Assembly: GCF_040616545.1 (NCBI RefSeq)
Contig: NZ_CP156688.1
Location: 620,001-684,000, forward strand
DNA length: 64,000 nucleotides
DNA from: Akkermansia muciniphila
GTDB taxonomy: Bacteria > Verrucomicrobiota > Verrucomicrobiia > Verrucomicrobiales > Akkermansiaceae
Direction of reading: 5' to 3'
Shown in pieces: positions 1-64,000 of the stretch. A model generated the notes under the pieces. It ran no database searches, was not told the origin of the DNA, and saw only the letters and a list, made by a program, of their open reading frames with translations. Each line of letters opens with the position of its first letter. Position 1 is the first letter of the stretch. The translations under genes were made by a program, and so were the position numbers.

Positions 1-2
1 CC

Positions 3-812
3 GTGCCTGCCCCTTTTAAGGTGGAAGCCATTCCGCAACAGGCGGAAGGAGTGCCGTACACTGCCATGGCGGCACAGGTCGGAAAAGACCTGATCGCCTC
101 CCTGATTCCGTACAGGGTTTTTAAAAACGGAGAGGTGGCCTACTATCTTGGCGACAAGGACACCCCGCCCCTGCAGGTATGGGCCCAGGAAAAACTCACG
201 GGCCTGACCATCTTCAAGGTGGACGCCGCCCGGATCAGCGGAGATCCCGCCATCCTGGTGCCCGCCGGCACTCTCAGGCGCGGCGCGCGGCTTGCCTTTA
301 CCAGCAACCGTAATGAACCCACGCTGGGAATTTATGTGGGCATGGAGCACTCCATAGGAGATACCAGCTTCCCGCTGCGCCTTGTCCGCGCCCAATTCCC
401 CAAGCTGGCGGCTCCGCCCATCGGCCAGCCCTGCTATGATGCTGAAAACCGCCTGGTCGGCATCGTGCTGGGAGTTTCCCGCAGGGGAACGTGCCACCTG
501 CTGCCCGCCCAGGCCATCTCCTTCCTGGCGGACCATCCGAAAGCCAAAAGGGTGCGGCTGGGATGCCTTCTGGACATCAATGCCTCCACCCCCGTCATTG
601 AAGGCCTCATTAGCGGAGGCCCTCTGGCACGGGGAGGCATCCAGACCGGAGACATCCTCATCAGCATCAACGGCTCCCCCATCCGCAACTACGGCGACAT
701 GCTGGACGCCACCTATTACCTTACGGGAGACAAGCCCCTGACTGTTGAAGTCATCCGCGGCACCCAGGTGGTAAAAAGCAAGGGCATCATCCCCACACAG
801 GATGCCCGGTGA
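3..812 (+). CDS. PDZ-domain protein, inactive-trypsin-like, 5' end cut by window
   Basis: The frame is open from the first bases of the window, so the true start probably lies upstream and the GTG at position 3 is only the first visible candidate. The last ~85 residues form a PDZ domain: a 'GLISGGPLARGGIQTGD' loop, then 'ILISINGSPI', then a 'LTVEVIRG' strand. The preceding ~150 residues look like the second half of a trypsin-fold domain ('GQPCYDAENRLVGIVLG'), but no Gly-Asp-Ser-Gly nucleophile motif is visible. A periplasmic HtrA-like or scaffold role is inferred; protease activity is not supported by the visible part. Confidence 0.7.
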   Translation: MPAPFKVEAIPQQAEGVPYTAMAAQVGKDLIASLIPYRVFKNGEVAYYLGDKDTPPLQVWAQEKLTGLTIFKVDAARISGDPAILVPAGTLRRGARLAFTSNRNEPTLGIYVGMEHSIGDTSFPLRLVRAQFPKLAAPPIGQPCYDAENRLVGIVLGVSRRGTCHLLPAQAISFLADHPKAKRVRLGCLLDINASTPVIEGLISGGPLARGGIQTGDILISINGSPIRNYGDMLDATYYLTGDKPLTVEVIRGTQVVKSKGIIPTQDAR

Positions 813-925
813 TGCGGAAACCCGCCTCCCGGGGAAATGCCGCGGAACCCGCTCGGCCCGGTTCAAAATCGGTCCGTGGCTTGTTTCAGGCTTGAACTCG
901 GACGCCGGCGCACTTAAAAAAGGGC

Positions 926-1294
926 GTGCTTCAAATCGTCTTCAATAAAATCAGCGCTGCGGAAGTATCCAGCATCCCCACTTTGGAACAACTGGACCTG
1001 CTCGGAGACTTCCAGGTTTCCGAATCCACCCTGCAAACCCTGGATGACGCCCGCTTCGGCAAGATGGAAAAAGACGGCAAAATTCTTTACCGTTACGTAG
1101 CCAGGGACTACCGTATTTATTTTGAAGTCATTGAGGGCAAGGTAGTCGTCCACCGAGTCCTGCACGCCAACAGCCTGAATGATTTCCTGTTCCGCACCAA
1201 CATTTCCCCTTCTGCGGGGGAAGACGAAATCCTGAGCCAGTCCAAACACTTCTGGAAACTCATTGACGAAGGCAAAAACGCCTCCAAATCCTGA
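926..1294 (+). CDS. RelE/ParE-fold-like small protein (orphan)
   Basis: 122 residues starting at GTG 926. The segment around residues 50-90 ('KILYRYVARDYRIYFEV' then 'GKVVVHRVLHANSLNDF') has the alternating strands and basic/aromatic residues of RelE/ParE toxins. The N-terminus is atypical and no antitoxin gene sits next to it. It ends 13 bases before the CoaC start, so the two are probably cotranscribed. Being fixed beside a housekeeping gene argues for a domesticated or non-toxic role. The family assignment rests on sequence feel only; it could be an unrelated conserved Verrucomicrobial protein. Confidence 0.6.
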   Translation: MLQIVFNKISAAEVSSIPTLEQLDLLGDFQVSESTLQTLDDARFGKMEKDGKILYRYVARDYRIYFEVIEGKVVVHRVLHANSLNDFLFRTNISPSAGEDEILSQSKHFWKLIDEGKNASKS

Positions 1295-1307
1295 CCATTC
1301 CGACCCC

Positions 1308-1847
1308 ATGGCCTGCATCATCCTGGGCATCACCGGCTCCATTGCCGCGTACAAGGCGGCGGACATCGCTTCCGCCCTGGTTAAAGCCGGGCATGAGGTA
1401 CACTGCGTCTGTACGGCCAAGGCCCTGGAATTCGTCACGGCCCTCACGCTGCACACCATCTCCCGCAACCCTGTTTTCTCCTCCTTTGAGGATGAAAAGG
1501 GAGAATGGATCCCCCCCCACATCCAGCTCGCCCAGCGGGCGGACCTCCTGGTGGTGGCTCCCGCCACGGCAAACACCATGGCCAACCTCGCCCGCGGCTT
1601 CGCGCCAGACATGCTCAGTTCCCTTTACCTGGCCTGCCAGGCTCCCGTGCTCATCTGCCCGGCCATGAACGTCCACATGTGGGAACACACGGCCACGCAG
1701 CAGAATGCGGCCATCCTGAAGCAACGGAAAGGCCACCACATCCTGGGCCCCTGTGAGTCCGGCGTTCTGGCCTGCGGCGCGGAAGGAGCGGGAAAACTGA
1801 TGCCGGTGGACCGGATTGTTCAAGAAACGCTCTCCCTCCTGCCGTAA
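1308..1847 (+). CDS. coaC: phosphopantothenoylcysteine decarboxylase (CoaC-type flavoprotein)
   Basis: 179 residues from ATG 1308, chosen over an in-frame ATG at 1263 because the flavoprotein fold begins immediately ('MACIILGITGSIAAYKA') and 1263 lies inside the upstream gene. It carries the HFCD-family marks: the active-site His in 'PPHIQLAQRADLLVVAPATA', the substrate-binding 'PAMNVHMW' near residue 118, and the flap Cys in 'GVLACGAEGAGKL' near residue 155. It decarboxylates 4'-phosphopantothenoyl-cysteine in coenzyme A synthesis using FMN. Usually this domain is fused to CoaB; here the CoaB partner is a separate gene at 10478-11128. Confidence 0.92.
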   Translation: MACIILGITGSIAAYKAADIASALVKAGHEVHCVCTAKALEFVTALTLHTISRNPVFSSFEDEKGEWIPPHIQLAQRADLLVVAPATANTMANLARGFAPDMLSSLYLACQAPVLICPAMNVHMWEHTATQQNAAILKQRKGHHILGPCESGVLACGAEGAGKLMPVDRIVQETLSLLP

Positions 1848-1913
1848 CGGCTGCGCAAAAATTACCTCCATGCCTGTTTATTGGTTTGCCCCGGGAGAAG
1901 TAAATCTTTTATC

Positions 1914-2498
1914 ATGGACATTATGAAAATGCTCCTCTACTTCCTTGGGACTCTCATGCTCTGTTCCTGCGGGCCGGACAGATACCCCGTCAGCTTCCAC
2001 ATGGAGACGGGATCAACGGACAGCAAAAAATTCGCCTTCATGCATGACGGGCATTACTACAGCAAGGCCCCCTTCATCTCCCAGAAAGACATTGAATCCT
2101 ATTATTCCTTCCCGGCGCAGGACAATACCTACGGCATTGTGGTCAACGTCAAGAAAGGCCTTGAAAGCCGGGTGGAAGGAATGACGGCCCAGAACCTGGG
2201 CAGGCAAATTCTTCCCGTAGTCAACGGGCACACCATGCAACCCCTGCGCCTTTACAACAAGCCCGTCACCTCCGGCAAGCTGGCCGTCATGGGCGGCTTT
2301 TCCCCGGCGGACCTGGCCGCCATGGCGGAATTCATCCCCCCGGCGGACCCCAAGAGGGAGGAACCCATCAACAAGCTGGCCCCCGTCACCAAGCCCCTTC
2401 TTCCCGCCAAGGACCCCACGCAGGAAAAGAAGGAAGTCAAGGAGCCTGAAGAACATAAGGACCGCACCGTGGTCAGCACCCGCCGGGGACGGATCTGA
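1914..2498 (+). CDS. putative lipoprotein of unknown function
   Basis: 194 residues from ATG 1914, which has a purine-rich GGGAGAAG 13 bases upstream; the earlier in-frame GTG-region start at 1881 would bury the signal peptide. The N-terminus is a lipoprotein signal ('MLLYFLGTLMLCSCGPD') with the lipobox Cys near residue 20. The middle is a small unrecognised domain. The last ~45 residues are rich in Lys, Glu and Pro and end 'STRRGRI', suggesting a disordered tail. It sits 15 bases before the M23 peptidase, so the two likely share an mRNA. No function can be assigned. Confidence 0.75.
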   Translation: MDIMKMLLYFLGTLMLCSCGPDRYPVSFHMETGSTDSKKFAFMHDGHYYSKAPFISQKDIESYYSFPAQDNTYGIVVNVKKGLESRVEGMTAQNLGRQILPVVNGHTMQPLRLYNKPVTSGKLAVMGGFSPADLAAMAEFIPPADPKREEPINKLAPVTKPLLPAKDPTQEKKEVKEPEEHKDRTVVSTRRGRI

Positions 2499-2513
2499 TC
2501 CAGCACTCCCTGT

Positions 2514-3563
2514 ATGAGCATGCACGGCAAGTTCTTCCCTTTCCTGATCGGCATTCTCCTGCTCTCCTGGAGCATGCCATTCCTGATGGCGGATACCGTC
2601 GTGCGCTTCCCCACGGAAAACACGGCCCTGCTGGACAACCGCCCGCAGGACTTTTACATGTACGTGGACCGGAACTTTGAAGGGGTAAAATCACAGCCCT
2701 GGCAGGCGGGAGCCTACGGCTTCACCCGGACCCTCGTCAGAACCCAGGCCGGCCCCGTGGCGGTCAAATTCCATGAAGGCATTGACATCAAGCCTCTCAA
2801 ACGGGATGCCTCCGGCACACCGCTGGACGATGTGCACCCCGTGGCCGGGGGAACCGTGGTCCACGCCTCCTCCAACCCCACGCACAGCAATTACGGCCGC
2901 TACGTGGTCATTGAACACCGTCCGGCGGACGGCCCGTTTTACAGCCTGTACGCCCATCTGGCGTCCGTCTCCTGCAAGGAAGGGGACCAGGTAGGAACGG
3001 GAAACGTCATCGGCAGGCTGGGATACTCCGGCGTGGGCCTGAACAAAACACGCGCCCATGTGCATCTGGAACTCTGCCTCAAGCTCCAGGACGATTTTGA
3101 AACCTGGTATTCCAGCCTGAAACTGGGCACTCCCAACCGCCACGGCGCCTACAATGGCCTCAACCTGGCCGGGTTTGATCCGGCCCCCGTTCTCATCCAG
3201 TGCAAGGACGGCGCGGAATTCTCCCTCTCCCGCCACATCTCCAGCCTGCCCGTCCAGTACGTCGTGCGCGTACCATCCACGGGAAGCCCGCCCAACCTTG
3301 TCACACGCTACCCCTTCATGTTGAAACCGGGCCCGGCCAACCCCCAATCCTGGGAAATCAGCTTTACGGGAACGGGAGTTCCCGTTTCCGTGACGCCTTC
3401 CGGCCAGCCATGCACGGAACCCACCGTCATCCGGGCCGTCCCGCACCCGTTCTCCCAACTGTACAGGACATGCAACCGCGTTTCCGGTTCCAGCAAGGAG
3501 CCGAAGCTGACCGCCTCCGGCAAACGCTACATCCGGCTCATCTTCATGGGGCCCGAACCGTAA
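2514..3563 (+). CDS. M23-family (LytM-type) zinc metallopeptidase, secreted
   Basis: 349 residues with a signal peptide (residues 1-27, hydrophobic 'FLIGILLLSWSMPFLMA'). The catalytic M23 domain spans about residues 80-190 and has all the expected ligands: His87 and Asp91 in 'FHEGIDIK', His148 in 'YSLYAHLA', and His182/His184 in 'AHVHLEL'. These enzymes cut peptide cross-links in peptidoglycan, or act as activators of amidases when ligands are missing; here they are complete. The C-terminal ~150 residues are unrecognised. It lies in a plus-strand run with a lipoprotein before it and a TPR protein 7 bases after it, which fits a periplasmic envelope-maintenance set. Confidence 0.88.
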   Translation: MSMHGKFFPFLIGILLLSWSMPFLMADTVVRFPTENTALLDNRPQDFYMYVDRNFEGVKSQPWQAGAYGFTRTLVRTQAGPVAVKFHEGIDIKPLKRDASGTPLDDVHPVAGGTVVHASSNPTHSNYGRYVVIEHRPADGPFYSLYAHLASVSCKEGDQVGTGNVIGRLGYSGVGLNKTRAHVHLELCLKLQDDFETWYSSLKLGTPNRHGAYNGLNLAGFDPAPVLIQCKDGAEFSLSRHISSLPVQYVVRVPSTGSPPNLVTRYPFMLKPGPANPQSWEISFTGTGVPVSVTPSGQPCTEPTVIRAVPHPFSQLYRTCNRVSGSSKEPKLTASGKRYIRLIFMGPEP

Positions 3564-3570
3564 TCCTAAC

Positions 3571-6228
3571 ATGATGCCAACCTTTTCCAGCGCCTCCCGT
3601 TTTCTTCACGCCGTCCTCGCCTCCTGCACGGTCTTCCTGCTGTCCCCGGGCGCCGGAGCCGCGGCAACTCCCCCCCCTGCGCCTGCCCTTTCACCGGAAC
3701 GCCAGGCCCTCCTGAAAAATAAAAAATACCAGCAGGGGCTGAAGGCCCTGGAAGACCGCCTCCCCCTGGAGGCCAGCAAGCATTTTCAGGAATGCCTGAA
3801 TTCCAAAAACCTGCCGGAAGCCCAGAAAGCCATCATCCGCCCCTTCCTGGCGGAAGCGCTCATCCGCGCCAATAAAACGGAAGAAGGGCTGAAAGCCTGG
3901 GAGGAACTGCCGGATTCTCCCATGAAAGCCTACTGGATGGCAACGGGCCTCTTCAACAAGGGCTCCTTCACGAAGGCCCTGGAAAAGATATCCTCCATTC
4001 CGGAAGCGGACCCCCTTTTTCTCTACGGGTTCCAGTTGAAAGCCCAGCTGGCGCGCCAGCTTCAGGACCGGCAGCTCCTGGTGGAAGCCCTCTCCCGGCT
4101 GGAGCAGGCGGATTCGCCCGCCATTTCCCGGACAGCGCAGGTTCTGCTGGCCGATACCCTGGCAAACACGGAACGCTACCCGGAAGCCTCCGTCATTCTG
4201 AAACAGCTCAAGGAGGGAATGGATGACAACGCGGCTAAAGACCTGCCCATGCGTTCGTACGCAGAGCTGGTGGAAGGCAAACTGGCGGACAAACAGGGAA
4301 ATCCGGAACAAGCCATGAAGATCTTTGCCTCCGTGATGGATAACAAGGCGTATCCGGAAAAAATCCGGGACCTTGGGCGCCTGGCCCTTGCCAGGACGGA
4401 AATCACCCGGGAGAAAAACAACCCGGAACAGGCGGAAGAGGAAACGCGCGCCCAGCCCCAAGCAGAGGAAGCGCCGCACACGGCCGGAACGGCGGAGGAG
4501 CGCCTGCTGGCGTTCATTGGCGGCAAATCGGAATCCTCCCTGCTGATGGACGCCTTCAATATGCTGCTGGAGGAGGACACCTTCCGCACCAATCCCCAGG
4601 CGCTGGAAAAACTCACCGGCTGGGTAAATGCGCGGGACGCCGCGCGCCAGCCGGCCGCCATGTACGCCATGGGCAGCCTGCTTCTGGCAAAGGATGACCT
4701 GTCCGGAGCCGTAAAAATTGCGGAGGAGGGCCTTTCCAAATACCCGCAGAGCCTTCCCGTCCAGACTCTTTGCCTGAATACCATCACGGCCCTGCTGGGC
4801 AATAACCGCGTGGAGGATGCGGAACGCCTCATTTCCAAATATCCGGGCACCGCCCCGGACCTTGTCTTCCAGCAGGGCGCCCTGGCCTTCCGCAAGGGAG
4901 ACTACCAGCTCGCGCAGAGCCTGTTCCATGAAGCGGCCCGCCGCGCCCCGGAAAAGACGGCGGAGAACGCCCTGTTTAATGAAAACCTGGCTGCGCTGAA
5001 TGCCAATGACGCCGCAGGGGCCGCCGCGCTGGCCAAGGAAGCCGCCGGCTCCGCACGGCTCCGGGAGCACATCCTCTTTGAACAGGCCCATTACGCTGCC
5101 AAAAGAATGGCCCCCCAGGCGCCCGAACTGCTGGCCCGCTTCGTGGCCCTGGCGGAAGATCCGGCCCTGAAAACCCAGGCCCGGCTGGACCAGGCGGAGG
5201 TGGCCCTGAACCTCAATCCTCCGGACCTGGAAACCGTGCAGACCCTTCTTCCCTTACTGGAAAAGGAACAGCTCACGCCGGACCAGACCATGCAGCTTGC
5301 ACGGCTGAAAATCCTGGAAGCGGAAAACCGGCAGGAATGGGCCAGCGCCATCCAGGCCTGCCGCCAGGCCATCTCCCTGGATGCGGAAGGCAAACAGGCG
5401 GACCTGCTTTATCTCAAGCTGGGGGAACTCCTGTATAAAAACGGGGACTTCCATGAAGCCCAGCTTGTCCTCCAGCCCTTCCCCTCCAAGTATCCGGACA
5501 GCCCGCTGCAAGCCGCCGCCCTTTTCCTGGCCGGGAAAGCCGCCCAGCAGAGCAATACCGGAAACACGCTTCAAGCGGCCCTGAATATTTTCAAAACGCT
5601 GGGGGAAGGGGACACCCCGTTCGCCCAGCCGGCCAGAATAGAAGAAGCTTCCGTCCTGCTGCGCATGGGAAAGGCGGACCAGAGCATCGCCACCCTGGAA
5701 AACCTGCTTTCCACTCCGCTCCCGCGGTACATGCGCCTGCTGGCCCTCTCCATCCAGGCGGACGCATGGGTGACGAAGGAGGACACCAACTCGGACACCC
5801 TCCGCAAGGCCATCAACCTGTGCACGGAAATCCTGGATACGCCCAACCTGGGCCTGGCCTGGAAATTCAAGGCCCTTACCCAGCGCGCCCAGTTCCATGA
5901 ACGGATGAACGAGCAGAAAAAGGCGCTGGATGACTACGCCTCCATCCTGGCCCACACGCCCAGCGGCAGCTCCGCCAACAAACGCCGGGACTGGCACTGG
6001 TTCTACAATGCCGGCTTCGCCTCCATCCGCCTGATGGGCCAGCTCCAGGACTGGGACGGCGCGCTGGCGCTGGCTAAAAAACTGGCGCAGACGTCCGGCC
6101 CCCGGGCCAGGGAGGCGGCGGCTTATGCGCGCCGCATCCAGTTGGAACACTTTATCTGGCAGGATGATCCGGAAAAAGACGCCCCGGAAGCCGTCAAGCC
6201 GGAAACGCCGGAGCAAACAGGCAGGTAA
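3571..6228 (+). CDS. large TPR-repeat protein, exported
   Basis: 885 residues. An N-terminal signal peptide (to about residue 32, '...LLSPGAGAAATP') is followed by many degenerate tetratricopeptide helices rich in Ala, Leu and Glu. Clear repeat-like units include 'LYLKLGELLYKNGDFHEAQ' and 'VFQQGALAFRKGDYQLAQ'. A Glu/Gln/Ala-rich insert near residues 285-310 looks like a flexible linker. TPR arrays bind partner proteins; no enzymatic domain is visible. It starts 7 bases after the M23 peptidase and 18 bases before the Nudix-PPK2 gene, so it is probably in the same transcript. The partner is unknown. Confidence 0.85.
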   Translation: MMPTFSSASRFLHAVLASCTVFLLSPGAGAAATPPPAPALSPERQALLKNKKYQQGLKALEDRLPLEASKHFQECLNSKNLPEAQKAIIRPFLAEALIRANKTEEGLKAWEELPDSPMKAYWMATGLFNKGSFTKALEKISSIPEADPLFLYGFQLKAQLARQLQDRQLLVEALSRLEQADSPAISRTAQVLLADTLANTERYPEASVILKQLKEGMDDNAAKDLPMRSYAELVEGKLADKQGNPEQAMKIFASVMDNKAYPEKIRDLGRLALARTEITREKNNPEQAEEETRAQPQAEEAPHTAGTAEERLLAFIGGKSESSLLMDAFNMLLEEDTFRTNPQALEKLTGWVNARDAARQPAAMYAMGSLLLAKDDLSGAVKIAEEGLSKYPQSLPVQTLCLNTITALLGNNRVEDAERLISKYPGTAPDLVFQQGALAFRKGDYQLAQSLFHEAARRAPEKTAENALFNENLAALNANDAAGAAALAKEAAGSARLREHILFEQAHYAAKRMAPQAPELLARFVALAEDPALKTQARLDQAEVALNLNPPDLETVQTLLPLLEKEQLTPDQTMQLARLKILEAENRQEWASAIQACRQAISLDAEGKQADLLYLKLGELLYKNGDFHEAQLVLQPFPSKYPDSPLQAAALFLAGKAAQQSNTGNTLQAALNIFKTLGEGDTPFAQPARIEEASVLLRMGKADQSIATLENLLSTPLPRYMRLLALSIQADAWVTKEDTNSDTLRKAINLCTEILDTPNLGLAWKFKALTQRAQFHERMNEQKKALDDYASILAHTPSGSSANKRRDWHWFYNAGFASIRLMGQLQDWDGALALAKKLAQTSGPRAREAAAYARRIQLEHFIWQDDPEKDAPEAVKPETPEQTGR

Positions 6229-6246
6229 GCCCCTTTCCCTCCCGCC

Positions 6247-7590
6247 ATGGACACTCCCCCCACAGACAAAACCTGGAGAATCAACGCCGCCGCCATCATC
6301 ATGGACACGGACGGCTACGTACTGCTGGGCAAGGACAGCGGCCGCAACCCATACTGGCACTTCCCGCAGGGGGGCGTCATTAAAAATGAAAGTATTGAAC
6401 ACGCCCTGGCCCGGGAGGTATGGGAGGAAGTGGGCCTGCGCCCCTCTGACTACACCATTGTGAGCAGCCTCTCCGGACTGCGTTACAAATACCCGTCCAG
6501 CAACCGGAAAGTCACGCGCTGGGTAGGCCAGGAACAAACCTACTTCCTCGTGCGCTGCAAGACCCGCCGCCCCAAGACGGACCTGCACCGCAGCCCTGAA
6601 TTTTCCAAAACGAAATGGATTCCGCTCCAGAATATCAAGCTGGAGATGTTCCCCAAATTCAAAAGGAAAGTCATTAAGGGCGCCCTTGAACAATTCTTCG
6701 GCCTAGATCCGTCAACCAAACCCTCCGCCGTGAAAACATCTTCCCCAGCCTCTACCGCCTCTCCAACATTAACTTCGCATACAATGAACCGTTACCTGGT
6801 GCCTCCGGGCAAAAAACTGCGTTTAAAGGATTACTCCCCGGATGACAAATCTCTCTTCTCCGGAACCAAGGAGGAATCCATGATCGAATTCGACAAGCTG
6901 AGGGAGGAATTGCAGGAATTGCAGAAAAAACTCTTTGCCCAGCACAAGCACAGGGTCCTGCTTATCCTCCAGGCCATGGACGCGGGCGGCAAGGACGGCT
7001 GCGTCAAGCACGTCTTTTCCCGTGTGGACCCGCAGGGGCTGCACGTAGTCCCGTTCAAAAAACCCACCATGGAAGAACTGGACCATGACTTCCTGTGGCG
7101 CGTGCATAAGGAGGTGCCGTCCAAGGGGCAGATCGCCGTCTTCAACCGCTCCCATTATGAAGATATCATCGCCGTGCGCGTGAAAAAGATCTTTCCGGAC
7201 CCCGTCTGGAAGCGCCGCTACAAGCACGTTCTGGATTTTGAATCCATGCTCGCGGAAGAAGGCACCGTCATCATTAAACTGTTCCTGAATATCTCCAAGG
7301 CGGAACAGAAAAGAAGGCTGGAATCCAGGCTCCAGGACCCGGATAAACTTTGGAAGTTCTGCATGGACGACCTGGATGACCGGAACCGCTGGGAAGAATT
7401 CCAGACGGCCTACCAGGATCTCATTGAAAAAACGTCCACTCCGGACGCTCCCTGGTACATCATCCCGGCAGACCGGAAATGGTACCGGAACCTCGTCGTC
7501 GCCCGCCTGATGGTGGAAAAACTCCGCCATCTCCAGCTCACGTTCCCCACTCCCAACTTCGATCCGGCCTCCATCACCATTCCCGATTGA
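6247..7590 (+). CDS. fused RppH-like Nudix hydrolase and polyphosphate kinase 2
   Basis: 447 residues with two catalytic domains. Residues 1-150 are a Nudix domain close to RppH: 'YWHFPQGG' followed by a complete Nudix box (residues 42-64, including REVWEEVG). Residues about 180-430 are a PPK2 domain with the Walker A-like 'MDAGGKDG' (244-251), 'FNRSHYED' (299-306) and the family's 'APWYIIPADRKWYRN' segment. A Ser/Thr/Pro-rich linker (155-180) joins them. PPK2 moves phosphate between polyphosphate and nucleotides; the Nudix half would remove pyrophosphate from RNA 5' ends or nucleotides. An internal ATG at 6784 could give free PPK2, but no ribosome site is seen there. A second PPK2 lies at 16681. 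Confidence 0.9.
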   Translation: MDTPPTDKTWRINAAAIIMDTDGYVLLGKDSGRNPYWHFPQGGVIKNESIEHALAREVWEEVGLRPSDYTIVSSLSGLRYKYPSSNRKVTRWVGQEQTYFLVRCKTRRPKTDLHRSPEFSKTKWIPLQNIKLEMFPKFKRKVIKGALEQFFGLDPSTKPSAVKTSSPASTASPTLTSHTMNRYLVPPGKKLRLKDYSPDDKSLFSGTKEESMIEFDKLREELQELQKKLFAQHKHRVLLILQAMDAGGKDGCVKHVFSRVDPQGLHVVPFKKPTMEELDHDFLWRVHKEVPSKGQIAVFNRSHYEDIIAVRVKKIFPDPVWKRRYKHVLDFESMLAEEGTVIIKLFLNISKAEQKRRLESRLQDPDKLWKFCMDDLDDRNRWEEFQTAYQDLIEKTSTPDAPWYIIPADRKWYRNLVVARLMVEKLRHLQLTFPTPNFDPASITIPD

Positions 7591-7707
7591 TAAACTCTGT
7601 CATACCGATAACTAGTTTGTGCATCATAAAATTATTTTTGTACATTTCTCGGTATTCAATTGTCCCATCATTACAAAATCGGCATTATTCACAATAACAA
7701 TCAAAAC

Positions 7708-7786
7708 TTAGAATTTCTAACGCTTGACTGATATAGTGAAAAATTGTTAGAAAACGACTTAACACATAGAATGTGTAAATATTCTA
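7708..7786. promoter_or_regulatory. inverted repeats and promoter before the DeoR-type gene
   Basis: The AT-rich gap 7591-7805 holds a perfect palindrome TTAGAA-T-TTCTAA (7708-7720), a half site TTAGAA (7747-7752) and a spaced inverted repeat TAGAAT-N8-ATTCTA (7767-7786). A TTGACT box (7724-7729) with a TAGAAA (7748-7753) 18 bases on is a plausible promoter between the repeats. Repeated TTAGAA half sites around a promoter just before a regulator gene suggest autoregulation. This is inference from pattern only. Confidence 0.5.
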
Positions 7787-7805
7787 CATAGAAAAACAGA
7801 ACGCA

Positions 7806-8555
7806 ATGTATTTAGCATCCCAACGTAAAGAGTTCATTCTGAAAACCCTGGCCGAGCATGGAGCCGCAAGAACTATCGCCTTGGCCAAACAGATGAAGGT
7901 CACGGACGAAACCGTCCGCAATGATTTAATCAACCTTGAAAAACGCGGCTTTCTCAAGCGTGTCCACGGCGGCGCCCTGGCGCTTACCCATAAGTCCCTC
8001 CATGAAGACATAGTCACTCAGGACGATGTTTCCATAAGAATTGCAAAAAAAGCGGTCCAGAACATCCCCGCTTCCGTGGTCATGTTCATTGACAGCAGCA
8101 CCATGGGCTACCAGATCTGCAACCATATCAATTCCCGGGATACGCATGTGGTTTCCAACAACCCCACGCTGCTGACCCGGCTTGAAGGCATTCCGAACCT
8201 GAGCTTCTACTGCACAGGCGGACGGTTTGACCGTGAAGCCCTGGTCTATGTGGGACAGGAAGCCGCCAAGGCCGCCGGTTCCCTGAGCATTGACATGGTG
8301 GTGCTGACGCCGGACTGCTACTCCCCCAAGCATGGAGCCGGATACAAGAACATGCTGCAATCCGAATTCATCAAGAGCGTTATCCCTCCGGATGCCAAGG
8401 TGATCATCGCTACGCCTTCCACCAGCGTGGCGAACAACCCGGCATTCTATACCGTTGCGCCCTCCCAGATTTCCATGCTCATCACTGATGAAGCCCTTTC
8501 TCCTGAAATGGCTGACCAGATTGAGAAGAGCGGCGTCAAGGTGGAACTTGCCTGA
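7806..8555 (+). CDS. DeoR-family transcriptional regulator
   Basis: 249 residues. The N-terminal helix-turn-helix is typical of DeoR ('VTDETVRNDLINLEKRGFL' then 'KRVHGGA'). The C-terminal sugar-phosphate-sensor domain has the usual 'MFIDSSTMGYQI' and 'HVVSNNPTLLTRL' segments. Members bind phosphosugars and repress sugar-use genes. No sugar operon is adjacent: the next gene is on the opposite strand, so its targets are elsewhere or it regulates itself through the repeats upstream. A strong terminator follows. Confidence 0.9.
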   Translation: MYLASQRKEFILKTLAEHGAARTIALAKQMKVTDETVRNDLINLEKRGFLKRVHGGALALTHKSLHEDIVTQDDVSIRIAKKAVQNIPASVVMFIDSSTMGYQICNHINSRDTHVVSNNPTLLTRLEGIPNLSFYCTGGRFDREALVYVGQEAAKAAGSLSIDMVVLTPDCYSPKHGAGYKNMLQSEFIKSVIPPDAKVIIATPSTSVANNPAFYTVAPSQISMLITDEALSPEMADQIEKSGVKVELA

Positions 8556-8574
8556 CGCTTATCTGCTTCACCGG

Positions 8575-8606
8575 GGCGGAGGTTCACTGGAACCTCCGCC
8601 TTTTTT
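8575..8606 (+). terminator. intrinsic terminator after the DeoR-type gene
   Basis: A perfect 11-bp stem (GGCGGAGGTTC / GAACCTCCGCC) with a 4-base loop is followed at once by six T residues. It lies 20 bases after the stop codon and 5 bases before the end of the convergent GNAT gene. Confidence 0.93.
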
Positions 8607-8610
8607 GTTT

Positions 8611-9057
8611 CTATTGATTACTGTCTCTTTTCCATTCCATCCGGTACTCCCGGCTTCCTGTCAGCTCATCATCCCTGGAGCCGATCTCCACAAAGCCGCT
8701 GCGTTCATAGAACGCGCGGGCACGGGGATTTTCCTCATATACTCCCACCGTCAGCATTCCCTTGCTGTGCTCTTTCACCCAGTCCAGCAGCGCCGTGCCT
8801 ATTCCCTCACACTGGCGCTCCGGAGCCACAAACAGGGCGGCCAGCTCCCCTTCCCCCACCAGGCAGGCAAATCCGGCCACGCCTCCTCCGTCCCGGCATA
8901 CCCACGTGCGCGCCCTGGGCAGGTACACCTGTTTCATCTCCTCCACCAGGCCGCACCAGAACCCCACCCCTGCAAAAGCATGGGCCTGCTCGGACGCTTT
9001 CATCCAAATATTCAGGACCTCCGTTTCATCCTTGCTCTGGTAATGTTCTATCTTCAT
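8611..9057 (-). CDS. GNAT-family N-acetyltransferase
   Basis: 148 residues from the ATG at 9057; an in-frame ATG at 9081 adds eight unlikely residues. The acetyl-CoA loop is visible as 'LFVAPERQCEGIGTALLDW' (motif A, R/Q-x-x-G-x-G/A) followed by 'ENPRARAFYERSGFVEIG' (motif B), the standard ending of GNAT enzymes. The substrate is not deducible. It is convergent with the DeoR regulator. Confidence 0.85.
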   Translation of the reverse strand: MKIEHYQSKDETEVLNIWMKASEQAHAFAGVGFWCGLVEEMKQVYLPRARTWVCRDGGGVAGFACLVGEGELAALFVAPERQCEGIGTALLDWVKEHSKGMLTVGVYEENPRARAFYERSGFVEIGSRDDELTGSREYRMEWKRDSNQ

Positions 9058-9216
9058 ACATTTTAAACAGGTGCGCTGCACATTCCTTCGCAGTTTGTAC
9101 AGGCTAACAAAAGAACCCTACAGATTCAAGAAGGAAAATACTGTCTCCAGGCAGAAAAAGAGCCCATGCGGAGCCCCCCGTTCCAGCCGAACGCCCCTTC
9201 CGGAGACGGGTACGCA

Positions 9217-10371
9217 TTACGGCTTGTAAACAAGCACCGGGCCAGTCCGGGAAGACTGCACGCCGCGCACCTTCCGGACGGCGGAGGCCACCAGAGCCGC
9301 CGCCTGCGCCACTTCCTCCTCCGTGGTCATGAAGGACAGGGAAAAACGCAGGGAGGCGCGTACCTCCGCGTCAGAAAGCCCCATCGCCGTCAGGACGTGG
9401 GACGGCATGGGCTGGAGGGTGTGACAGGCGGACCCCGCGGAACAGAGCAGCCCGGCAGGCTCCAGCAAGAGCATCAGCGCTTCCGCCGTACAGCCGTCAA
9501 ATGCCAGATTGGAGGTATTCGGGATGCGCTCCATCCCGCCGGAGTGCACGGTCACGCCGGGGATCTCCGCCTTCAGGCGGGATTCAAAGGAATCCCGCAT
9601 CCGGGCCAGACGCCCGGCGTCCGCCTCCAAATGCCGCAACGCCGCGCGCGCCGCCGCGCCAAAGCCGATGATCCCCGGAACATTCTCCGTCCCCGACCTC
9701 ACGCCGTGCTCCTGCCCCCCGCCAAACAGGGAGGGAGCTAGCGGAGAGCCGGAACGCCTGTACAGGCAGCCCGCCCCCTTGGGGCCGTGAAACTTGTGAG
9801 CGGAGACGGAGGCGTAATCCACCTCCATCCCGTGCAGGTTCACGGGAATTTTCCCCACGCACTGCACCATGTCCAGATGCACGGGGACAGCATGCCGCCG
9901 TGCTGCGGAGCACAGGGCCGCCGCATCCTGCAATGCGCCCGTTTCGTTATTGGCCCAGGCAAAGGAGACCCCGGCCGCACCATCCGCGCAAACGGCCTCC
10001 CACTCCTCCGGAACGGCGCGGCCTTCCCGGTCCACGGGGCAAACACGGCCATGGCCCAGCGCCAGAGCCGTTTTCAGGGAAGCGTCATGATCCGTAGAAA
10101 GCACGCCTATGCCCCGGCCCCGCTCCCCGGCCATCTGGCGAAAGGCCGCATTGGTAGCCTCCGTGCCGCCGGAGGTGAACACGATTTCCGAGGGAAACGC
10201 CCCCAGGAGGGCGGCCACGTCCGCACGGGCCTCTTCCACCGCCTCACGCACCAGCCTGGCACAGCCGTAACCGGCGGAAGGGTTGAAAAACCGTTCCTTT
10301 AAAAACGGCTCCATGGCCGCGTAAACCTCCGGGTCCATCGGAGTGGTGGCGTTGTTGTCCCAGTAAATCAT
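9217..10371 (-). CDS. cysteine desulfurase (NifS/IscS class)
   Basis: 384 residues from ATG 10371 ('MIYWDNNATTPMDPEV'); the ORF extends 12 codons further upstream but the family begins here. PLP-binding marks are 'TSGGTEATN', His/Asp 'HLDMVQCVGK' and the Schiff-base Lys in 'SAHKFHGPKGAG'. The catalytic Cys is in the loop 'LLCSAGSACHT'. It would take sulfur from cysteine for Fe-S cluster and thio-cofactor synthesis. The suf cluster at 22786-26727 has no sufS, so this enzyme is the best candidate sulfur donor in the window. It is divergent from coaB. Confidence 0.92.
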   Translation of the reverse strand: MIYWDNNATTPMDPEVYAAMEPFLKERFFNPSAGYGCARLVREAVEEARADVAALLGAFPSEIVFTSGGTEATNAAFRQMAGERGRGIGVLSTDHDASLKTALALGHGRVCPVDREGRAVPEEWEAVCADGAAGVSFAWANNETGALQDAAALCSAARRHAVPVHLDMVQCVGKIPVNLHGMEVDYASVSAHKFHGPKGAGCLYRRSGSPLAPSLFGGGQEHGVRSGTENVPGIIGFGAAARAALRHLEADAGRLARMRDSFESRLKAEIPGVTVHSGGMERIPNTSNLAFDGCTAEALMLLLEPAGLLCSAGSACHTLQPMPSHVLTAMGLSDAEVRASLRFSLSFMTTEEEVAQAAALVASAVRKVRGVQSSRTGPVLVYKP

Positions 10372-10378
10372 GCCTTCA

Positions 10379-10407
10379 TAACTCCCCCAATCGCGGGAAG
10401 GAGTCAA
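10379..10407 (-). promoter_or_regulatory. candidate promoter of the cysteine desulfurase
   Basis: On the minus strand a TTGACT box (10407-10402) sits 17 bases before a weak -10, GAGTTA (10384-10379), which ends 7 bases before the ATG. Only the spacing and the -35 are good; the -10 is poor. Confidence 0.3.
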
Positions 10408-10442
10408 GCCGGAACATTATGCCCGGCTGCACAACATCACTC

Positions 10443-10470
10443 TTCACTTTTACCCGTGATTCCGCATAAT
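10443..10470 (+). promoter_or_regulatory. candidate leaderless promoter of coaB
   Basis: TTCACT (10443-10448), a 16-base spacer and CATAAT (10465-10470) end 7 bases before the ATG at 10478. Transcription would start at or within a base or two of the ATG, giving a leaderless mRNA. It also rules against the alternative start at 10469, which lies inside the -10 box. Confidence 0.5.
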
Positions 10471-10477
10471 GCCGCCC

Positions 10478-11128
10478 ATGCGTTTTCTCATCACGGCAGG
10501 CCCCACCAGGGAAGCGATTGACCCCGTCAGATACCTCACCAACCGTTCCTCCGGGAAAATGGGGTATTGCCTGGCGGAAGCGGCAGTGCATGAAGGCCAC
10601 AGCGTCCTGCTGGTTTCCGGCCCCACCTCCCTGGATATTCCGCACGGCGTGGACTTCCTGCCGGTGGAGAGCGCGCAGGAAATGTATGACGCCGTGAAGA
10701 ACCAGGCGCCCTACGCGGACGCCGCCATTCTCAGCGCCGCCGTGGCGGACTACCGCCCCGTCTTCGTTCCGGATCGCAAGATCAAGAAAACGGGGGAACG
10801 CATGGTTCTGGAGCTGGAACGCACCGGAGACATCCTGGGCTCCATGCGCACGGAATTCGGCTTCAGCGGCGTCCTGATTGGCTTTGCGGCGGAAACCCAC
10901 GACGTGGAGGATTACGCCCGCGGCAAGCTGGAACGCAAACGGTGCGACATGGTTGTAGCCAACGACGTTTCCCGCAGTGACATCGGCTTTGATTCCTCGG
11001 AAAATGAAGTCATGCTCGTCTATCCGGACCGGACGGAACTGCTGGAAAAAGCGCCTAAAACACAGATCGCCCTCCGGATCATTGAACGTGCCTCCCGTCT
11101 TGCGCAGGAAAAAGGGGCGTCATGCTGA
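10478..11128 (+). CDS. coaB: phosphopantothenate-cysteine ligase (CoaB-type, stand-alone)
   Basis: 216 residues from ATG 10478 ('MRFLITAGPTREAIDPVR'). Signature segments are 'YLTNRSSGKMGYCLAEA', 'AAILSAAVADYRP' and the Lys-rich 'KIKKTGERM', as in bacterial CoaB domains. It joins phosphopantothenate to cysteine using CTP. In most bacteria this is the C-terminal half of CoaBC; here the decarboxylase half is a separate gene at 1308, 8.6 kb away. It is divergent from the cysteine desulfurase. Confidence 0.92.
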   Translation: MRFLITAGPTREAIDPVRYLTNRSSGKMGYCLAEAAVHEGHSVLLVSGPTSLDIPHGVDFLPVESAQEMYDAVKNQAPYADAAILSAAVADYRPVFVPDRKIKKTGERMVLELERTGDILGSMRTEFGFSGVLIGFAAETHDVEDYARGKLERKRCDMVVANDVSRSDIGFDSSENEVMLVYPDRTELLEKAPKTQIALRIIERASRLAQEKGASC

Positions 11129-11170
11129 CCGGCATACCCGTTCCGTGCTTGAACCGTGCCGGAGTTTTTT
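11129..11170 (+). terminator. intrinsic terminator after coaB
   Basis: Starting right after the coaB stop, CCGGCA (11129-11134) pairs with TGCCGG (11157-11162); an inner CGTTC/GAAC(c)G stem strengthens it. Six T residues follow at 11165-11170. Confidence 0.7.
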
Positions 11171-11239
11171 CCATGATGAAGCACTAACCGTCTCAGGACG
11201 CCCTTCCCCCCCCTCCCCAGAACCGCAGCTTTACCTTTC

Positions 11240-12361
11240 ATGCCCGTCACTCTTCAGGATTTAGGCTGGAACGACCACTTTCAACGCGCTTTCAACGCCG
11301 TCGCCAAGCCCGGCTGGATTCCGGGACGCCTCATCCGGGAAACGAAAATCAATTTTACCGCCCTGCTGGACGGGGGGGAAGACGTGGATGCCGTCGTCAG
11401 CGGAAAACTCTGGCATGACGCGGCCACGGATGCGGAACTTCCCGCCGTGGGAGACTGGGTGGCGATTGATCCGGGAGAAGCCGGAGATGAAGCCGTCATA
11501 CGCGCCATTCTTCCCCGCCAGACCTGTTTTTCCCGTAAAGCGCCGGGGAAAAGCAGCGCAGAACAGGTACTGGGAACAAACGTAGACATTGTGGCCGTGG
11601 TGACGGAACCCGGCACGGATTTCAACCCCAGGCGCATGGAGCGCTATTTTACCCTCATCCGGCGCAGCGGCGCCACCCCCCTCATTCTGCTTAACAAAGC
11701 GGACCTTTTTTCCAAGGAGGAAGTGAAGGAAGCCATGCAAACCCTCCGGGAGCTGTCCCCGGAATGCACCATCATCAGCATCAGCGCCCTGCACAATAAG
11801 GGAATCAAGGAATTCCGCAAATGCCTCTCCAAGGGGCAGACCATCTCCATCGTCGGTTCCTCCGGTGTGGGGAAATCCACGCTGGTCAACACCCTGCTGG
11901 GGGATGAATGGCTCTGGACGGGGGAAGTGAACGAGGTAACCGGCAAGGGACGCCACACCACCGTGGCGCGGGAACTGGTGCTGCTCAAGCACGGCGGCCT
12001 GCTGATTGACAATCCCGGCATCCGGGAAATCCAGATGTGGACGGATGAACACACCCTCCGGGAAAGCTTTGCGGATCTGACGGAGCTGGCCCATGAGTGC
12101 AAATTCGCGGATTGCAGCCATGGCACGGATTCCGGCTGCGCCATCCGGAAAGCCGTGGATGAAGGGCGGCTGGACAAGGAGCGGTATCTCAACTTCCTGA
12201 ATCTGGAAGATGAAATAGCCCGGCTGGCCAAACGCCAGAAAAAGAGGCAGATGAACGTGGAACGGGCCGGAAAGAGGGACCGGAAGGTGCAGGCCCGCAA
12301 TTACGAGGACCGCGTGGACCTGGAACGCCGCCACAAGCCCAATCACCGCAGCCATGACTGA
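11240..12361 (+). CDS. rsgA: ribosome small-subunit biogenesis GTPase RsgA
   Basis: 373 residues. An N-terminal OB-fold is followed by a circularly permuted GTPase: G4 'LLNKADL' comes before G1 'GSSGVGKSTLVN' and G3 'DNPGI'. The C-terminal zinc-binding cluster 'CKFADCSHGTDSGCAI' is complete. RsgA (YjeQ) checks late 30S assembly. A basic Lys/Arg-rich tail (residues ~330-373) probably contacts rRNA. The start at 11240 gives the usual family length. No promoter could be called. Confidence 0.95.
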   Translation: MPVTLQDLGWNDHFQRAFNAVAKPGWIPGRLIRETKINFTALLDGGEDVDAVVSGKLWHDAATDAELPAVGDWVAIDPGEAGDEAVIRAILPRQTCFSRKAPGKSSAEQVLGTNVDIVAVVTEPGTDFNPRRMERYFTLIRRSGATPLILLNKADLFSKEEVKEAMQTLRELSPECTIISISALHNKGIKEFRKCLSKGQTISIVGSSGVGKSTLVNTLLGDEWLWTGEVNEVTGKGRHTTVARELVLLKHGGLLIDNPGIREIQMWTDEHTLRESFADLTELAHECKFADCSHGTDSGCAIRKAVDEGRLDKERYLNFLNLEDEIARLAKRQKKRQMNVERAGKRDRKVQARNYEDRVDLERRHKPNHRSHD

Positions 12362-12413
12362 TTCCAAGTCAAATTGACTTGTCAAACCACAGGGGTTCGC
12401 CTACCTGTAAGGG

Positions 12414-13385
12414 ATGCCTCTGCCGCTCCGCATTTTCCGTATTTCCGCCGCCGTTCTGGCGCTTGGCGCGCTCCCTCTTTCCGCAGCGGAACCAGCCGAC
12501 CCCGCCCAGGCCAAACCCGTGGTTTCCATCACCAGCCTGGCCCCTGTCCGGCTGGCGCGGGACGCCCACAGCAATCTTCTGGTGGCCCAGTGCACCGTGA
12601 ACGGCGTTCCATGCAGCCTCATTGTAGATACGGCGGCGTCACACACCACCTTTGACGTTAAATTCATCAAGAAGAATTTTCCCGGCCTGCCTCTTCAGAA
12701 CGCTCAAATCGCCCCCGGCTCCAACGTCAATACCGTCCCCCAGCTGTTTCCCGTGCAGTCTTTCTCCATCGGAGGGCTTCAGATTAAAAACTTCTTCGGC
12801 TTCGCCCTGGACCTGACTCCCCTTCAAAAGGATATGCAGGTACAGGTGGACGGCATTCTGGGAATCAATTACCTGGGCTTCTCCCCGTTCCTGCTGTCCG
12901 TAAAGGATGCCTCCCTGCAATTCCTGGAACGCTCCAGTTTTCCGGTTCAGCGCATGAAGCCCCTGGACGTGGAACGCCATGCCTCCGGAATTTTCTATGT
13001 CCGCTGCTCCCGCGGCGGAGATTCCTTCCTGCTGGCCCTGGACTCCGGCTCCTCCCTTTCCCTGGCCCCGCTGGAAGAGTGGCCCGCCAACCCGGACGGA
13101 AGCCAGCTTACGGCGAAGGCGTCCGACATCAACGGGCACAGCGGAGACCGCAACGTCATGAAACTTGGCGTTCCCTCCACGCTCCGCATGGGGCCGGACT
13201 TCCAGTTGGAAGGACTCTCCTTCGCCGTGACCGGAACAGGCGGCAGATGCCAGATCGGCGTGGATACCCTCAAGCACTTTGACATCATCATTGACGCTCC
13301 GCAGGGGGAAGTCTTCGCCCTGCCTCCCCACTCCAAACCGGAGCCTCGCGGGAAAAAGGCTCCCGCCGTCAAACGGGAATCTTGA
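12414..13385 (+). CDS. exported protein with two retropepsin-like Asp motifs
   Basis: 323 residues with a signal peptide (residues 1-25, '...ALGALPLSAAEP'). Two aspartyl-protease-like motifs are present, 'IVDTAASHTTF' (Asp72) and 'LALDSGSSLSL' (Asp210). This suggests a tandem pair of retropepsin-like half domains in one chain, as in secreted aspartyl-protease-like bacterial proteins. Whether both Asp residues act together is unknown. The 3' end overlaps the convergent waaA by 17 bases. A TTGAC-TT-GTCAA palindrome lies ~40 bases upstream. Confidence 0.75.
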   Translation: MPLPLRIFRISAAVLALGALPLSAAEPADPAQAKPVVSITSLAPVRLARDAHSNLLVAQCTVNGVPCSLIVDTAASHTTFDVKFIKKNFPGLPLQNAQIAPGSNVNTVPQLFPVQSFSIGGLQIKNFFGFALDLTPLQKDMQVQVDGILGINYLGFSPFLLSVKDASLQFLERSSFPVQRMKPLDVERHASGIFYVRCSRGGDSFLLALDSGSSLSLAPLEEWPANPDGSQLTAKASDINGHSGDRNVMKLGVPSTLRMGPDFQLEGLSFAVTGTGGRCQIGVDTLKHFDIIIDAPQGEVFALPPHSKPEPRGKKAPAVKRES

Positions 13386-14655
13386 GCATGATGCAGATCA
13401 TGCGGATGGTGCGCGCCGTAGCGCCGAAATGGGCCTTCAGCGCCACCTGGGCGCGCGAGGACTGGGCATGGGCCAGAAGCGGATTGTCCAGCATCTCCTT
13501 AAGCACGTCCGCCAGGCGATCTTCCTCACACCGCGTGATGCCGTCCACGCCTTCAAGCAACTGGACCAGCGCGTCAAAATTCTCCATGTGCGGCCCCGTC
13601 AGCACGGGCACGCCGCAGGCCACGGCCTCCGCCGGGTTCTGGCCGCCGTCCGCCAGAAAGCTCTTGCCGATCACGGCCACGTCCGCCAGGGCGGTCCAGT
13701 CCCTCAGCTCCCCGGTGGTATCCGCAATGTAGCAAACCTGCTCCTTCAGGGTTTCCGGAAGCTCGCCGTCCGTCCGCAGCACGCACTGCCAGCCATGGGC
13801 CTCCAGGTCACGCACCACCGCATGGCGGCGTTCCGCATGCCGGGGGACGATCAGGGGAAAGCCTCCCGCCTTGCGCACCGCCTCCGCAATCAGGACTTCC
13901 TCTCCCTCATGGGTACTGGCGGCCAGCACCACGGGCTTGCCGCGCTTCAGCTTTTCCAGAATGGCGGAAAACTCCGGGTTGGGTTCCCTCCGGTCCGCCA
14001 TCTGCTGGTCAAACTTGATGCTGCCCGTTACATGAATGATGGAAGGGGGCACCCCCACGGATTCAAAGCGCCGCACATCCCCCTTGTCCTGCACGCCCAT
14101 GGCGTCCAGCGCGGAGAAGTAATACCGTGATATCCATTTGAAGGCGCGGTAGCGGCTTTCAGACCGCGCGGACATGCGGGCATTAATCATCGCCATGGGG
14201 ATGCCGCGCACCTTGGCCGCACGGGCAAAATTGGGCCATAGTTCCGCTTCCACAAGCACGATGGCCTCCGGTTCAAAACGGTCAAAGCACCGCCCCGGCA
14301 GCCCCAGCAGGTCAAAGGGCGCATAAATCACGCGCACACCGGGCACCTGGGCATTCACCGCCGTGTCATGCCCCGTAGCCGTGCTCGTGGCCAGCACGGC
14401 GGAACCGCCGCGCTCCCGGAGCCACGCCCGGAGAAATTTGAGGGCCAGCACCACTTCACCCACGCTCACGGCATGGACGTACAGCACTCCCTTGGGTTCC
14501 CGGTTGTAGGAGACCCGGTACAGGCCGAAGCGTTCCAACAGCCCCGTGCCGAATCCGCCGCGCCTTTTCTGCTTGAGCAGGTAGGAGGGAAGCGTCACCA
14601 GCCACCCGACGGTGTACAGGACGTTGTAACAGAGAGAGAACAGGAAGGCTTTCAT
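13369..14655 (-). CDS. waaA: 3-deoxy-D-manno-octulosonic acid transferase (Kdo transferase)
   Basis: 428 residues. An N-terminal membrane anchor is followed by a GT-B fold of family GT30: 'YVHAVSVGEVVLALKFL', 'VLATSTATGHDTA' and 'VLVEAELWPNF' are characteristic, and 'ACGVPVLTGPHMENF' near the C-terminus is the donor-site motif. It attaches Kdo to lipid A at the inner membrane, so the organism makes lipopolysaccharide. Its ATG overlaps the rsmD stop by 4 bases (ATGA), indicating translational coupling. Confidence 0.93.
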   Translation of the reverse strand: MKAFLFSLCYNVLYTVGWLVTLPSYLLKQKRRGGFGTGLLERFGLYRVSYNREPKGVLYVHAVSVGEVVLALKFLRAWLRERGGSAVLATSTATGHDTAVNAQVPGVRVIYAPFDLLGLPGRCFDRFEPEAIVLVEAELWPNFARAAKVRGIPMAMINARMSARSESRYRAFKWISRYYFSALDAMGVQDKGDVRRFESVGVPPSIIHVTGSIKFDQQMADRREPNPEFSAILEKLKRGKPVVLAASTHEGEEVLIAEAVRKAGGFPLIVPRHAERRHAVVRDLEAHGWQCVLRTDGELPETLKEQVCYIADTTGELRDWTALADVAVIGKSFLADGGQNPAEAVACGVPVLTGPHMENFDALVQLLEGVDGITRCEEDRLADVLKEMLDNPLLAHAQSSRAQVALKAHFGATARTIRMICIMLKIPV

Positions 14656-15233
14656 TTTACTTCTTCAGGCAATTGATAAAACAGCAGCATATTTTTCCCG
14701 TACCGGCGCGTATCCACCAGTTCCAGGCCGTCAAACTCCGCGGCGCCTTCCCTGCCGGTTCCCCAGCCTTCCTGCACTTCCGCGATAAACAGGCCGCCCT
14801 CCTTCAGCAGTCCGGAAATTCCGGCCTGCGCCAGCTCCACAATAAAATCACGGTCCGCCGGGCCCTTGCAGTAGGGGGGATCCGCAAAAATGACGTCGTA
14901 CTTCCTGCCGGCCAGCAGTTCCCTCTTCACAAACTGGACGGCGTCCCCCTGGATGACGGTTCCGCCTTCCAGCCCGGTTTTGGCAAGGTTGGCTTTGGCC
15001 GTGGCGCAGGAGAGACGGGAAAAGTCCACCATGCGGGAGCTTCTGGCCCCGCGGCTCAGGGCCTCCAGGCCGAACGCCCCGGAACCGGTGAATAAATCCA
15101 GCACCTCGGCATGCTCAATCAACGGGTGCAGGATGGAAAAAAGGGCTTCCCTGACCCGGTCGGTCGTGGGCCGTACTTCCCCCTTGGGGACAGACAGGGC
15201 TATGCCGCCGGCCTTTCCGCTGATGATACGCAT
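14652..15233 (-). CDS. rsmD: 16S rRNA (guanine-N2) methyltransferase RsmD
   Basis: 193 residues. The start 'MRIISGKAGGIAL' and 'RPTTDRVREALFSIL' are RsmD hallmarks; the SAM site is 'VLDLFTGSGAFGLEAL' and the catalytic motif is 'FADPPYCKG'. It methylates a guanine (G966 in E. coli numbering) of 16S rRNA. It is coupled to waaA through a 4-base overlap. Confidence 0.94.
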   Translation of the reverse strand: MRIISGKAGGIALSVPKGEVRPTTDRVREALFSILHPLIEHAEVLDLFTGSGAFGLEALSRGARSSRMVDFSRLSCATAKANLAKTGLEGGTVIQGDAVQFVKRELLAGRKYDVIFADPPYCKGPADRDFIVELAQAGISGLLKEGGLFIAEVQEGWGTGREGAAEFDGLELVDTRRYGKNMLLFYQLPEEVK

Positions 15234-15265
15234 GTTCTTACCGGAAATGAAAGGAACGTCATGCC

Positions 15266-16027
15266 CTACTGGCGGGCCTTGGCCTTGGCCTTTTCCAGCA
15301 GGGGGTCTCCCGTGACGCGGGTGATGGGAACGCGCAGCACGATGGACTGGTTGGCAATGGCAATATTATCCGGATTCTTCTCGGACATGTTGTAGACGAA
15401 ATAGGCGTACTTGCCGTCCTTGGTCTTGCCCGCAATGATGGTTTCCGTAAGGGTGGAAAGGATGGTCTTCTTTTCCATGGTCCATTCCTTGCCGCTCCAA
15501 GCGCCGTATACGTTCAGGTCATCATAGGACACATCCCCCTTCAGGGTCAGGACGCCGTTGGGGGAAATCCAGGTCTTGTTATTGGAGTCATACTTCAGCG
15601 TGCTCATGGGCAGCGGCCCCTGCTGGGCCAGGGCGGCCAAATTCCAGATGCCGCGTTCCCCGGAGGGGAAAACGCCCAGAGCCACCGGGGCCACTTCCTG
15701 CACCTGCTTGAGCTTCCAGCATTCCAGGTACTTGGCATATTCATCCTTGGTCCAGCCCAGGCGTTCGTCATAAGGGACGGGCTGTCCGGGAATGATTTGG
15801 CTGACCAGTTCTTTTTTGTCCTTGTCTGGCAAAGCGGCAAAAACGCCGTCAATTTTCTCCATGAACGGCTGGAGGCTTTCATCAAGCACAACGCTGACAG
15901 CGGAGGCCTCCACCATTTTGCCTACCGGAAGATATTCATCAATAATTTCCGGCTTTTCTGCTGCGTACAGGGAAGAAACCAGAGCGGGGACCATCAGTAT
16001 TAAAGCCAGATTGCGGAGCGCTTTCAT
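15266..16027 (-). CDS. secreted protein of unknown function
   Basis: 253 residues from ATG 16027, where a good signal peptide begins ('MKALRNLALILMVPALVSSLYA'). ATG 16042 is an alternative, and the much longer open frame upstream overlaps the divergent lipoprotein and is not credible. The mature protein has no recognised domain; the centre is 'WNLAALAQQGPLPMSTLKYD' and the tail is Lys/Ala-rich. It is probably periplasmic. It is divergent from the lipoprotein at 16101. Confidence 0.75.
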   Translation of the reverse strand: MKALRNLALILMVPALVSSLYAAEKPEIIDEYLPVGKMVEASAVSVVLDESLQPFMEKIDGVFAALPDKDKKELVSQIIPGQPVPYDERLGWTKDEYAKYLECWKLKQVQEVAPVALGVFPSGERGIWNLAALAQQGPLPMSTLKYDSNNKTWISPNGVLTLKGDVSYDDLNVYGAWSGKEWTMEKKTILSTLTETIIAGKTKDGKYAYFVYNMSEKNPDNIAIANQSIVLRVPITRVTGDPLLEKAKAKARQ

Positions 16028-16100
16028 AACGTATATGTGCATTTTACTCAACAAAAGACCCTTGGCAAGAGTCAAAGTGAGTGTTATCCGTATGTACATC

Positions 16101-16544
16101 ATGAATTGGAAGTTACTTTTCACTACTCTGGCCGCCGCTCTGAGCCTTGCTTCCTGCGTGTCCACCCCCGCATCCCGCATCCAGAAAAATCCGGTTCTTT
16201 TCAATTCCCTGCCATCCTCGCAGAAGACGCTGGTGGAAGCCGGGCAAATTGCTGAAGGCATGTCTCCGCCCGCCGTTTTCCTGGCCTGGGGGGATCCCTC
16301 CGCCGTAGCTGAAGGCAACCTTGACGGGAAGCCCGCCACCCGCTGGATTTATTCTTCCCTCCAGCCGGTTTACTCCCCGCCGCCCGCTTTCTGGGCCGGC
16401 CCGTACTGGGGCGGCCCCTATTGGGGACCGGGGTTCTACAGCCCCTATTACCCGTATTACAATGACGTCACCTATGTTCCGGTGAATACCGGCTACGTGC
16501 TGTTCATCAATGGCAAGGTGAAATCCTGGGAACGCAGGCGCTGA
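16101..16544 (+). CDS. small lipoprotein with Tyr/Pro/Gly-rich tail
   Basis: 147 residues from ATG 16101 (ATG 16092 is also possible). The lipobox is 'ALSLASC'. After a short helical part containing 'GMSPPAVFLAWGDPSAVAEG', a small-lipoprotein-like segment, residues ~90-130 are almost all Tyr, Pro, Gly and Trp ('YWGGPYWGPGFYSPYYPYY'), then 'YVLFINGKVKSWERR'. A TTGGCA-N17-TATCCG box pair (16062-16090) lies just upstream. It is an outer-membrane or periplasmic lipoprotein of unknown role. Confidence 0.72.
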   Translation: MNWKLLFTTLAAALSLASCVSTPASRIQKNPVLFNSLPSSQKTLVEAGQIAEGMSPPAVFLAWGDPSAVAEGNLDGKPATRWIYSSLQPVYSPPPAFWAGPYWGGPYWGPGFYSPYYPYYNDVTYVPVNTGYVLFINGKVKSWERRR

Positions 16545-16552
16545 CCCCGGAA

Positions 16553-16633
16553 GGAAAAGCGGCAAAGCCCTTGCCGGGCACGGAACGGCAGCGCAGCGCA
16601 TGGGACCGTTCCCGCATGATGCGCCGCTTTTCC
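16553..16633. repeat. nested inverted repeats between convergent genes
   Basis: An outer perfect 11-bp repeat GGAAAAGCGGC (16553-16563) / GCCGCTTTTCC (16623-16633) encloses GGAACGG (16582-16588) / CCGTTCC (16606-16612) and a small GGCAA/TTGCC hairpin. The position between two convergent stops fits a bidirectional terminator, or a mobile intergenic palindrome. Confidence 0.6.
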
Positions 16634-16680
16634 CGTTTCATGACTTGCTTTCCCCCACCTCCGTTCAGGAAGACCGCCGC

Positions 16681-17607
16681 CTAATCCCTGCCCTTGGACA
16701 GCGGGCGTTCCAGTTCCTTCCGGAACGTGGGGAAGAACTCCTTCAATTCCCCGGGCACCTTCGGATATTCCAGCTTCATTTCCGCCAGGGCTTCCACCAT
16801 GGCGCACATGCAGACAAGGCGGGAAAACCATTTATTGTCCGCCGGCACCACATACCACGGGGCTTCCGGGGAGGACGTGTGCCGTATCATTTCCTGGTAA
16901 GCCTTCTGGTACTCGTCCCAGAACTCGCGTTCATGGATGTCCCCCTCTGAAAATTTCCAGTTCTTGTCCGGGGTATCCAGCCGCGCCAGCAGGCGCTTCC
17001 TCTGCTCCTCCGGGGAAATGTGAAGAAATATTTTCACGATCCGCGTCTTGTTGGCAAGCAGGTGGCGCTCCAGGTTGTTGATGGATTTGAATCTCTCCTT
17101 CCAGAACGACCGCTTGGCATGGGCGGGCTCAAACCCCTCCCCGTCCAGAAATTCCGGATGCACGCGCACGCTCAGCACCTCCTCATAGTAGGAACGGTTG
17201 AAAATGCCGATCATCCCGCGCCGGGGAAGACGGCACACGCACCGCCACAGAAAGTCATGGCCCCGTTCCAGGGTGGTGGGCTGCTTGAAGCTGCTGACCA
17301 CGCAGCCCTGGGGATTAATGCCCCCCATCACATGCTTCACGATGCCGTCCTTGCCCGCACTGTCCATGGCCTGAAGAACCACCAGCAGCGCATAGGATTC
17401 ACTGGCATACAACACCTCCTGAAGCTGTTCCAGCAGTTGGATTCCCTTCTCCAGCTTGTCAACGGCCTCTTTCTTGCTGTCCTTGTCCAGCTTGCCGAGG
17501 TCGCCCGGGTCGTAATGGGACAGCTTGAAGCCCTCTCCGTCCGTCACCCGGTACGGCTCAATGAATTTTTTGCAGCGTTTGACCAGATCAGCGGGAATAT
17601 CCATCAT
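16681..17607 (-). CDS. polyphosphate kinase 2 family protein
   Basis: 308 residues from ATG 17607 ('MMDIPADLVKRCKKFIEPYR'); the ORF runs 29 codons further but without family resemblance. Walker A-like 'MDSAGKDG' (81-88), 'FNRSYYEEV' and 'APWYVVPADNKWFSR' define PPK2. It uses polyphosphate to phosphorylate nucleotides, or the reverse. It is a paralogue of the C-terminal half of the Nudix-PPK2 protein at 6247 but has no Nudix domain and differs around the motif (DSAGKDG against DAGGKDG). Which nucleotide it prefers cannot be told by eye. Confidence 0.92.
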   Translation of the reverse strand: MMDIPADLVKRCKKFIEPYRVTDGEGFKLSHYDPGDLGKLDKDSKKEAVDKLEKGIQLLEQLQEVLYASESYALLVVLQAMDSAGKDGIVKHVMGGINPQGCVVSSFKQPTTLERGHDFLWRCVCRLPRRGMIGIFNRSYYEEVLSVRVHPEFLDGEGFEPAHAKRSFWKERFKSINNLERHLLANKTRIVKIFLHISPEEQRKRLLARLDTPDKNWKFSEGDIHEREFWDEYQKAYQEMIRHTSSPEAPWYVVPADNKWFSRLVCMCAMVEALAEMKLEYPKVPGELKEFFPTFRKELERPLSKGRD

Positions 17608-17703
17608 TCCGGTAATGACACCGCTCTGCGTCAATACGTTGAAACAACCGCAAAAAACTCCGGGCCATCCTCCCTCCGGGGAAGACTGTTTCACACCGTA
17701 TTA

Positions 17704-17741
17704 CCCGGTCTTTGCGGAACGGAATTTCTGCAAAGACCGGG
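17704..17741. repeat. perfect 12-bp inverted repeat
   Basis: CCCGGTCTTTGC (17704-17715) and GCAAAGACCGGG (17730-17741) with a 14-base loop, between the GH110-like gene and the PPK2 gene. No U-tract follows on either strand, so it is either a weak terminator for the galactosidase gene or a binding site. Confidence 0.6.
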
Positions 17742-17774
17742 GTTTCCGGTAAAACCGCGGTGCGGACACAGACA

Positions 17775-20072
17775 TCAATTCTCCACGCGCACCTGGTCCG
17801 CCGGAGTATTTTCCAGCTTGCAGTCCGCGATGGTCCACGTACGGGGGGGCTCTACCTTGTTATTCTTTATCAGGATGTTGGCGCACCTCCTGAACTGGAA
17901 GGGCTTCTGTCCCCAGCCCTTGAAATCATCATTGTAAATGACTTTGTTATTAATGAATTTCAGATTATCCGTGGAAATGGCGAACAACAGCGGCACATCG
18001 AACGTCTTGAACACGTTGTTTTCTATCAGCACATTACGGTGATAATAATCTTTCTGCCTGTTCAATTGCTTGACTTCCGGGTAAATGGAAATGATGGCGT
18101 TCGTGAACTGGTAGCGGGAGGTCAGGTTATTGATGAACGTATTCTTGCGGATTACCACTTCATGGCAGGCGCCGCTCTCATACCACCCCTGGGCGTCCCC
18201 GGCCAGCAGAATGGCGGCGCCGGAGGAATGGTCAAACAGATTGCCTTCCACCAGCACTCTTTCGGGCGTGGTGAACAGGGAGCCGCGGGCGCGGTTGTTG
18301 CGGACGATGTTGTTTCGGAACACCACGGAGGGATAAAAATCCGCATTCTCAATGGCATCTCCGGCCTTCACGGAATCGGGCAGCGGTTCTTCCAGCGTGA
18401 TTACCAGTTCCGTCGTGCTCTTTTTCACGGCGTTTTTCACCTTGCCTGTGCTCCCCGGCTCCAGCGTAGGCCCGTTGATAAAGCGCACCGTCTCTCCGGG
18501 AAGGAACACTTCAAATCCCACAGCCTGGGGATGCATGTACCTGCATTTGATCGTATGGCTGTCCACCACTTCCGTAATGCCCAGGCAGGTGGAATGCACG
18601 TTGATGGCGTCGTCCATCATCCCTTCAAACAGGGCCTTTTCCACGATGATTTCACCCCGTGTATTGGAAAAATGGGTGGCATCCGCCCCGGCGGTATGCA
18701 CTCTCCCCGTGCCTTTCCTGATGAACACGCCGCCGCCCTTCATGAGAAAATCCTCAGACCGTTGAACCAACAGGGCCATGCCGCTGCTCTGGTGCACGGC
18801 CACGTCTTCCAGGCGCGTTTTCTGCGCCCGGTACACCACGCACCCCGGATGGGGACGGTGGTAGTTCCGGAGCACCAGCGTATCCCCCGGCTTGATTCCC
18901 TTGTTCTTGAGCGCCCATTCCAGGCGCAGTTTATTGCCGCCCATAGGCTGCACGCGGCCGTTCCAGCCTATGTCCGCCGTATTGGCAATGATACGTCCGG
19001 TACCCTTTTCAAAAGCCATGCAGCCGGCCATGCCTTCCTCCCAGCCTTCACCCAGGAAAACGAACTTGCCATTCCTGAGTTCATAGGGATAGGACTTCTT
19101 GTCAATCTCCACGTCCGTAAACTTGTCGTCCACGCCTGTCACGCGGGCTTCCGTACAGATGGACCGCTCGTAATCAACCGCCAGCCGGTTGATGGAAACA
19201 TTCTCGCTGTCCATAATCAGCAGGGGAATCGTTCTGCCGTGGAACAGGAACAGGGAACCGTTCCCTTCAAGGCGGACATTCCTCAAATCAGTCAGGGGCA
19301 CGCATACCGGATGAATCAGGGGCTGGTCATGGTTGGAAATATTAAAGCTCATGTTCAAGGCGCCCTCCGCATAAAAATGGTACACCCCCCTGGGGATGTT
19401 CAAAACGCCCCCTCCCTGCTTCCGCAGCGCGGAGATAGCGGCCCGCAACGCCGGACCCTGATCTTTCCTGACGCCGGGAACCATGCCGAATTTGGCGGCA
19501 TTCACTACAGCGCCCTTCATGCCCGGCTGTTCCGCGCCCATCTTCCAGGCCAGGTCCACCCAGTCCGCGTGGTCATAGGAATTATTTTCCACCCGGTCAG
19601 CCATCAGGTAAAGATGCCGTATGCCGTTTTCCGCCACCGGAACGGAAAACTTCTTCGCCGGCATGCCCCGCTTCATCACGCCGGAGCTCCACAGGACTCC
19701 GGAGCCGCTCATCACGCGGAATTCCACGCTGCCGTCCCCGTCCGTACCGTCGTCAATGCCGCACGCTCCTTCCAGGCTCACCACTCTTGCGCCCTTCCGC
19801 TCCGGCACGGGGAGAGGAATCATGGAGGTGGCGTGGGTGCCGATGCCCGTGGCGTATTTTTTACCGCCCACACTCAATTCCTCATTCTTGAAAGACCGGT
19901 TCAGCCGGGTTTCACCCGTCTCCTGGCGGGCCATCAGCAGACTGGAGGCAGACACCTCCACGGGCACGGCTCCGGGCTTTCCCGCGCTTTCCTGCCCCCG
20001 GGATTGCGCCGGGAATGACCCCGCAACGCATGCTGCGGCCACAAAACTCCATGAAAACATCCGGTTGAACAT
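17775..20072 (-). CDS. GH110-like exo-alpha-galactosidase with NPCBM domain, secreted
   Basis: 765 residues with a signal peptide (to about residue 26). Residues ~35-178 form an NPCBM (CBM51-like) module: 'KKYATGIGTHATSMIPLPV', 'CGIDDGTDGDGSVEF', 'HADWVDLAW'. Residues ~185-765 are a right-handed parallel beta-helix starting with 'GPALRAAISALRKQGGGVL'. The paired acids Asp487/Asp488 in 'MMDDAINVHST' are in the position expected of the GH110 active site. GH110 enzymes remove alpha-1,3-linked galactose, for example from blood group B-type mucin glycans. The family is assigned from memory of its motifs; another beta-helix hydrolase remains possible. It would act outside the cytoplasm. Confidence 0.8.
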   Translation of the reverse strand: MFNRMFSWSFVAAACVAGSFPAQSRGQESAGKPGAVPVEVSASSLLMARQETGETRLNRSFKNEELSVGGKKYATGIGTHATSMIPLPVPERKGARVVSLEGACGIDDGTDGDGSVEFRVMSGSGVLWSSGVMKRGMPAKKFSVPVAENGIRHLYLMADRVENNSYDHADWVDLAWKMGAEQPGMKGAVVNAAKFGMVPGVRKDQGPALRAAISALRKQGGGVLNIPRGVYHFYAEGALNMSFNISNHDQPLIHPVCVPLTDLRNVRLEGNGSLFLFHGRTIPLLIMDSENVSINRLAVDYERSICTEARVTGVDDKFTDVEIDKKSYPYELRNGKFVFLGEGWEEGMAGCMAFEKGTGRIIANTADIGWNGRVQPMGGNKLRLEWALKNKGIKPGDTLVLRNYHRPHPGCVVYRAQKTRLEDVAVHQSSGMALLVQRSEDFLMKGGGVFIRKGTGRVHTAGADATHFSNTRGEIIVEKALFEGMMDDAINVHSTCLGITEVVDSHTIKCRYMHPQAVGFEVFLPGETVRFINGPTLEPGSTGKVKNAVKKSTTELVITLEEPLPDSVKAGDAIENADFYPSVVFRNNIVRNNRARGSLFTTPERVLVEGNLFDHSSGAAILLAGDAQGWYESGACHEVVIRKNTFINNLTSRYQFTNAIISIYPEVKQLNRQKDYYHRNVLIENNVFKTFDVPLLFAISTDNLKFINNKVIYNDDFKGWGQKPFQFRRCANILIKNNKVEPPRTWTIADCKLENTPADQVRVEN

Positions 20073-20079
20073 ATCCTCT

Positions 20080-20085
20080 ATTATA
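20080..20085 (-). promoter_or_regulatory. consensus -10 box before the GH110-like gene
   Basis: TATAAT on the minus strand ends exactly 7 bases before the ATG at 20072, which would give a leaderless message. No good -35 box is seen at the right distance. Confidence 0.45.
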
Positions 20086-20192
20086 CCTTTTTTACGTTTT
20101 TCTTCTATCAGAAAATTACCAACGCTCCCGAAAGCCGCACGCCAGGGAAAAGAGAGATTGCCTTCTCCCCCGAATTCAGGGAAACTATTTCC

Positions 20193-20660
20193 ATGCGACC
20201 AGCTTTCCTCCTCCTGCCCGGCATTCTGCTGACGCTTTCCGCCTGCGGGCGCGGGGGCGCCACGCTTGAAACGGATAACGTCCAGGCGGAGTGGTTCCCC
20301 AACGGCAGCCGCACCTCCATCGTCCTGGAGGGTGAAACGGAACCTGCCCCCGCACGGGAAATCCAGCGCGGGGCTTCCGGCATGACTCTCTTATACCATT
20401 CCCTGGGGGACGGCAGGGGAACCCTGTCAGTCAACGGAGCGTTCCCTGAAACGGCAGCCGTGACCAGCCAAAAGGGAAGCTCCGCCGCTGCGCTGCATTT
20501 TAAAACTTCCACGCGTGAAATCATCCTCAACGGCGTGCGCCATCTGGACACGGAGGGCAAAACAGCCTCCCTGGACAACTGGCGCTGCCAGGACCGGAAA
20601 ACGCCCCTGCCCCGCACCGGGACAGCCGGAACCATGACCACGGAAACTCCCGACCAATGA
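20193..20660 (+). CDS. small lipoprotein of unknown function
   Basis: 155 residues with a lipobox 'LLTLSACG' (Cys near 18). The middle alternates short strands and no domain was recognised. Its TGA overlaps the ATG of the next gene (ATGA at 20657-20660), so the two are translated together and may work together in the envelope. Confidence 0.75.
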   Translation: MRPAFLLLPGILLTLSACGRGGATLETDNVQAEWFPNGSRTSIVLEGETEPAPAREIQRGASGMTLLYHSLGDGRGTLSVNGAFPETAAVTSQKGSSAAALHFKTSTREIILNGVRHLDTEGKTASLDNWRCQDRKTPLPRTGTAGTMTTETPDQ

Positions 20661-21475
20661 ACTTCATGCAGATGCTGAAACCGGGAAAATGGAAAATAAG
20701 GGCAGCCCTCCTGCTGGCCGGAGCGCTGGCCCTGGCATGTTCCCAATGTTCCGTCCGTTCCCTGGTTTACCTGCCTCCGCAGCCCAAGGACAAAACCGCC
20801 TATCTGGAAAAACGCGCCGCCTGGGAACCGCACCGGCGCACCTTCCACCATAACGGGGCCAAACTCAGCGGCTGGCTCATTGAAAAGAAGGGGCAGCCCC
20901 TGCTGGTGTACTACGGGGGGAACGCCATGGACATCTCAATGATGCTGCCGTATCTGGACCGCTTCCCCCACGCCAAGCTCCTGGTCAACTACCGCGGCTA
21001 CGGGCTCAGCACAGGCTCCCCCACGGAACAGGACATCATGGGGGACTCCCTGGCGATTCTGGATTCCGTGCTGAAGGAAACCGGAAGAACGCCGGATGAC
21101 GTCATCCTGGTGGGGCAAAGCCTCGGCTCCGGGGTGGCCACCCAGATCGCTTCCGTCAGGAACGTGAAAAAACTGGTCCTGCTGGTTCCCTTTGACAGCC
21201 TGCTGGAAGCCGCCCGCGGGCTCTTCCCCTACCTTCCCGTGAAACTTCTTCTGCCGGATCACTTCCGGTCTGACCTGGCGGCGCCCAAGGTCTCCTGTCC
21301 CGTGAGCATCCTGGCGGCGGGAGCGGACGAAGTCATTCCCCCGGACCACGCCAAACGGCTCCGGGACTGCTTCTCCACGCCGGTCAACTACCGGGAATTC
21401 CCCGGCGCCATGCATAATACCATCTGGCTCAGCCCGGGCTTTGACCAGGCGTTTTCCAAAAGCATCAGCTACTGA
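20657..21475 (+). CDS. alpha/beta hydrolase, membrane-anchored
   Basis: 272 residues with an N-terminal hydrophobic signal ending in 'LALACSQCS', possibly a lipobox. The fold shows oxyanion-side 'VYYGGNAMD', nucleophile elbow 'LVGQSLGSGVATQ', Asp in 'LAAGADEVIPP' and a C-terminal His in 'PGAMHNTIW', so the Ser-Asp-His triad is intact. It resembles the YfhR/BEM46-like group of envelope serine hydrolases. The substrate is unknown. It overlaps the preceding lipoprotein by 4 bases and the convergent tsaE by 7. Confidence 0.85.
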   Translation: MNFMQMLKPGKWKIRAALLLAGALALACSQCSVRSLVYLPPQPKDKTAYLEKRAAWEPHRRTFHHNGAKLSGWLIEKKGQPLLVYYGGNAMDISMMLPYLDRFPHAKLLVNYRGYGLSTGSPTEQDIMGDSLAILDSVLKETGRTPDDVILVGQSLGSGVATQIASVRNVKKLVLLVPFDSLLEAARGLFPYLPVKLLLPDHFRSDLAAPKVSCPVSILAAGADEVIPPDHAKRLRDCFSTPVNYREFPGAMHNTIWLSPGFDQAFSKSISY

Positions 21476-21930
21476 TCCGCTCCATGCGCGGGAGCCAGGG
21501 ACACCCGGCGCAGGCATTCCCCCTCATGCTCCAGCAGCAGCCAGGAGGTTTCCTCCGGCAGGGCGTCCGGAAACAGGTTGGCCCATTCCACAATGAGTAC
21601 CGCATCACCGTCCAGGTACTCGTCCCAGCCGATGCCGAGGAGCTCGGACTCATCCCTCAGCCGATAGAAATCAAAATGGCACGCCCTCAGGCGCCCGTCC
21701 GCATGCTCGTGCACCAGGGAAAACGTCGGGCTGGCCGCCGCATCGGAACTTCCCAGCCCCTCCATGACGCCCTGGGTCAGGTGCGTCTTTCCTGCGCCCA
21801 GCTCTCCCACCACGCCCAGCACTTCCCCCGGCATTAAAATTTTACCTATCCGGCGTCCCAGTTCCCGCATTTCCTCCGGAGAATGAGTTAAAACGGGGCC
21901 ATTTTTAAAAATTTTATGCCATTCGCTCAT
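21469..21930 (-). CDS. tsaE: tRNA threonylcarbamoyladenosine ATPase TsaE
   Basis: 153 residues, the normal TsaE length. Walker A is 'GELGAGKTHLTQG'; 'ASPTFSLVHEH', 'HFDFYRLRD' and 'VLIVEWANLFPDAL' are all TsaE signatures. It helps TsaB/TsaD make t6A37 in ANN-decoding tRNAs. It is divergent from the rplU leader and converges with the hydrolase gene. Confidence 0.94.
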   Translation of the reverse strand: MSEWHKIFKNGPVLTHSPEEMRELGRRIGKILMPGEVLGVVGELGAGKTHLTQGVMEGLGSSDAAASPTFSLVHEHADGRLRACHFDFYRLRDESELLGIGWDEYLDGDAVLIVEWANLFPDALPEETSWLLLEHEGECLRRVSLAPAHGADQ

Positions 21931-21954
21931 TTTTTCATGAAATTTTGCTTGTCT

Positions 21955-22000
21955 AAAAGGAGGTGATATGGTTTATTGCGGCTCCCGCATCCGCGGGTGA
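21955..22000 (+). promoter_or_regulatory. rplU leader: very strong ribosome site with a 10-codon minigene
   Basis: AAAAGGAGGTGAT (21955-21967) is a near-perfect complement of the 16S rRNA 3' end and leads into ATG 21968, which opens a 10-codon frame (Met-Val-Tyr-Cys-Gly-Ser-Arg-Ile-Arg-Gly) ending in TGA at 22000. The coding part contains a CCCGC-ATCC-GCGGG hairpin. It may be a regulatory leader peptide or r-protein leader for rplU. Alternatively the sequence is the spacer of a promoter (TTGCTT 21945, TATGGT 21967), in which case it is not translated. Confidence 0.45.
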
Positions 22001-22018
22001 ACCTTAACAGTGATAGCA

Positions 22019-22336
22019 ATGGCATACGCAATTTTCAAAACAGGTGGCAAGCAGTACCGCGTTCAGGCGGGCGACGTGATCGACGTTGAATGCATCAATA
22101 CCCTCGAAGAGGGTGCTGAAGCAAGCTTTGATCAGGTGCTTATGGTGGAAAATGACGGAAACGTGACCCTCGGCACCCCCACGGTGGCAGGCGCTACGGT
22201 TTCCGCCAAGGTCGTCAGCCAATTCCGCGACAAGAAGATCATCGCTTTCAAATTCAAGCGCCGCAAGGGCTTCCACAAGAAGAAAGGTTCCCGCCGCTCC
22301 CTGACGAAGCTGGAAATCACCGCTATCAACGCCTAA
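22019..22336 (+). CDS. rplU: 50S ribosomal protein L21
   Basis: 105 residues from ATG 22019 ('MAYAIFKTGGKQYRVQAGD'); the GTG three codons earlier is unlikely. The L21 core and the basic loop 'FKFKRRKGFHKKKGSRR' are intact. It binds 23S rRNA in the large subunit. As usual it is followed by rpmA, 28 bases on. Confidence 0.97.
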   Translation: MAYAIFKTGGKQYRVQAGDVIDVECINTLEEGAEASFDQVLMVENDGNVTLGTPTVAGATVSAKVVSQFRDKKIIAFKFKRRKGFHKKKGSRRSLTKLEITAINA

Positions 22337-22364
22337 TTTCAACCCTTAATTTTATCTCCATCTT

Positions 22365-22628
22365 ATGGCTCACAAGAAAGGTCAAGGTTCTGTCAAGAAC
22401 GGTCGCGACTCCCGCAGCAAGCGCCTCGGCGTTAAAAAATTCGGCGGGCAGGAAGTGATCGCGGGCAACATCATCATCCGCCAGCGCGGCACCAAGTGGC
22501 ACCCCGGCAAGGGCGTGGGCATGGGCCGTGACTACACCATCTTCTCCCTCGTGGACGGCCGCGTGTTCTTTGACCGCGAAGGCCGCCGCGTTAACGTGGC
22601 TCCGGAAGCTTCCGACGCCGCCAACTAA
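22365..22628 (+). CDS. rpmA: 50S ribosomal protein L27
   Basis: 87 residues: '[20 protein letters not shown]' start, '[20 protein letters not shown]' centre. The N-terminus begins Met-Ala-His-Lys-Lys, i.e. the mature type without a cleaved prosequence. It sits at the peptidyl-transferase centre. It is cotranscribed with rplU and followed by a strong terminator. Confidence 0.97.
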
Positions 22629-22656
22629 ATTACGGATAAACTCCATCTCCCTGCAG

Positions 22657-22692
22657 GGGCGGCCATCCACAGGGATGACCGCCCTTCTTTTA
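22657..22692 (+). terminator. intrinsic terminator after rpmA
   Basis: GGGCGGCCATCC (22657-22668) pairs with GGATGACCGCCC (22673-22684), one mismatch, 4-base loop, followed by TTCTTTT. Confidence 0.88.
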
Positions 22693-22723
22693 CCCCTCCC
22701 CAGCTACCCAAATAAATAACCGG

Positions 22724-22744
22724 AATTGTTCTTGCAAAACAATT
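22724..22744. promoter_or_regulatory. operator-like inverted repeat before the Fur-like/suf cluster
   Basis: AATTGTT-N7-AACAATT, perfect 7-bp arms with spacer CTTGCAA, 41 bases before the ATG of the Fur-like gene. The A/T-rich 21-base dyad has the size of a Fur-family site. A TTGCAA box inside it could be a -35. Autoregulation of the suf cluster is inferred. Confidence 0.5.
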
Positions 22745-22785
22745 ACCCCTCCCCCACTATCCACGCAGAGCATGAAAAATAAGAT

Positions 22786-23226
22786 ATGAATCCCAAAACA
22801 GATTCCAAGCAAGCCGTTAGAAGCACCTCCACCCTCCCGGTGATTTCCGGTCTGAGGCTCACCAAGCAAAGGCAGGAAGTATACCAGGTGCTTCTGGAAC
22901 AGAGGGATCACCCCACGGCAAATGAAGTGTACCACCGGGTGCGCAAAAAGCTGCCCAGCATCTCTCTGGCCACCGTTTACAACTGCCTGGAGGCGCTCGT
23001 GGAACACGGCCTGGTCAATCAGGTCAACTTTGAACGCAGTTCTTCCCGCTTCTGTCCCAACCTCGTTGATCACGGACACTTTCAGGACACCCGGACCGGC
23101 TGCATTTATGACATCACCATCAAGGAGGGCGTGGATCTGAAGGAATTCATCAACCTGCCTGACGACGTATGCGTGGAGGAAGCCCAAATCACCCTGAGAG
23201 GCTCCATCATCACGCCGCAGGGCTAA
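22786..23226 (+). CDS. Fur-family regulator heading the suf cluster
   Basis: 146 residues. The winged helix is clear: '[18 protein letters not shown]', '[19 protein letters not shown]' and '[17 protein letters not shown]', the standard Fur/PerR DNA-binding part. The C-terminal half is unusual. Where Fur proteins have a His cluster followed by Cys-x-x-Cys, this one has '[16 protein letters not shown]', and no Cys-x-x-Cys pair is present at all. Single Cys residues remain. It starts the sufCBD cluster (17 bases before sufC), so it probably controls Fe-S assembly in response to iron, oxidants or clusters. Its sensing ligand is not clear. Confidence 0.85.
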
Positions 23227-23242
23227 TCCCCTTTTTATCATC

Positions 23243-24001
23243 ATGAGCCTGGTCATTAAAAATTTGCACGCCAAGGTGCAAGGCACGGAAATACTTAAAG
23301 GCATCAACCTTGAAATCCCCAAGGGAGAGGTGCATGCGATCATGGGGCCCAACGGCTCCGGAAAAAGCACCCTCTCCAAAGTCCTCTGCGGCCATCCGGA
23401 CTATGAGGTGACGGAAGGGGAAGTCTGGCTGGACGGACAGAACCTGCTGGACATGAGCATTGACGAGCGCAGCCGCGCAGGCCTGTTCCTGGCGTTCCAG
23501 TACCCCATGGAGGTTCCCGGCGTGTCCAACGCCAACTTCCTGCGCGCGGCCATGCAGGCCCGCATGCCCCAAGGGGAGGAACTGGATGCGGTCACGTTCT
23601 ACAAGACGCTGTATGCAAAAATGGACCAGCTCGGCATGTCCCGCAAATTCACCTCCCGCGCGGTGAACGAGGGCTTTTCCGGCGGTGAGAAAAAGCGTAA
23701 TGAAGTATTGCAAATGCTTCTTTTGGACCCGCTTTACGCCATTCTGGATGAAACGGACTCCGGCCTGGACATAGACGCCCTCCGCATCGTCTCGGAAGGG
23801 GTCAACTCCATGCGTTCCCCGTTCCGCAGTTTCCTGGTCATTACCCACTACAAGCGTCTGCTGGACTACATCAGGCCGGACGTGGTCCACGTGCTGGCGG
23901 ACGGCAAAATCGTCCGTAGCGGCGGAGGAGAGCTGGTGGATGAGCTGGAAAGCAGGGGATATGAATTCCTGAAGGAAACGGAAGAAAAGGAAGAGGCCTA
24001 A
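23243..24001 (+). CDS. sufC: Fe-S cluster assembly ATPase SufC
   Basis: 252 residues. Walker A '[14 protein letters not shown]', ABC signature '[14 protein letters not shown]' and Walker B '[12 protein letters not shown]' are as in SufC; the final segment '[11 protein letters not shown]' is also typical. It powers the SufBCD scaffold. It starts 17 bases after the Fur-like gene and is followed 25 bases later by sufB. Confidence 0.96.
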
Positions 24002-24025
24002 CGCCGCCAATCCGGCAGTCATCTC

Positions 24026-25462
24026 ATGAGCGATAAACCTGACACGTCAGAAGACGGGAACACACAGAACCTGTTTGACTTTGACCGGAGCAAGGGGGAC
24101 TTCTCCTTCCCGGAACGCCATAAATTCGACGCCGGCTACGGCCTGACGGAGGCCACCATTGACTATATTTGCGACGTCAAGGACGATCCGGAATGGGTGC
24201 GCCGGTTCCGCAAGAACGCCCTTGCCGTTTTTGAAAGCAAGCCCATGCCCACACACTGGGCTTCTCCGGAAATTGAAAAAATAGATTTCTCCAAGATACG
24301 CTACTATCTTTCCGACGGGGAACGACCCAAGCGAAGCTGGGATGACGTGCCGGAAGACGTAAAGCGCACCTTTGAACGCCTGGGCGTTCCGGAACAGGAA
24401 CGCCAGTTCCTGGCAGGCGTGGAAGCCCAGTATGATTCAGAGTCCGCCTACTCCAACATGAAGGAGGAACTCCGCAGCCAGGGCGTCATCTTCGTAAACT
24501 CCGCGGAAGGCCTGAAATACCATGAAGACGTCTTCCGCCCGTGGTTCGGAAAGGTCATCCCCACGGGAGACAACAAATTCTCCGCCCTGAACAGCGCCGT
24601 ATTCTCCGGCGGCTCCTTTATTTACGTGCCCAAGGGCGTGAAGCTCAAGCACCCGCTTCAGGCGTACTTCCGCATCAACTCGGAAAACTTCGGCCAGTTT
24701 GAACGCACCCTCATCATTGCGGATGAAGGGGCTGAACTCATGTACATGGAAGGGTGCACCGCGCCCCAGTTTGAAACGTCCACCCTCCACTCCGCCGTGG
24801 TGGAGCTGGTAGCCCTGAAAGGCGCCAAAATCCAGTACGTCACCGTTCAAAACTGGTCCTCCAACGTCTTCAACATGGTCACCAAGCGCGGCCTTGCCAT
24901 GGAAGATGCGGAAATCCGCTGGATAGACTGCAACATCGGCTCCGGCCTCACCATGAAATACCCGGCGGTGGTGCTCAAGGGCAGGCGCGCCAGGGGAGAG
25001 GTCATCTCCATCGCCCTGGCGAACACGGGCCAGCACCAGGATACCGGGGCTAAAATGATTCACGCGGCGGACGACACCACGTCCAACATCGTCTCCAAAT
25101 CCATCAGCATCGGTGAAGGGCGCGCCAGCTACCGGGGCCAGGTGGTCATGGGGAAAGGCCTCAAGGGCTGCAAGAACAATACGGAATGCGACGCCCTCCT
25201 GCTGGCGGCCAACAGCCGCACGGACACCTACCCCGCCATCACGGTGAAGGGGGACAAAAACACGGTGCAGCATGAAGCGTCCGTCTCCCAGGTCTCTGAA
25301 GAAATGCTCTTTTACATGCAGCAGCGCGGCATCCCGAAGGCGGCCGCCATGTCCCTGGCCGTCAATGGATTCATTAATGATCTCGTCCAGGAATTCCCCA
25401 TGGAATATTCCGTGGAGCTGCGCAGGCTCATTGACCTGGAAATGGAAGACAGCATCGGATAA
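24026..25462 (+). CDS. sufB: Fe-S cluster scaffold protein SufB
   Basis: 478 residues, the normal length. '[20 protein letters not shown]' near the start and the beta-helix core with '[10 protein letters not shown]', '[13 protein letters not shown]' and 'CDALLL' are SufB hallmarks; the conserved Cys in '[12 protein letters not shown]' is present. It binds the nascent cluster with SufC and SufD. It is in a tight operon, 9 bases before sufD. Confidence 0.96.
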
Positions 25463-25470
25463 GGAAGGAA

Positions 25471-26727
25471 ATGATGAACCACTTGCTCAACGAAGAACAA
25501 TTCCCCGCAGGCTTCCTTCCCGCATGGTTTGAAGCCAGGCACCGCCGCGCCCTGGAACAGGCGGACCAGCTCCCGGAACCCTCCCGCCGCATGGAATCCT
25601 GGCGTTTCGGTGCCCCCGGCAACGAATCCCTGGAAGATTTTGAAGCGGCATACCCCGTCGCCCCGGAGGCCCTGGCCTCCATCATCACGGAGCACGCCTC
25701 CATGCCGGACGCCATCCGCATCATTTACGCCAACGGGCTTCCCGTCTCCATTCCGGAGGAACTGCCGGAAGGGCTCTCCGTGATGGACCTGGAAGACTTC
25801 GTGCTGCAATACCCGGACGCCGCCCGCAAACATCTGGAAACAACGCCGGAAACGCTTGGGTCTGAAAAGCTGGCCGCGCTGAATACCGCCCTCCAGCACA
25901 ACGGACTGGTCATTATGGCGGAAAAGGAAATCTCCCGGCCGCTGGAAATTTTCCACTTCATCTCCGGGGACAAGGTGGCCGTCTTCCCCGCCACGCTAGT
26001 CATTGCGGAAACCGGAAGCCGCCTGCATATTCTGGAACGACACATCAGCGCGGACCACGGCAGCCAATTCTGCGGGGCGCTGCAACAGCACCATCTTTCC
26101 TCCTCTTCCTCCGTCAAATACGCCCTGGTCCAGGAGCTCAACAGCCGTTCCCGAGCGGTGGAACTCTGCCACATCATGGCGGACGATTCCGCGGAAATGG
26201 AACACCTGGCCAGCCACCCCGGCGCGGCGTGGGCCAGGCAGGAAACGGTCTGCCTCCTGAACGGGGACGGCGCGAACGTACGCCTGCTTTCCGCCAACCA
26301 CCTGAAGGAAAACAAGGAACTGGACCAGAGAACCTACCAGAAGCACCTCTACCGCGGAGCCTCCAGCAACCTGCTTTACGCCAATGTGCTGGATGATGAA
26401 TCCACCAGCATCTTCAGCGGCATGATCCTGGTGGCGGAAGGGGCGCATGATACCAGCGCCTACCAGAGCAACCGCAATCTGATCCTCAGTCCCCGCGCGG
26501 AAGCCAACTCCATTCCCGGCCTGGAAATCCTGGCGGACAGGGTGCAGTGCTCACACGGGTCCGCCACCTCCTCCATCTCTCCGGAAGAAATCTTCTACCT
26601 GCTTTCACGCGGCATTCCGGAACAGACGGCGCGCAGAATGATTGCGCAGGGCTTCCTGAAGCATGCCCTGGAGCAATTCAGTGACGAGCCCCTCCGCACC
26701 GCTGTAGAAGGAATCATCTTACCTTAA
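25471..26727 (+). CDS. sufD: Fe-S cluster assembly protein SufD
   Basis: 418 residues, starting at ATGATG 25471 with AAGGA 6 bases upstream, one of the few good ribosome sites in the window. It is a SufB paralogue: 'SNLLYANVLDDESTSIFSG', 'AYQSNRNLILS' and 'CSHGSATSSISPEEIFYLL' are typical SufD, with the conserved His in the last motif. It completes the SufBCD complex. No sufS, sufE or sufU follows; the AT-rich region begins right after its stop. Confidence 0.94.
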   Translation: MMNHLLNEEQFPAGFLPAWFEARHRRALEQADQLPEPSRRMESWRFGAPGNESLEDFEAAYPVAPEALASIITEHASMPDAIRIIYANGLPVSIPEELPEGLSVMDLEDFVLQYPDAARKHLETTPETLGSEKLAALNTALQHNGLVIMAEKEISRPLEIFHFISGDKVAVFPATLVIAETGSRLHILERHISADHGSQFCGALQQHHLSSSSSVKYALVQELNSRSRAVELCHIMADDSAEMEHLASHPGAAWARQETVCLLNGDGANVRLLSANHLKENKELDQRTYQKHLYRGASSNLLYANVLDDESTSIFSGMILVAEGAHDTSAYQSNRNLILSPRAEANSIPGLEILADRVQCSHGSATSSISPEEIFYLLSRGIPEQTARRMIAQGFLKHALEQFSDEPLRTAVEGIILP

Positions 26728-26758
26728 TTTTTCTTACACGATTCATGATGTAAATTGG

Positions 26759-29011
26759 TCAACATTCCTGTCTGTATCGTTTCCACCGTTGATAAAGAAT
26801 CGTTAAAATCAGAAAAATCGCCGTACCTCCCATGATTCCATAATACCAGGCACGGTAGGGAGTATGGTATTGCAGCAAAATGCCTGTCTCTCGTCCCGTA
26901 TCCGGCACGGGAATCTGAAGACCGTTCCGTTCCGTGCGTTCTACGGGAATTTTCCCTCCTCCTTTCATCCTGGCGCTCCATCCTCTGGAATAACTTTCTA
27001 ATACGATTAATTTCCTGGTTCCGGCAGGGACAGTAAAATGCATCTTATTGCACGTGCGCCAATCCAAATTAACACTCCGGAATACGTCATCAGCCCCACT
27101 TTGAATAAAATAGCGGCCTCGGTATTCCGTGTTAGCCAGCAAATAGAAACCTGATGTTTTTTGTACTAGACGCCATCCTTTAAGAATGGGGATTCTTGCT
27201 TGGGCATCATACAATAAATGGGAAATTCCCGCCTTGGCATAATCTTCCGGATCATACCCCTGCCCCAAAGGTTTCAACCACTTTGGCTGAACAGTCTCAT
27301 AGCCCCCGGCCAATCTGATGCCATAAGTGGATAAATGATTTGTACATAAAAAATCCAAATCCCCATGCGGATTAACGATCTCTACAGAACCGTCTTTTAC
27401 ATTCTGGCGGAGTTCCGGCAACCATTCCGGTTCGGGATAAAGATAAACGGTGGCTGGCTTGTCGGCATAGGCAAGCCAGGAAGATGAAAATACCAATTGC
27501 TCTCCAAACGTACATAGTGCTACTAATCCCGCCCATACCCAAGGCTGGCGGCTGGACACATTTAAATGGGAACAAGCCCACAAACCTGCGCCAATTAGTA
27601 CAATAAAAGCCATGTTGCGCCAATCCCAAATCATCAGTTGAGCAAGCAACTTCTCTACCCTCATATAATACCAGGAACGGCGACCTTCCTGTTGAGCCGT
27701 CATAATGTTGTGTTCCATTAAGCCCTGTAATTTCGCCAACAATGGTTCATGGAAAAGTTGGACAACGACAGATCCTAAAAACCAAACAAGCAATATCCAA
27801 ACTCCCCACCAGGTAATCTTGCGCCAGATGGGTCTTTGCGAATGCAGACTTAGATCATATAACTGCCATGCAGCCAGCCACGCCATCCCTAAAGCCATCA
27901 CAGTCGTAGATCGCGAATATAAAAAAGAGGCAAGTGGGGAAAAAGACGCTACCAAACTAATAACAAAACAGAACTTAGCCGTCAATGGAGCCCGAGAATT
28001 AAAAAGTCCCAGAATCGCTAAAATAAAAACGATTCCTCCCCCAAATTTAATGTCGAACAAATCAGCGTCCATCACCCTGAACAGGCTAATTGTCTGCGGA
28101 ACACCTAAAACAGTAGGAATAATGGAAGTAATCAAGGATGGTAAATGTCCTATACTCCAAATAAAACTCAATGATTTGCATCCTTCCATACGCGGCAATG
28201 TATCCACAAAAACATCCAAGGACAGCAGGACTGCCAGTACACCGGAAATAAAATAAGGCCAGGCAGAATTGACAAAAATCTTCCATGACCATCGATTTTC
28301 ACGACGCCACCAGTCCGCCAGAAAAACGCACAGCACCAGCAGGAAAATAAAAGTACAGGATTGGAGGTGTCCCCCCCTGAATCCAAGAGAAATAAAAATG
28401 ACGGAAGGGACGTCAATCACTCTCCTTTTCTCCCTTCCTCGCAACAAGGCCCAGACAATCCACGGGGCCCAAATCATGGCACCCAGCCACCGATCATACA
28501 TCCACATAATGAACTGGGAATAAAAACTGAAACTGACGGCACCTAACAGAGTGTACAGAAAGGGAACATTTCTACTCCTTAATAAAATAATCATTCCAAG
28601 TCCCGCTAGGAAAAACTGTAGAATTATTCCCGTATCCCACGCTGTCCAAAATGGAAGAAAAGCAAACAACCAATGATGCCAGTCTCCCGGGCTTAACATG
28701 GTATTTTCCGGCAAAGATGTTCCATTATGCGTATAAGGATTCCAGCCCATGTAGCCATCCTCTTTCCAGGATTGCTGCATAGCCCAACTATAAGGCAAAT
28801 ATTGGGAAGCCCCATCCACATTGTACTGGTTATGAACTTGTTCGATCGGGTGCGTAGCAAAAGGTCTAAATACACACTCCAAACAGTCCAAGGGAGCCAA
28901 TACTTTTCCTCCAAAGATAGCTGGGCTGAAAAACAACACGACACATATTACCCAAACGGCTATGTTAATGCATAGTAAAGTTTTATCCGAATTTTTGAAA
29001 TCCATTTTCAT
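26759..29011 (-). CDS. YfhO-like polytopic membrane protein, AT-rich copy
   Basis: 750 residues from ATG 29011 (the longer form needs a TTG at 29032). About a dozen hydrophobic segments are followed by a ~200-residue soluble C-terminal part and a last membrane helix, as in YfhO-type GT-C-like proteins. N-terminal marks are 'FFSPAIFGGKVLAPLD' and 'DGYMGWNPYTHNGTSLPEN'. It is a clear paralogue of the protein at 30233, with the same motifs in the same order. Its DNA is visibly AT-richer than its paralogue and neighbours, a sign of separate acquisition. YfhO-like proteins help add sugars to envelope polymers from lipid carriers; the exact role here is inferred. Confidence 0.82.
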   Translation of the reverse strand: MKMDFKNSDKTLLCINIAVWVICVVLFFSPAIFGGKVLAPLDCLECVFRPFATHPIEQVHNQYNVDGASQYLPYSWAMQQSWKEDGYMGWNPYTHNGTSLPENTMLSPGDWHHWLFAFLPFWTAWDTGIILQFFLAGLGMIILLRSRNVPFLYTLLGAVSFSFYSQFIMWMYDRWLGAMIWAPWIVWALLRGREKRRVIDVPSVIFISLGFRGGHLQSCTFIFLLVLCVFLADWWRRENRWSWKIFVNSAWPYFISGVLAVLLSLDVFVDTLPRMEGCKSLSFIWSIGHLPSLITSIIPTVLGVPQTISLFRVMDADLFDIKFGGGIVFILAILGLFNSRAPLTAKFCFVISLVASFSPLASFLYSRSTTVMALGMAWLAAWQLYDLSLHSQRPIWRKITWWGVWILLVWFLGSVVVQLFHEPLLAKLQGLMEHNIMTAQQEGRRSWYYMRVEKLLAQLMIWDWRNMAFIVLIGAGLWACSHLNVSSRQPWVWAGLVALCTFGEQLVFSSSWLAYADKPATVYLYPEPEWLPELRQNVKDGSVEIVNPHGDLDFLCTNHLSTYGIRLAGGYETVQPKWLKPLGQGYDPEDYAKAGISHLLYDAQARIPILKGWRLVQKTSGFYLLANTEYRGRYFIQSGADDVFRSVNLDWRTCNKMHFTVPAGTRKLIVLESYSRGWSARMKGGGKIPVERTERNGLQIPVPDTGRETGILLQYHTPYRAWYYGIMGGTAIFLILTILYQRWKRYRQEC

Positions 29012-29074
29012 ATGAAGTTGCCTATAGCTCAACCGTGCAGTTAAACAAACAAATGCAGCACATAAAAAATATAG

Positions 29075-29089
29075 CGGATTATAAATCCG
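29075..29089. promoter_or_regulatory. palindrome CGGATT-N3-AATCCG, copy 1
   Basis: A perfect 6-bp dyad with central ATA, 64 bases upstream of the AT-rich YfhO-like gene. It is the reverse complement of copy 2 at 29234-29248, so the two face each other across the divergent intergenic region. A shared repressor or activator is inferred. Confidence 0.55.
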
Positions 29090-29225
29090 GCCAGTGTGTT
29101 TTTGGTTAAATAAATCTTGTTATCTATCTGAATATCAAAAATAAACAAAAATTATTATTTATCTCTTATTCTTCTTATCTCTACCATTAAAAAAATCGTT
29201 AATCTCTTCAGATGAGAAAAATACA

Positions 29226-29254
29226 TTGACTCCCGGATTTATAATCCGTATTCT
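29226..29254 (+). promoter_or_regulatory. promoter of the glycosyltransferase with palindrome copy 2 in its spacer
   Basis: TTGACT (29226-29231), a 17-base spacer and TATTCT (29249-29254) make a good sigma-70-type promoter 29 bases before the ATG at 29284. The spacer contains CGGATT-TAT-AATCCG (29234-29248), so a protein bound there would block the polymerase directly. Confidence 0.6.
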
Positions 29255-29283
29255 TTTTCGAGCCGTCGTTAGAGATATCTGAC

Positions 29284-30246
29284 ATGAATTCTATCGCCAT
29301 TATTATTCCTGCCTACAATGAAGAATTGACTATCAAGGAGGTAATGGAAGATTTTTATAACCACTGTCCGGAAGCCGCCATTTATGTCATTGACAATAAT
29401 TCTTCCGATAAAACTGCGGAAATAGCCAGAAAAACTTATGAAGATTTAGGCTGTTCCGGCACGTTGCTTCAAGAAAAGCGGAAGGGAAAAGCCATGGCCG
29501 TTAAAAAGGCATTCCGGGAAGTGGATGCGGACGTGTACGTGATGGTGGACGCGGACCTGACCTATCCGGCCGCCGACCTCAACCGCCTGCTGGAACCGGT
29601 CCTCCGCGGAGACGCGGACATGGTGTGCGGAGACCGCCATGACGCCGGCATTTACAGCCGTGAAAACAAGCGGCCCATGCACGATACGGGGAACAAGGCC
29701 GTCCGCATGCTCATCAACAAGCTGTTCCAGGGCAACCTGCATGACATCCTGACGGGGTACCGCGTCTTCTCCAAACGGTTCGTCAAAAACTTCCCCATTC
29801 TTTCCACGGGCTTTGAACTGGAAACGGAAATCAGCATCCACGCCCTGGACAACGGCTATTCCATCGTGGAAGTGCCCACGAACTACATGGACCGTCCGGA
29901 AGGGTCCGTTTCCAAGCTTTCCACGGTGTCGGACGGGGTGAAAGTCATCAAGACCATCTTTTCCGTCCTGATGAACCACCGTCCCCTGTTCTTCTTCTCC
30001 ATCATCAGCGCCATCCTGCTCATCCTCGCCATCCTGGCGGGCCTTCCGGCGGTTCTGGACTATTTCCGGTATGAGTACGTCTTCCATCTTCCCCTTGCCG
30101 TCCTGTCCATGGGGCTGTTCACCGTGTCCGCGCTTGCCCTGACCATCGCCTTCATCCTCCACGGCCTGCGCACTTCCCAGCGGTATGACCATGTCCTTTC
30201 CCTCATGCACTGGGACGAACGCCACCTTAAGCATGAAAAACACTGA
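29284..30246 (+). CDS. GT2 glycosyltransferase, dolichol-phosphate-sugar synthase-like
   Basis: 320 residues. The GT-A fold is at the N-terminus: 'IAIIIPAYNEELTIKEV', 'VIDNNSSDKTAE' and the metal-binding 'VMVDADLTYPA'. Two membrane helices follow ('FFFSIISAILLILAILAGL' and one near residue 280). Enzymes like this load a sugar onto undecaprenyl phosphate. The downstream YfhO-like gene overlaps its 3' end by 14 bases and would use the product on the other side of the membrane. The first ~200 bases are AT-rich and the rest is GC-rich, so the gene looks mosaic. Confidence 0.88.
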   Translation: MNSIAIIIPAYNEELTIKEVMEDFYNHCPEAAIYVIDNNSSDKTAEIARKTYEDLGCSGTLLQEKRKGKAMAVKKAFREVDADVYVMVDADLTYPAADLNRLLEPVLRGDADMVCGDRHDAGIYSRENKRPMHDTGNKAVRMLINKLFQGNLHDILTGYRVFSKRFVKNFPILSTGFELETEISIHALDNGYSIVEVPTNYMDRPEGSVSKLSTVSDGVKVIKTIFSVLMNHRPLFFFSIISAILLILAILAGLPAVLDYFRYEYVFHLPLAVLSMGLFTVSALALTIAFILHGLRTSQRYDHVLSLMHWDERHLKHEKH

Positions 30247-32488
30247 CTCCCTCTCCAGGCGCTCTTTCTGGTTCTGCTGCCTTCTCTGGACCGCCATGGT
30301 GGCCGCGTTTTTTGCTCCGGCCATCTTCGGGGGGAAGGTGCTGGCCCCCATGGACATCATGGACTGCCTCATCTCCCCGTATGCCACGCAGCCCATGGAA
30401 AACGTCCACAACCACTTCACGGTGGACGCCATTTCCCAGTACCTGCCCTACAACTATTCCGTAGCGGAAAGCGTCCGGCAGGACGGCTACATGGGCTGGA
30501 ATCCATACGCCCATAACGGCACCCCCATTGCGGAGAACACCATGCTGTGCCCCGGAGACTGGCACCACGCCCTTTACTTTTTCCTGCCCTTCTGGACGGC
30601 ATGGGACACGGGCATCATCCTGCAATTCCTTATCGCGGGCCTGGGCATGATCGTCCTCCTGCGGAACAGGAAGGTTCCGGCTCCCTACTGCCTGCTGGGA
30701 GCGGCGGGCTATGGTTTTTACTCCCAATTCGTCATGTGGATCTACCACCGCTGGGTGCTGGGAACCATGTGCTGGGCCCCCTGGATACTCTGGGCGCTGA
30801 TGCGCAACAGGGAAAAGAGAATCATTGACCTTCCCTCCATCCTCTTCATTGCCCTGGGGTTCCGGGGCGGCCACCTCCAGGCGTGCCTGTTCATCGTCCT
30901 GCTTACGGGCTGCGTGTGGCTGGCGGACTGGTGGTCTTCCCCTTCACGCTGGAGCCTTAAAACCCTCTGGCGCGTCTCCCTGCCCTACCTGGTATCCGGC
31001 ATCGGAGGGGCCCTGCTCTCCATAGACGTGCTGGCCCAGACCATTCCGCCTCTGATGGCAGGGGTCAAAGAGCTTCCCTTCCTGACGGGCGTCACCCACC
31101 TGCCCTCCCTGGTCACCGTCCTGTTCCCCACCCTTCTGGGCGTTCCGGAAACCATTGACCTGTTCAAGCTCATGGGGCAGGACCTCTTTGACCTGAAATT
31201 CACCGGCGGTGTCATTTTTGTCCTTTCCGTGATGGGGCTCTTCAACAGGAAAGCCCCGCTGACGGCCAAATTCCTGATGGTCATCAGCCTGGCGCTGGTC
31301 TTCACCCCTCTCATCACCTACTTTTACTCCCGGTCCACCGCGGTGTATGCCCTGGGCGCTTCCTGGCTGGCGGCGTGGCAGCTCCACGCCCTCACGCAGG
31401 AACCTGCAAGAACCGTCTGGAAGAAAATCTTCATAGCCCTGGGGGTTCTGACGCTGGGCTGGCTTTTCTGCTCCGTCCTGATTCAAATCTTCCACCAGGA
31501 CATCCTCTCCATACTCCAGAAGAACCTGGTTTCCCGCCTTTCCGCCGCTGAAGCGGGGAGGGAAAGCTGGTACCTGCTCCGGACGGAACGGCTGCTGGAG
31601 CAAAGCTGCATCTGGTACCCGCGCACGCTTGCCCTGCTGGCGCTGCTGTGGGGCGGTCTCTGGGCCGCCTCCCGCATCCACGTCCACGCACGGCACAAGC
31701 TGCTGCTGGCCTCCCTGGTCATTCTCTGCTCCCTGGGGGAACTGCTTCTGGTGCAGGCCACCTGGGTGCAATATGCGGACAAGCCTGAATCCTCCGGACT
31801 GTACAAGGAACCTGAATGGATGCCGCGCCTGAAACAGCAGGTGGGTGACGGTTCCGTCTCCTTTTACTCCGCTCAGGGAGACAAGGATTACCTTCACGCC
31901 AACCATCTTTCCACCTTCGGAATCAAGCTGGCTGAAGGCTATGAAACCGTCGCTCCCAGACGGCTTCACTCCCTCCAGGACAAACTGGCCCATCCGGAAG
32001 CCGCCGCCAGGGCCGGCATTTCCCATATCATCGTCAATCCGCGCCAGAGCCCGCCGCAGGTTAAGGGCTGGAACCTGGTGGAGAATACCCCCCAGTACAT
32101 CCTTCTGGCCAATCCCCATTACAAGGGAAGGTACTTTGCCGCGAACCAGGCCACGGGTGAACGCGTTCCCGTGCAGCCCAACCGGATGACGTACAATCAA
32201 ATGGATTTCACCGTTCCGCCGGGAACCACGTCCCTGGATATTCTGGAAAGCTACTCGGACGGCTGGACGGCACGCATCAACGGGGGAAAGCCCCTTCCCG
32301 TGGAATGCTCGGAAAACTACGGCATCACCGTTCCGCTGGCCGCCACGGACGCACCCGTTCATGTCTTCCTCCAGTACAGGGACCACCGCCAGAATACCTA
32401 CTACGGCATCATCCTCGCCACGCTGCTTCTGATCTGCGGCGCCTACCTGTGGCGCCGCATGAAAAAGGAGCCTACCGCCCCACATTGA
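30233..32488 (+). CDS. YfhO-like polytopic membrane protein, GC-rich copy
   Basis: 751 residues from ATG 30233; the ORF opens at 30185 but that lies inside the glycosyltransferase gene. It shares the full architecture and motifs of the protein at 26759 ('FFAPAIFGGKVLAPMD', 'DGYMGWNPYAHNGTPIAEN', 'SYSDGWTARINGGKPLPVE'), with many membrane helices and a soluble domain near the C-terminus. It overlaps the GT2 gene by 14 bases, so the two are coupled. It probably transfers the lipid-linked sugar made by that enzyme to an envelope acceptor. This role is inferred from the YfhO family. Confidence 0.83.
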   Translation: MKNTDSLSRRSFWFCCLLWTAMVAAFFAPAIFGGKVLAPMDIMDCLISPYATQPMENVHNHFTVDAISQYLPYNYSVAESVRQDGYMGWNPYAHNGTPIAENTMLCPGDWHHALYFFLPFWTAWDTGIILQFLIAGLGMIVLLRNRKVPAPYCLLGAAGYGFYSQFVMWIYHRWVLGTMCWAPWILWALMRNREKRIIDLPSILFIALGFRGGHLQACLFIVLLTGCVWLADWWSSPSRWSLKTLWRVSLPYLVSGIGGALLSIDVLAQTIPPLMAGVKELPFLTGVTHLPSLVTVLFPTLLGVPETIDLFKLMGQDLFDLKFTGGVIFVLSVMGLFNRKAPLTAKFLMVISLALVFTPLITYFYSRSTAVYALGASWLAAWQLHALTQEPARTVWKKIFIALGVLTLGWLFCSVLIQIFHQDILSILQKNLVSRLSAAEAGRESWYLLRTERLLEQSCIWYPRTLALLALLWGGLWAASRIHVHARHKLLLASLVILCSLGELLLVQATWVQYADKPESSGLYKEPEWMPRLKQQVGDGSVSFYSAQGDKDYLHANHLSTFGIKLAEGYETVAPRRLHSLQDKLAHPEAAARAGISHIIVNPRQSPPQVKGWNLVENTPQYILLANPHYKGRYFAANQATGERVPVQPNRMTYNQMDFTVPPGTTSLDILESYSDGWTARINGGKPLPVECSENYGITVPLAATDAPVHVFLQYRDHRQNTYYGIILATLLLICGAYLWRRMKKEPTAPH

Positions 32489-32646
32489 AAAACGCGGCGT
32501 CACAGGGCGGCGCACCCCCGCATTCCGCCGGAATCACGGAATCCGCAGCCTTCATATTCCTTTCCATTCCAGGAAACTTTTCATGAAATGGACGGAAAGC
32601 CGCATTCCCTGAAATATTGAAGGAGCGGCCCGCGTTTTTATATAGG

Positions 32647-35196
32647 ATGAGATTTTTTAAAAGCGTTTTTTACTGTGTCCTTTCCGTTGCCTCGCTTCAT
32701 GCGGCACAGGCTGCGCCGCCCAATGTGGTTCTGATCAATGCGGATGACCTGGGCTGGGCGGAAGTAGGCTGCTACGGGCAGAAGAAGATTAAAACCCCCA
32801 ATATCGACAAGCTGGCCTCCGAAGGGCAGCGGTGGGTTTATTTCTATTCCGGCGCCCCGGTCTGCTCCCCCTCCCGCAACGTGCTGATGACCGGCAAGCA
32901 TACAGGCAACTGCGACGTGCAGGACCTGAAGCGCGTGGACGCCGGCGAGAACTGGCGCAACCTCAAGGGAGACTGGCCCATCCGGGAGGAAACCTACACC
33001 CTGCCGGAAGCCATGAAAAAGGCCGGTTACGCCACGGCGGTTTTCGGCAAATGGGGCATCGGCGATTTCGGCTCCACCGGAGCGCCCGACAAGCACGGAG
33101 TGGACAGGTTCTACGGCTACACGGACCAGAAAGCCTGCCACACCTATTATCCGCCCCACCTCTGGAACGACGGGAAGAAGGAAGTCCTGAACACCTCGCT
33201 CACTCCCGCCACCATCGGACACGGCTCCCAGCCGGAAGGGGAAGTGCTGGCGGATACCTACCGGGCCGAGCAGCACAGTTCCGATCTTATTGCAGACAAA
33301 ATGCTGGAATTCGTAAAGGAAAAGGCCCACGGGAAGAAGCCGTTTTTCCTGTATTACGCGCCCCTGGAACCCCACGTGGCCATGCAGCCCCTCCAGGAAT
33401 GGATTGACCGCTATCCCCGTGAATGGGACAAGCGGCCCTACCGCGGCAACCAGGGCTACCTGCCCCATCCGCGCCCCCGCGCCGCGTATGCCGGCATGAT
33501 CTCCCAGATGGATTACAATGTGGGCCGCCTGCTGGACACGCTGAAAGCCTGCGGTCTGGAAAAGAACACCATCGTCATCTTCACCAGCGACAACGGCACC
33601 ACGCACGACGTAGGCGGGGTGGACCACAACTTTTTCAATTCCGTAGCCAACCTGAAAGGGCTGAAAGGCCAGCTTTATGAAGGGGGCATCCGCGTGCCCG
33701 GCATCATCCGCTGGCCCGGAAAAATCGCTCCGGGGAAAACCATCTCACAGCCGGCCTTTCATGCGGACGTGATGCCCACGCTGTGCGCCCTGGCGGGAGC
33801 GGACGCCGGCACCCCGCTGGGGGTTGACCTCTCTCCCGTCCTGCTGGGTAAAAAATCCGCCCTGAAAGACCGGAAACCCCTGGTCTGGGCCGGAGGCGGC
33901 TACGGCGGCCAGGTGGCCGTGCGCTTTGACACGAAGAAAGTCATCCGCCGCAACCTGTTTCCCGGTAAAAAGCCGGACAACTGGGAGGTGTACGACATCA
34001 TGAAGGATCCTGCGGAGAAAAACGACATCTCCGCCGGAAACAGCGACCTCATTGACAGGGCCATCGCTATCCTGGACACGGAATACAAGCCCGCGCCCGG
34101 CTTCCCGGCCCTGCGCTACAAGGCTCCCGAACAGACGGCCAAATGGCCAAAAACAGATGGAGCCCCCGCGATCCGCGCACCCCGTCATTCTGCCCTTGAC
34201 GTGAAGCGCGCCGGGGGTAGTCTTTCACGCATGAGTCTGACCTCTTCCCTCCTTTCCAGGGTGCTCCATGGGGCGTCCTGCACCAGAGAAGAACTGATAG
34301 CCCTCAGCCGGGAGCCGCTGGAGGAACTGTGCCAGGCGGCCAACGCCATCCGGGAGCACTTCTGCGGAAATGTCTTCGACCTCTGCACCATCATCAACGG
34401 GCGCAGCGGCAAATGTTCGGAAAACTGCAAGTACTGCGCCCAGTCCGCCCACTACTCCACTGCCGTGGAGGAGTACCCCCTTTTAAGCGGCGAAGCCCTG
34501 CTGGCGGGAGCCAGGTATAATGACGAACGGGGCATCCTGCGCTATTCCATCGTCACCTCCGGCAAGAGGCTGACGGATGCGGACGTGGAGCAGCTTTGCG
34601 CCAGCTACAGGCACATTGCGGAACGGTGCGGCATTTCCCTCTGCGCCTCCCACGGGCTTATCTCCAAAAAGCACTGCGAACAGTTGAAGGCCGCGGGCGT
34701 CTCCCGCTACCACAACAACCTGGAAACCTCCCGCCGCAACTTCCCGAACGTGTGCACCACCCATACGTACGACGACAAGATACAGACCATCAAGTGGGCC
34801 ATGGAAGCCGGGCTGGAAGTGTGCAGCGGCGGCATCATGGGACTGGGGGAAACCCTGGAGGACCGGATAGACATGTATATGGACATCGCCGCGCTGGGCA
34901 TCAAGTCCGCCCCCATCAATTTCCTGACGCCCATCCCCGGCACGCCGTATGCGGACATGGTCCCGCTGGGGGAGGAAGACCAGCTGCGCATCGTGGCCCT
35001 GGTGCGGTTCATCATGCCGGACGGCTTCGTCCGCATCGCCGCAGGGCGCAACACCATGAAGGACCACGGCAGGAAAATCTTCATGTCCGGGGCCAATGCG
35101 GCCATCTCCGGGGATATGCTCACCACCTCCGGAGTCACCATCCGGGAAGATCTGGCCATGCTTGCGGAACTGGGCTATGAAGTCCGCATGAAGTAA
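32647..35196 (+). CDS. Cys-type sulfatase whose frame runs without stop into biotin synthase
   Basis: 849 codons, no stop. Residues 1-23 are a signal peptide ('FYCVLSVASLHAAQA'). Residues ~24-500 are a type I sulfatase: metal-binding 'NADDLGW', the formylglycine site Cys73 in 'CSPSRNVLMTG' and 'IFTSDNGTTHDVGG'. Formylglycine formation by an anaerobic maturase would be needed. Such enzymes remove sulfate from mucin-type or sulfated glycans outside the cytoplasm. After about residue 505 the translation ('PKTDGAPAIRAPRHSALDV') looks like untranslated spacer, then BioB begins at 34231. Either the sulfatase lost its stop codon or an indel joined the frames. ATG 32647 was chosen because the signal peptide begins there. 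Confidence 0.8.
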   Translation: MRFFKSVFYCVLSVASLHAAQAAPPNVVLINADDLGWAEVGCYGQKKIKTPNIDKLASEGQRWVYFYSGAPVCSPSRNVLMTGKHTGNCDVQDLKRVDAGENWRNLKGDWPIREETYTLPEAMKKAGYATAVFGKWGIGDFGSTGAPDKHGVDRFYGYTDQKACHTYYPPHLWNDGKKEVLNTSLTPATIGHGSQPEGEVLADTYRAEQHSSDLIADKMLEFVKEKAHGKKPFFLYYAPLEPHVAMQPLQEWIDRYPREWDKRPYRGNQGYLPHPRPRAAYAGMISQMDYNVGRLLDTLKACGLEKNTIVIFTSDNGTTHDVGGVDHNFFNSVANLKGLKGQLYEGGIRVPGIIRWPGKIAPGKTISQPAFHADVMPTLCALAGADAGTPLGVDLSPVLLGKKSALKDRKPLVWAGGGYGGQVAVRFDTKKVIRRNLFPGKKPDNWEVYDIMKDPAEKNDISAGNSDLIDRAIAILDTEYKPAPGFPALRYKAPEQTAKWPKTDGAPAIRAPRHSALDVKRAGGSLSRMSLTSSLLSRVLHGASCTREELIALSREPLEELCQAANAIREHFCGNVFDLCTIINGRSGKCSENCKYCAQSAHYSTAVEEYPLLSGEALLAGARYNDERGILRYSIVTSGKRLTDADVEQLCASYRHIAERCGISLCASHGLISKKHCEQLKAAGVSRYHNNLETSRRNFPNVCTTHTYDDKIQTIKWAMEAGLEVCSGGIMGLGETLEDRIDMYMDIAALGIKSAPINFLTPIPGTPYADMVPLGEEDQLRIVALVRFIMPDGFVRIAAGRNTMKDHGRKIFMSGANAAISGDMLTTSGVTIREDLAMLAELGYEVRMK
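34196..34223 (+). promoter_or_regulatory. candidate leaderless promoter of bioB
   Basis: TTGACG (34196-34201), a 16-base spacer and TAGTCT (34218-34223), with the -10 ending 7 bases before ATG 34231. It lies inside the apparent sulfatase-BioB linker, which supports independent expression of bioB. Confidence 0.5.
34231..35196 (+). CDS. bioB: biotin synthase (in frame with upstream sulfatase)
   Basis: 321 residues from ATG 34231 ('MSLTSSLLSRVLHG'). The radical-SAM cluster motif is 'GKCSENCKYCAQSAHY' (C-x3-C-x2-C). 'YHNNLETSRRNFPNVCTTHT' and 'GGIMGLGETLEDRIDM' match BioB, as does 'RIAAGRNTMKDHGRKIFMSG'. It inserts sulfur into dethiobiotin. BioA follows 29 bases later, so the two form a short biotin operon. 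The separate promoter and complete BioB length argue that the real product is this protein and not only the fused polypeptide. Confidence 0.9.
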   Translation: MSLTSSLLSRVLHGASCTREELIALSREPLEELCQAANAIREHFCGNVFDLCTIINGRSGKCSENCKYCAQSAHYSTAVEEYPLLSGEALLAGARYNDERGILRYSIVTSGKRLTDADVEQLCASYRHIAERCGISLCASHGLISKKHCEQLKAAGVSRYHNNLETSRRNFPNVCTTHTYDDKIQTIKWAMEAGLEVCSGGIMGLGETLEDRIDMYMDIAALGIKSAPINFLTPIPGTPYADMVPLGEEDQLRIVALVRFIMPDGFVRIAAGRNTMKDHGRKIFMSGANAAISGDMLTTSGVTIREDLAMLAELGYEVRMK

Positions 35197-35225
35197 GGGC
35201 CGTCCCGCTTCCGCCGCCTTTCACC

Positions 35226-36575
35226 ATGAATCACTCAGACTGGTCAAAAAAAGATCTGGAATACATCTGGCACCCGTGTTCCCAGATGAAGGATTATGAA
35301 ACGCTGCCCCCCATCGTGATTGAGCGCGGGCAGGGAATCAACCTGTACGACGTGGACGGGAAACGCTATCTGGACGTGGTCAGTTCCTGGTGGTGCAACC
35401 TGCTGGGGCACTCCCACCCCGGAATCAACCAGGCCATCAAGAACCAGCTTGATTCCCTGGAGCACGTCATCTTCGCCAACTTCTCCCACAAGCCTGCCAT
35501 CACCCTGTGCGAGGAGCTGATGAAGAAGATGCCGCAGGGGCTCTGCAAGTTCAATTTTTCCGACAACGGCTCGGGGGCCATCGAATCCTCCATGAAGATG
35601 AGCTTCCAGTACCATTACCAGACCGGAAACCGCCAGAAGGTGCGCTTTATGTCCCTGAGCGACGGCTACCACGGGGAAACCCTGGGGGCCCTTTCCATGG
35701 GAGGGCTGGACCTTTACTCGGAACTTTACAAGCCCCTGCTGCTGGACATCGTGCGCATTCCCGCTCCGGACTGCTACCGCTGCCCCAGGGGAAAAAAACG
35801 CGGATGCTGCCGGGCGGAATGCATTGACGCGGCCCAGGAGGCCTTTGCGCGCCATGGGGACGAATGCGCCGCCCTGCTGGTGGAGCCCCTGCTCCAGGGT
35901 TCCGCGGGCATGCGGATGTACCCCCCCGCCTATCTGGCGAAACTCCACTCCCTGTGCGACGCCTATAACGTGCATCTCATTGCGGATGAAATCGCCACCG
36001 GCTTCGGCCGCACGGGCACCATGTTCGCCTGTGACCAGGCCGGCATCTCCCCGGACATCATGTGTCTCTCCAAGGGGCTGACGGGCGGTTACATGCCCAT
36101 GTCCATCGCCGTTACCACGCAGAAGATTTACGACGCCTTTTATGCGGACTACCGGGAGGGGAAGGCCTTCATGCACAGCCATACCTATTCCGGCAATCCC
36201 CTGGGATGCTCCGCCGCCCTGGCCGTGCTGAAGGTGCTGGATGAGGAACAAATTATTCCCCGGGCGCAGGAAAAGGCACCCGTGTTTCACCGGATGATCG
36301 CGGACGCCCTGGGGGACCATCCCCACGTGGGGGAAATCCGCAGCCTGGGCCTGGTGAACGCCATTGAACTGGTGGAGGACAGGGAGACCAAAAAGAGTTT
36401 CCCGTCCGGACGGCGGCTGGGCTACCAGATTTACAAGGAAGCGCTTAAACAAGGTCTTCTGCTGCGTCCGCTGGGAGATGTCCTGTACTTCAATCCGCCT
36501 CTCGTCATCTCCCTAGAGGAAATGCAGGAGGCCGTGGACATCTGCGCGGCCTGCATCCGCAAGGTGCTGGGGTAA
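35226..36575 (+). CDS. bioA: adenosylmethionine-8-amino-7-oxononanoate aminotransferase
   Basis: 449 residues. 'IWHPCSQMKDYETLPPIVIE' at the N-terminus, 'VVSSWWCNLLGHSHPGIN' and the PLP Lys in 'CLSKGLTGGYMPMS' are BioA hallmarks. It converts KAPA to DAPA using SAM as amino donor, with PLP. A Cys-rich insert ('CYRCPRGKKRGCCRAEC') near residue 180 could bind a metal; this is unusual against the best-known enterobacterial enzyme. It is coupled with bioB; no bioF or bioD is in the window. Confidence 0.94.
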   Translation: MNHSDWSKKDLEYIWHPCSQMKDYETLPPIVIERGQGINLYDVDGKRYLDVVSSWWCNLLGHSHPGINQAIKNQLDSLEHVIFANFSHKPAITLCEELMKKMPQGLCKFNFSDNGSGAIESSMKMSFQYHYQTGNRQKVRFMSLSDGYHGETLGALSMGGLDLYSELYKPLLLDIVRIPAPDCYRCPRGKKRGCCRAECIDAAQEAFARHGDECAALLVEPLLQGSAGMRMYPPAYLAKLHSLCDAYNVHLIADEIATGFGRTGTMFACDQAGISPDIMCLSKGLTGGYMPMSIAVTTQKIYDAFYADYREGKAFMHSHTYSGNPLGCSAALAVLKVLDEEQIIPRAQEKAPVFHRMIADALGDHPHVGEIRSLGLVNAIELVEDRETKKSFPSGRRLGYQIYKEALKQGLLLRPLGDVLYFNPPLVISLEEMQEAVDICAACIRKVLG

Positions 36576-36615
36576 ACATTTATACCCCCGCAACAATATG
36601 TCCGTTCCTTTTTTT

Positions 36616-36639
36616 GAAGAAAAGCTGCAACTTTTCTTC
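36616..36639. repeat. AT-rich hairpin in the bioA to 36682 gap
   Basis: GAAGAAAAG (36616-36624) / CTTTTCTTC (36631-36639), loop of 6, directly preceded by seven T residues. It is a possible weak terminator for bioA, but the U-tract is on the wrong side for the plus strand. Confidence 0.35.
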
Positions 36640-36681
36640 GCGGGAGGGGTTTGTAAAAATACCCTGTAACCTCATACCGTC

Positions 36682-37758
36682 ATGATACATTTAACCCCGT
36701 TCCGCAAACGTCCGGCGCTTTCCGCGCTGATGCTCCTCATTCTGGGCTCCGGCTTCTGCCAGGCCCAGGAAATGCTTACCGACTCCGCAAGGAAGGAAGC
36801 CTCCGAGTGGCTTAAGGAAGTCAAAGCAGGCTACCTGAACACCAGCTCCGCCCGTATCCAGAAGGCCGTGTCCGCCCTCACCACGGCCATCAGCACGGAA
36901 AACGCCGCCATGAAACTTTACGTGGACGCCATGAAGGACCGCTTCCTGAACCCCACCAGCATGATGTCCCACATGCTGAACCGGGGCGGCGGCGGGGGCT
37001 TCCGGATGATGCGCATGCCGGGTTCCGGAGGCAGGGGAGGCAACAACGGCGGCAACAGCAAGCCCGACAGCCCCAGCACCGCCTTTTCCAACTGGCGCAA
37101 GCAGAATACGGGGAACAACGTGGCCCCCGGTTTTAAAAAGGCCCTTCAGATGCAGTGCAAATGGATGCTCCTGTGTCTGAAAAAGGCGGATGCGGAGAAG
37201 AACGAACGTGAATTCAACGTTTCACCCAGCGTCCTGTCCATGCTGGATGAGATGGCCGCCAACGCCAAGGATGTGGGCGAACAGCTCCCCATGGTGGGCG
37301 GAGCCAGCGAGGTGATCCGTTCCTATCTGAACATCAGCGACTACCGCTCGGAAACGCTCCCGGACAACATGATGGACCTCAACACCATTTTTGACCGCGT
37401 GCTGCTGGCCCCCTACAAGGAGAAGAAGGATGTGGAAAACTTCCGGAAGCTCTGGAACAAGCGCATTGGCCTGGAAGCCACCCTGCTGCAGAACAATTCC
37501 GCCAGCGACAAAAAAACGGCGGAAGTGGAAAAAAACAATTTCCTGATCAAGAGACAGTGGGAACGGGAAAAAGCCTGCTTTGAGCTCGGCGACCAGGTGG
37601 CGGCTCTTGAAAAGATGAAGAGCCTGATTTCCGGCATCAAGGACCCCGCGGAAAAGCAGCGCGCCATCCGTGACTTGGAATTCCTGCTCCTTACCCCGGC
37701 GGAACAGGCAAAACTCCGGGAAGAACGCACGAACAACAGACGCGGCCCGCGTTTTTAA
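36682..37758 (+). CDS. secreted helical protein with Gly-rich insert, function unknown
   Basis: 358 residues with a signal peptide (residues 1-28, '...LGSGFCQAQ'). Residues ~35-75 and ~150-358 are charged, helical and coiled-coil-like ('RKEASEWLKEVKAGYLNTS', 'EKNNFLIKRQWEREKACFE'). Between them is a Gly/Arg/Met-rich low-complexity insert ('GGGGGFRMMRMPGSGGRGG') followed by Asn/Gly repeats. The end is strongly basic ('TNNRRGPRF'). No domain was recognised. It is a single-gene transcript followed by a terminator. Confidence 0.75.
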   Translation: MIHLTPFRKRPALSALMLLILGSGFCQAQEMLTDSARKEASEWLKEVKAGYLNTSSARIQKAVSALTTAISTENAAMKLYVDAMKDRFLNPTSMMSHMLNRGGGGGFRMMRMPGSGGRGGNNGGNSKPDSPSTAFSNWRKQNTGNNVAPGFKKALQMQCKWMLLCLKKADAEKNEREFNVSPSVLSMLDEMAANAKDVGEQLPMVGGASEVIRSYLNISDYRSETLPDNMMDLNTIFDRVLLAPYKEKKDVENFRKLWNKRIGLEATLLQNNSASDKKTAEVEKNNFLIKRQWEREKACFELGDQVAALEKMKSLISGIKDPAEKQRAIRDLEFLLLTPAEQAKLREERTNNRRGPRF

Positions 37759-37785
37759 CGGAACCTGAATAGCGATGTTCCTTTC

Positions 37786-37823
37786 CATCCCCGGTGTGCC
37801 GTGCGCACCGGGGATGCTGTTTT
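37786..37823 (+). terminator. intrinsic terminator after the 36682 gene
   Basis: CATCCCCGGTG (37786-37796) pairs perfectly with CACCGGGGATG (37806-37816) across 9 bases and is followed by a short T tract (CTGTTTT). It lies between convergent genes. Confidence 0.85.
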
Positions 37824-37858
37824 ATGGAACGGCGTGATTGCCGGGAAAAAGGCGGCTC

Positions 37859-39616
37859 CTACCTGCCGGGCTGGAACCACGTCTTGCGCAGGCGGTAAAC
37901 CCGCAGCCCATGGATGTTTTCATCCAGATGCCACGCCGTACGTATGCCGTGCTGCTCCCAGATATGGCGGCTGAGCATCCTCATGAACTTGCTGTCCATG
38001 TCGGAATCGTCTCCCTGCGGAGTCAGGCAGACGATGTAAACGTTATCCCTGCACAGGTTCAGGGAAGACTGGCCCTCCCAGCCCATTTCCTTCAGCTTCC
38101 GCTGCACGGGCTTCAAGGGGAAATTCCAGCCGCCCAGCGTCACGACGTTCTTCCGGGAACAGCTCCATGCCTTGCGGAAGACGGACTGCCCCGGAGCCAG
38201 GTCATCAATGGTGCCTCCGGACATCTGGACGCAGAACAGGGAGTCCGGTTCACGGTCCACCCGCTCACACAGCAAACGCCCTGCATCCGGGGAAAAGGAT
38301 TCCAGGTTGGCCTCCCACACGGCGGCGCACGCCTGTGACAGGGAGACGGCAAACGCGCAGAACATGGGAACGCCGCCCGCCAGAGCCCCGCGCCCCGTCC
38401 ACTTGACGCGGATGGGGCGGTACTTCTCAGACCACAGCAGGCACAGCCCCGCAATCAGGAAGGTGGGATACACCACGCGGAAATACAGGCGGTCTATGCT
38501 GGACATGTACATCAGGATCAGCACCAGCAGGCCGCCCACGCACCACCGCAGCGCAGGAGCATCCCCGCGCCGGAAAGACACGCGGCAGGCCAGGCCGAAC
38601 AGAATCCAGCACGGAAGGAGGTCCATGATGGAATTCCAGGAAAACAGATGAAGGGCCTTTTCCGCACGGGCCCACATCCTGGGCCAGAATTCAGCGCCGT
38701 CCCGCGCCAGCAGGAGCCTTTCCAGATAATCCGTATTGAACACCCCCATATCGCAGTTGGTGAACATCCGCACCATTTTGATATCATTGGCAAACACGCC
38801 GTACTTCTCGCACTGGTACTCGCTCTCCTGCCTGATGGGGCATGTATCCGAGAGCTGCGCGCGGGCCTGGTTCCATGCCGCCACGTCACACCCCTCCAGC
38901 ACATTCCGGTGGGCGTACTTGTTATACTCATTCAGCCCGAAGGAGACGGCCAGCACGCAGGCCAGCGCAAGCCAGAGACGCCCGCGGGCAAGCAACTTCT
39001 CCCGGGACGGTTTAAACCCGTCCAGGCTTCCCGCCAGCAGGATGGCTCCCCAGAAGGCGTCGCACACCAGGGCGGCGTCCAGCCGGATCATGCTGCCCAG
39101 CACGCACAGGAAGCCCCCCAGGCATAGCTTCCTCCATGAGGAGACACCGTATTTCAGGCACATCAGCACCCCGGTGAACCCTACCAGAAAAGCGGCATGG
39201 CTGAATTGAAGGGCGGCGTAAAACCCGGGCATGATCAGCAGCCACACCAGCAGCAGGACCAGCGTATTGAAATCATACTTGCGCGCCTTGCGGGCATGCG
39301 CCGTCAACATCGTGAAAATGCCCGCGCCGCTGGACAGCGTGGCAAACGCCAGAAACACGGGCCAAACGGACAGGCCGCCCAGCACGGGGGCCGCTTTCAG
39401 CAGCAGCCCGGTCAGCAGGGGATTGACGAAAATGACGTGGGCATCCGCGTAGGAAGGATCGCCCCAGCCGTCAAGCACGGACGCAATCACCAGATCATCA
39501 TTGGATTGGTACGCCACGCCCACAATGCTCCAGGCCAGTACCAGCAGCAGGAGGTTGAACCATACGGGATGGAGCAGCGGAAAAAGCGATGTCCATCTCC
39601 AAACCTGTTTCAACAT
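37859..39616 (-). CDS. polytopic membrane protein, probable GT-C-type glycosyltransferase
   Basis: 585 residues from ATG 39616; a TTG two codons earlier is possible. At least nine hydrophobic segments, then a ~170-residue soluble C-terminal domain with several Cys. An acidic pair in the first loop ('SNDDLVIASVLDGWGDPSYA') is of the kind used as the GT-C active site. By context it would use a flipped lipid-linked sugar made by the minus-strand genes upstream (WecE-like, GNAT, GT2, SMR pair). A promoter lies just before it, so it can also be expressed alone. Specific function is unproven. Confidence 0.75.
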   Translation of the reverse strand: MLKQVWRWTSLFPLLHPVWFNLLLLVLAWSIVGVAYQSNDDLVIASVLDGWGDPSYADAHVIFVNPLLTGLLLKAAPVLGGLSVWPVFLAFATLSSGAGIFTMLTAHARKARKYDFNTLVLLLVWLLIMPGFYAALQFSHAAFLVGFTGVLMCLKYGVSSWRKLCLGGFLCVLGSMIRLDAALVCDAFWGAILLAGSLDGFKPSREKLLARGRLWLALACVLAVSFGLNEYNKYAHRNVLEGCDVAAWNQARAQLSDTCPIRQESEYQCEKYGVFANDIKMVRMFTNCDMGVFNTDYLERLLLARDGAEFWPRMWARAEKALHLFSWNSIMDLLPCWILFGLACRVSFRRGDAPALRWCVGGLLVLILMYMSSIDRLYFRVVYPTFLIAGLCLLWSEKYRPIRVKWTGRGALAGGVPMFCAFAVSLSQACAAVWEANLESFSPDAGRLLCERVDREPDSLFCVQMSGGTIDDLAPGQSVFRKAWSCSRKNVVTLGGWNFPLKPVQRKLKEMGWEGQSSLNLCRDNVYIVCLTPQGDDSDMDSKFMRMLSRHIWEQHGIRTAWHLDENIHGLRVYRLRKTWFQPGR

Positions 39617-39663
39617 AAGCAAATTCCCTGACTTTGGGGGCTATTCTCCCTGTCCGGGCCCGC

Positions 39664-39692
39664 ATACTAGAAACGGGGAAAATGAAAGTCAA
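39664..39692 (-). promoter_or_regulatory. promoter before the 37859-39616 membrane protein
   Basis: On the minus strand TTGACT (39692-39687), a 17-base spacer and TAGTAT (39669-39664), 47 bases before the ATG at 39616. It is one of the best promoter matches in the window. Confidence 0.6.
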
Positions 39693-39744
39693 GAGCCGAT
39701 CCCGGCGCACACGGCGGGAAAGTCAAAAGGCCATTACACCCGCC

Positions 39745-40089
39745 TCAGCGGTTCAGGCAGATAATGATGCCCGCAATAATCATCAGGTTTCCCCCTATCT
39801 TGCGCCAGGTAATCGGCTTGCCGAAAAAAATCCGGTCAAAGAAAAGGATGTACACGTACGCGGAACACTCCAGCACGTTCACCGTAATCATCGGCAGGTG
39901 GGACAGGCAGTAAAACGTCAGAAGGCAGCAGCCCAGGAAAATGGAATAGGCCGTCACGGTGGCCGGATTCACGAAGTAGGAAATGCCCGTCAGCCGTTCG
40001 TTCATGGCGGATTTTTTCAGAATCACCTGCGTGCACGACGCCAGGAAAACGGAAAACAGGTTCAGGCCGATGTAGAATTCCTCATTCAT
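39745..40089 (-). CDS. SMR/EamA-type half transporter, ArnF-like (second of pair)
   Basis: 114 residues from ATG 40089, chosen because GGAGG lies 6 bases upstream. Four hydrophobic helices make up the whole protein: 'FYIGLNLFSVFLASCTQVIL', 'TAYSIFLGCCLLTFYCL', 'ITVNVLECSAYVYILFF' and 'IGGNLMIIAGIIICL'. Size and pattern match ArnE/ArnF, the heterodimer that flips undecaprenyl-phosphate aminoarabinose. It overlaps the sister gene by 8 bases, so they are likely made and assembled together. Confidence 0.83.
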   Translation of the reverse strand: MNEEFYIGLNLFSVFLASCTQVILKKSAMNERLTGISYFVNPATVTAYSIFLGCCLLTFYCLSHLPMITVNVLECSAYVYILFFDRIFFGKPITWRKIGGNLMIIAGIIICLNR

Positions 40090-40450
40090 GCGCATCCTCC
40101 TCCGTGGAAACCAGAATAATGCCGCCGATGATCAACACCGCCCCTGCCGCCAGTGTCCAGGAGAGGGCTTCCCCCAGGCAGAGCCACGCCAGCAGGATGC
40201 CCCAGAGGACGACGGCGGAACGGTTGGCGTAAGCCACGCCCAGATTGAATTTTTTCAGCATCACCTGCCACCCCGCCGCATAAATGCCCAGCAGGAAAAG
40301 CACGCCGGCCAGAAAAGCGTACTTGCGCCAGTCCGTCCAGCCATAGGGGGCCGCCATGCGCCCCAGGACGGTATTCAGGGCGTAAACGACGAACAGAAGG
40401 TGAAGGACAAGGTAGTTGATCATAGGGGAAAAGAGCCGGGAGAAACTCAC
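40082..40450 (-). CDS. SMR/EamA-type half transporter, ArnE-like (first of pair)
   Basis: 122 residues if it starts at the GTG 40450 that overlaps the GT2 stop (GTGA); ATG 40423 would give a 113-residue form starting right at the first helix. Four membrane helices with 'NRSAVVLWGILLAWLCLGEAL' in the third and the EamA-like 'GAVLIIGGIILVS' in the last. It pairs with the next gene as a probable flippase heterodimer for a lipid-linked sugar. Confidence 0.83.
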   Translation of the reverse strand: MSFSRLFSPMINYLVLHLLFVVYALNTVLGRMAAPYGWTDWRKYAFLAGVLFLLGIYAAGWQVMLKKFNLGVAYANRSAVVLWGILLAWLCLGEALSWTLAAGAVLIIGGIILVSTEEDAHE

Positions 40451-41385
40451 TCATACCGGCGCGCCACTACCACGGCGGGCCTGTGCTTGGTTTCATTGTA
40501 AATCTTGGAGATATAAATGCCGATGACCCCCAGGCACATCAGGATCAACCCGCCCACCAGCCAGATGGAGGCCACGGAGGAGGCCCACCCCGGAGGGGCC
40601 ACGTTATAAAGGAACTGACGGACAAGCACCCACGCGACGTACAGCATGGCCACCAGCGTCACCCCCATGCCGAAGTACGAAATGTACACCAGCGGCCTGG
40701 CGCTGTAGGAGACCACGGAATTCACCGCCAGCGCCATCTTCTTGCGGAACGTATACGTGGTGGGGGAGGTGGAGGCCTTCTTCACCATGCACGGCACCTG
40801 CCGGAAGCCGGCGGAAACGCACAGGCCGAAAAAGAACGGTTCCCGGTCCTGGAACTTCAGCATTTCCCGCAGGAAACGCGCGCTCATCAGCCGCGCCGTG
40901 ACCATGTTCTTTGTAATCTGCTGGTCGGAAAGCAGGTTGAACACCGTATAAAACAACTCTCCGGAGACGGCTTCAAACAAGCCGCCCTTCCTCTTCTCCT
41001 GCACGCCGTAAACTACATCCGCACCGGTGCCGACCATTTCCCGGGAAAAATCCCCCAGCCATTCGGGAGCTTCCTCCAAATCACTGTCAATCAGGAACAC
41101 GCGTTCTCCACGCGCTTCCTCGCACGCCACGTACATGGCCAGATGGTGGCCAAAGTTACGGGACAAATCCACCACGCGCACGCGGCTATCCTTCTCCCGT
41201 TCCTTCAGGGCTTCTTCCAGTCCTCCCCGCGGGCAGCCGTCATTGACCAGTACTATCTCCGTGCGGGAGGGATCGTAACCCGCCTCAAGCGCGGCGGCGA
41301 AGCTGCGGGAACAGAACTCCGCCAGATAGGAGCCCGTGCAGTACACGGTAGCCACGATGGACAGTTGAACCTGTGGATCAGTCAT
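40447..41385 (-). CDS. GT2 glycosyltransferase, ArnC/GtrB-like
   Basis: 312 residues from ATG 41385, which overlaps the GNAT stop by 4 bases. GT-A motifs: 'LSIVATVYCTGSYLAEF', 'IVLVNDGCPRGG' and 'RVFLIDSDLEEAPEWLGDF', the last with the metal-binding Asp-Ser-Asp. Two C-terminal membrane helices are typical of enzymes that put a sugar on undecaprenyl phosphate (ArnC, GtrB). By context the sugar is the N-acetylated 4-amino-4,6-dideoxyhexose made by the two genes upstream. The donor is inferred. Confidence 0.88.
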   Translation of the reverse strand: MTDPQVQLSIVATVYCTGSYLAEFCSRSFAAALEAGYDPSRTEIVLVNDGCPRGGLEEALKEREKDSRVRVVDLSRNFGHHLAMYVACEEARGERVFLIDSDLEEAPEWLGDFSREMVGTGADVVYGVQEKRKGGLFEAVSGELFYTVFNLLSDQQITKNMVTARLMSARFLREMLKFQDREPFFFGLCVSAGFRQVPCMVKKASTSPTTYTFRKKMALAVNSVVSYSARPLVYISYFGMGVTLVAMLYVAWVLVRQFLYNVAPPGWASSVASIWLVGGLILMCLGVIGIYISKIYNETKHRPAVVVARRYE

Positions 41386-41882
41386 AACGTTTTTACGTAC
41401 ATCAGAACGCGTTTTTTCTCTCCGTTTTTCCAGCATTCCCCATCCTCTTCCGGAGCATGGGCAAACCCCATGCGCTCATGAAAGCGGATGGACGCGGCGT
41501 TGTCATCCAGAATCCGGGCGCACAGCTTTTCCAGCCCCAGTTCCTCCGCGGCCAGCTCCATCATCCGCGCATACGCGGCGGAAGCCGGACGCAGTTCCCT
41601 GAATCCCCGGTCATACAGGTAAATGCCTATCTCCCCGCGGCGCGCGGCGCGGTCAAACCACGGCAGGTACACCAGCCCCAGCGGGATCCGGTCCGCGTAA
41701 ATCACGCAGGCAAGGGCATCATCCCCGCGGATATTCCTTTCCAGCCATGCCCCGTGCTGGTCCTCCGTTACCTGGTCCAGCAGAAAAAAAGGGCTGACCG
41801 CGTCGGAATTGCGCCACATGCGGAGCTGCATGCGCATGGACTCGTCCACATCGGACACGTTAACCAGGTGAATCTTCATCAT
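41382..41882 (-). CDS. GNAT-family acetyltransferase, amino-sugar type
   Basis: 166 residues from ATGATG 41882, overlapping the WecE-like stop by 4 bases. A RimJ-like GNAT fold: 'MRMQLRMWRNSDAVSPFF', 'GEIGIYLYDRGFRELRPASA', 'LCARILDDNAASIRFHERMGF'. Next to a 4-amino-sugar transaminase it is best read as the sugar N-acetyltransferase, functionally like WecD though not obviously the same subfamily. The role is from context. Confidence 0.8.
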   Translation of the reverse strand: MMKIHLVNVSDVDESMRMQLRMWRNSDAVSPFFLLDQVTEDQHGAWLERNIRGDDALACVIYADRIPLGLVYLPWFDRAARRGEIGIYLYDRGFRELRPASAAYARMMELAAEELGLEKLCARILDDNAASIRFHERMGFAHAPEEDGECWKNGEKKRVLMYVKTL

Positions 41883-43018
41883 GCTTCAATCTCTTCCAGG
41901 CCAAACCCGGCCCGCAACACTTCCCGGCAGCCCTCTTCCCCCAGGTCATAATACAGGGGAAGCCTCAGCAGCGTTTCACTGGTGCGGTCCGTATGCGGCA
42001 TGGGTCCGGCACAACGCCCGAACCTCACCCCGGCGGGGGAGGAATGAAGGGGAATGTAATGGAACACGGCCTTGATTCCGCATTCCGCCAGCTTGCCAAT
42101 CAGGCTGGTGCGCTCCTCGAGAGAATTGAGCAGGATGTAATACATGTGCGCGTTGTGCGAGCAGTGTTCCGGAACGCACGGACGCCGCAGGACGCCCCGT
42201 TTTTCCAGAGGTTCCAGCGCGCGGTGGTACATGTTCCACCACTTCAGCCTTTCCCCGTTGATCTCCTGCCCGTGTTCAAGCTGGGCGTACAGATAGGCGG
42301 CCGTCATTTCCCCGGGAAGATAGGAAGAGCCTACGTCCACCCAGGTGTACTTGTCCACCTGCCCGCGGAAAAACTTGGCCCGGTTGGTCCCTTTTTCCCG
42401 GATAATCTCCGCACGTTCCATCAATTCCGGATCATTCACCAGCAGGGCGCCCCCTTCACCTGAAATAACATTCTTGGTCTCATGGAAGCTGTAGCACCCC
42501 AAATGGCCGATGGAACCGAGCCTGCGCCCCTTATAGCAGGAACCTACGCCCTGGGCCGCATCTTCAATCACGTACAGGCGGTGCCGCCGGGCTATATCCA
42601 TGACGGCGTCCATATCGCACGCCACTCCCGCGTAATGAACCACGCAGATGGCGCGGGTGCGGTCCGTAATGGCCGCTTCAATCAGTGTCTCATCAATGTT
42701 CTGGGTATCCGGCCTGATGTCCACGAAAACGGGAACGGCGCCGCGCAGGACGAACGCGTTCGCCGTGGAAACGAACGTGTAGGAAGGCATGATAATCTCG
42801 TCCCCCGGCTGGCAGCCGATCAGCAGGGCGGCCATTTCCAGAGCCGCGGTTCCGGAATGGACCAGCAGGGCCTTCCCGGCTCCGGTGCGCTCCACGAGCA
42901 GTTCATGGCATTTTTTCGTATAATAGCCGTCTCCGCATAAATGGGCACGCTGGATGGCGTCCCGGATATAATCCAGTTCGGGACCGTGTTTGTGAGGTTG
43001 GTTGAAGGGAATCTCCAT
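41879..43018 (-). CDS. dTDP-4-amino-4,6-dideoxygalactose transaminase (WecE/RffA-like)
   Basis: 379 residues from ATG 43018 ('MEIPFNQPHKHGPELDYI'), which matches the family start; ATG 43042 adds eight residues. Close resemblance to E. coli WecE: 'SYTFVSTANAFVLRGAVPVF', 'RPDTQNIDETLIEAAITD', 'VIEDAAQGVGS' and the PLP Lys in 'YSFHETKNVISGEGGA'. It aminates the 4-keto group of dTDP-4-keto-6-deoxyglucose to give dTDP-Fuc4N. It is the first gene of the overlapping minus-strand set that would acetylate, lipid-load and flip this sugar. Confidence 0.92.
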   Translation of the reverse strand: MEIPFNQPHKHGPELDYIRDAIQRAHLCGDGYYTKKCHELLVERTGAGKALLVHSGTAALEMAALLIGCQPGDEIIMPSYTFVSTANAFVLRGAVPVFVDIRPDTQNIDETLIEAAITDRTRAICVVHYAGVACDMDAVMDIARRHRLYVIEDAAQGVGSCYKGRRLGSIGHLGCYSFHETKNVISGEGGALLVNDPELMERAEIIREKGTNRAKFFRGQVDKYTWVDVGSSYLPGEMTAAYLYAQLEHGQEINGERLKWWNMYHRALEPLEKRGVLRRPCVPEHCSHNAHMYYILLNSLEERTSLIGKLAECGIKAVFHYIPLHSSPAGVRFGRCAGPMPHTDRTSETLLRLPLYYDLGEEGCREVLRAGFGLEEIEA

Positions 43019-43146
43019 GGCTTCCAGAAAGGACCGGCTCATGATGAACGCCCGGCGCGGGCATGCCGGTCCTGCGGAGAACGTTCCCGCAGCAACGCCG
43101 TCCGCATGCGAAAGACCCTACTATGAACGGAGTGCTGAAAACAAGC

Positions 43147-44268
43147 CTAGACCTTGATGAAGGTCCGGTTTTTGTACATGTAATACAGCACACCCCAAAT
43201 CAGGGCGTAATTGCACAAATAAAAGACAAACCGGTTCGCATCCCCGAAGCACTCGCTGAACCCGGTGAACAGCACGCGGGAGAAATTGCGCGTGGGGGGG
43301 CACAACTCCGCCCAGATGTAGACGAAAATGGCGTTGCTCCCGATCACGGAGAAAAAGAACGTCAGCCAGTTCAGCTTCAGCACGTCCGTCAGCAGGTAGA
43401 ACAGGGCCAGCAGGAAATAGCACCAGCCCGCCGCCCACAGCACCATGGAGCTGGTAAACAGATGCTTGATGATCGGAAAATCCAGGCTCCAGACATATCC
43501 CAGAGCCAGGCACCCCGCGCCTGAACCCAGAAGCCAGAGCAGTTTTTTCCCGTGCCCCTCCACCCGTTTCAATATCTGGCCGCCCAGCAGCCCGAGCATG
43601 GTCATGGCCCCAAAGCCGAACTGGGCCAGAATCCACGCATAATTCGTTCCATCCTGCCAGTCCCCCATCAGGTACTTGTCCAGCAGCAGGGCCAGGTTAC
43701 GCCCCGGTTCCAGCATCCCCGCCGGACATGAACCCACTACGGGGTCGGAAAAGGGAACAAACTTCATGACCAGCCAGTAAACGGCCAGCAGCAGCCCCGT
43801 GACCACCACCTGCCACCGGATGGACAGATGAAGCAGGCAGACGGCCGCTATCAGGTAGCCGGAGGCGATGGCCTGGAGCGTATTGCAGTACAAGGACATT
43901 TTGGACGGTTCAAAACTCAACAGGTTGCCCTGCACCACCATGCCCAGCAAAAACAGCACCACCACCCGCTTGGCCACCTTCAGGTAAATCTTCCACATGG
44001 GTTCCGTGCCGATGCGCCTGGAAAAGGAAAACGGCATGGCCGTACCCACAATAAACAGGAAGAGGGGCATCACCAGGTCCCAGGCCGCAAACCCTTCCCA
44101 GTTCACGTGCGTGCTGTGCTTCAACAGCCATGCGGGGCTCTGGTCATAAAAAAGATTAATGCCGGCCACTACCAGGGCCAGCCCTCCCGTCAGGAAAAAC
44201 ATGTCAAAACCCCGCAGGGCGTCAATGGCCGCAATCCTCTGCGGCTTGGTACCGGAAGCTGAACTCAT
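43147..44268 (-). CDS. membrane acyltransferase, HGSNAT/NagX-like (DUF5009 type)
   Basis: 373 residues from ATG 44268 ('MSSASGTKPQRIAAIDALRG'); the ORF extends further but over the divergent SprT-like region. 'IDALRGFDMFFLTGGLALV' and 'WEGFAAWDLVMPLFLFIVG' are marks of the heparan-alpha-glucosaminide acetyltransferase-like family, with ~10 membrane helices. These proteins move acetyl groups across the membrane onto glucosamine-type sugars. It precedes the amino-sugar operon on the same strand by 130 bases, so it may act on the same glycan or on imported amino sugars. Confidence 0.82.
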   Translation of the reverse strand: MSSASGTKPQRIAAIDALRGFDMFFLTGGLALVVAGINLFYDQSPAWLLKHSTHVNWEGFAAWDLVMPLFLFIVGTAMPFSFSRRIGTEPMWKIYLKVAKRVVVLFLLGMVVQGNLLSFEPSKMSLYCNTLQAIASGYLIAAVCLLHLSIRWQVVVTGLLLAVYWLVMKFVPFSDPVVGSCPAGMLEPGRNLALLLDKYLMGDWQDGTNYAWILAQFGFGAMTMLGLLGGQILKRVEGHGKKLLWLLGSGAGCLALGYVWSLDFPIIKHLFTSSMVLWAAGWCYFLLALFYLLTDVLKLNWLTFFFSVIGSNAIFVYIWAELCPPTRNFSRVLFTGFSECFGDANRFVFYLCNYALIWGVLYYMYKNRTFIKV

Positions 44269-44446
44269 GGCGATATCCCCTATTACGGAGCCCTGCCCTC
44301 CAACCTTTCCGCACGCTTTCTTTTTCCACGATCCTGCAAAAAAAACGGCTGTTTCCGTAAAAAACCATACCCTCCGCGGCAACTCCGTCATGATGTCCTT
44401 CTCCGTATTTCCTTCCTTGCGTTCCGTGCTATGCTTCCCCCACAGC

Positions 44447-44977
44447 ATGACCATCGGGAACCTCCAATCCGGCAACCGCGACAGCTTCCGGGACATTGAA
44501 ATCTACGCCCGGCTGAAAATGGATGAACTGGGCCTCCATGACTGGAAATTCGGCTGGGACCGTGCCCGCAGGCGGCTGGGCGTATGCCGCCTTCTGGAAA
44601 AAAGCATCTCCCTCTCCGTCCACTTTGTCCGCGCCAATCTGGAAGTCCCCCATGAAATCCGTGACACCATCCTGCATGAGATAGCCCACGCCCTGGCATG
44701 GACCCGGCACGGAGAACGCACCCACGGCGCGCGGTGGAAACAAATATGCCGGGAAATAGGGGCCGTCCCGTGCGCTGCTGCCAAACCGGACGCCATCCGC
44801 GTCACCACGTACAAATACCTCCTGCGCTTGAAAACGACGGGAGAGGTTGTGGGAAAGTACCACCGCCGTCCCGCCTTCGCCAAACACCTCAAGCGCATGG
44901 CCCTGAAAGGCCGCCCCGACACGCTGGGGCAACTGGAATTGATTCCCAGCGAAAAACAGGATACGTCATTATCATAA
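44447..44977 (+). CDS. SprT-like zinc metallopeptidase
   Basis: 176 residues from ATG 44447; longer in-frame starts run into the divergent gene. The gluzincin motif is 'ILHEIAHALAW' (H-E-x-x-H) with a third ligand likely in 'RHGERTHGARWKQICREIGA', the standard SprT layout. The C-terminal part is basic ('YHRRPAFAKHLKRMALKGR'). SprT-like proteins in bacteria are poorly understood; eukaryotic relatives cut DNA-protein crosslinks. It marks the left edge of the Rhs island. Confidence 0.85.
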   Translation: MTIGNLQSGNRDSFRDIEIYARLKMDELGLHDWKFGWDRARRRLGVCRLLEKSISLSVHFVRANLEVPHEIRDTILHEIAHALAWTRHGERTHGARWKQICREIGAVPCAAAKPDAIRVTTYKYLLRLKTTGEVVGKYHRRPAFAKHLKRMALKGRPDTLGQLELIPSEKQDTSLS

Positions 44978-44999
44978 AAGCTCACCTTCTGCATTCTTC

Positions 45000-45155
45000 C
45001 AGCGGGTCATCAGGGAGTTGTACCGGCATTCGTATGTGGCCATTGTTTGACCATTCCATCCTGACCGTTGCCGATGGCAGTCACAAGATTGAGTTGGAAT
45101 GGTAGATATTACTGCGAAGCAGGGCGTTGGGATAGGAGAGCCGGTAAAAGAAAAA
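45000..45155 (-). pseudogene. degraded rhs core fragment
   Basis: Read on the minus strand, this piece gives 'YRLSYPNALLRSNIYHSN' and, after a frameshift, 'LNLVTAIGNGQDGM'. These align with the intact Rhs stretch near 52870-52950 ('YLTYPNGMVRCNTYHS', 'LNLVTAIGY'). At DNA level it matches + strand 52840-52960 clearly. Only ~150 bases remain. Boundaries are approximate. Confidence 0.75.
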
Positions 45156-45230
45156 CCCCGATCTTGTCACATGCGGTTTGCCGCCTCTATCCACAGACAT
45201 TATTTCTTCATTACTTTTACTTTAAAGTAT

Positions 45231-46694
45231 CTATTGTACTTCAGGCTTTTCATCCGATATAACAGGATACACAAATTGATGTAAAAACTCCGAATGCAGA
45301 ATAAGAGCAATATTCATGATCATATCCTGGAATTTGGTCAAATTTTCATCATTCACAATGGACGAACTTTTTTTCCATTCCAGATCATTGGGCATTCGGA
45401 TATAAAATAGTTCGGAATCCGATATTTCTTTTTTCCGTTGAAAACGTAATTGGGAAAACAAGGTTTTCATTTTTGAAAACAGATCATTTGAAATGATAAG
45501 TCCTCTTGTGACACCATCCAAACTAAGAGCCATTTCCCAATACTCTTGTTGAGATAATTTACGCATCCCATATTGATGTTCCAGTTGCTCGTAACCTGCT
45601 GGAACCGGCAATGTCTTATGAAAAAATAAATCATTGAACAAGTGCATTTTATCATTTTTGATCATGGCGTAATAAATATACTTCCCACGAATTGACAACC
45701 CTGCTGTATATTGGAAATCCAAAAATAAAATCCGGATGCTGTCGGGATAATCTTTCGGGAATAATATATTCCATAACCGCTTCGAATCAAACTGATCAGC
45801 CAAATAATTATGATTATCTTTATTTTTTAATTCATTATTTGATTTGAATTGATGGGCAATCCATAATTGCTCGTATACCCCAAGATGAGCAAACTCAGAC
45901 GTATTATAAATCAATCTATATAAATACTGATATTTTCTGACTACGCGACTAATATACTTGCTGCACCACACAAGCCATGATTTGTCTTTCAAATCAGTTC
46001 TGCCGGTGAAATATGAACATAAGGCAACCCATGGCATATTTTGGTATTGGATCATGGAAAGGGTTCCTCCGTATTCCTGCATATTCAAGGAACCTATATC
46101 TACCCACTCCATTCCAAGTCTTCTCGGTGAATGTTGAAATAGACTCATGGTATCTGAAAGCTGTTTCAAAAGACATGGCAATAGTTGTATGGCTTGCAGT
46201 TCAGGAGCATTGATATAATCAGTCAAACTGTACATCCAGCAGGGCATTAAACTTAGGTATTCATACCAGAAATGCGTGAACGGGTAATAATGCCGATACA
46301 GGAGTCGCTGGCGACATATCCTCCATGTCTTAATGCCATACGGGTTACTGGGCAAATCCGGTGATATGGGAAATTCCAGCCATGAGAGAGAACCTGGTTC
46401 AGGATAGATTTTCCGCAATTCTGCTTCCAACAAGTTGTTCTTATCTTTTTCCAAATTTCCCCAGCATGGATCACTCACCAAGTAAAAAATCTGTATATCA
46501 CTATCGTTAAGACTCTTGCTGCTGGAATCTGTAGAAGATACAAATATATTATCTAAGTTTACAGAAGACTCTCGCAGGTGATCATCCCCCCACGAAAAAG
46601 AACCTAAACATAAATATATTATTAAGATATTAGTACCTAGTCTTCCCAGATTTCGGAAGACGTGGCTTCGGTAGTAAAGGTTTTCCGTGTTCAT
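45231..46694 (-). CDS. unknown protein of the Rhs island, probable exported
   Basis: 487 residues, strongly AT-rich. An N-terminal hydrophobic stretch ('TNILIIYLCLGSFSWGDD') looks like a signal peptide or anchor. The rest is rich in aromatic and charged residues (Tyr, Trp, Lys) with no recognised domain. Its start overlaps the 3' end of the displaced Rhs tip remnant (46630-46694), the place where an immunity or partner gene of that toxin would lie. It is large for an immunity protein. Function unknown. Confidence 0.6.
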   Translation of the reverse strand: MNTENLYYRSHVFRNLGRLGTNILIIYLCLGSFSWGDDHLRESSVNLDNIFVSSTDSSSKSLNDSDIQIFYLVSDPCWGNLEKDKNNLLEAELRKIYPEPGSLSWLEFPISPDLPSNPYGIKTWRICRQRLLYRHYYPFTHFWYEYLSLMPCWMYSLTDYINAPELQAIQLLPCLLKQLSDTMSLFQHSPRRLGMEWVDIGSLNMQEYGGTLSMIQYQNMPWVALCSYFTGRTDLKDKSWLVWCSKYISRVVRKYQYLYRLIYNTSEFAHLGVYEQLWIAHQFKSNNELKNKDNHNYLADQFDSKRLWNILFPKDYPDSIRILFLDFQYTAGLSIRGKYIYYAMIKNDKMHLFNDLFFHKTLPVPAGYEQLEHQYGMRKLSQQEYWEMALSLDGVTRGLIISNDLFSKMKTLFSQLRFQRKKEISDSELFYIRMPNDLEWKKSSSIVNDENLTKFQDMIMNIALILHSEFLHQFVYPVISDEKPEVQ

Positions 46695-47240
46695 CTAAAA
46701 TAACAATATTTGCTTCTTTATTTGATTGGGTGTCATCGATCTGTCGCGCTACCAAGATAGCTGTGAAATCTTCTTCTGAGAATTGTGTTTTTATATCTTG
46801 ATCCAACTTTTTTATTCTGAGAGTTTTACGAGCTGGTTTCGGAGTACTTTGAATAACATATGCAGGGACACTTTCAGGATTGTCCATTTTAGGAACTCTA
46901 TGTCCATTAGCCCATACAAATCCATATCCAGTACGTTCATCTTCTGGAAAAAGGGAACCAGGTCCAAATACGCCTTCCAACCTTCCGTCTAGAACGAATC
47001 CTGTTTTTTCATTTATACCATCGTGTTTGAATACGATATTGTGAGAATGCCAAATCGCTACTTCACAATAATTTTTTGGAGCTACTTCTGGTTGGCGGTG
47101 ATATGTTGTACTCTCTGCTTCGTGATTACTTACTTTATATGAATAGGAATTAGCTGTTTTTTTCTAAATAAAGCTCCTCCATGCTCGACAGTTTGCCTGC
47201 CACTTAACATCTTAAAATTTGCTTTTTTAATAATTTTACT
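46630..47240 (-). pseudogene. frameshifted Rhs C-terminal tip (possible DUF4329-like domain)
   Basis: An open frame from 47160 down to 46630 has no credible start and is cut off upstream by a TAG at 47163-47165. The upstream coding sequence continues in another frame ('SIFYAALSKIIKKANFKML'); one extra A in the A-run near 47160 would join them. The pieces include 'EHGGALFRK', 'EVAIWHSHNIVFKHDG' and 'GYGFVWANGHRVP', a pattern seen in DUF4329-type Rhs tips with a His-x-His pair. The parent core is the rhs pseudogene at 47236-49297. Read as a variable toxin tip thrown out of frame. Confidence 0.6.
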
Positions 47241-49297
47241 TAGTGCAGCATAAAATATGCTTAGATACTTCTTCTTTCAAGAATTTTGTTTCATTATCAT
47301 AATCATCCACCAAAGCAGGCTTTAATCCTAATAAGTCTAATTTATTTATCACAGCATTTCCTGAAAATGCATATAAATTTGCTCCCCCCTGTTCATCAAT
47401 AGGATCCCTGTTAATCCATCTGCCGTCTGTAGGATTCAGGTGGCGGTAATTGTAGTAGATCAGGCCAAGCTCGTCGTCCATGAACTCGAAGGAAAACCTG
47501 AACTTGTTTTCCTGTGCCCTGTCGCCTGCGCCGTGATTAGGGCTCCAAGGGGAGCATACTCATAGCGCGCCCTTCGCGTCTGCTTACAGTCGAAGATGGA
47601 AGTGACGTTCTTCAGAGCATCGTGCATGAAGCAAAAATGTTCCTTTATCCCCGTACTATTATCCTTCCATTTGGTCATCATCAGGATACGCGAGGCCATC
47701 GGTTCCGTCGGATCCCACAGGTAGGTTTTCACAAGCCTGAAAGAAGGGCTCATCAAATCCAGTTGGGCCACCTGCAAATAGCCCCGGTAAAGGAACCAGC
47801 AATGGCTGGCTGTTAAGCCGTTGACGGTGATCTTCTTGCTGAAGCGTCTTCCCTGGTAGTCGTAGCCGCAGGTAAGGACAGTCCGTCCGTCTTTGCTGGT
47901 AAAAATTACAGGGCGGTCATTGGCATCACAGCTCACTTTCCAAATGCCGGTAGAAGTCTTGATTCTGGTCTGATTGCCGTCTGCATCGTAAGTGGGAATG
48001 AATGGTTCCGTATTTCTGGTAATGTCCGTGTACTGGTTGAGCCGGTTGGCATTGTAGGATACTTCTTCCTCCAGTTCCCGTGCAGTCTTGCGGTTGCCGA
48101 TGTTGTCGTACTGGTAGCTGTAGATGCCTCTCTCCCTGAGTTGATCTCCAGTCAATTCACTGCGGCTGTTGGAGGTAAAATCTCTTACCATGGCAGGAAT
48201 GGCAGCGTCCCAGGAGTCCCGGCGTTGAACTGGACGCGTCAGGGCATCATACTGGTATTCACGGCCGGCGACCATGCCTCCATTTCCCTGCTTCTCATAG
48301 CCAATGGAAGCCACGAGGTTGAGCCTGAGATGGTAGATGTTGCTGCGAACCATGCCGTTGGGGTAGGTGAGCCGGTTGAGGAAGCCGCTGGTTTCATCGT
48401 ATTCCCAAGTGAAGGAAGAGGCCAAATCATCCAGATTCATCCCATTCATGCCACCTTTCCGATCGTAGTCAAGATGGGAGTGCTGCACCGTGCGGGTCCC
48501 GGTCATGAGGCGGTAGCCGGCGGAACGTCCGAACGTGTCGAAGTCTTCCTGAAGGCTGCTTTCCACCGTTCCAAAGGAAGTGTCCCGAACCATTCTGCCG
48601 TAACTGTCATGGGAAAGTTCCCGGAGGCCGGAGGCGTCCCGGATAAAAGTCATCTGCCCGAGATGGTTGCAGGAGAACTCCCATCCCGGAGTATCGTCGC
48701 TGTGGGAGACGGAGACAAATTCTCTTGTCAATGGAGCATAGGCGTACGTCGTGACAACGCCTCTGGCCTTGGTGACGGTTTCCGGACGATTGAACTGGTC
48801 GTAGGTTCTGAGAACGCAGGAGCCGTCGGCATAGGTTTTCTTCAGTTCCATTCCCGTGGCCTCGTCGTAGAGCCAGGTGGTAGTGTCCCCGTCGGCGTGG
48901 CCAAAAGGAGCAGTGGTGATGTCCCCTTCGTCCACCCTGAAGGTGGTCAGGGTCACCATATGATCGGCCTCGTCGTAGGCGAAGCATGCGGGCTGGAGGG
49001 ACGTGCCGTATTCGGCTATCTTTCTTCCCTGGATGTCGTAGGAATAGCAAGTAGTACCTCCCATGGAATCGGTGATGGAAGCCACAGCATCGCAGCAGGG
49101 AAGGTAGCTGGTGGTGGTTACGTTGCCGGCTGCATCCGTGGTTTTGACTGGTCATCCGTCTAAGTCAGTTCCAATCGTTGTGACATTGTCCTGGGCATCC
49201 GTCTGATGCAGAATCATGCCTGCAGAGGTATAGGAGCGTTCCTGCGAGGAATGAATGCCCGCATGGTTCGTCTGGCTCACTGTAAAACCATCAATGA
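47236..49297 (-). pseudogene. 5'-truncated rhs gene with nonsense and frameshift mutations
   Basis: It aligns through its length with the C-terminal core of the intact Rhs at 51338: 'YSYDIQGRKIAEYGT', 'YANPNG'-type YD repeats, 'YYNYRHLNPTDGRWINRDP'. Damage: the 5' half is missing and replaced at ~49297 by an atpD fragment; TGA at 49152-49154 where the intact gene has an Arg codon; and a frameshift near 47530 so that the end of the core (47236-47481) is read in another frame, stopping at a TAA after '...VSKHILCCTK'. It cannot make a full Rhs protein. Its tip differs wholly from the intact gene, so it is an older allele. Confidence 0.85.
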
Positions 49298-49300
49298 CCA

Positions 49301-50157
<857 letters not shown>

Positions 50158-50372
50158 CAGAGCAAGAGTCTGCCTAGTGACGTTACCAAAGGTGTTGTAT
50201 TCATAGAACGTAGGCACCATGGAGACAGAAGAACTGCTGTTGTCCGTGTCGTGTTGCGTGCCGACGTTATGATCTCTGCGGTAGTAGAGGAATCCTACGG
50301 TCGTCGGAGGGGCTGGACGACGGTCTGCCCGAAGCCGTTGTTCAACGTTTGGGACAAGATGGTGTCTGGGCT
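50158..50372 (-). pseudogene. second degraded rhs fragment
   Basis: The minus strand reads 'DTILSQTLNNGFGQTV', matching 'LSRSLENGFGQTVRQ' of the intact Rhs, then in another frame 'TTVGFLYYRRDHNVGTQHD' and 'YEYNTFGNVTRQTLALAD', which has YD-repeat character but no counterpart in the intact gene here. Stop codons and a frameshift make it dead. It derives from the middle of a different rhs allele. Confidence 0.75.
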
Positions 50373-50560
50373 ATATCATATAGCAAATGGTTCCCTTTAA
50401 CTTTTACAGGATCTGTTATAGTCTTGCAATTTCAGGATTCTATCTTCGCCAGTCTCATGTAAAAGACCGCAGTGCATCAGATAGAGCTACAGAGACCAGA
50501 TATGACAGCAGTGCGTTCACGGATAAGTAATAGAAAACAGATGTTATTGAGATTAGTAGT
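50373..50560. other. spacer without recognisable gene
   Basis: Mixed-composition DNA between the rhs remnant and the terminator of the intact rhs operon. No open frame or repeat was recognised. Confidence 0.5.
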
Positions 50561-50598
50561 CCTAAAAAACATCCGGCATGCAAACAGCATGCCGGATG
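50561..50598 (-). terminator. intrinsic terminator of the intact rhs operon
   Basis: A perfect 12-bp stem CATCCGGCATGC (50570-50581) / GCATGCCGGATG (50587-50598), loop of 5; on the minus strand it is followed by TTTTTTAGG. It ends leftward transcription from the rhs and 50702 genes. Confidence 0.88.
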
Positions 50599-50701
50599 AT
50601 GAAATAAATAATTGTCAGATTGTATTTAAATAATTTTTTATTTTTTCATGAGAAATACAATTTTTTTATTATATTTTTTGAGAGGAAAGGAAATGGATTC
50701 T

Positions 50702-51316
50702 TTAGTCTTCAATTTTTATTTCTGCAAATAGTGAATTTGAGTTTTTAGAAATATATTCTTTTATCATATAAGCATTGTTACAAGCTATTTCTTTAGATGG
50801 GTATGTTATTGTCTGAAACAAAAAAACGTGAATGTCCCAAGGCAGTAACTTTCTTTTTCTTGGTATTCTGATTTTACCTTCCAAAAGTCCTCCGATTGTG
50901 GAATCGTATATTTCGAGAGTAAGAATGGGCTTTCTATTTTCCAATTGAATTCTTTTTGAGACAAAAAATCCAATAAAGGAGTATTGAGAGCTATCCAGGC
51001 TACTCTTGCTGGAATACAAGGTATTTATAGATGGTATTGCTGTAAAACAGATAACAGTGATGAGAATCAGAAAGGGAAGTGCCTCCGAGCAATTGTTCGC
51101 GTACTGCGTATCTACAGTGATTGCATAAATACAATACAACGTTGTCAATAAAAACCCGGTGGCAGGGATGAAAAACAATCCTGTAAGAACTATTTTTCTC
51201 CACAGGGGTTCGTAGGATACTCTTTGTACTGATAGGATTCCATTATTTAACGAAAAGGAAAGCGAGTAATTTATTTTATTAATGAGATTTTCATTTAAAT
51301 TAAGTCCTTGAATCAT
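50702..51316 (-). CDS. two-helix membrane protein, probable Rhs immunity protein
   Basis: 204 residues, AT-rich. Two membrane helices: 'LTGLFFIPATGFLLTTLYCIY' region (residues ~45-70) and 'ALPFLILITVICFTAIP' (~80-100), with soluble domains on both sides. The C-terminal ~90 residues are charged and mixed ('GKIRIPRKRKLLPWDIHVF'). It starts 21 bases after the intact rhs stop and shares its terminator, exactly where immunity genes of Rhs toxins lie. No family was recognised. A membrane immunity protein suggests a toxin that acts on the membrane. Confidence 0.7.
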   Translation of the reverse strand: MIQGLNLNENLINKINYSLSFSLNNGILSVQRVSYEPLWRKIVLTGLFFIPATGFLLTTLYCIYAITVDTQYANNCSEALPFLILITVICFTAIPSINTLYSSKSSLDSSQYSFIGFFVSKRIQLENRKPILTLEIYDSTIGGLLEGKIRIPRKRKLLPWDIHVFLFQTITYPSKEIACNNAYMIKEYISKNSNSLFAEIKIED

Positions 51317-51337
51317 CTTATTTTTTAATGATTAATA

Positions 51338-54300
51338 TCATGAGTTACAGTATTTTTTTAGTATAGCCAATGAAGAAGCTGTTGCAAGATTTTTTTCAGG
51401 ATAACTATAGTTTCCTCCTGCGGAAATTGTCTTATTGAATCCTAAGACCCCTATATTGATATAGGCGCTCCATGAAATGTTTGCCTGAAGTGAAATATCA
51501 CCATTACATAAATTAAGACATAAATCTCCAGAGCCTGAAGCATTTGCACCAAAACGTTGTCGATTAAACTGTCCCGTTGATTTATTTCTATAGCCGCTGC
51601 GTCTGTGTTCTGCAACAGCAAAGGCTTCTACGGATACACATACTTTAATATTAGATAATTTTTTACATTTATCGTGAGAAATTTTAGCTTTGCCTCCTAC
51701 CCTAAGTCCTGCATCAACATGTACACCCAAATATTTGGAGGCAAGTTTATCAATTTTTTTAACGCTTGGTATTGTCCACTGCCAAGCTGCATAAAATTCG
51801 CCTGAAACTTTGAAGTAGGGATCAGTTTGTATTTCTCCTTGTACTCTTGCATAAAATGGAGCACCAATGATCCCTAGATTGACTTCATAGGAGACGGTGT
51901 ATAATCCAATAATATCATTAGATATTGTAGGTGAATTATAGATATAAGAATACAAATTCCATCCACTCTGTTCCTGAATGGGATCTCTGTTAATCCACCT
52001 GCCGGTTGCGGGATTGAGGTGCCGATAATTATAGTAGACAAGCCCCAGTTCGTCGTCCGAGAACTCGCAGGAAAACCTGAACTTGTTCTCCCGGGCCATG
52101 CCCCCTTCTTCCGTGATAGGACTTCCGAAGGGAGCATACTCGTAGCGTGCTTGTTGTTTCTGCTGACCGTCGAAGATGGAAGTGACGTTCTTCAAGGCAT
52201 CGTGCATAAAGTAGAGATGCTCTTTTACTTTCATTCCGTTTTCCTGCCAGCATGTCATCATCAGGACGCGCGTTGCCGTCGGTTCCGTTGGATCCCACAA
52301 ATAACTCTTTACCAGCAAGGGTTCAGGATGCGTCAAATCCAATTCGGCTACCTGCAAATAGTCCCGGTACAGGAACCAAGAATGGCTGGATACTGCCCCA
52401 TTGACGGTGGCCTTCTTCTCGAAGCGCCTTCCCTGGTAGTCGTAGGAGCAGGTAATCACGGTTCTTCCGTCTTCCTGAGTGAAGATCACGGGGCGGTCGT
52501 TGGCGTCGTAGCTCACCTCCCAGATGCCCGTTGAGGTCATGATGCGGGTCTGGTTGCCGTCGGCGTCGTAGGCGGGGGTAAAATGTTCTTCTCTCCCGGC
52601 AATCTCCGCGTACTGGTTAAGACAGTTGGCATCGTAGGATACTTCTTCTTCCAGTTCCCGGGCGGTTTTGCGGTTGCCGATGTTGTCGTAGGAATAGATA
52701 AAGCTTCCTCCCCGGCTGATCCGGTCTTCGACCAGCTCGCTGCGGCCATTATAGGTAAAATCTCTTAGCGTGGCAGGAGTGGCGACATCCCAGGAGTCCC
52801 GTCGCTGAATGGGACGCCCCAGAGCGTCGTAGTCGTATTCGTGGCCGGCTGCCAATTCGCCGTCCGCTCCCTTCCTGTAACCGATGGCAGTTACTAGGTT
52901 CAGTGTGGAATGGTAGGTATTGCAGCGGACCATGCCGTTGGGGTAGGTGAGATAGTTGATGAAGCCGCTGGCTGGATCGTATTCCCACGTGAAGGAAGAT
53001 GCTAAACCTTCCAGATTCATCCCAATCATGCCACTCTGCTGGTCATAGTCAAGATGGGAGTGCTGCACGGTACGGGTTCCAAGCATCAGGCGGTAGCCTT
53101 CAGAACGTCCCAAGGCATCGTATTGTTCCTGGATGCAGCTCTCCACACCTCCAAAGGAAGTGTCCTGGATCATGCGGCCATAGGAATCGTAGGAAAATTC
53201 CCTGATGCCGGAGGCATCGGAGATAGAGACCACTTGACCTAGATGGTTATAAGAATAGAGCCAGGGTATGGTTTGATCACTGTGAGAAATGGAGACAAGT
53301 TCTCCGGTCAATGGAGCGTAGATATAGCTGGTGACGATCCCTCTAGCCTTGGTCAATGTCTCCAGACGGTTGAGCTCGTCGTAGGTCTTGGAGACACAAG
53401 AACCGTCGGCATAGGCTTTTTTCAGTTCCAGACCGGTGGCTGGATCGTAGAGCCAGGTGGTGGTGTCTCCATCGGTTCGGTTGGAAGGATCGGAAGTGAT
53501 GTCTCCCTCATCCGCCCGGAAGGTAGTCAGGGAGACCATACGATCGGCTTCGTCGTAGGCGAAGCAGGCCGGCTGGGTGGCAGTGCCGTACTCGGCCGTC
53601 TTTCTGCCGCGGATGTCATAGGAATAACAGGTTGTTCCTCCCAAAGCGTCGGTGATGCAGGCAGGATTGTCATAGCAGGACGAGTAGCTGGTGGTGGTGA
53701 CATGGCCCGCAGGATCAGTAGTCTTAACTGGGCGTCCTGCAAGATCCGTTTCTTCAATAGTGGTATTGCCGCGACCATCGGTTTTTTCCAGAATCACCCC
53801 TGTAGAGGTGCAGGAATGCCGCTGGATGGAACAGATTCCGGAGTGGTCGGTCTGGCTTACGGTAAAGCCGTCGACAATAAGAGACTCGGCTACGATGTTT
53901 GAAGTGGGAATCCGGCTGAACTGGGTGCGCTTGGTTGGTGCAATGTACTCCGTCCACTGCATACTTTCCTGACCATAGACGTCTAGAGAAATCGACTTGC
54001 TTTCCAATACAGGACTGAGTTCGGAAACCAGGCTCTCCGTGGCCTGGGTGAGGGGGAGACCGTCGGCATTGTAGGCGGTGGAAGTCTGCACCTGGTAGAC
54101 GCCGTCTTCTCGGAGCCGGTAGCGGGAGGAGTGTTCCGATATCCTGTTTCTGGTAGTGTCATTGGGATGAAGTTCCTCCAGCAGGACAGTTTGCTTTACG
54201 ACTTGCCCCAGTTCGTTGTAGTCCGTGACGGTAGGGGCAAGGTCCTCCGTCTGGGAACGCGCGAGTAGCCCTTTGTCATTATAAGTGTTCCTGGTAACGA

Positions 54301-57300
54301 TAAAGCTACCCAGAGTATTGGGCTGTTCCTGCCGGACGGTTTGACCAAAGCCGTTTTCCAGAGACCGCGACAGCACAACTCCCTTGGACAAGGTCGTGGT
54401 CAGAATGCCTTCTTCGGTTAGTTCCAGCCGGGTCTCCATCTCTCTTTGCCCCGTTCCTCCTTGTAAGGTGGTTGTGCCGTCGTAGTAGGTTCGAGTGACC
54501 AGGGTAGCCCCTGCAGGAGTGGTGACGGTGGTGGTGAGTCCGTCATCACTGTATTCCTTCCTGGTGACCCGTCCCAGGATGTCCGTAGAGGAAACGACCC
54601 GTCCCTGATCGTCATACTCCGTGCTTTCCGTCGTCGTCATGGGACCCACGTCCCGCCGCACGGCGATCGTCCTTCCCGCAGCATCATAGCTGTAGGAGGT
54701 AATCGTTTCTGGTGTGGTTTCTGTCGCCGAGCGGATGGTTTCCACCAGCTGCTTGGCCGTGTTGTAGCCGTAGCTGGTGGTGATGCCGTCTTCGTCGGTT
54801 TCCCTCAACGGGCCACAACACATCCATTCCGTCGTGCTGGTGCGCCCGTTGCCCTTCGTCGTCTTGATGAGCCTTTGCTCCTCGTCGTACTCGTAGTCCT
54901 CCGAGGCAATCAGCGACCAGCCTTCTCCGGTGTGAACGTATTGTTCTTTCCTAGTGGTGGTGCCGTTTTCAGCGATGTATTCCACGTTTCGGGTGCTTTG
55001 TCCGGGAACAATGCTTCCGTTGGCCTGCACGGTCTCCGCCTCCTTGTGGACGGCCCCGTATTCCGCGGCTGCTTCATAGGAATAGACCGTCTGAACGCCA
55101 TTGACGCCCTGGCTCATCTTCCGCCTGCCCCGGGCGTAGGGATACTCCGCCATTTCTCCATAAGTCTCCTCTACACTGGTGTGGACCTGGTCGGAGCCCA
55201 GTGCGGTTTCCTTCACCGTGGTGCGGCTGACCTGCGGACTGTCTTCATACGTGTAAGTGCGCTTGAGAAGTTGGGTTTCTTCTCCATTCTCGGCAATGAC
55301 CACCTTAGTTTCCGTGGCTGGCCTGAAGTCGTTAAAGCGCAAGTCGGCGTAAGTCGTGCGTGTCCCCTTTTCACCTCCTCCGGCCCAGGGAGTGGCTTGC
55401 AAGATGACCCGCCCCTGCTCGTCGTACTCGTAGCGCGTGTAACCGCCGTCGGGCTTGATCTCCAGGGACACCCGGAACTGGTCGTTATAGGTATAGAGGG
55501 TGGTCCTGGCCAGAGAGGTCTTGTACCCCTCCGTCCGGCTGATGGTCAGCCAGCCCCCGTCGGTGTACTTCTTGACTGTACGCGTGCAGGAAGAAGGCTC
55601 TTCCTCGTTGATGCCCTGAATAGTTTCAATGCGCTCCCACTTGGAACCGGGCAGCACGTTTTTCTCTACCGTTCGCACGGTGCGCTCGTCTCCCTCTCCC
55701 TGGATGGTCGTCACCTTGTTGCCTTCCGTCCTTCGCTGCGTCCGGAAGGCAGGCATTCCTTCCCTCTGCTCGGTGATGTTCATCACCTGCACGCCCTGGT
55801 CGGAGCTCAGTTCATAGACGGCCGTCTTGTAGGGAGTTCCCGTGCCGGCAAAGCCGCGCGCATTCTTGCTCACCTGGCAGGGAGCATACCATTCCAGGGT
55901 AAGCTTGCTGCCTTCCGGAACCGCCTGCAGCAGACCCTGGGACTTGGACCAAATGCTCTCGATAGCTCCCGTGGAAGGATGGCGGTTCACCTTCATCTGC
56001 CGGGAATAATCTTCCGCCGTGGTTTCCACGCCGGAGGCGGAGACCAGGGAGACGACCTTTCCGGTGGCTGCCGAGAAGCGCAGGGTGCGTCCATTGCTCT
56101 GGACCATGTCCAGATAGGCGGGAGAGCCGCCGGTGCAGGGAGACTTGTCGGCATTCAGCTTCTGAACCTTGTAGTTCAACTTGCGCGAACTTCCGGAGAC
56201 GGAGGCTCCGGCATGGCCGTCAGAACTCTGGAAGGAGATGGAACTGCCCGTGGGCCGTTTAACGGAGATCTGTCCGGTTGCGGGATTGCAGGAGGCGGTC
56301 CATTCGAGGGGATGCTTGTAGCGCAGAGTGATGGGCCATGGGGAGGAAGGTTCGGCAAGAGTGCGGGGAACGGGGGAATTATTTCCTCCTCCCCCTCCTG
56401 AGTCTCCGGTTCCTACTTCCAGTAAGCCTTCGCAGTCGTCAGCCCCTTCCGGATAGCCGCCGAAGAAATGGGAGGTGTTCTTGCTGCAATCGGACTGTTC
56501 GATGTCTTCGTCGCAATCACAGGAACAGGGGCATGGACAACCTCCTTCCTCCGGCTCGCTGGAGGAAGAAGAGAGGGAACTGGAACTACTGCTGGAAGAG
56601 GAACTGGAGCTGGAACTACTTGAGGAACTCGACGACGAGCTGCTGGAAGAAGAACTGCTGGAGCTGCTCGAGGAAGAGCTGGAAGACGGAGCGCTGCTGG
56701 AGGACGTTGGAGTCTCAGGCACCAAGGAACTGCTGTGGAAACTGGAAGACGAACTGCTCGAGGAGGAAGAGCTTGAACTGCTGCTTGGCTTGGGATCAAA
56801 CTCAAACGAATCTCCTCCCCCTGCCGAACTGCTCGACGAATCCCCTTCTTCCACCTCCTGGTACAGGTTGACCAGCGTCAGGACGGTTTCTCCTTCCTTG
56901 CCGGCAGGCGTGTTTTCCGCCAGCAGGTAATAATCCAGGTCGGGCTCTCCTTGCTTGTCGCACATTAAGGCAATGCAGAACTCCTCTTCCGACCCCAAGG
57001 AAGGCTGGTATTGATGGACGATGTGGCACCAGTAATAGCCCTGTTCGAAATGAAGCTGGCGGCAGAGAGGCGTGGAAGAGCCGGCCTCCGTGGCAAGTTC
57101 CAGCTCCTTGGCGGGGATGGAAAGGGAAATGGAGGAGCGGGCGTGAAGGTGGAGAAACCAGGTGGCGGGAGCCATGACCTTGAGGTATCCGAACCATTCG
57201 TGGCGGGTAGGGGAGGAAGCGATCCGTTTGGGAACGAGAACGGGAGCGGTGAGGCCGTTGACCAGGAAGTTGCCCTGGGGCTGGCCGTTGGGATACATGG

Positions 57301-57352
57301 GAATGAAGGGGTAGACGGTGTCCATGGCACCGATGTTGAAAGTGTTGTTCAT
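51338..57352 (-). CDS. intact Rhs/YD-repeat polymorphic toxin with poly-Ser linker
   Basis: 2004 residues from ATG 57352; a TTG at 57376 is a weaker start. Domains: a novel N-terminal domain (~1-170, aromatic-rich); a serine linker (~185-266, runs of tens of Ser); a Cys-rich turn 'GGCPCPCSCDCDED'; a long RHS/YD-repeat shell ('GYTRYEYDEQGRVILQA' and many like it); the core end 'YYNYRHLNPATGRWINRDP'; then a ~190-residue variable tip beginning at 'DIIGLYTVSYEV'. No signal peptide. Rhs shells enclose and release a C-terminal toxin against competitors. The tip is beta-rich with alternating small and hydrophobic residues ('GVLGFNKTISAGGNYSYPE') and has no recognised toxin motif. The 50702 gene is its likely immunity partner. 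Confidence 0.88.
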   Translation of the reverse strand: MNNTFNIGAMDTVYPFIPMYPNGQPQGNFLVNGLTAPVLVPKRIASSPTRHEWFGYLKVMAPATWFLHLHARSSISLSIPAKELELATEAGSSTPLCRQLHFEQGYYWCHIVHQYQPSLGSEEEFCIALMCDKQGEPDLDYYLLAENTPAGKEGETVLTLVNLYQEVEEGDSSSSSAGGGDSFEFDPKPSSSSSSSSSSSSSSSFHSSSLVPETPTSSSSAPSSSSSSSSSSSSSSSSSSSSSSSSSSSSSSSSSSSSSLSSSSSEPEEGGCPCPCSCDCDEDIEQSDCSKNTSHFFGGYPEGADDCEGLLEVGTGDSGGGGGNNSPVPRTLAEPSSPWPITLRYKHPLEWTASCNPATGQISVKRPTGSSISFQSSDGHAGASVSGSSRKLNYKVQKLNADKSPCTGGSPAYLDMVQSNGRTLRFSAATGKVVSLVSASGVETTAEDYSRQMKVNRHPSTGAIESIWSKSQGLLQAVPEGSKLTLEWYAPCQVSKNARGFAGTGTPYKTAVYELSSDQGVQVMNITEQREGMPAFRTQRRTEGNKVTTIQGEGDERTVRTVEKNVLPGSKWERIETIQGINEEEPSSCTRTVKKYTDGGWLTISRTEGYKTSLARTTLYTYNDQFRVSLEIKPDGGYTRYEYDEQGRVILQATPWAGGGEKGTRTTYADLRFNDFRPATETKVVIAENGEETQLLKRTYTYEDSPQVSRTTVKETALGSDQVHTSVEETYGEMAEYPYARGRRKMSQGVNGVQTVYSYEAAAEYGAVHKEAETVQANGSIVPGQSTRNVEYIAENGTTTRKEQYVHTGEGWSLIASEDYEYDEEQRLIKTTKGNGRTSTTEWMCCGPLRETDEDGITTSYGYNTAKQLVETIRSATETTPETITSYSYDAAGRTIAVRRDVGPMTTTESTEYDDQGRVVSSTDILGRVTRKEYSDDGLTTTVTTPAGATLVTRTYYDGTTTLQGGTGQREMETRLELTEEGILTTTLSKGVVLSRSLENGFGQTVRQEQPNTLGSFIVTRNTYNDKGLLARSQTEDLAPTVTDYNELGQVVKQTVLLEELHPNDTTRNRISEHSSRYRLREDGVYQVQTSTAYNADGLPLTQATESLVSELSPVLESKSISLDVYGQESMQWTEYIAPTKRTQFSRIPTSNIVAESLIVDGFTVSQTDHSGICSIQRHSCTSTGVILEKTDGRGNTTIEETDLAGRPVKTTDPAGHVTTTSYSSCYDNPACITDALGGTTCYSYDIRGRKTAEYGTATQPACFAYDEADRMVSLTTFRADEGDITSDPSNRTDGDTTTWLYDPATGLELKKAYADGSCVSKTYDELNRLETLTKARGIVTSYIYAPLTGELVSISHSDQTIPWLYSYNHLGQVVSISDASGIREFSYDSYGRMIQDTSFGGVESCIQEQYDALGRSEGYRLMLGTRTVQHSHLDYDQQSGMIGMNLEGLASSFTWEYDPASGFINYLTYPNGMVRCNTYHSTLNLVTAIGYRKGADGELAAGHEYDYDALGRPIQRRDSWDVATPATLRDFTYNGRSELVEDRISRGGSFIYSYDNIGNRKTARELEEEVSYDANCLNQYAEIAGREEHFTPAYDADGNQTRIMTSTGIWEVSYDANDRPVIFTQEDGRTVITCSYDYQGRRFEKKATVNGAVSSHSWFLYRDYLQVAELDLTHPEPLLVKSYLWDPTEPTATRVLMMTCWQENGMKVKEHLYFMHDALKNVTSIFDGQQKQQARYEYAPFGSPITEEGGMARENKFRFSCEFSDDELGLVYYNYRHLNPATGRWINRDPIQEQSGWNLYSYIYNSPTISNDIIGLYTVSYEVNLGIIGAPFYARVQGEIQTDPYFKVSGEFYAAWQWTIPSVKKIDKLASKYLGVHVDAGLRVGGKAKISHDKCKKLSNIKVCVSVEAFAVAEHRRSGYRNKSTGQFNRQRFGANASGSGDLCLNLCNGDISLQANISWSAYINIGVLGFNKTISAGGNYSYPEKNLATASSLAILKKYCNS

Positions 57353-57733
57353 GGTAATGAAATGATGTTGGTTCAATGGTTGCCCCTACCATGAAACAAA
57401 AACTACCAGTGTAAACACGCCGCGAACGTTATGATATTCAAATACACAATAATATTATCAACATAGGTATTTCATAAAATACATAATGCTTCTTCTGATT
57501 CTCTTGATTAATCAAGGCGACAATACAGATTTTTCCAGCGACCAGCTTTAAAGTACCAATAAAGCACAAGACATCTGATCATCCCTATCCACGACGCTAG
57601 ATACCGCCGGTCAGCGAACTTTCTTTCCTCCTATAAGATTTCCCTGGAAGCACCGTCTAACCAAACGCCAGTTCTACAGACGCTCTGCTTCATCAAGCCT
57701 TCTCCCACCAAAGGGAGTCACGATGCAGAAACA
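57353..57733. other. rhs upstream region / ATP operon 3' flank
   Basis: 381 bases, AT-rich next to rhs (57410-57500) and mixed further right. On the minus strand a TTGATA near 57460 with AATATC 17 bases on is a weak rhs promoter candidate. A small CTCCC-N6-GGGAG hairpin (57703-57718) lies after the DUF5069 stop but lacks a U-tract. No gene was recognised. Confidence 0.45.
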
Positions 57734-58291
57734 TCATTCACCATCGAGCGGCTTGGCCGTGGAACTCAGCGTGCACTGGCGCACGTAGTCGTACACCTTG
57801 GGGTCACTGTCGCCCGCGGCCCATACTACCCGCAGGAAATCGGCGGGATGGATGTTACCGTGTTCCCGGAGGAAGCGGCGGTCGTTCTCACAGCAGTAGA
57901 TGACGTCATCCCCCATGGAGCCGACCAACTTGGCCCGCGCCTTGGCAATCAGGCGCGGAAGGTACGGAAGGCCGCTGAGTTCATCCCCGAAGCCCGGCAG
58001 GTCATACCCGATGACGGGCTTGCCTTGGTAAAATTGCCCATGCTGGATGGTCAGGAAGAAGTCCCTGCGCGCCGCGGCTATCAACAGCACCGTGGTGGGG
58101 GAAGGTTCTCCCGTGCGGGCATAGAGTTCCACAAAGTCAAACAGTTCCCGCGTTCGGCAACCGATGGAGGACAGGAAGATGATTTCCTGGTCCGTAAAGA
58201 AGCCGTCCACATTCCTGTGGCCTTCATGGTAGCGCCCCACCGCCTCGCGGAAAAGGTCGTAAAACGTGTCGTTCCAGTCTTCCGCCATCAT
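57734..58291 (-). CDS. DUF5069-family protein coupled to atpC
   Basis: 185 residues from ATGATG 58291, overlapping the atpC stop by 4 bases. The C-terminal part 'LPYLPRLIAKARAKLVGSM' and 'NDRRFLREHGNIHPADFLRV' with 'DPKVYDYVRQ' is typical of DUF5069, a family common in Verrucomicrobiota. No enzymatic motif is known to me. Its place as the last gene of the ATP synthase operon suggests a link to energy metabolism or assembly, but that is inference. Confidence 0.8.
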   Translation of the reverse strand: MMAEDWNDTFYDLFREAVGRYHEGHRNVDGFFTDQEIIFLSSIGCRTRELFDFVELYARTGEPSPTTVLLIAAARRDFFLTIQHGQFYQGKPVIGYDLPGFGDELSGLPYLPRLIAKARAKLVGSMGDDVIYCCENDRRFLREHGNIHPADFLRVVWAAGDSDPKVYDYVRQCTLSSTAKPLDGE

Positions 58292-58710
58292 CTGCCGGGG
58301 GATTTGTGTTTGCGCTTGAAGTTCAGCATCATGATCTGCTTGGTCAGGTTCGCCTCAAACCGGGCCTGTTCCTCGCGGGACATTTCCGAGCGGGCCTTCA
58401 GCACTTCCTGCGCTTCCTGAATGGCCCGTTCCACGCTGCCTTCATCAATCTGGGAGGAGTTGAGGGCCAGGTCCGTCACCATCAGGACGTGGTCGTCATT
58501 GACCTGGACAAAACCCGTTCCCACCACCATGCTTTCCTCCGGGCCGTCCAGGGGCTTGTAGCGGAGTTCCCCCGGTTCCAGGGAGGTAATCAGGGCCGTA
58601 TGGTGTTCCAGCACACCCATCTCCCCGAGGCTGCCGGGCAGATACACGTATTCCACCGTGGCGGCAACGGCCACTTCATCCGGGGTAATGACTTTGAACT
58701 CCATGCTCAT
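58288..58710 (-). CDS. atpC: ATP synthase epsilon subunit
   Basis: 140 residues. The N-terminal beta-sandwich ('MEFKVITPDEVAVAATVEYV', 'GSLGEMGVLEHHTALITSLEPG') is standard, with a C-terminal helical region ('RAIQEAQEVLKARSEMSREE'). It is part of the F1 central stalk. It lies 24 bases after atpD and overlaps the DUF5069 gene. Confidence 0.95.
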   Translation of the reverse strand: MSMEFKVITPDEVAVAATVEYVYLPGSLGEMGVLEHHTALITSLEPGELRYKPLDGPEESMVVGTGFVQVNDDHVLMVTDLALNSSQIDEGSVERAIQEAQEVLKARSEMSREEQARFEANLTKQIMMLNFKRKHKSPGR

Positions 58711-58734
58711 GGTGTGGAACTGCGGGAAAAGGGG

Positions 58735-61112
<2,378 letters not shown>

Positions 61113-61133
61113 GGTTCAGTGCTCCCGTAGTGG

Positions 61134-62666
61134 TTAGTTCCAGCTGAGCTTGAAGGATTCAATGGCGGCTTTAAGCCCAGCGTCTATTTCCGGCGTCAGG
61201 TCCTTTTCCTTCAGGATGCTTTCCAGCAGGTCCGGATGCTGGTCCTGCATGTAGGCTTCCCAGGCATTCTGGCATTCCTTGATCCTGTCCACCGGAACGT
61301 CGTCAAAGTAGCCTTTCTGCATGGCGTACAGGTCCGCGGCTTCCAGCCCCAGCAGCTTGGGCTCATACTGGTTCTGTTTGAAAAGCTCCACGATGCGCTC
61401 CCCGCGGGCCAGCTTGGCCTTGGTGCTGGGATCCAGGTCAGACCCGAACTGGGCGAAGGCCTGCAATTCCGTGAACTGGGCCAGGTCCAGCTTGATGGAG
61501 CCGGCCAGCTTCTTGATGATTTTCGTCTGGGCGGAGGAACCCACGCGGGAGACGGAGATGCCCACGTTGATGGCGGGGCGCACCCCCTGGTAGAACAGGT
61601 CCGTTTCCAGGAAGATCTGGCCGTCCGTGATGGAAATGACGTTGGTGGGAATGTAGGCGGAAACGTCCCCGGCCTGCGTTTCAATGATGGGGAGGGCCGT
61701 CAGGGAGCCGCCGCCGTGTTCCTTGTTGATGCGCGCGGCGCGTTCCAGCAGGCGGCTGTGCAGGTAAAAGACGTCCCCCGGGTATGCCTCACGCCCGGAC
61801 GGACGGCGCAGAATCAGGGAAATCTGGCGGTAGGCCACGGCATGCTTGGAGAGGTCATCGTAAACGATCAGGGCGTCCTCCCCCTTGTCCATGAAGTATT
61901 CCCCCATGGCGCAGCCGGCATACGGGGCCAGGTAGAGCATGGCGGCGGGGTCCGAGGCGGAAGCCGCCACCACGATGGAGTATTTCATGGCCCCGGTTTC
62001 CTCCAGCTTGGCCACCAGGCGGCTGATGTTAGCGCGCTTCTGGCCGATGGCCACGTAAATGTTGTACAGCGGCCGGTGGTCCGGCAGCCTGCCTTCCTCC
62101 GCCATGCGGTTCTGCTCCGCCTGGGCAATCATGGTGTCCATGGCAATGGCGGTTTTCCCGGTGGCGCGGTCCCCGATGATGAGCTCACGCTGGCCGCGGC
62201 CGATGGGGATCATGGCGTCAATGGGGAGGATGCCCGTCTGCACGGGAACGGTGACGGGCTGGCGGGAAATAATGCCGGAGGCGATCTTTTCCACGGGGTA
62301 GTAGGCTTCCGCCTTGATCGGCCCCTTGCCGTCAATCGGTTCCCCCAGCGTGTTCACCACGCGGCCCAGCAGGGAACGGCCCACAGGCACGGAGAGGAGG
62401 CGGCCCGTGCATTTGACCAGGTCCCCTTCCTTCAAGTTGGAATCATCCCCCAGAATCACAGCGCCCACCTCATGTTCTTCCAGGTTCATCGCCAGGCCCA
62501 TCACGCCGCCGGGGAATTCAATCATTTCATTGAGCATCACGTCGCTCAGCCCTTCGATCTTGGCGACGCCGTCCCCCACGGAACGAATGACGCCCACGTT
62601 TTCCTGACTGACGGTAGCCGTGGCTTTTTTAATTTCTGCTTCGAGTTCTTGAAGTATGTTGCTCAT
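61134..62666 (-). CDS. atpA: ATP synthase alpha subunit
   Basis: 510 residues. Walker A '[15 protein letters not shown]', 'VYVAIGQKR'-type strand (here '[17 protein letters not shown]') and '[19 protein letters not shown]' are canonical. Non-catalytic nucleotide-binding subunit of F1. It lies 18 bases after atpH and 21 before atpG. Confidence 0.97.
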
Positions 62667-62684
62667 GGAAAAAAAGTTCGTTGG

Positions 62685-63092
62685 TTAATTGGAAAGGGTG
62701 CGGGCCAGGTCGGCCAGGCGGTCAATTTTGGAACGCACGGAGCCGTCCTTCACGTCGTCGCCCACCTGGATGCGGACGCCTCCCAGCAGGCCAGGCTCCA
62801 CTTCCCAGTTGTAGTAAAGTCCGTCGCCGTATTTGGCCGCCAGTTTCGTCTGAATCCGGGAGCGTTCCTCCTCCGTCAGCGGCACGGCGCTTTGAATGGT
62901 GGCCGTACGGCTTTTCACCGCATATTCCACCATGCGGGAGAAGGCTGTCAGCAGGGCCTCGTAATTGCGCGGCTTGCGCTCTGCAATTTTCCGGGCGATC
63001 AGGCGCACGCGGTCCTCCGCCACGGCATTCCCGTCCAGGCAGAGCCGGAACAGCCTGCGGGCGGCATTTTGCGTGTCCTTTCCGATTTTCAT
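62685..63092 (-). CDS. atpH: ATP synthase delta subunit, unusually short
   Basis: 135 residues, against ~175-180 in most bacteria. The C-terminal part is recognisable ('AVPLTEEERSRIQTKLAAKYG', 'VEPGLLGGVRIQVGDDVKDGS'). The N-terminal helical domain that binds alpha is shortened by about 40 residues. There is no upstream in-frame room, as atpF ends 8 bases away. Delta connects F1 to the b stalk. Confidence 0.9.
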   Translation of the reverse strand: MKIGKDTQNAARRLFRLCLDGNAVAEDRVRLIARKIAERKPRNYEALLTAFSRMVEYAVKSRTATIQSAVPLTEEERSRIQTKLAAKYGDGLYYNWEVEPGLLGGVRIQVGDDVKDGSVRSKIDRLADLARTLSN

Positions 63093-63100
63093 AAATTATT

Positions 63101-63649
63101 TCAGGAATCCAGGCTGTCGATTGCTTCCCGGTTGATTCTCCGCTGGTCTTCTTCCGTCAGCACTTTCCCGGTGACCTGGGCCGTAGCCAAGGCCACCAGC
63201 TGGCCGAACTGCTCTTTCAGCGCGTCGCGTTCCTTCTGCTGTTCCAGTTCCGCAAGCTCCCGGGCTTTTTTGACAATTTCCTCCGCCTTCCGGGCAGCCT
63301 CCGCTTCCTGTTCCTCCAGCAGGCGGGAGGCGGCTTCCTTGGCGGCTTCTATTTTTTCCTGCCCCTTTTCCCCGGCCTCCACCAGCATTTCATGCGTCTG
63401 CTCCTTTACGGAAGCAAGCTGGCGTTCGCTTTCCTCACGCATTTCCTCCCCTTCTTCAATGCGCTGGCGCCTTTTTTCCAGAACGTTCTGGATAGGCTTG
63501 AACGCCAGGTAGCGCAGGATCACCACCATCAGGATGAAGGCGATCAGGTTGGCAAGAAAGGGCTCCCAGCTTGTCACCCCGAAGGGCGCAAAGGGATTCC
63601 AGGACTGGTCGGCTATGAGATTCAGCATAAAATGAACGGGTTGAAACAT
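63101..63649 (-). CDS. atpF: ATP synthase b subunit
   Basis: 182 residues from ATG 63649; ATG 63628 is an alternative. One N-terminal membrane helix ('PFLANLIAFILMVVILRYL') and a long charged helix with heavy Glu/Lys/Ala content. It is the peripheral stalk. It precedes atpH by 8 bases. Confidence 0.94.
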   Translation of the reverse strand: MFQPVHFMLNLIADQSWNPFAPFGVTSWEPFLANLIAFILMVVILRYLAFKPIQNVLEKRRQRIEEGEEMREESERQLASVKEQTHEMLVEAGEKGQEKIEAAKEAASRLLEEQEAEAARKAEEIVKKARELAELEQQKERDALKEQFGQLVALATAQVTGKVLTEEDQRRINREAIDSLDS

Positions 63650-63730
63650 GCCGGAAGTTTTCCGGACCGGCAGGAACGGCTGCGCCGCCCCGGAGCGGAA
63701 GGAGTTCCCTCCGGGAACGGAGCGTCCGGA

Positions 63731-63952
63731 TTATTTCACAAAGATGGAGATCAGGGCCACGCCTTCAATCAGGGCGGCCAGCGTAATGGCAATCACCATG
63801 ATGGGGGAGGAGGCGCCGGGGTTGCGCCCGGTGGCTTCCGCGGCTTTCGCGCCGATGAGGCCTATGCCGATGCCGGCGCCGATGGTGACGAGGCCAAAGC
63901 CCACGTTGCCGGACAGTTCGGCCAGGGAGGTCATTGCAGTAGGATCAATCAT
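63731..63952 (-). CDS. atpE: ATP synthase c subunit
   Basis: 73 residues, two helices joined by the polar loop 'TGRNPGA'. The ion-binding Glu63 sits in 'LAALIEGVALIS'. The Gln and the Glu-Ser pair typical of sodium-binding rings are absent, so a proton ring is likely. atpB is expected just beyond the window. Confidence 0.95.
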   Translation of the reverse strand: MIDPTAMTSLAELSGNVGFGLVTIGAGIGIGLIGAKAAEATGRNPGASSPIMVIAITLAALIEGVALISIFVK

Positions 63953-64000
63953 GTTATTGTATGGTTTTATGTTTTTGTTGAACGTTCCCCCACAGGTTGC

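Follow-up and report, generated by a model that had tools for sequence, protein, structure and literature searches.

A six-gene operon of Akkermansia muciniphila predicted to make, flip and transfer lipid-linked Fuc4NAc

On the minus strand of a 64,000-nucleotide stretch of A. muciniphila DNA (the window), six reading frames running from 43018 to 37859 form an operon (Table 1). We think it probable that this operon is a donor-dedicated three-component glycosylation system for Fuc4NAc, and that its acceptor is something other than the main lipooligosaccharide (LOS). In the proposed pathway, RmlA and RmlB, whose genes lie at another site in the genome, would supply dTDP-4-keto-6-deoxyglucose, WecE would convert it to dTDP-Fuc4N, and the GNAT would acetylate the 4-amino group to give dTDP-Fuc4NAc. 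The GT2 would then put the sugar on undecaprenyl phosphate (Und-P) at the cytoplasmic face, SMR1 and SMR2 as a pair would bring Und-P-Fuc4NAc to the periplasmic face, and the last protein, as a GT-C, would transfer the sugar from this donor to an envelope polymer or protein, probably not the main LOS.

Table 1. Coordinates of the operon genes and of an adjacent hairpin in the window
Feature	Coordinates	Strand	Basis
WecE-type dTDP-4-keto-6-deoxyglucose 4-transaminase (predicted product dTDP-Fuc4N)	41879..43018	-	NF008687, TIGR02379, 4piw
GNAT N-acetyltransferase, likely 4-N-acetylation of dTDP-Fuc4N	41382..41882	-	Acetyltransf_3; overlaps each neighbour by 4 bases
GtrB/ArnC-type GT2, polyprenyl-phosphate sugar synthase, DxDLEE subfamily	40447..41385	-	phrog_841, 5ekp, C-terminal segments, trees
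SMR1, SMR/EamA-type putative half flippase 1	40082..40435 (ATG); GTG start 40450 possible	-	EamA, profile matches, hydropathy
SMR2, SMR/EamA-type putative half flippase 2	39745..40089; start 40095 possible	-	EamA, ArnF model, K/R counts
Last gene, polytopic membrane protein, presumed GT-C glycosyltransferase	37859..39616	-	hydropathy, N39-D40-D41, weak LA_3751
Hairpin, 14 pairs, possible terminator	37786..37816	+	between operon end and convergent gene

Organization and conservation of the operon

The initial annotation had described a compact operon of overlapping genes, and this description is borne out for the first five, which overlap by 4-8 bases, subject to start choice. The GNAT overlaps WecE and the GT2 by 4 bases each, GT2 and SMR1 overlap by 4 bases with the GTG start of SMR1 and are otherwise separated by an 11-base gap, and with 40089 as the start of SMR2 the SMR1-SMR2 overlap is 8 bases. 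Since the last gene starts 128 bases past the end of SMR2, it is not coupled, and coupling as read from the sequence covers the first five genes. A NagX/DUF5009 gene upstream on the same strand (43147-44496) was rejected as a seventh part, because its relatives are found in genomes of the genus that lack the operon.

A search for the same gene order, suggested with the initial annotation, found the block to be syntenic in 11 related loci and the operon to be intact in all 11 checked, which exceeds what chance would give; note that L052 and L102 in this set are one and the same contig. The GNAT-GT2 overlap is 4 bases in all 11 loci, and that between SMR1 and SMR2 is 8 bases in eight loci and 4 bases in three. 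The WecE-GNAT overlap is 4-7 bases in 10 of the 11 and 55 bases in the remaining one, an effect of start choice, while GT2 and SMR1 overlap by 4 bases in five loci and are separated by 12-30 bases in six. On sequence comparison the operon genes are under purifying selection, with dN/dS values of 0.05-0.25 across all six (four comparisons). The last gene occurs in 12 of the 76 genus genomes, the type strain included. In a neighbourhood comparison, the flanks were not conserved in two operon-less genomes (G015 and G013), so that gain and loss are not distinguishable.

The sugar and the polyprenyl-phosphate transferase

The transaminase is a clear member of the WecE family. It scores 609.7 bits against the NCBIfam equivalog NF008687 (cut-off 375) and 598 bits against TIGR02379 (cut-off 435), the next model being PseC at 215.6 bits, and its closest solved relative is 4piw (E 1.2e-149). 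Because of this membership the sugar is most likely Fuc4N, and it is probably N-acetylated by the PseH-like GNAT. The latter lies above the cut-off of Acetyltransf_3 (54 bits) and under every equivalog cut-off, including that of PseH (60.2 bits, cut-off 93.1), and it gave no match to WecD models at E 0.1 or better. Thus, the WecE-like transaminase and GNAT named initially are retained, the GNAT as an enzyme of the amino-sugar type; likewise, for the N-acetylated 4-amino-4,6-dideoxyhexose proposed with them, the transaminase type is confirmed and the N-acetylation is a prediction. The genome also carries RmlA and RmlB, one each over the cut-off, side by side at G000:C1:300443-302359.

A sugar of other stereochemistry or acyl group, such as Qui4NAc or another N-acyl Fuc4N, would leave the scheme otherwise unchanged. 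TIGR02379 carries a gluco-product name although it is the wecE model of enterobacterial common antigen (ECA), the GNAT is PseH-like and not WecD-like, so that it may use another substrate or acyl donor, and relatives in other phyla have a different kind of acetyltransferase in place of the GNAT (hexapeptide where scanned). However, the score on NF008687, an equivalog for the dTDP-4-amino-4,6-dideoxygalactose transaminase, is far above its cut-off, with PseC next at 215.6 bits, and we regard such a sugar as quite improbable.

The GT2 is of the GtrB/ArnC type, as the initial annotation had it. It matches phrog_841 (GtrB-like) at 4e-54 and the sll0501 structure 5ekp at E 2e-37, and it combines the GT2 domain and GtrB homology with two C-terminal hydrophobic segments; against the ArnC equivalog it reaches 73.1 bits, the cut-off being 529. 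In a 53-row GT2 tree, all 17 WecE-linked rows fall inside one 22-row set (branch support 100/97), which contains the DxDLEE clade of Akkermansia (three phyla) and a sister group of GtrB-GNAT-WecE triplets. None of the 31 rows outside is linked; 22 of these have at least 10 kb fetched and nine have less than 8 kb, where a missing link is a weak negative. Linkage meant a WecE gene within the stretch fetched for that row, at distances of 0.5-12.3 kb, and the Akkermansia window was included in the count. Ten rows, near-duplicates and thinned relatives, were dropped before the second tree (L050, L061, L063, L065, L067, L069, L072, L039, L042 and L045), one of them WecE-linked (L050).

The DxDLEE clade alone had appeared to mark WecE linkage (13 of 14 rows inside, 0 of 29 outside). 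This reading was weakened because none of the four members added once the clade had been defined has WecE in its fetched stretch, and 5 of the 16 intended controls are linked. In those four, WecE lies elsewhere in the genome, once 9.6 kb off on the same contig; together with L103, which has no WecE within 10 kb, they make up the 5 of the 22 rows that are not closely linked. Our claim from these sequences now concerns the larger set of 22 rows and the co-occurrence of GT2 and WecE at genome level. When the GT2 was scored with a subfamily profile in 387 phylum genomes, all 15 with a GT2 above 360 bits also had a WecE relative at E 1e-90 or better, compared with 45 of the 372 others (p 1.4e-13, a value that ignores kinship; by genus 4/4 versus 32/193, p 0.001). 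Reading of the DxDLEE letters covered the tree and fetched rows, but not all 15 of these genomes. Among the matches listed, GT2 and WecE are 0.7-0.85 kb apart in at least nine genomes. The association of the GT2 tree with WecE supports a donor-dedicated three-component system.

Adjacent GT2, GNAT and WecE genes occur in 5 of the 16 same-phylum stretches fetched from beyond the DxDLEE clade. In the four of these whose GNATs were scanned, the best model was WecD (dTDP-Fuc4N acyltransferase), below its cut-off, and one triplet (L176) abuts a YfhO protein (124 bits). The combination of Wec, Arn and Gtr parts in one set, as first described, is not unique, the triplets occurring in other phylum genomes; related lines also seem to exist in distant bacteria.

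The membrane proteins

The two small proteins are likely an EamA/SMR pair. SMR2 scores 29.2 bits against EamA (cut-off 28.2) and SMR1 26.3 bits, just under it; a profile of SMR1 built with related EamA proteins matched LicB (E 0.0017) and EmrE (E 0.018), and SMR2 matched the ArnF model at E 0.0026, far below the cut-off of that model. By simple hydropathy, SMR1 has four segments and SMR2 has two over the threshold. The K/R counts of SMR2 are 1 versus 4-6 on the two sides and the charge bias of SMR1 is near zero, so that the case for an antiparallel pair is half made. At E 0.001, Foldseek matched nothing to a weak model of SMR1 (pLDDT 60); EmrE and Gdx-Clo appeared only at E 6 and above, and the SMR2 profile had no match in the PDB. 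The two SMR half flippases of the initial annotation are thus retained as a likely EamA/SMR pair at marginal scores, while the ArnE and ArnF equivalog cut-offs are missed (14.5 versus 92 and 18.2 versus 99 bits). No GtrA match was found among the six genes, which carry the EamA/SMR-like pair instead.

The last protein has 10 hydrophobic segments by simple hydropathy, and N39-D40-D41, behind the first segment, is invariant in all 12 members. From this topology, the Asn-Asp-Asp motif and the gene position, we infer a GT-C. Four of the 12 members match LA_3751, a putative glycosyltransferase, weakly (best E 0.00058); no family exceeded its cut-off. The GT-C-like membrane protein proposed initially is accordingly polytopic by hydropathy, its GT-C identity being presumed. 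Searches of Pfam (E up to 10), PHROGs, PDB sequences, viral contigs and 387 phylum genomes found no relative outside the genus, and an AlphaFold model from 12 rows (pLDDT 38) was unusable. Four proteobacterial loci also encode a large membrane protein, but homology to it is not claimed, the profile comparison giving a probability of 0.1 percent. G068 carries a distant paralogue, and the 14 kb fetched around that gene contain no relative of the GT2 or the SMR proteins.

Scores near or under the cut-offs for SMR1 and SMR2, and a last gene that has neither a family over cut-off nor a relative outside the genus in the phylum genomes, would also fit a mixed set in which WecE, GNAT and GT2 cooperate, the SMR pair has another export substrate and the last gene encodes no transferase. 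We consider this very unlikely: the block is co-conserved in the 11 loci, where SMR1 always overlaps SMR2 and in five cases GT2 as well, and both SMR genes, like the last gene, have dN/dS values of 0.07-0.15. In addition, six of the nine related GT2s from other phyla have an EamA/SMR or GtrA gene nearby (L055, L058, L103, L104, L106 and L107; none was seen for L057 and L105, and L056 was not scanned).

The acceptor and comparison with known systems

Lipopolysaccharide (LPS), which the initial annotation had offered as an acceptor, is disfavoured, because the type-strain genome carries the operon intact and yet published LOS compositions list no 4-amino-4,6-dideoxyhexose. In the accessible part of one report, the LPS monosaccharides of strain HW07, which has 99.96% ANI to ATCC BAA-835, are fucose, GalN, GlcN, glucose, mannose, heptose and Kdo only (PMC12527988); in that of another, two major LOS oligosaccharides are said to be determined by NMR and MS (PMC13135019). 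The same pathway could still serve LOS on a fraction of the molecules or in certain growth conditions, since the LOS is described there as heterogeneous, with fourteen oligosaccharide species (PMC13135019), HexN+Fuc and Hex+dideoxy-HexN are isomers inseparable by MS composition, and the sugar analysis was, from the accessible text, run against standards (PMC12527988). Against the published compositions and the intact type-strain operon, we judge this unlikely. With a non-LOS acceptor, the operon predicts a type-strain surface sugar missing from the LOS chemistry accessible in these reports, and capsule and protein glycans are then the candidate acceptors.

Several known systems resemble the operon in part. 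The Arn pathway (ArnB, ArnC, ArnE/ArnF, ArnT) has in common a transaminase, an Und-P GT2, two SMR proteins, a polytopic protein and the 4-amino sugar logic, whereas the Akkermansia genes miss the ArnB, ArnC, ArnE and ArnF equivalog cut-offs and ArnA and ArnD are absent among the six. The N-formyl group of the Arn pathway is transient; in Akkermansia an N-acetyl group is expected, and lipid A decoration is not indicated. As far as the accessible account goes, GtrA/GtrB/Gtr(type) O-antigen glucosylation and its wider class share a GtrB-type GT2, small membrane proteins presumed to be flippases, a large polytopic protein and a sugar expected on Und-P (PMC11127046). In contrast, the presumed Akkermansia flippase is an SMR/EamA pair and not GtrA, the donor genes (WecE and GNAT) lie inside the operon, and the last protein is outside known families by sequence. 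The Wec pathway of ECA shares the WecE step and the N-acetylation of dTDP-Fuc4N; from the available text, it transfers to lipid II via WecF (PMC7439462), whereas transfer to Und-P via the GT2 is expected here, the GNAT is not WecD-like, and Wzx and Wzy are absent among the six genes. The teichoic acid glycosylation systems CsbB/GtcA/YfhO are likewise described in the accessible text with a C55-P-sugar, a small flippase and an extracytoplasmic transferase, YfhO being the third partner (PMC7389260); the last Akkermansia gene does not match YfhO, and the acceptor class is another.

Among the listed titles and abstract openings from the open-licence PMC literature, none names undecaprenyl-phosphate-linked Fuc4NAc. 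We tentatively suggest, with slightly less than even confidence, that the DxDLEE clade and its sister triplet clade are a family of polyprenyl-phosphate Fuc4NAc synthases not described before, fed by WecE and spread over at least three phyla, which in Akkermansia heads a dedicated system of three components decorating a non-LOS surface glycan or a glycoprotein. A DxDLEE signature together with WecE linkage would then provide a direct specificity test for a class of glycosyltransferases whose donor is normally hard to predict.

Gene content and layout of the operon

The six genes predicted in the initial annotation lie on the minus strand of a 3.06 Mb single-contig genome (64 kb window, G000:C1:620001-684000), and both the gene set and the pathway logic agree with that annotation. 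The predicted overlaps of 4-8 bases hold for the first five genes, provided that SMR1 is taken from its GTG start, but the last gene is set off from SMR2 by 128 bases. A match to the last gene was found in 12 of 76 genus genomes, and the proposed search for the same gene order, for which the whole block was examined in 11 loci (L052 and L102 being one contig), found the order kept together with most of the overlaps. The dN/dS values of the operon genes range from 0.05 to 0.25 in four comparisons, with GNAT the highest.

Coordinates of the features discussed
Feature	Location	Strand	Remarks
Six-gene operon	43018-37859	minus	WecE to last gene
Hairpin	37786-37816		14 pairs, beyond the last gene
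DUF5009/NagX-like membrane acetyltransferase	43147-44496	minus	immediately upstream of WecE
358-aa protein	36682-37758		convergent with the operon
Sulfatase-BioB fusion	32617-35196	plus	single frame
Lower G+C	44001-54000		0.36-0.54 per 2 kb step; most of window 0.55-0.62
RHS-repeat proteins	44001-57376		541 and 2012 aa
RmlA and RmlB	G000:C1:300443-302359		adjoining
Second GtrB-like GT2	L079 9021-9833 (G000:C1:2081027)		28% identical
WecE relative	G070:C55:62-1009		60%, contig end, internal stop codon

The transaminase was correctly recognized as WecE-like: with 609.7 bits it clears the 375-bit cut-off of the WecE equivalog (PseC is next with 215.6), and among solved structures 4piw is the best match. 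The GNAT is matched best by PseH, under the cut-off of that model, and is not matched by WecD models. One RmlA and one RmlB, each over its cut-off, are encoded elsewhere in the genome; the dTDP-Fuc4NAc route, as outlined in passages of PMC7439462, comprises RmlA, RmlB, WecE and WecD. The WecE relative listed for G070 is from a genus genome that has no match to the last gene of the operon.

Two half flippases had been proposed; SMR2 passes the EamA cut-off, but SMR1 narrowly misses it; combined with related EamA proteins in a profile, SMR1 gives weak matches to LicB and EmrE. Paired SMR genes carry opposite charge biases according to part of a review (PMC9574504); the positive-charge bias is clear in SMR2 and almost absent in SMR1. 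Simple hydropathy shows ten hydrophobic segments in the last protein; an invariant N39-D40-D41 lies behind the first of these, and 4 of the 12 members compared weakly match a putative glycosyltransferase family. According to PMC11127046, GT-C enzymes cross the membrane with 7-13 helices and carry a small outer domain that in most cases follows helix 1; we infer that the last protein is such an enzyme. We regard the operon as a new form of three-component glycosylation that includes the genes for its donor.

Association of the GT2 with WecE

The GT2 is GtrB-like, with matches to phrog_841 and to the sll0501 structure 5ekp; PgfS and ArnC models match below cut-off. Its five nearest named relatives (87-98% identity) are from Akkermansia or Akkermansiaceae. 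In a first tree of 43 rows, the window GT2 falls in a clade of 14 (support 100/100) spanning Verrucomicrobiota, Pseudomonadota and Bacteroidota, which contains 12 others with WecE at the locus and the unlinked L103; WecE occurs in the loci of none of the 29 rows outside. The clade carries the motif DxDLEE, and the other rows mostly DADLQD.

The linkage with WecE read from this tree was then tested on new genomes. A GT2 scoring above 360 bits is present in 15 of 387 phylum genomes, the next score being 255, and 20 stretches were fetched, comprising four new DxDLEE members and 16 intended controls. WecE was found in none of the four stretches of the new members; their genomes do encode it (61-65%), in one case on the same contig, 9.6 kb from the GT2. 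Among the intended controls, 5 of 16 have WecE (55-62%) within 0.85 kb of the GT2 with a GNAT between; the GNAT was scanned in four of these five and is matched best there by WecD, under cut-off. A spacing of 0.7-0.85 kb between GT2 and WecE occurs in at least nine genomes (G173, G401, G243, G430, G099, G388, G273, G351 and G164). At E 1e-90 or better, WecE is present in all 15 genomes with a high-scoring GT2, as against 45 of 372 others.

A second tree of 53 rows contains a DxDLEE clade of 17 rows (support 100/100), 12 of them with WecE in the fetched stretch, and a clade of five rows encoded as GtrB-GNAT-WecE triplets (100/99), all WecE-linked; jointly, these two clades form one side of a branch with support 100/97. 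True WecE was found at the locus of none of the 31 remaining rows, for 22 of which at least 10 kb was fetched. One stretch (L178) has a DegT relative (32%) 6.8 kb from the GT2. The second GT2 of the window's own genome has no WecE link inside the 18 kb fetched.

The neighbours of nine relatives from other phyla vary, and include WbqC, methyltransferases, an acetyltransferase (hexapeptide in both of the two scanned), EamA or GtrA, RmlA, RmlB and WecE; at L176, a locus from Akkermansia's phylum, a YfhO gene overlaps the start of the GT2 by 4 bases. The types of acetyltransferase and flippase vary while WecE and GT2 are constant, which is the pattern expected from a shared donor.

Possible acceptors of the predicted amino sugar

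Lipopolysaccharide had been suggested as an acceptor. Strain HW07, with 99.96% ANI to ATCC BAA-835, has rough-type LPS, for which PMC12527988 gives a sugar analysis with fucose, GalN, GlcN, glucose, mannose, heptose and Kdo. Fourteen LOS oligosaccharides are reported in PMC13135019, where the drawings show Kdo, Fuc, Hep, HexN, Hex and phosphate. Hexose plus dideoxy-hexosamine is isomeric with HexN plus fucose, and the printed ion of OSF differs by 22 ppm from the stated composition, so that mass alone leaves a dideoxy-hexosamine possible. Given the reported fucose and NMR assignments, a dideoxy amino sugar is unlikely as a main LOS component, and the acceptor is probably something other than LOS. 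A possible candidate is the Wzy-type capsule that Akkermansia makes from cps1, according to passages of PMC13343947, which also place amuc_2077 at 2,526,716-2,527,498; a Poly_export domain of the relative G040 (2,526,857-2,527,144), which we infer to be A. muciniphila MucT/ATCC BAA-835, falls within these coordinates.

Other features of the window

Genomes of the genus that lack the operon also have relatives of the DUF5009/NagX-like protein; in the genome G017, broken additional copies lie nearby. The 358-aa protein has relatives 81-99% identical and no Pfam match at E 0.01; two frames in the region of the RHS-repeat proteins likewise have none at this threshold. The MucT genome (L113) encodes the sulfatase and biotin synthase BioB, fused in the window, as two distinct frames (513 and 331 aa).
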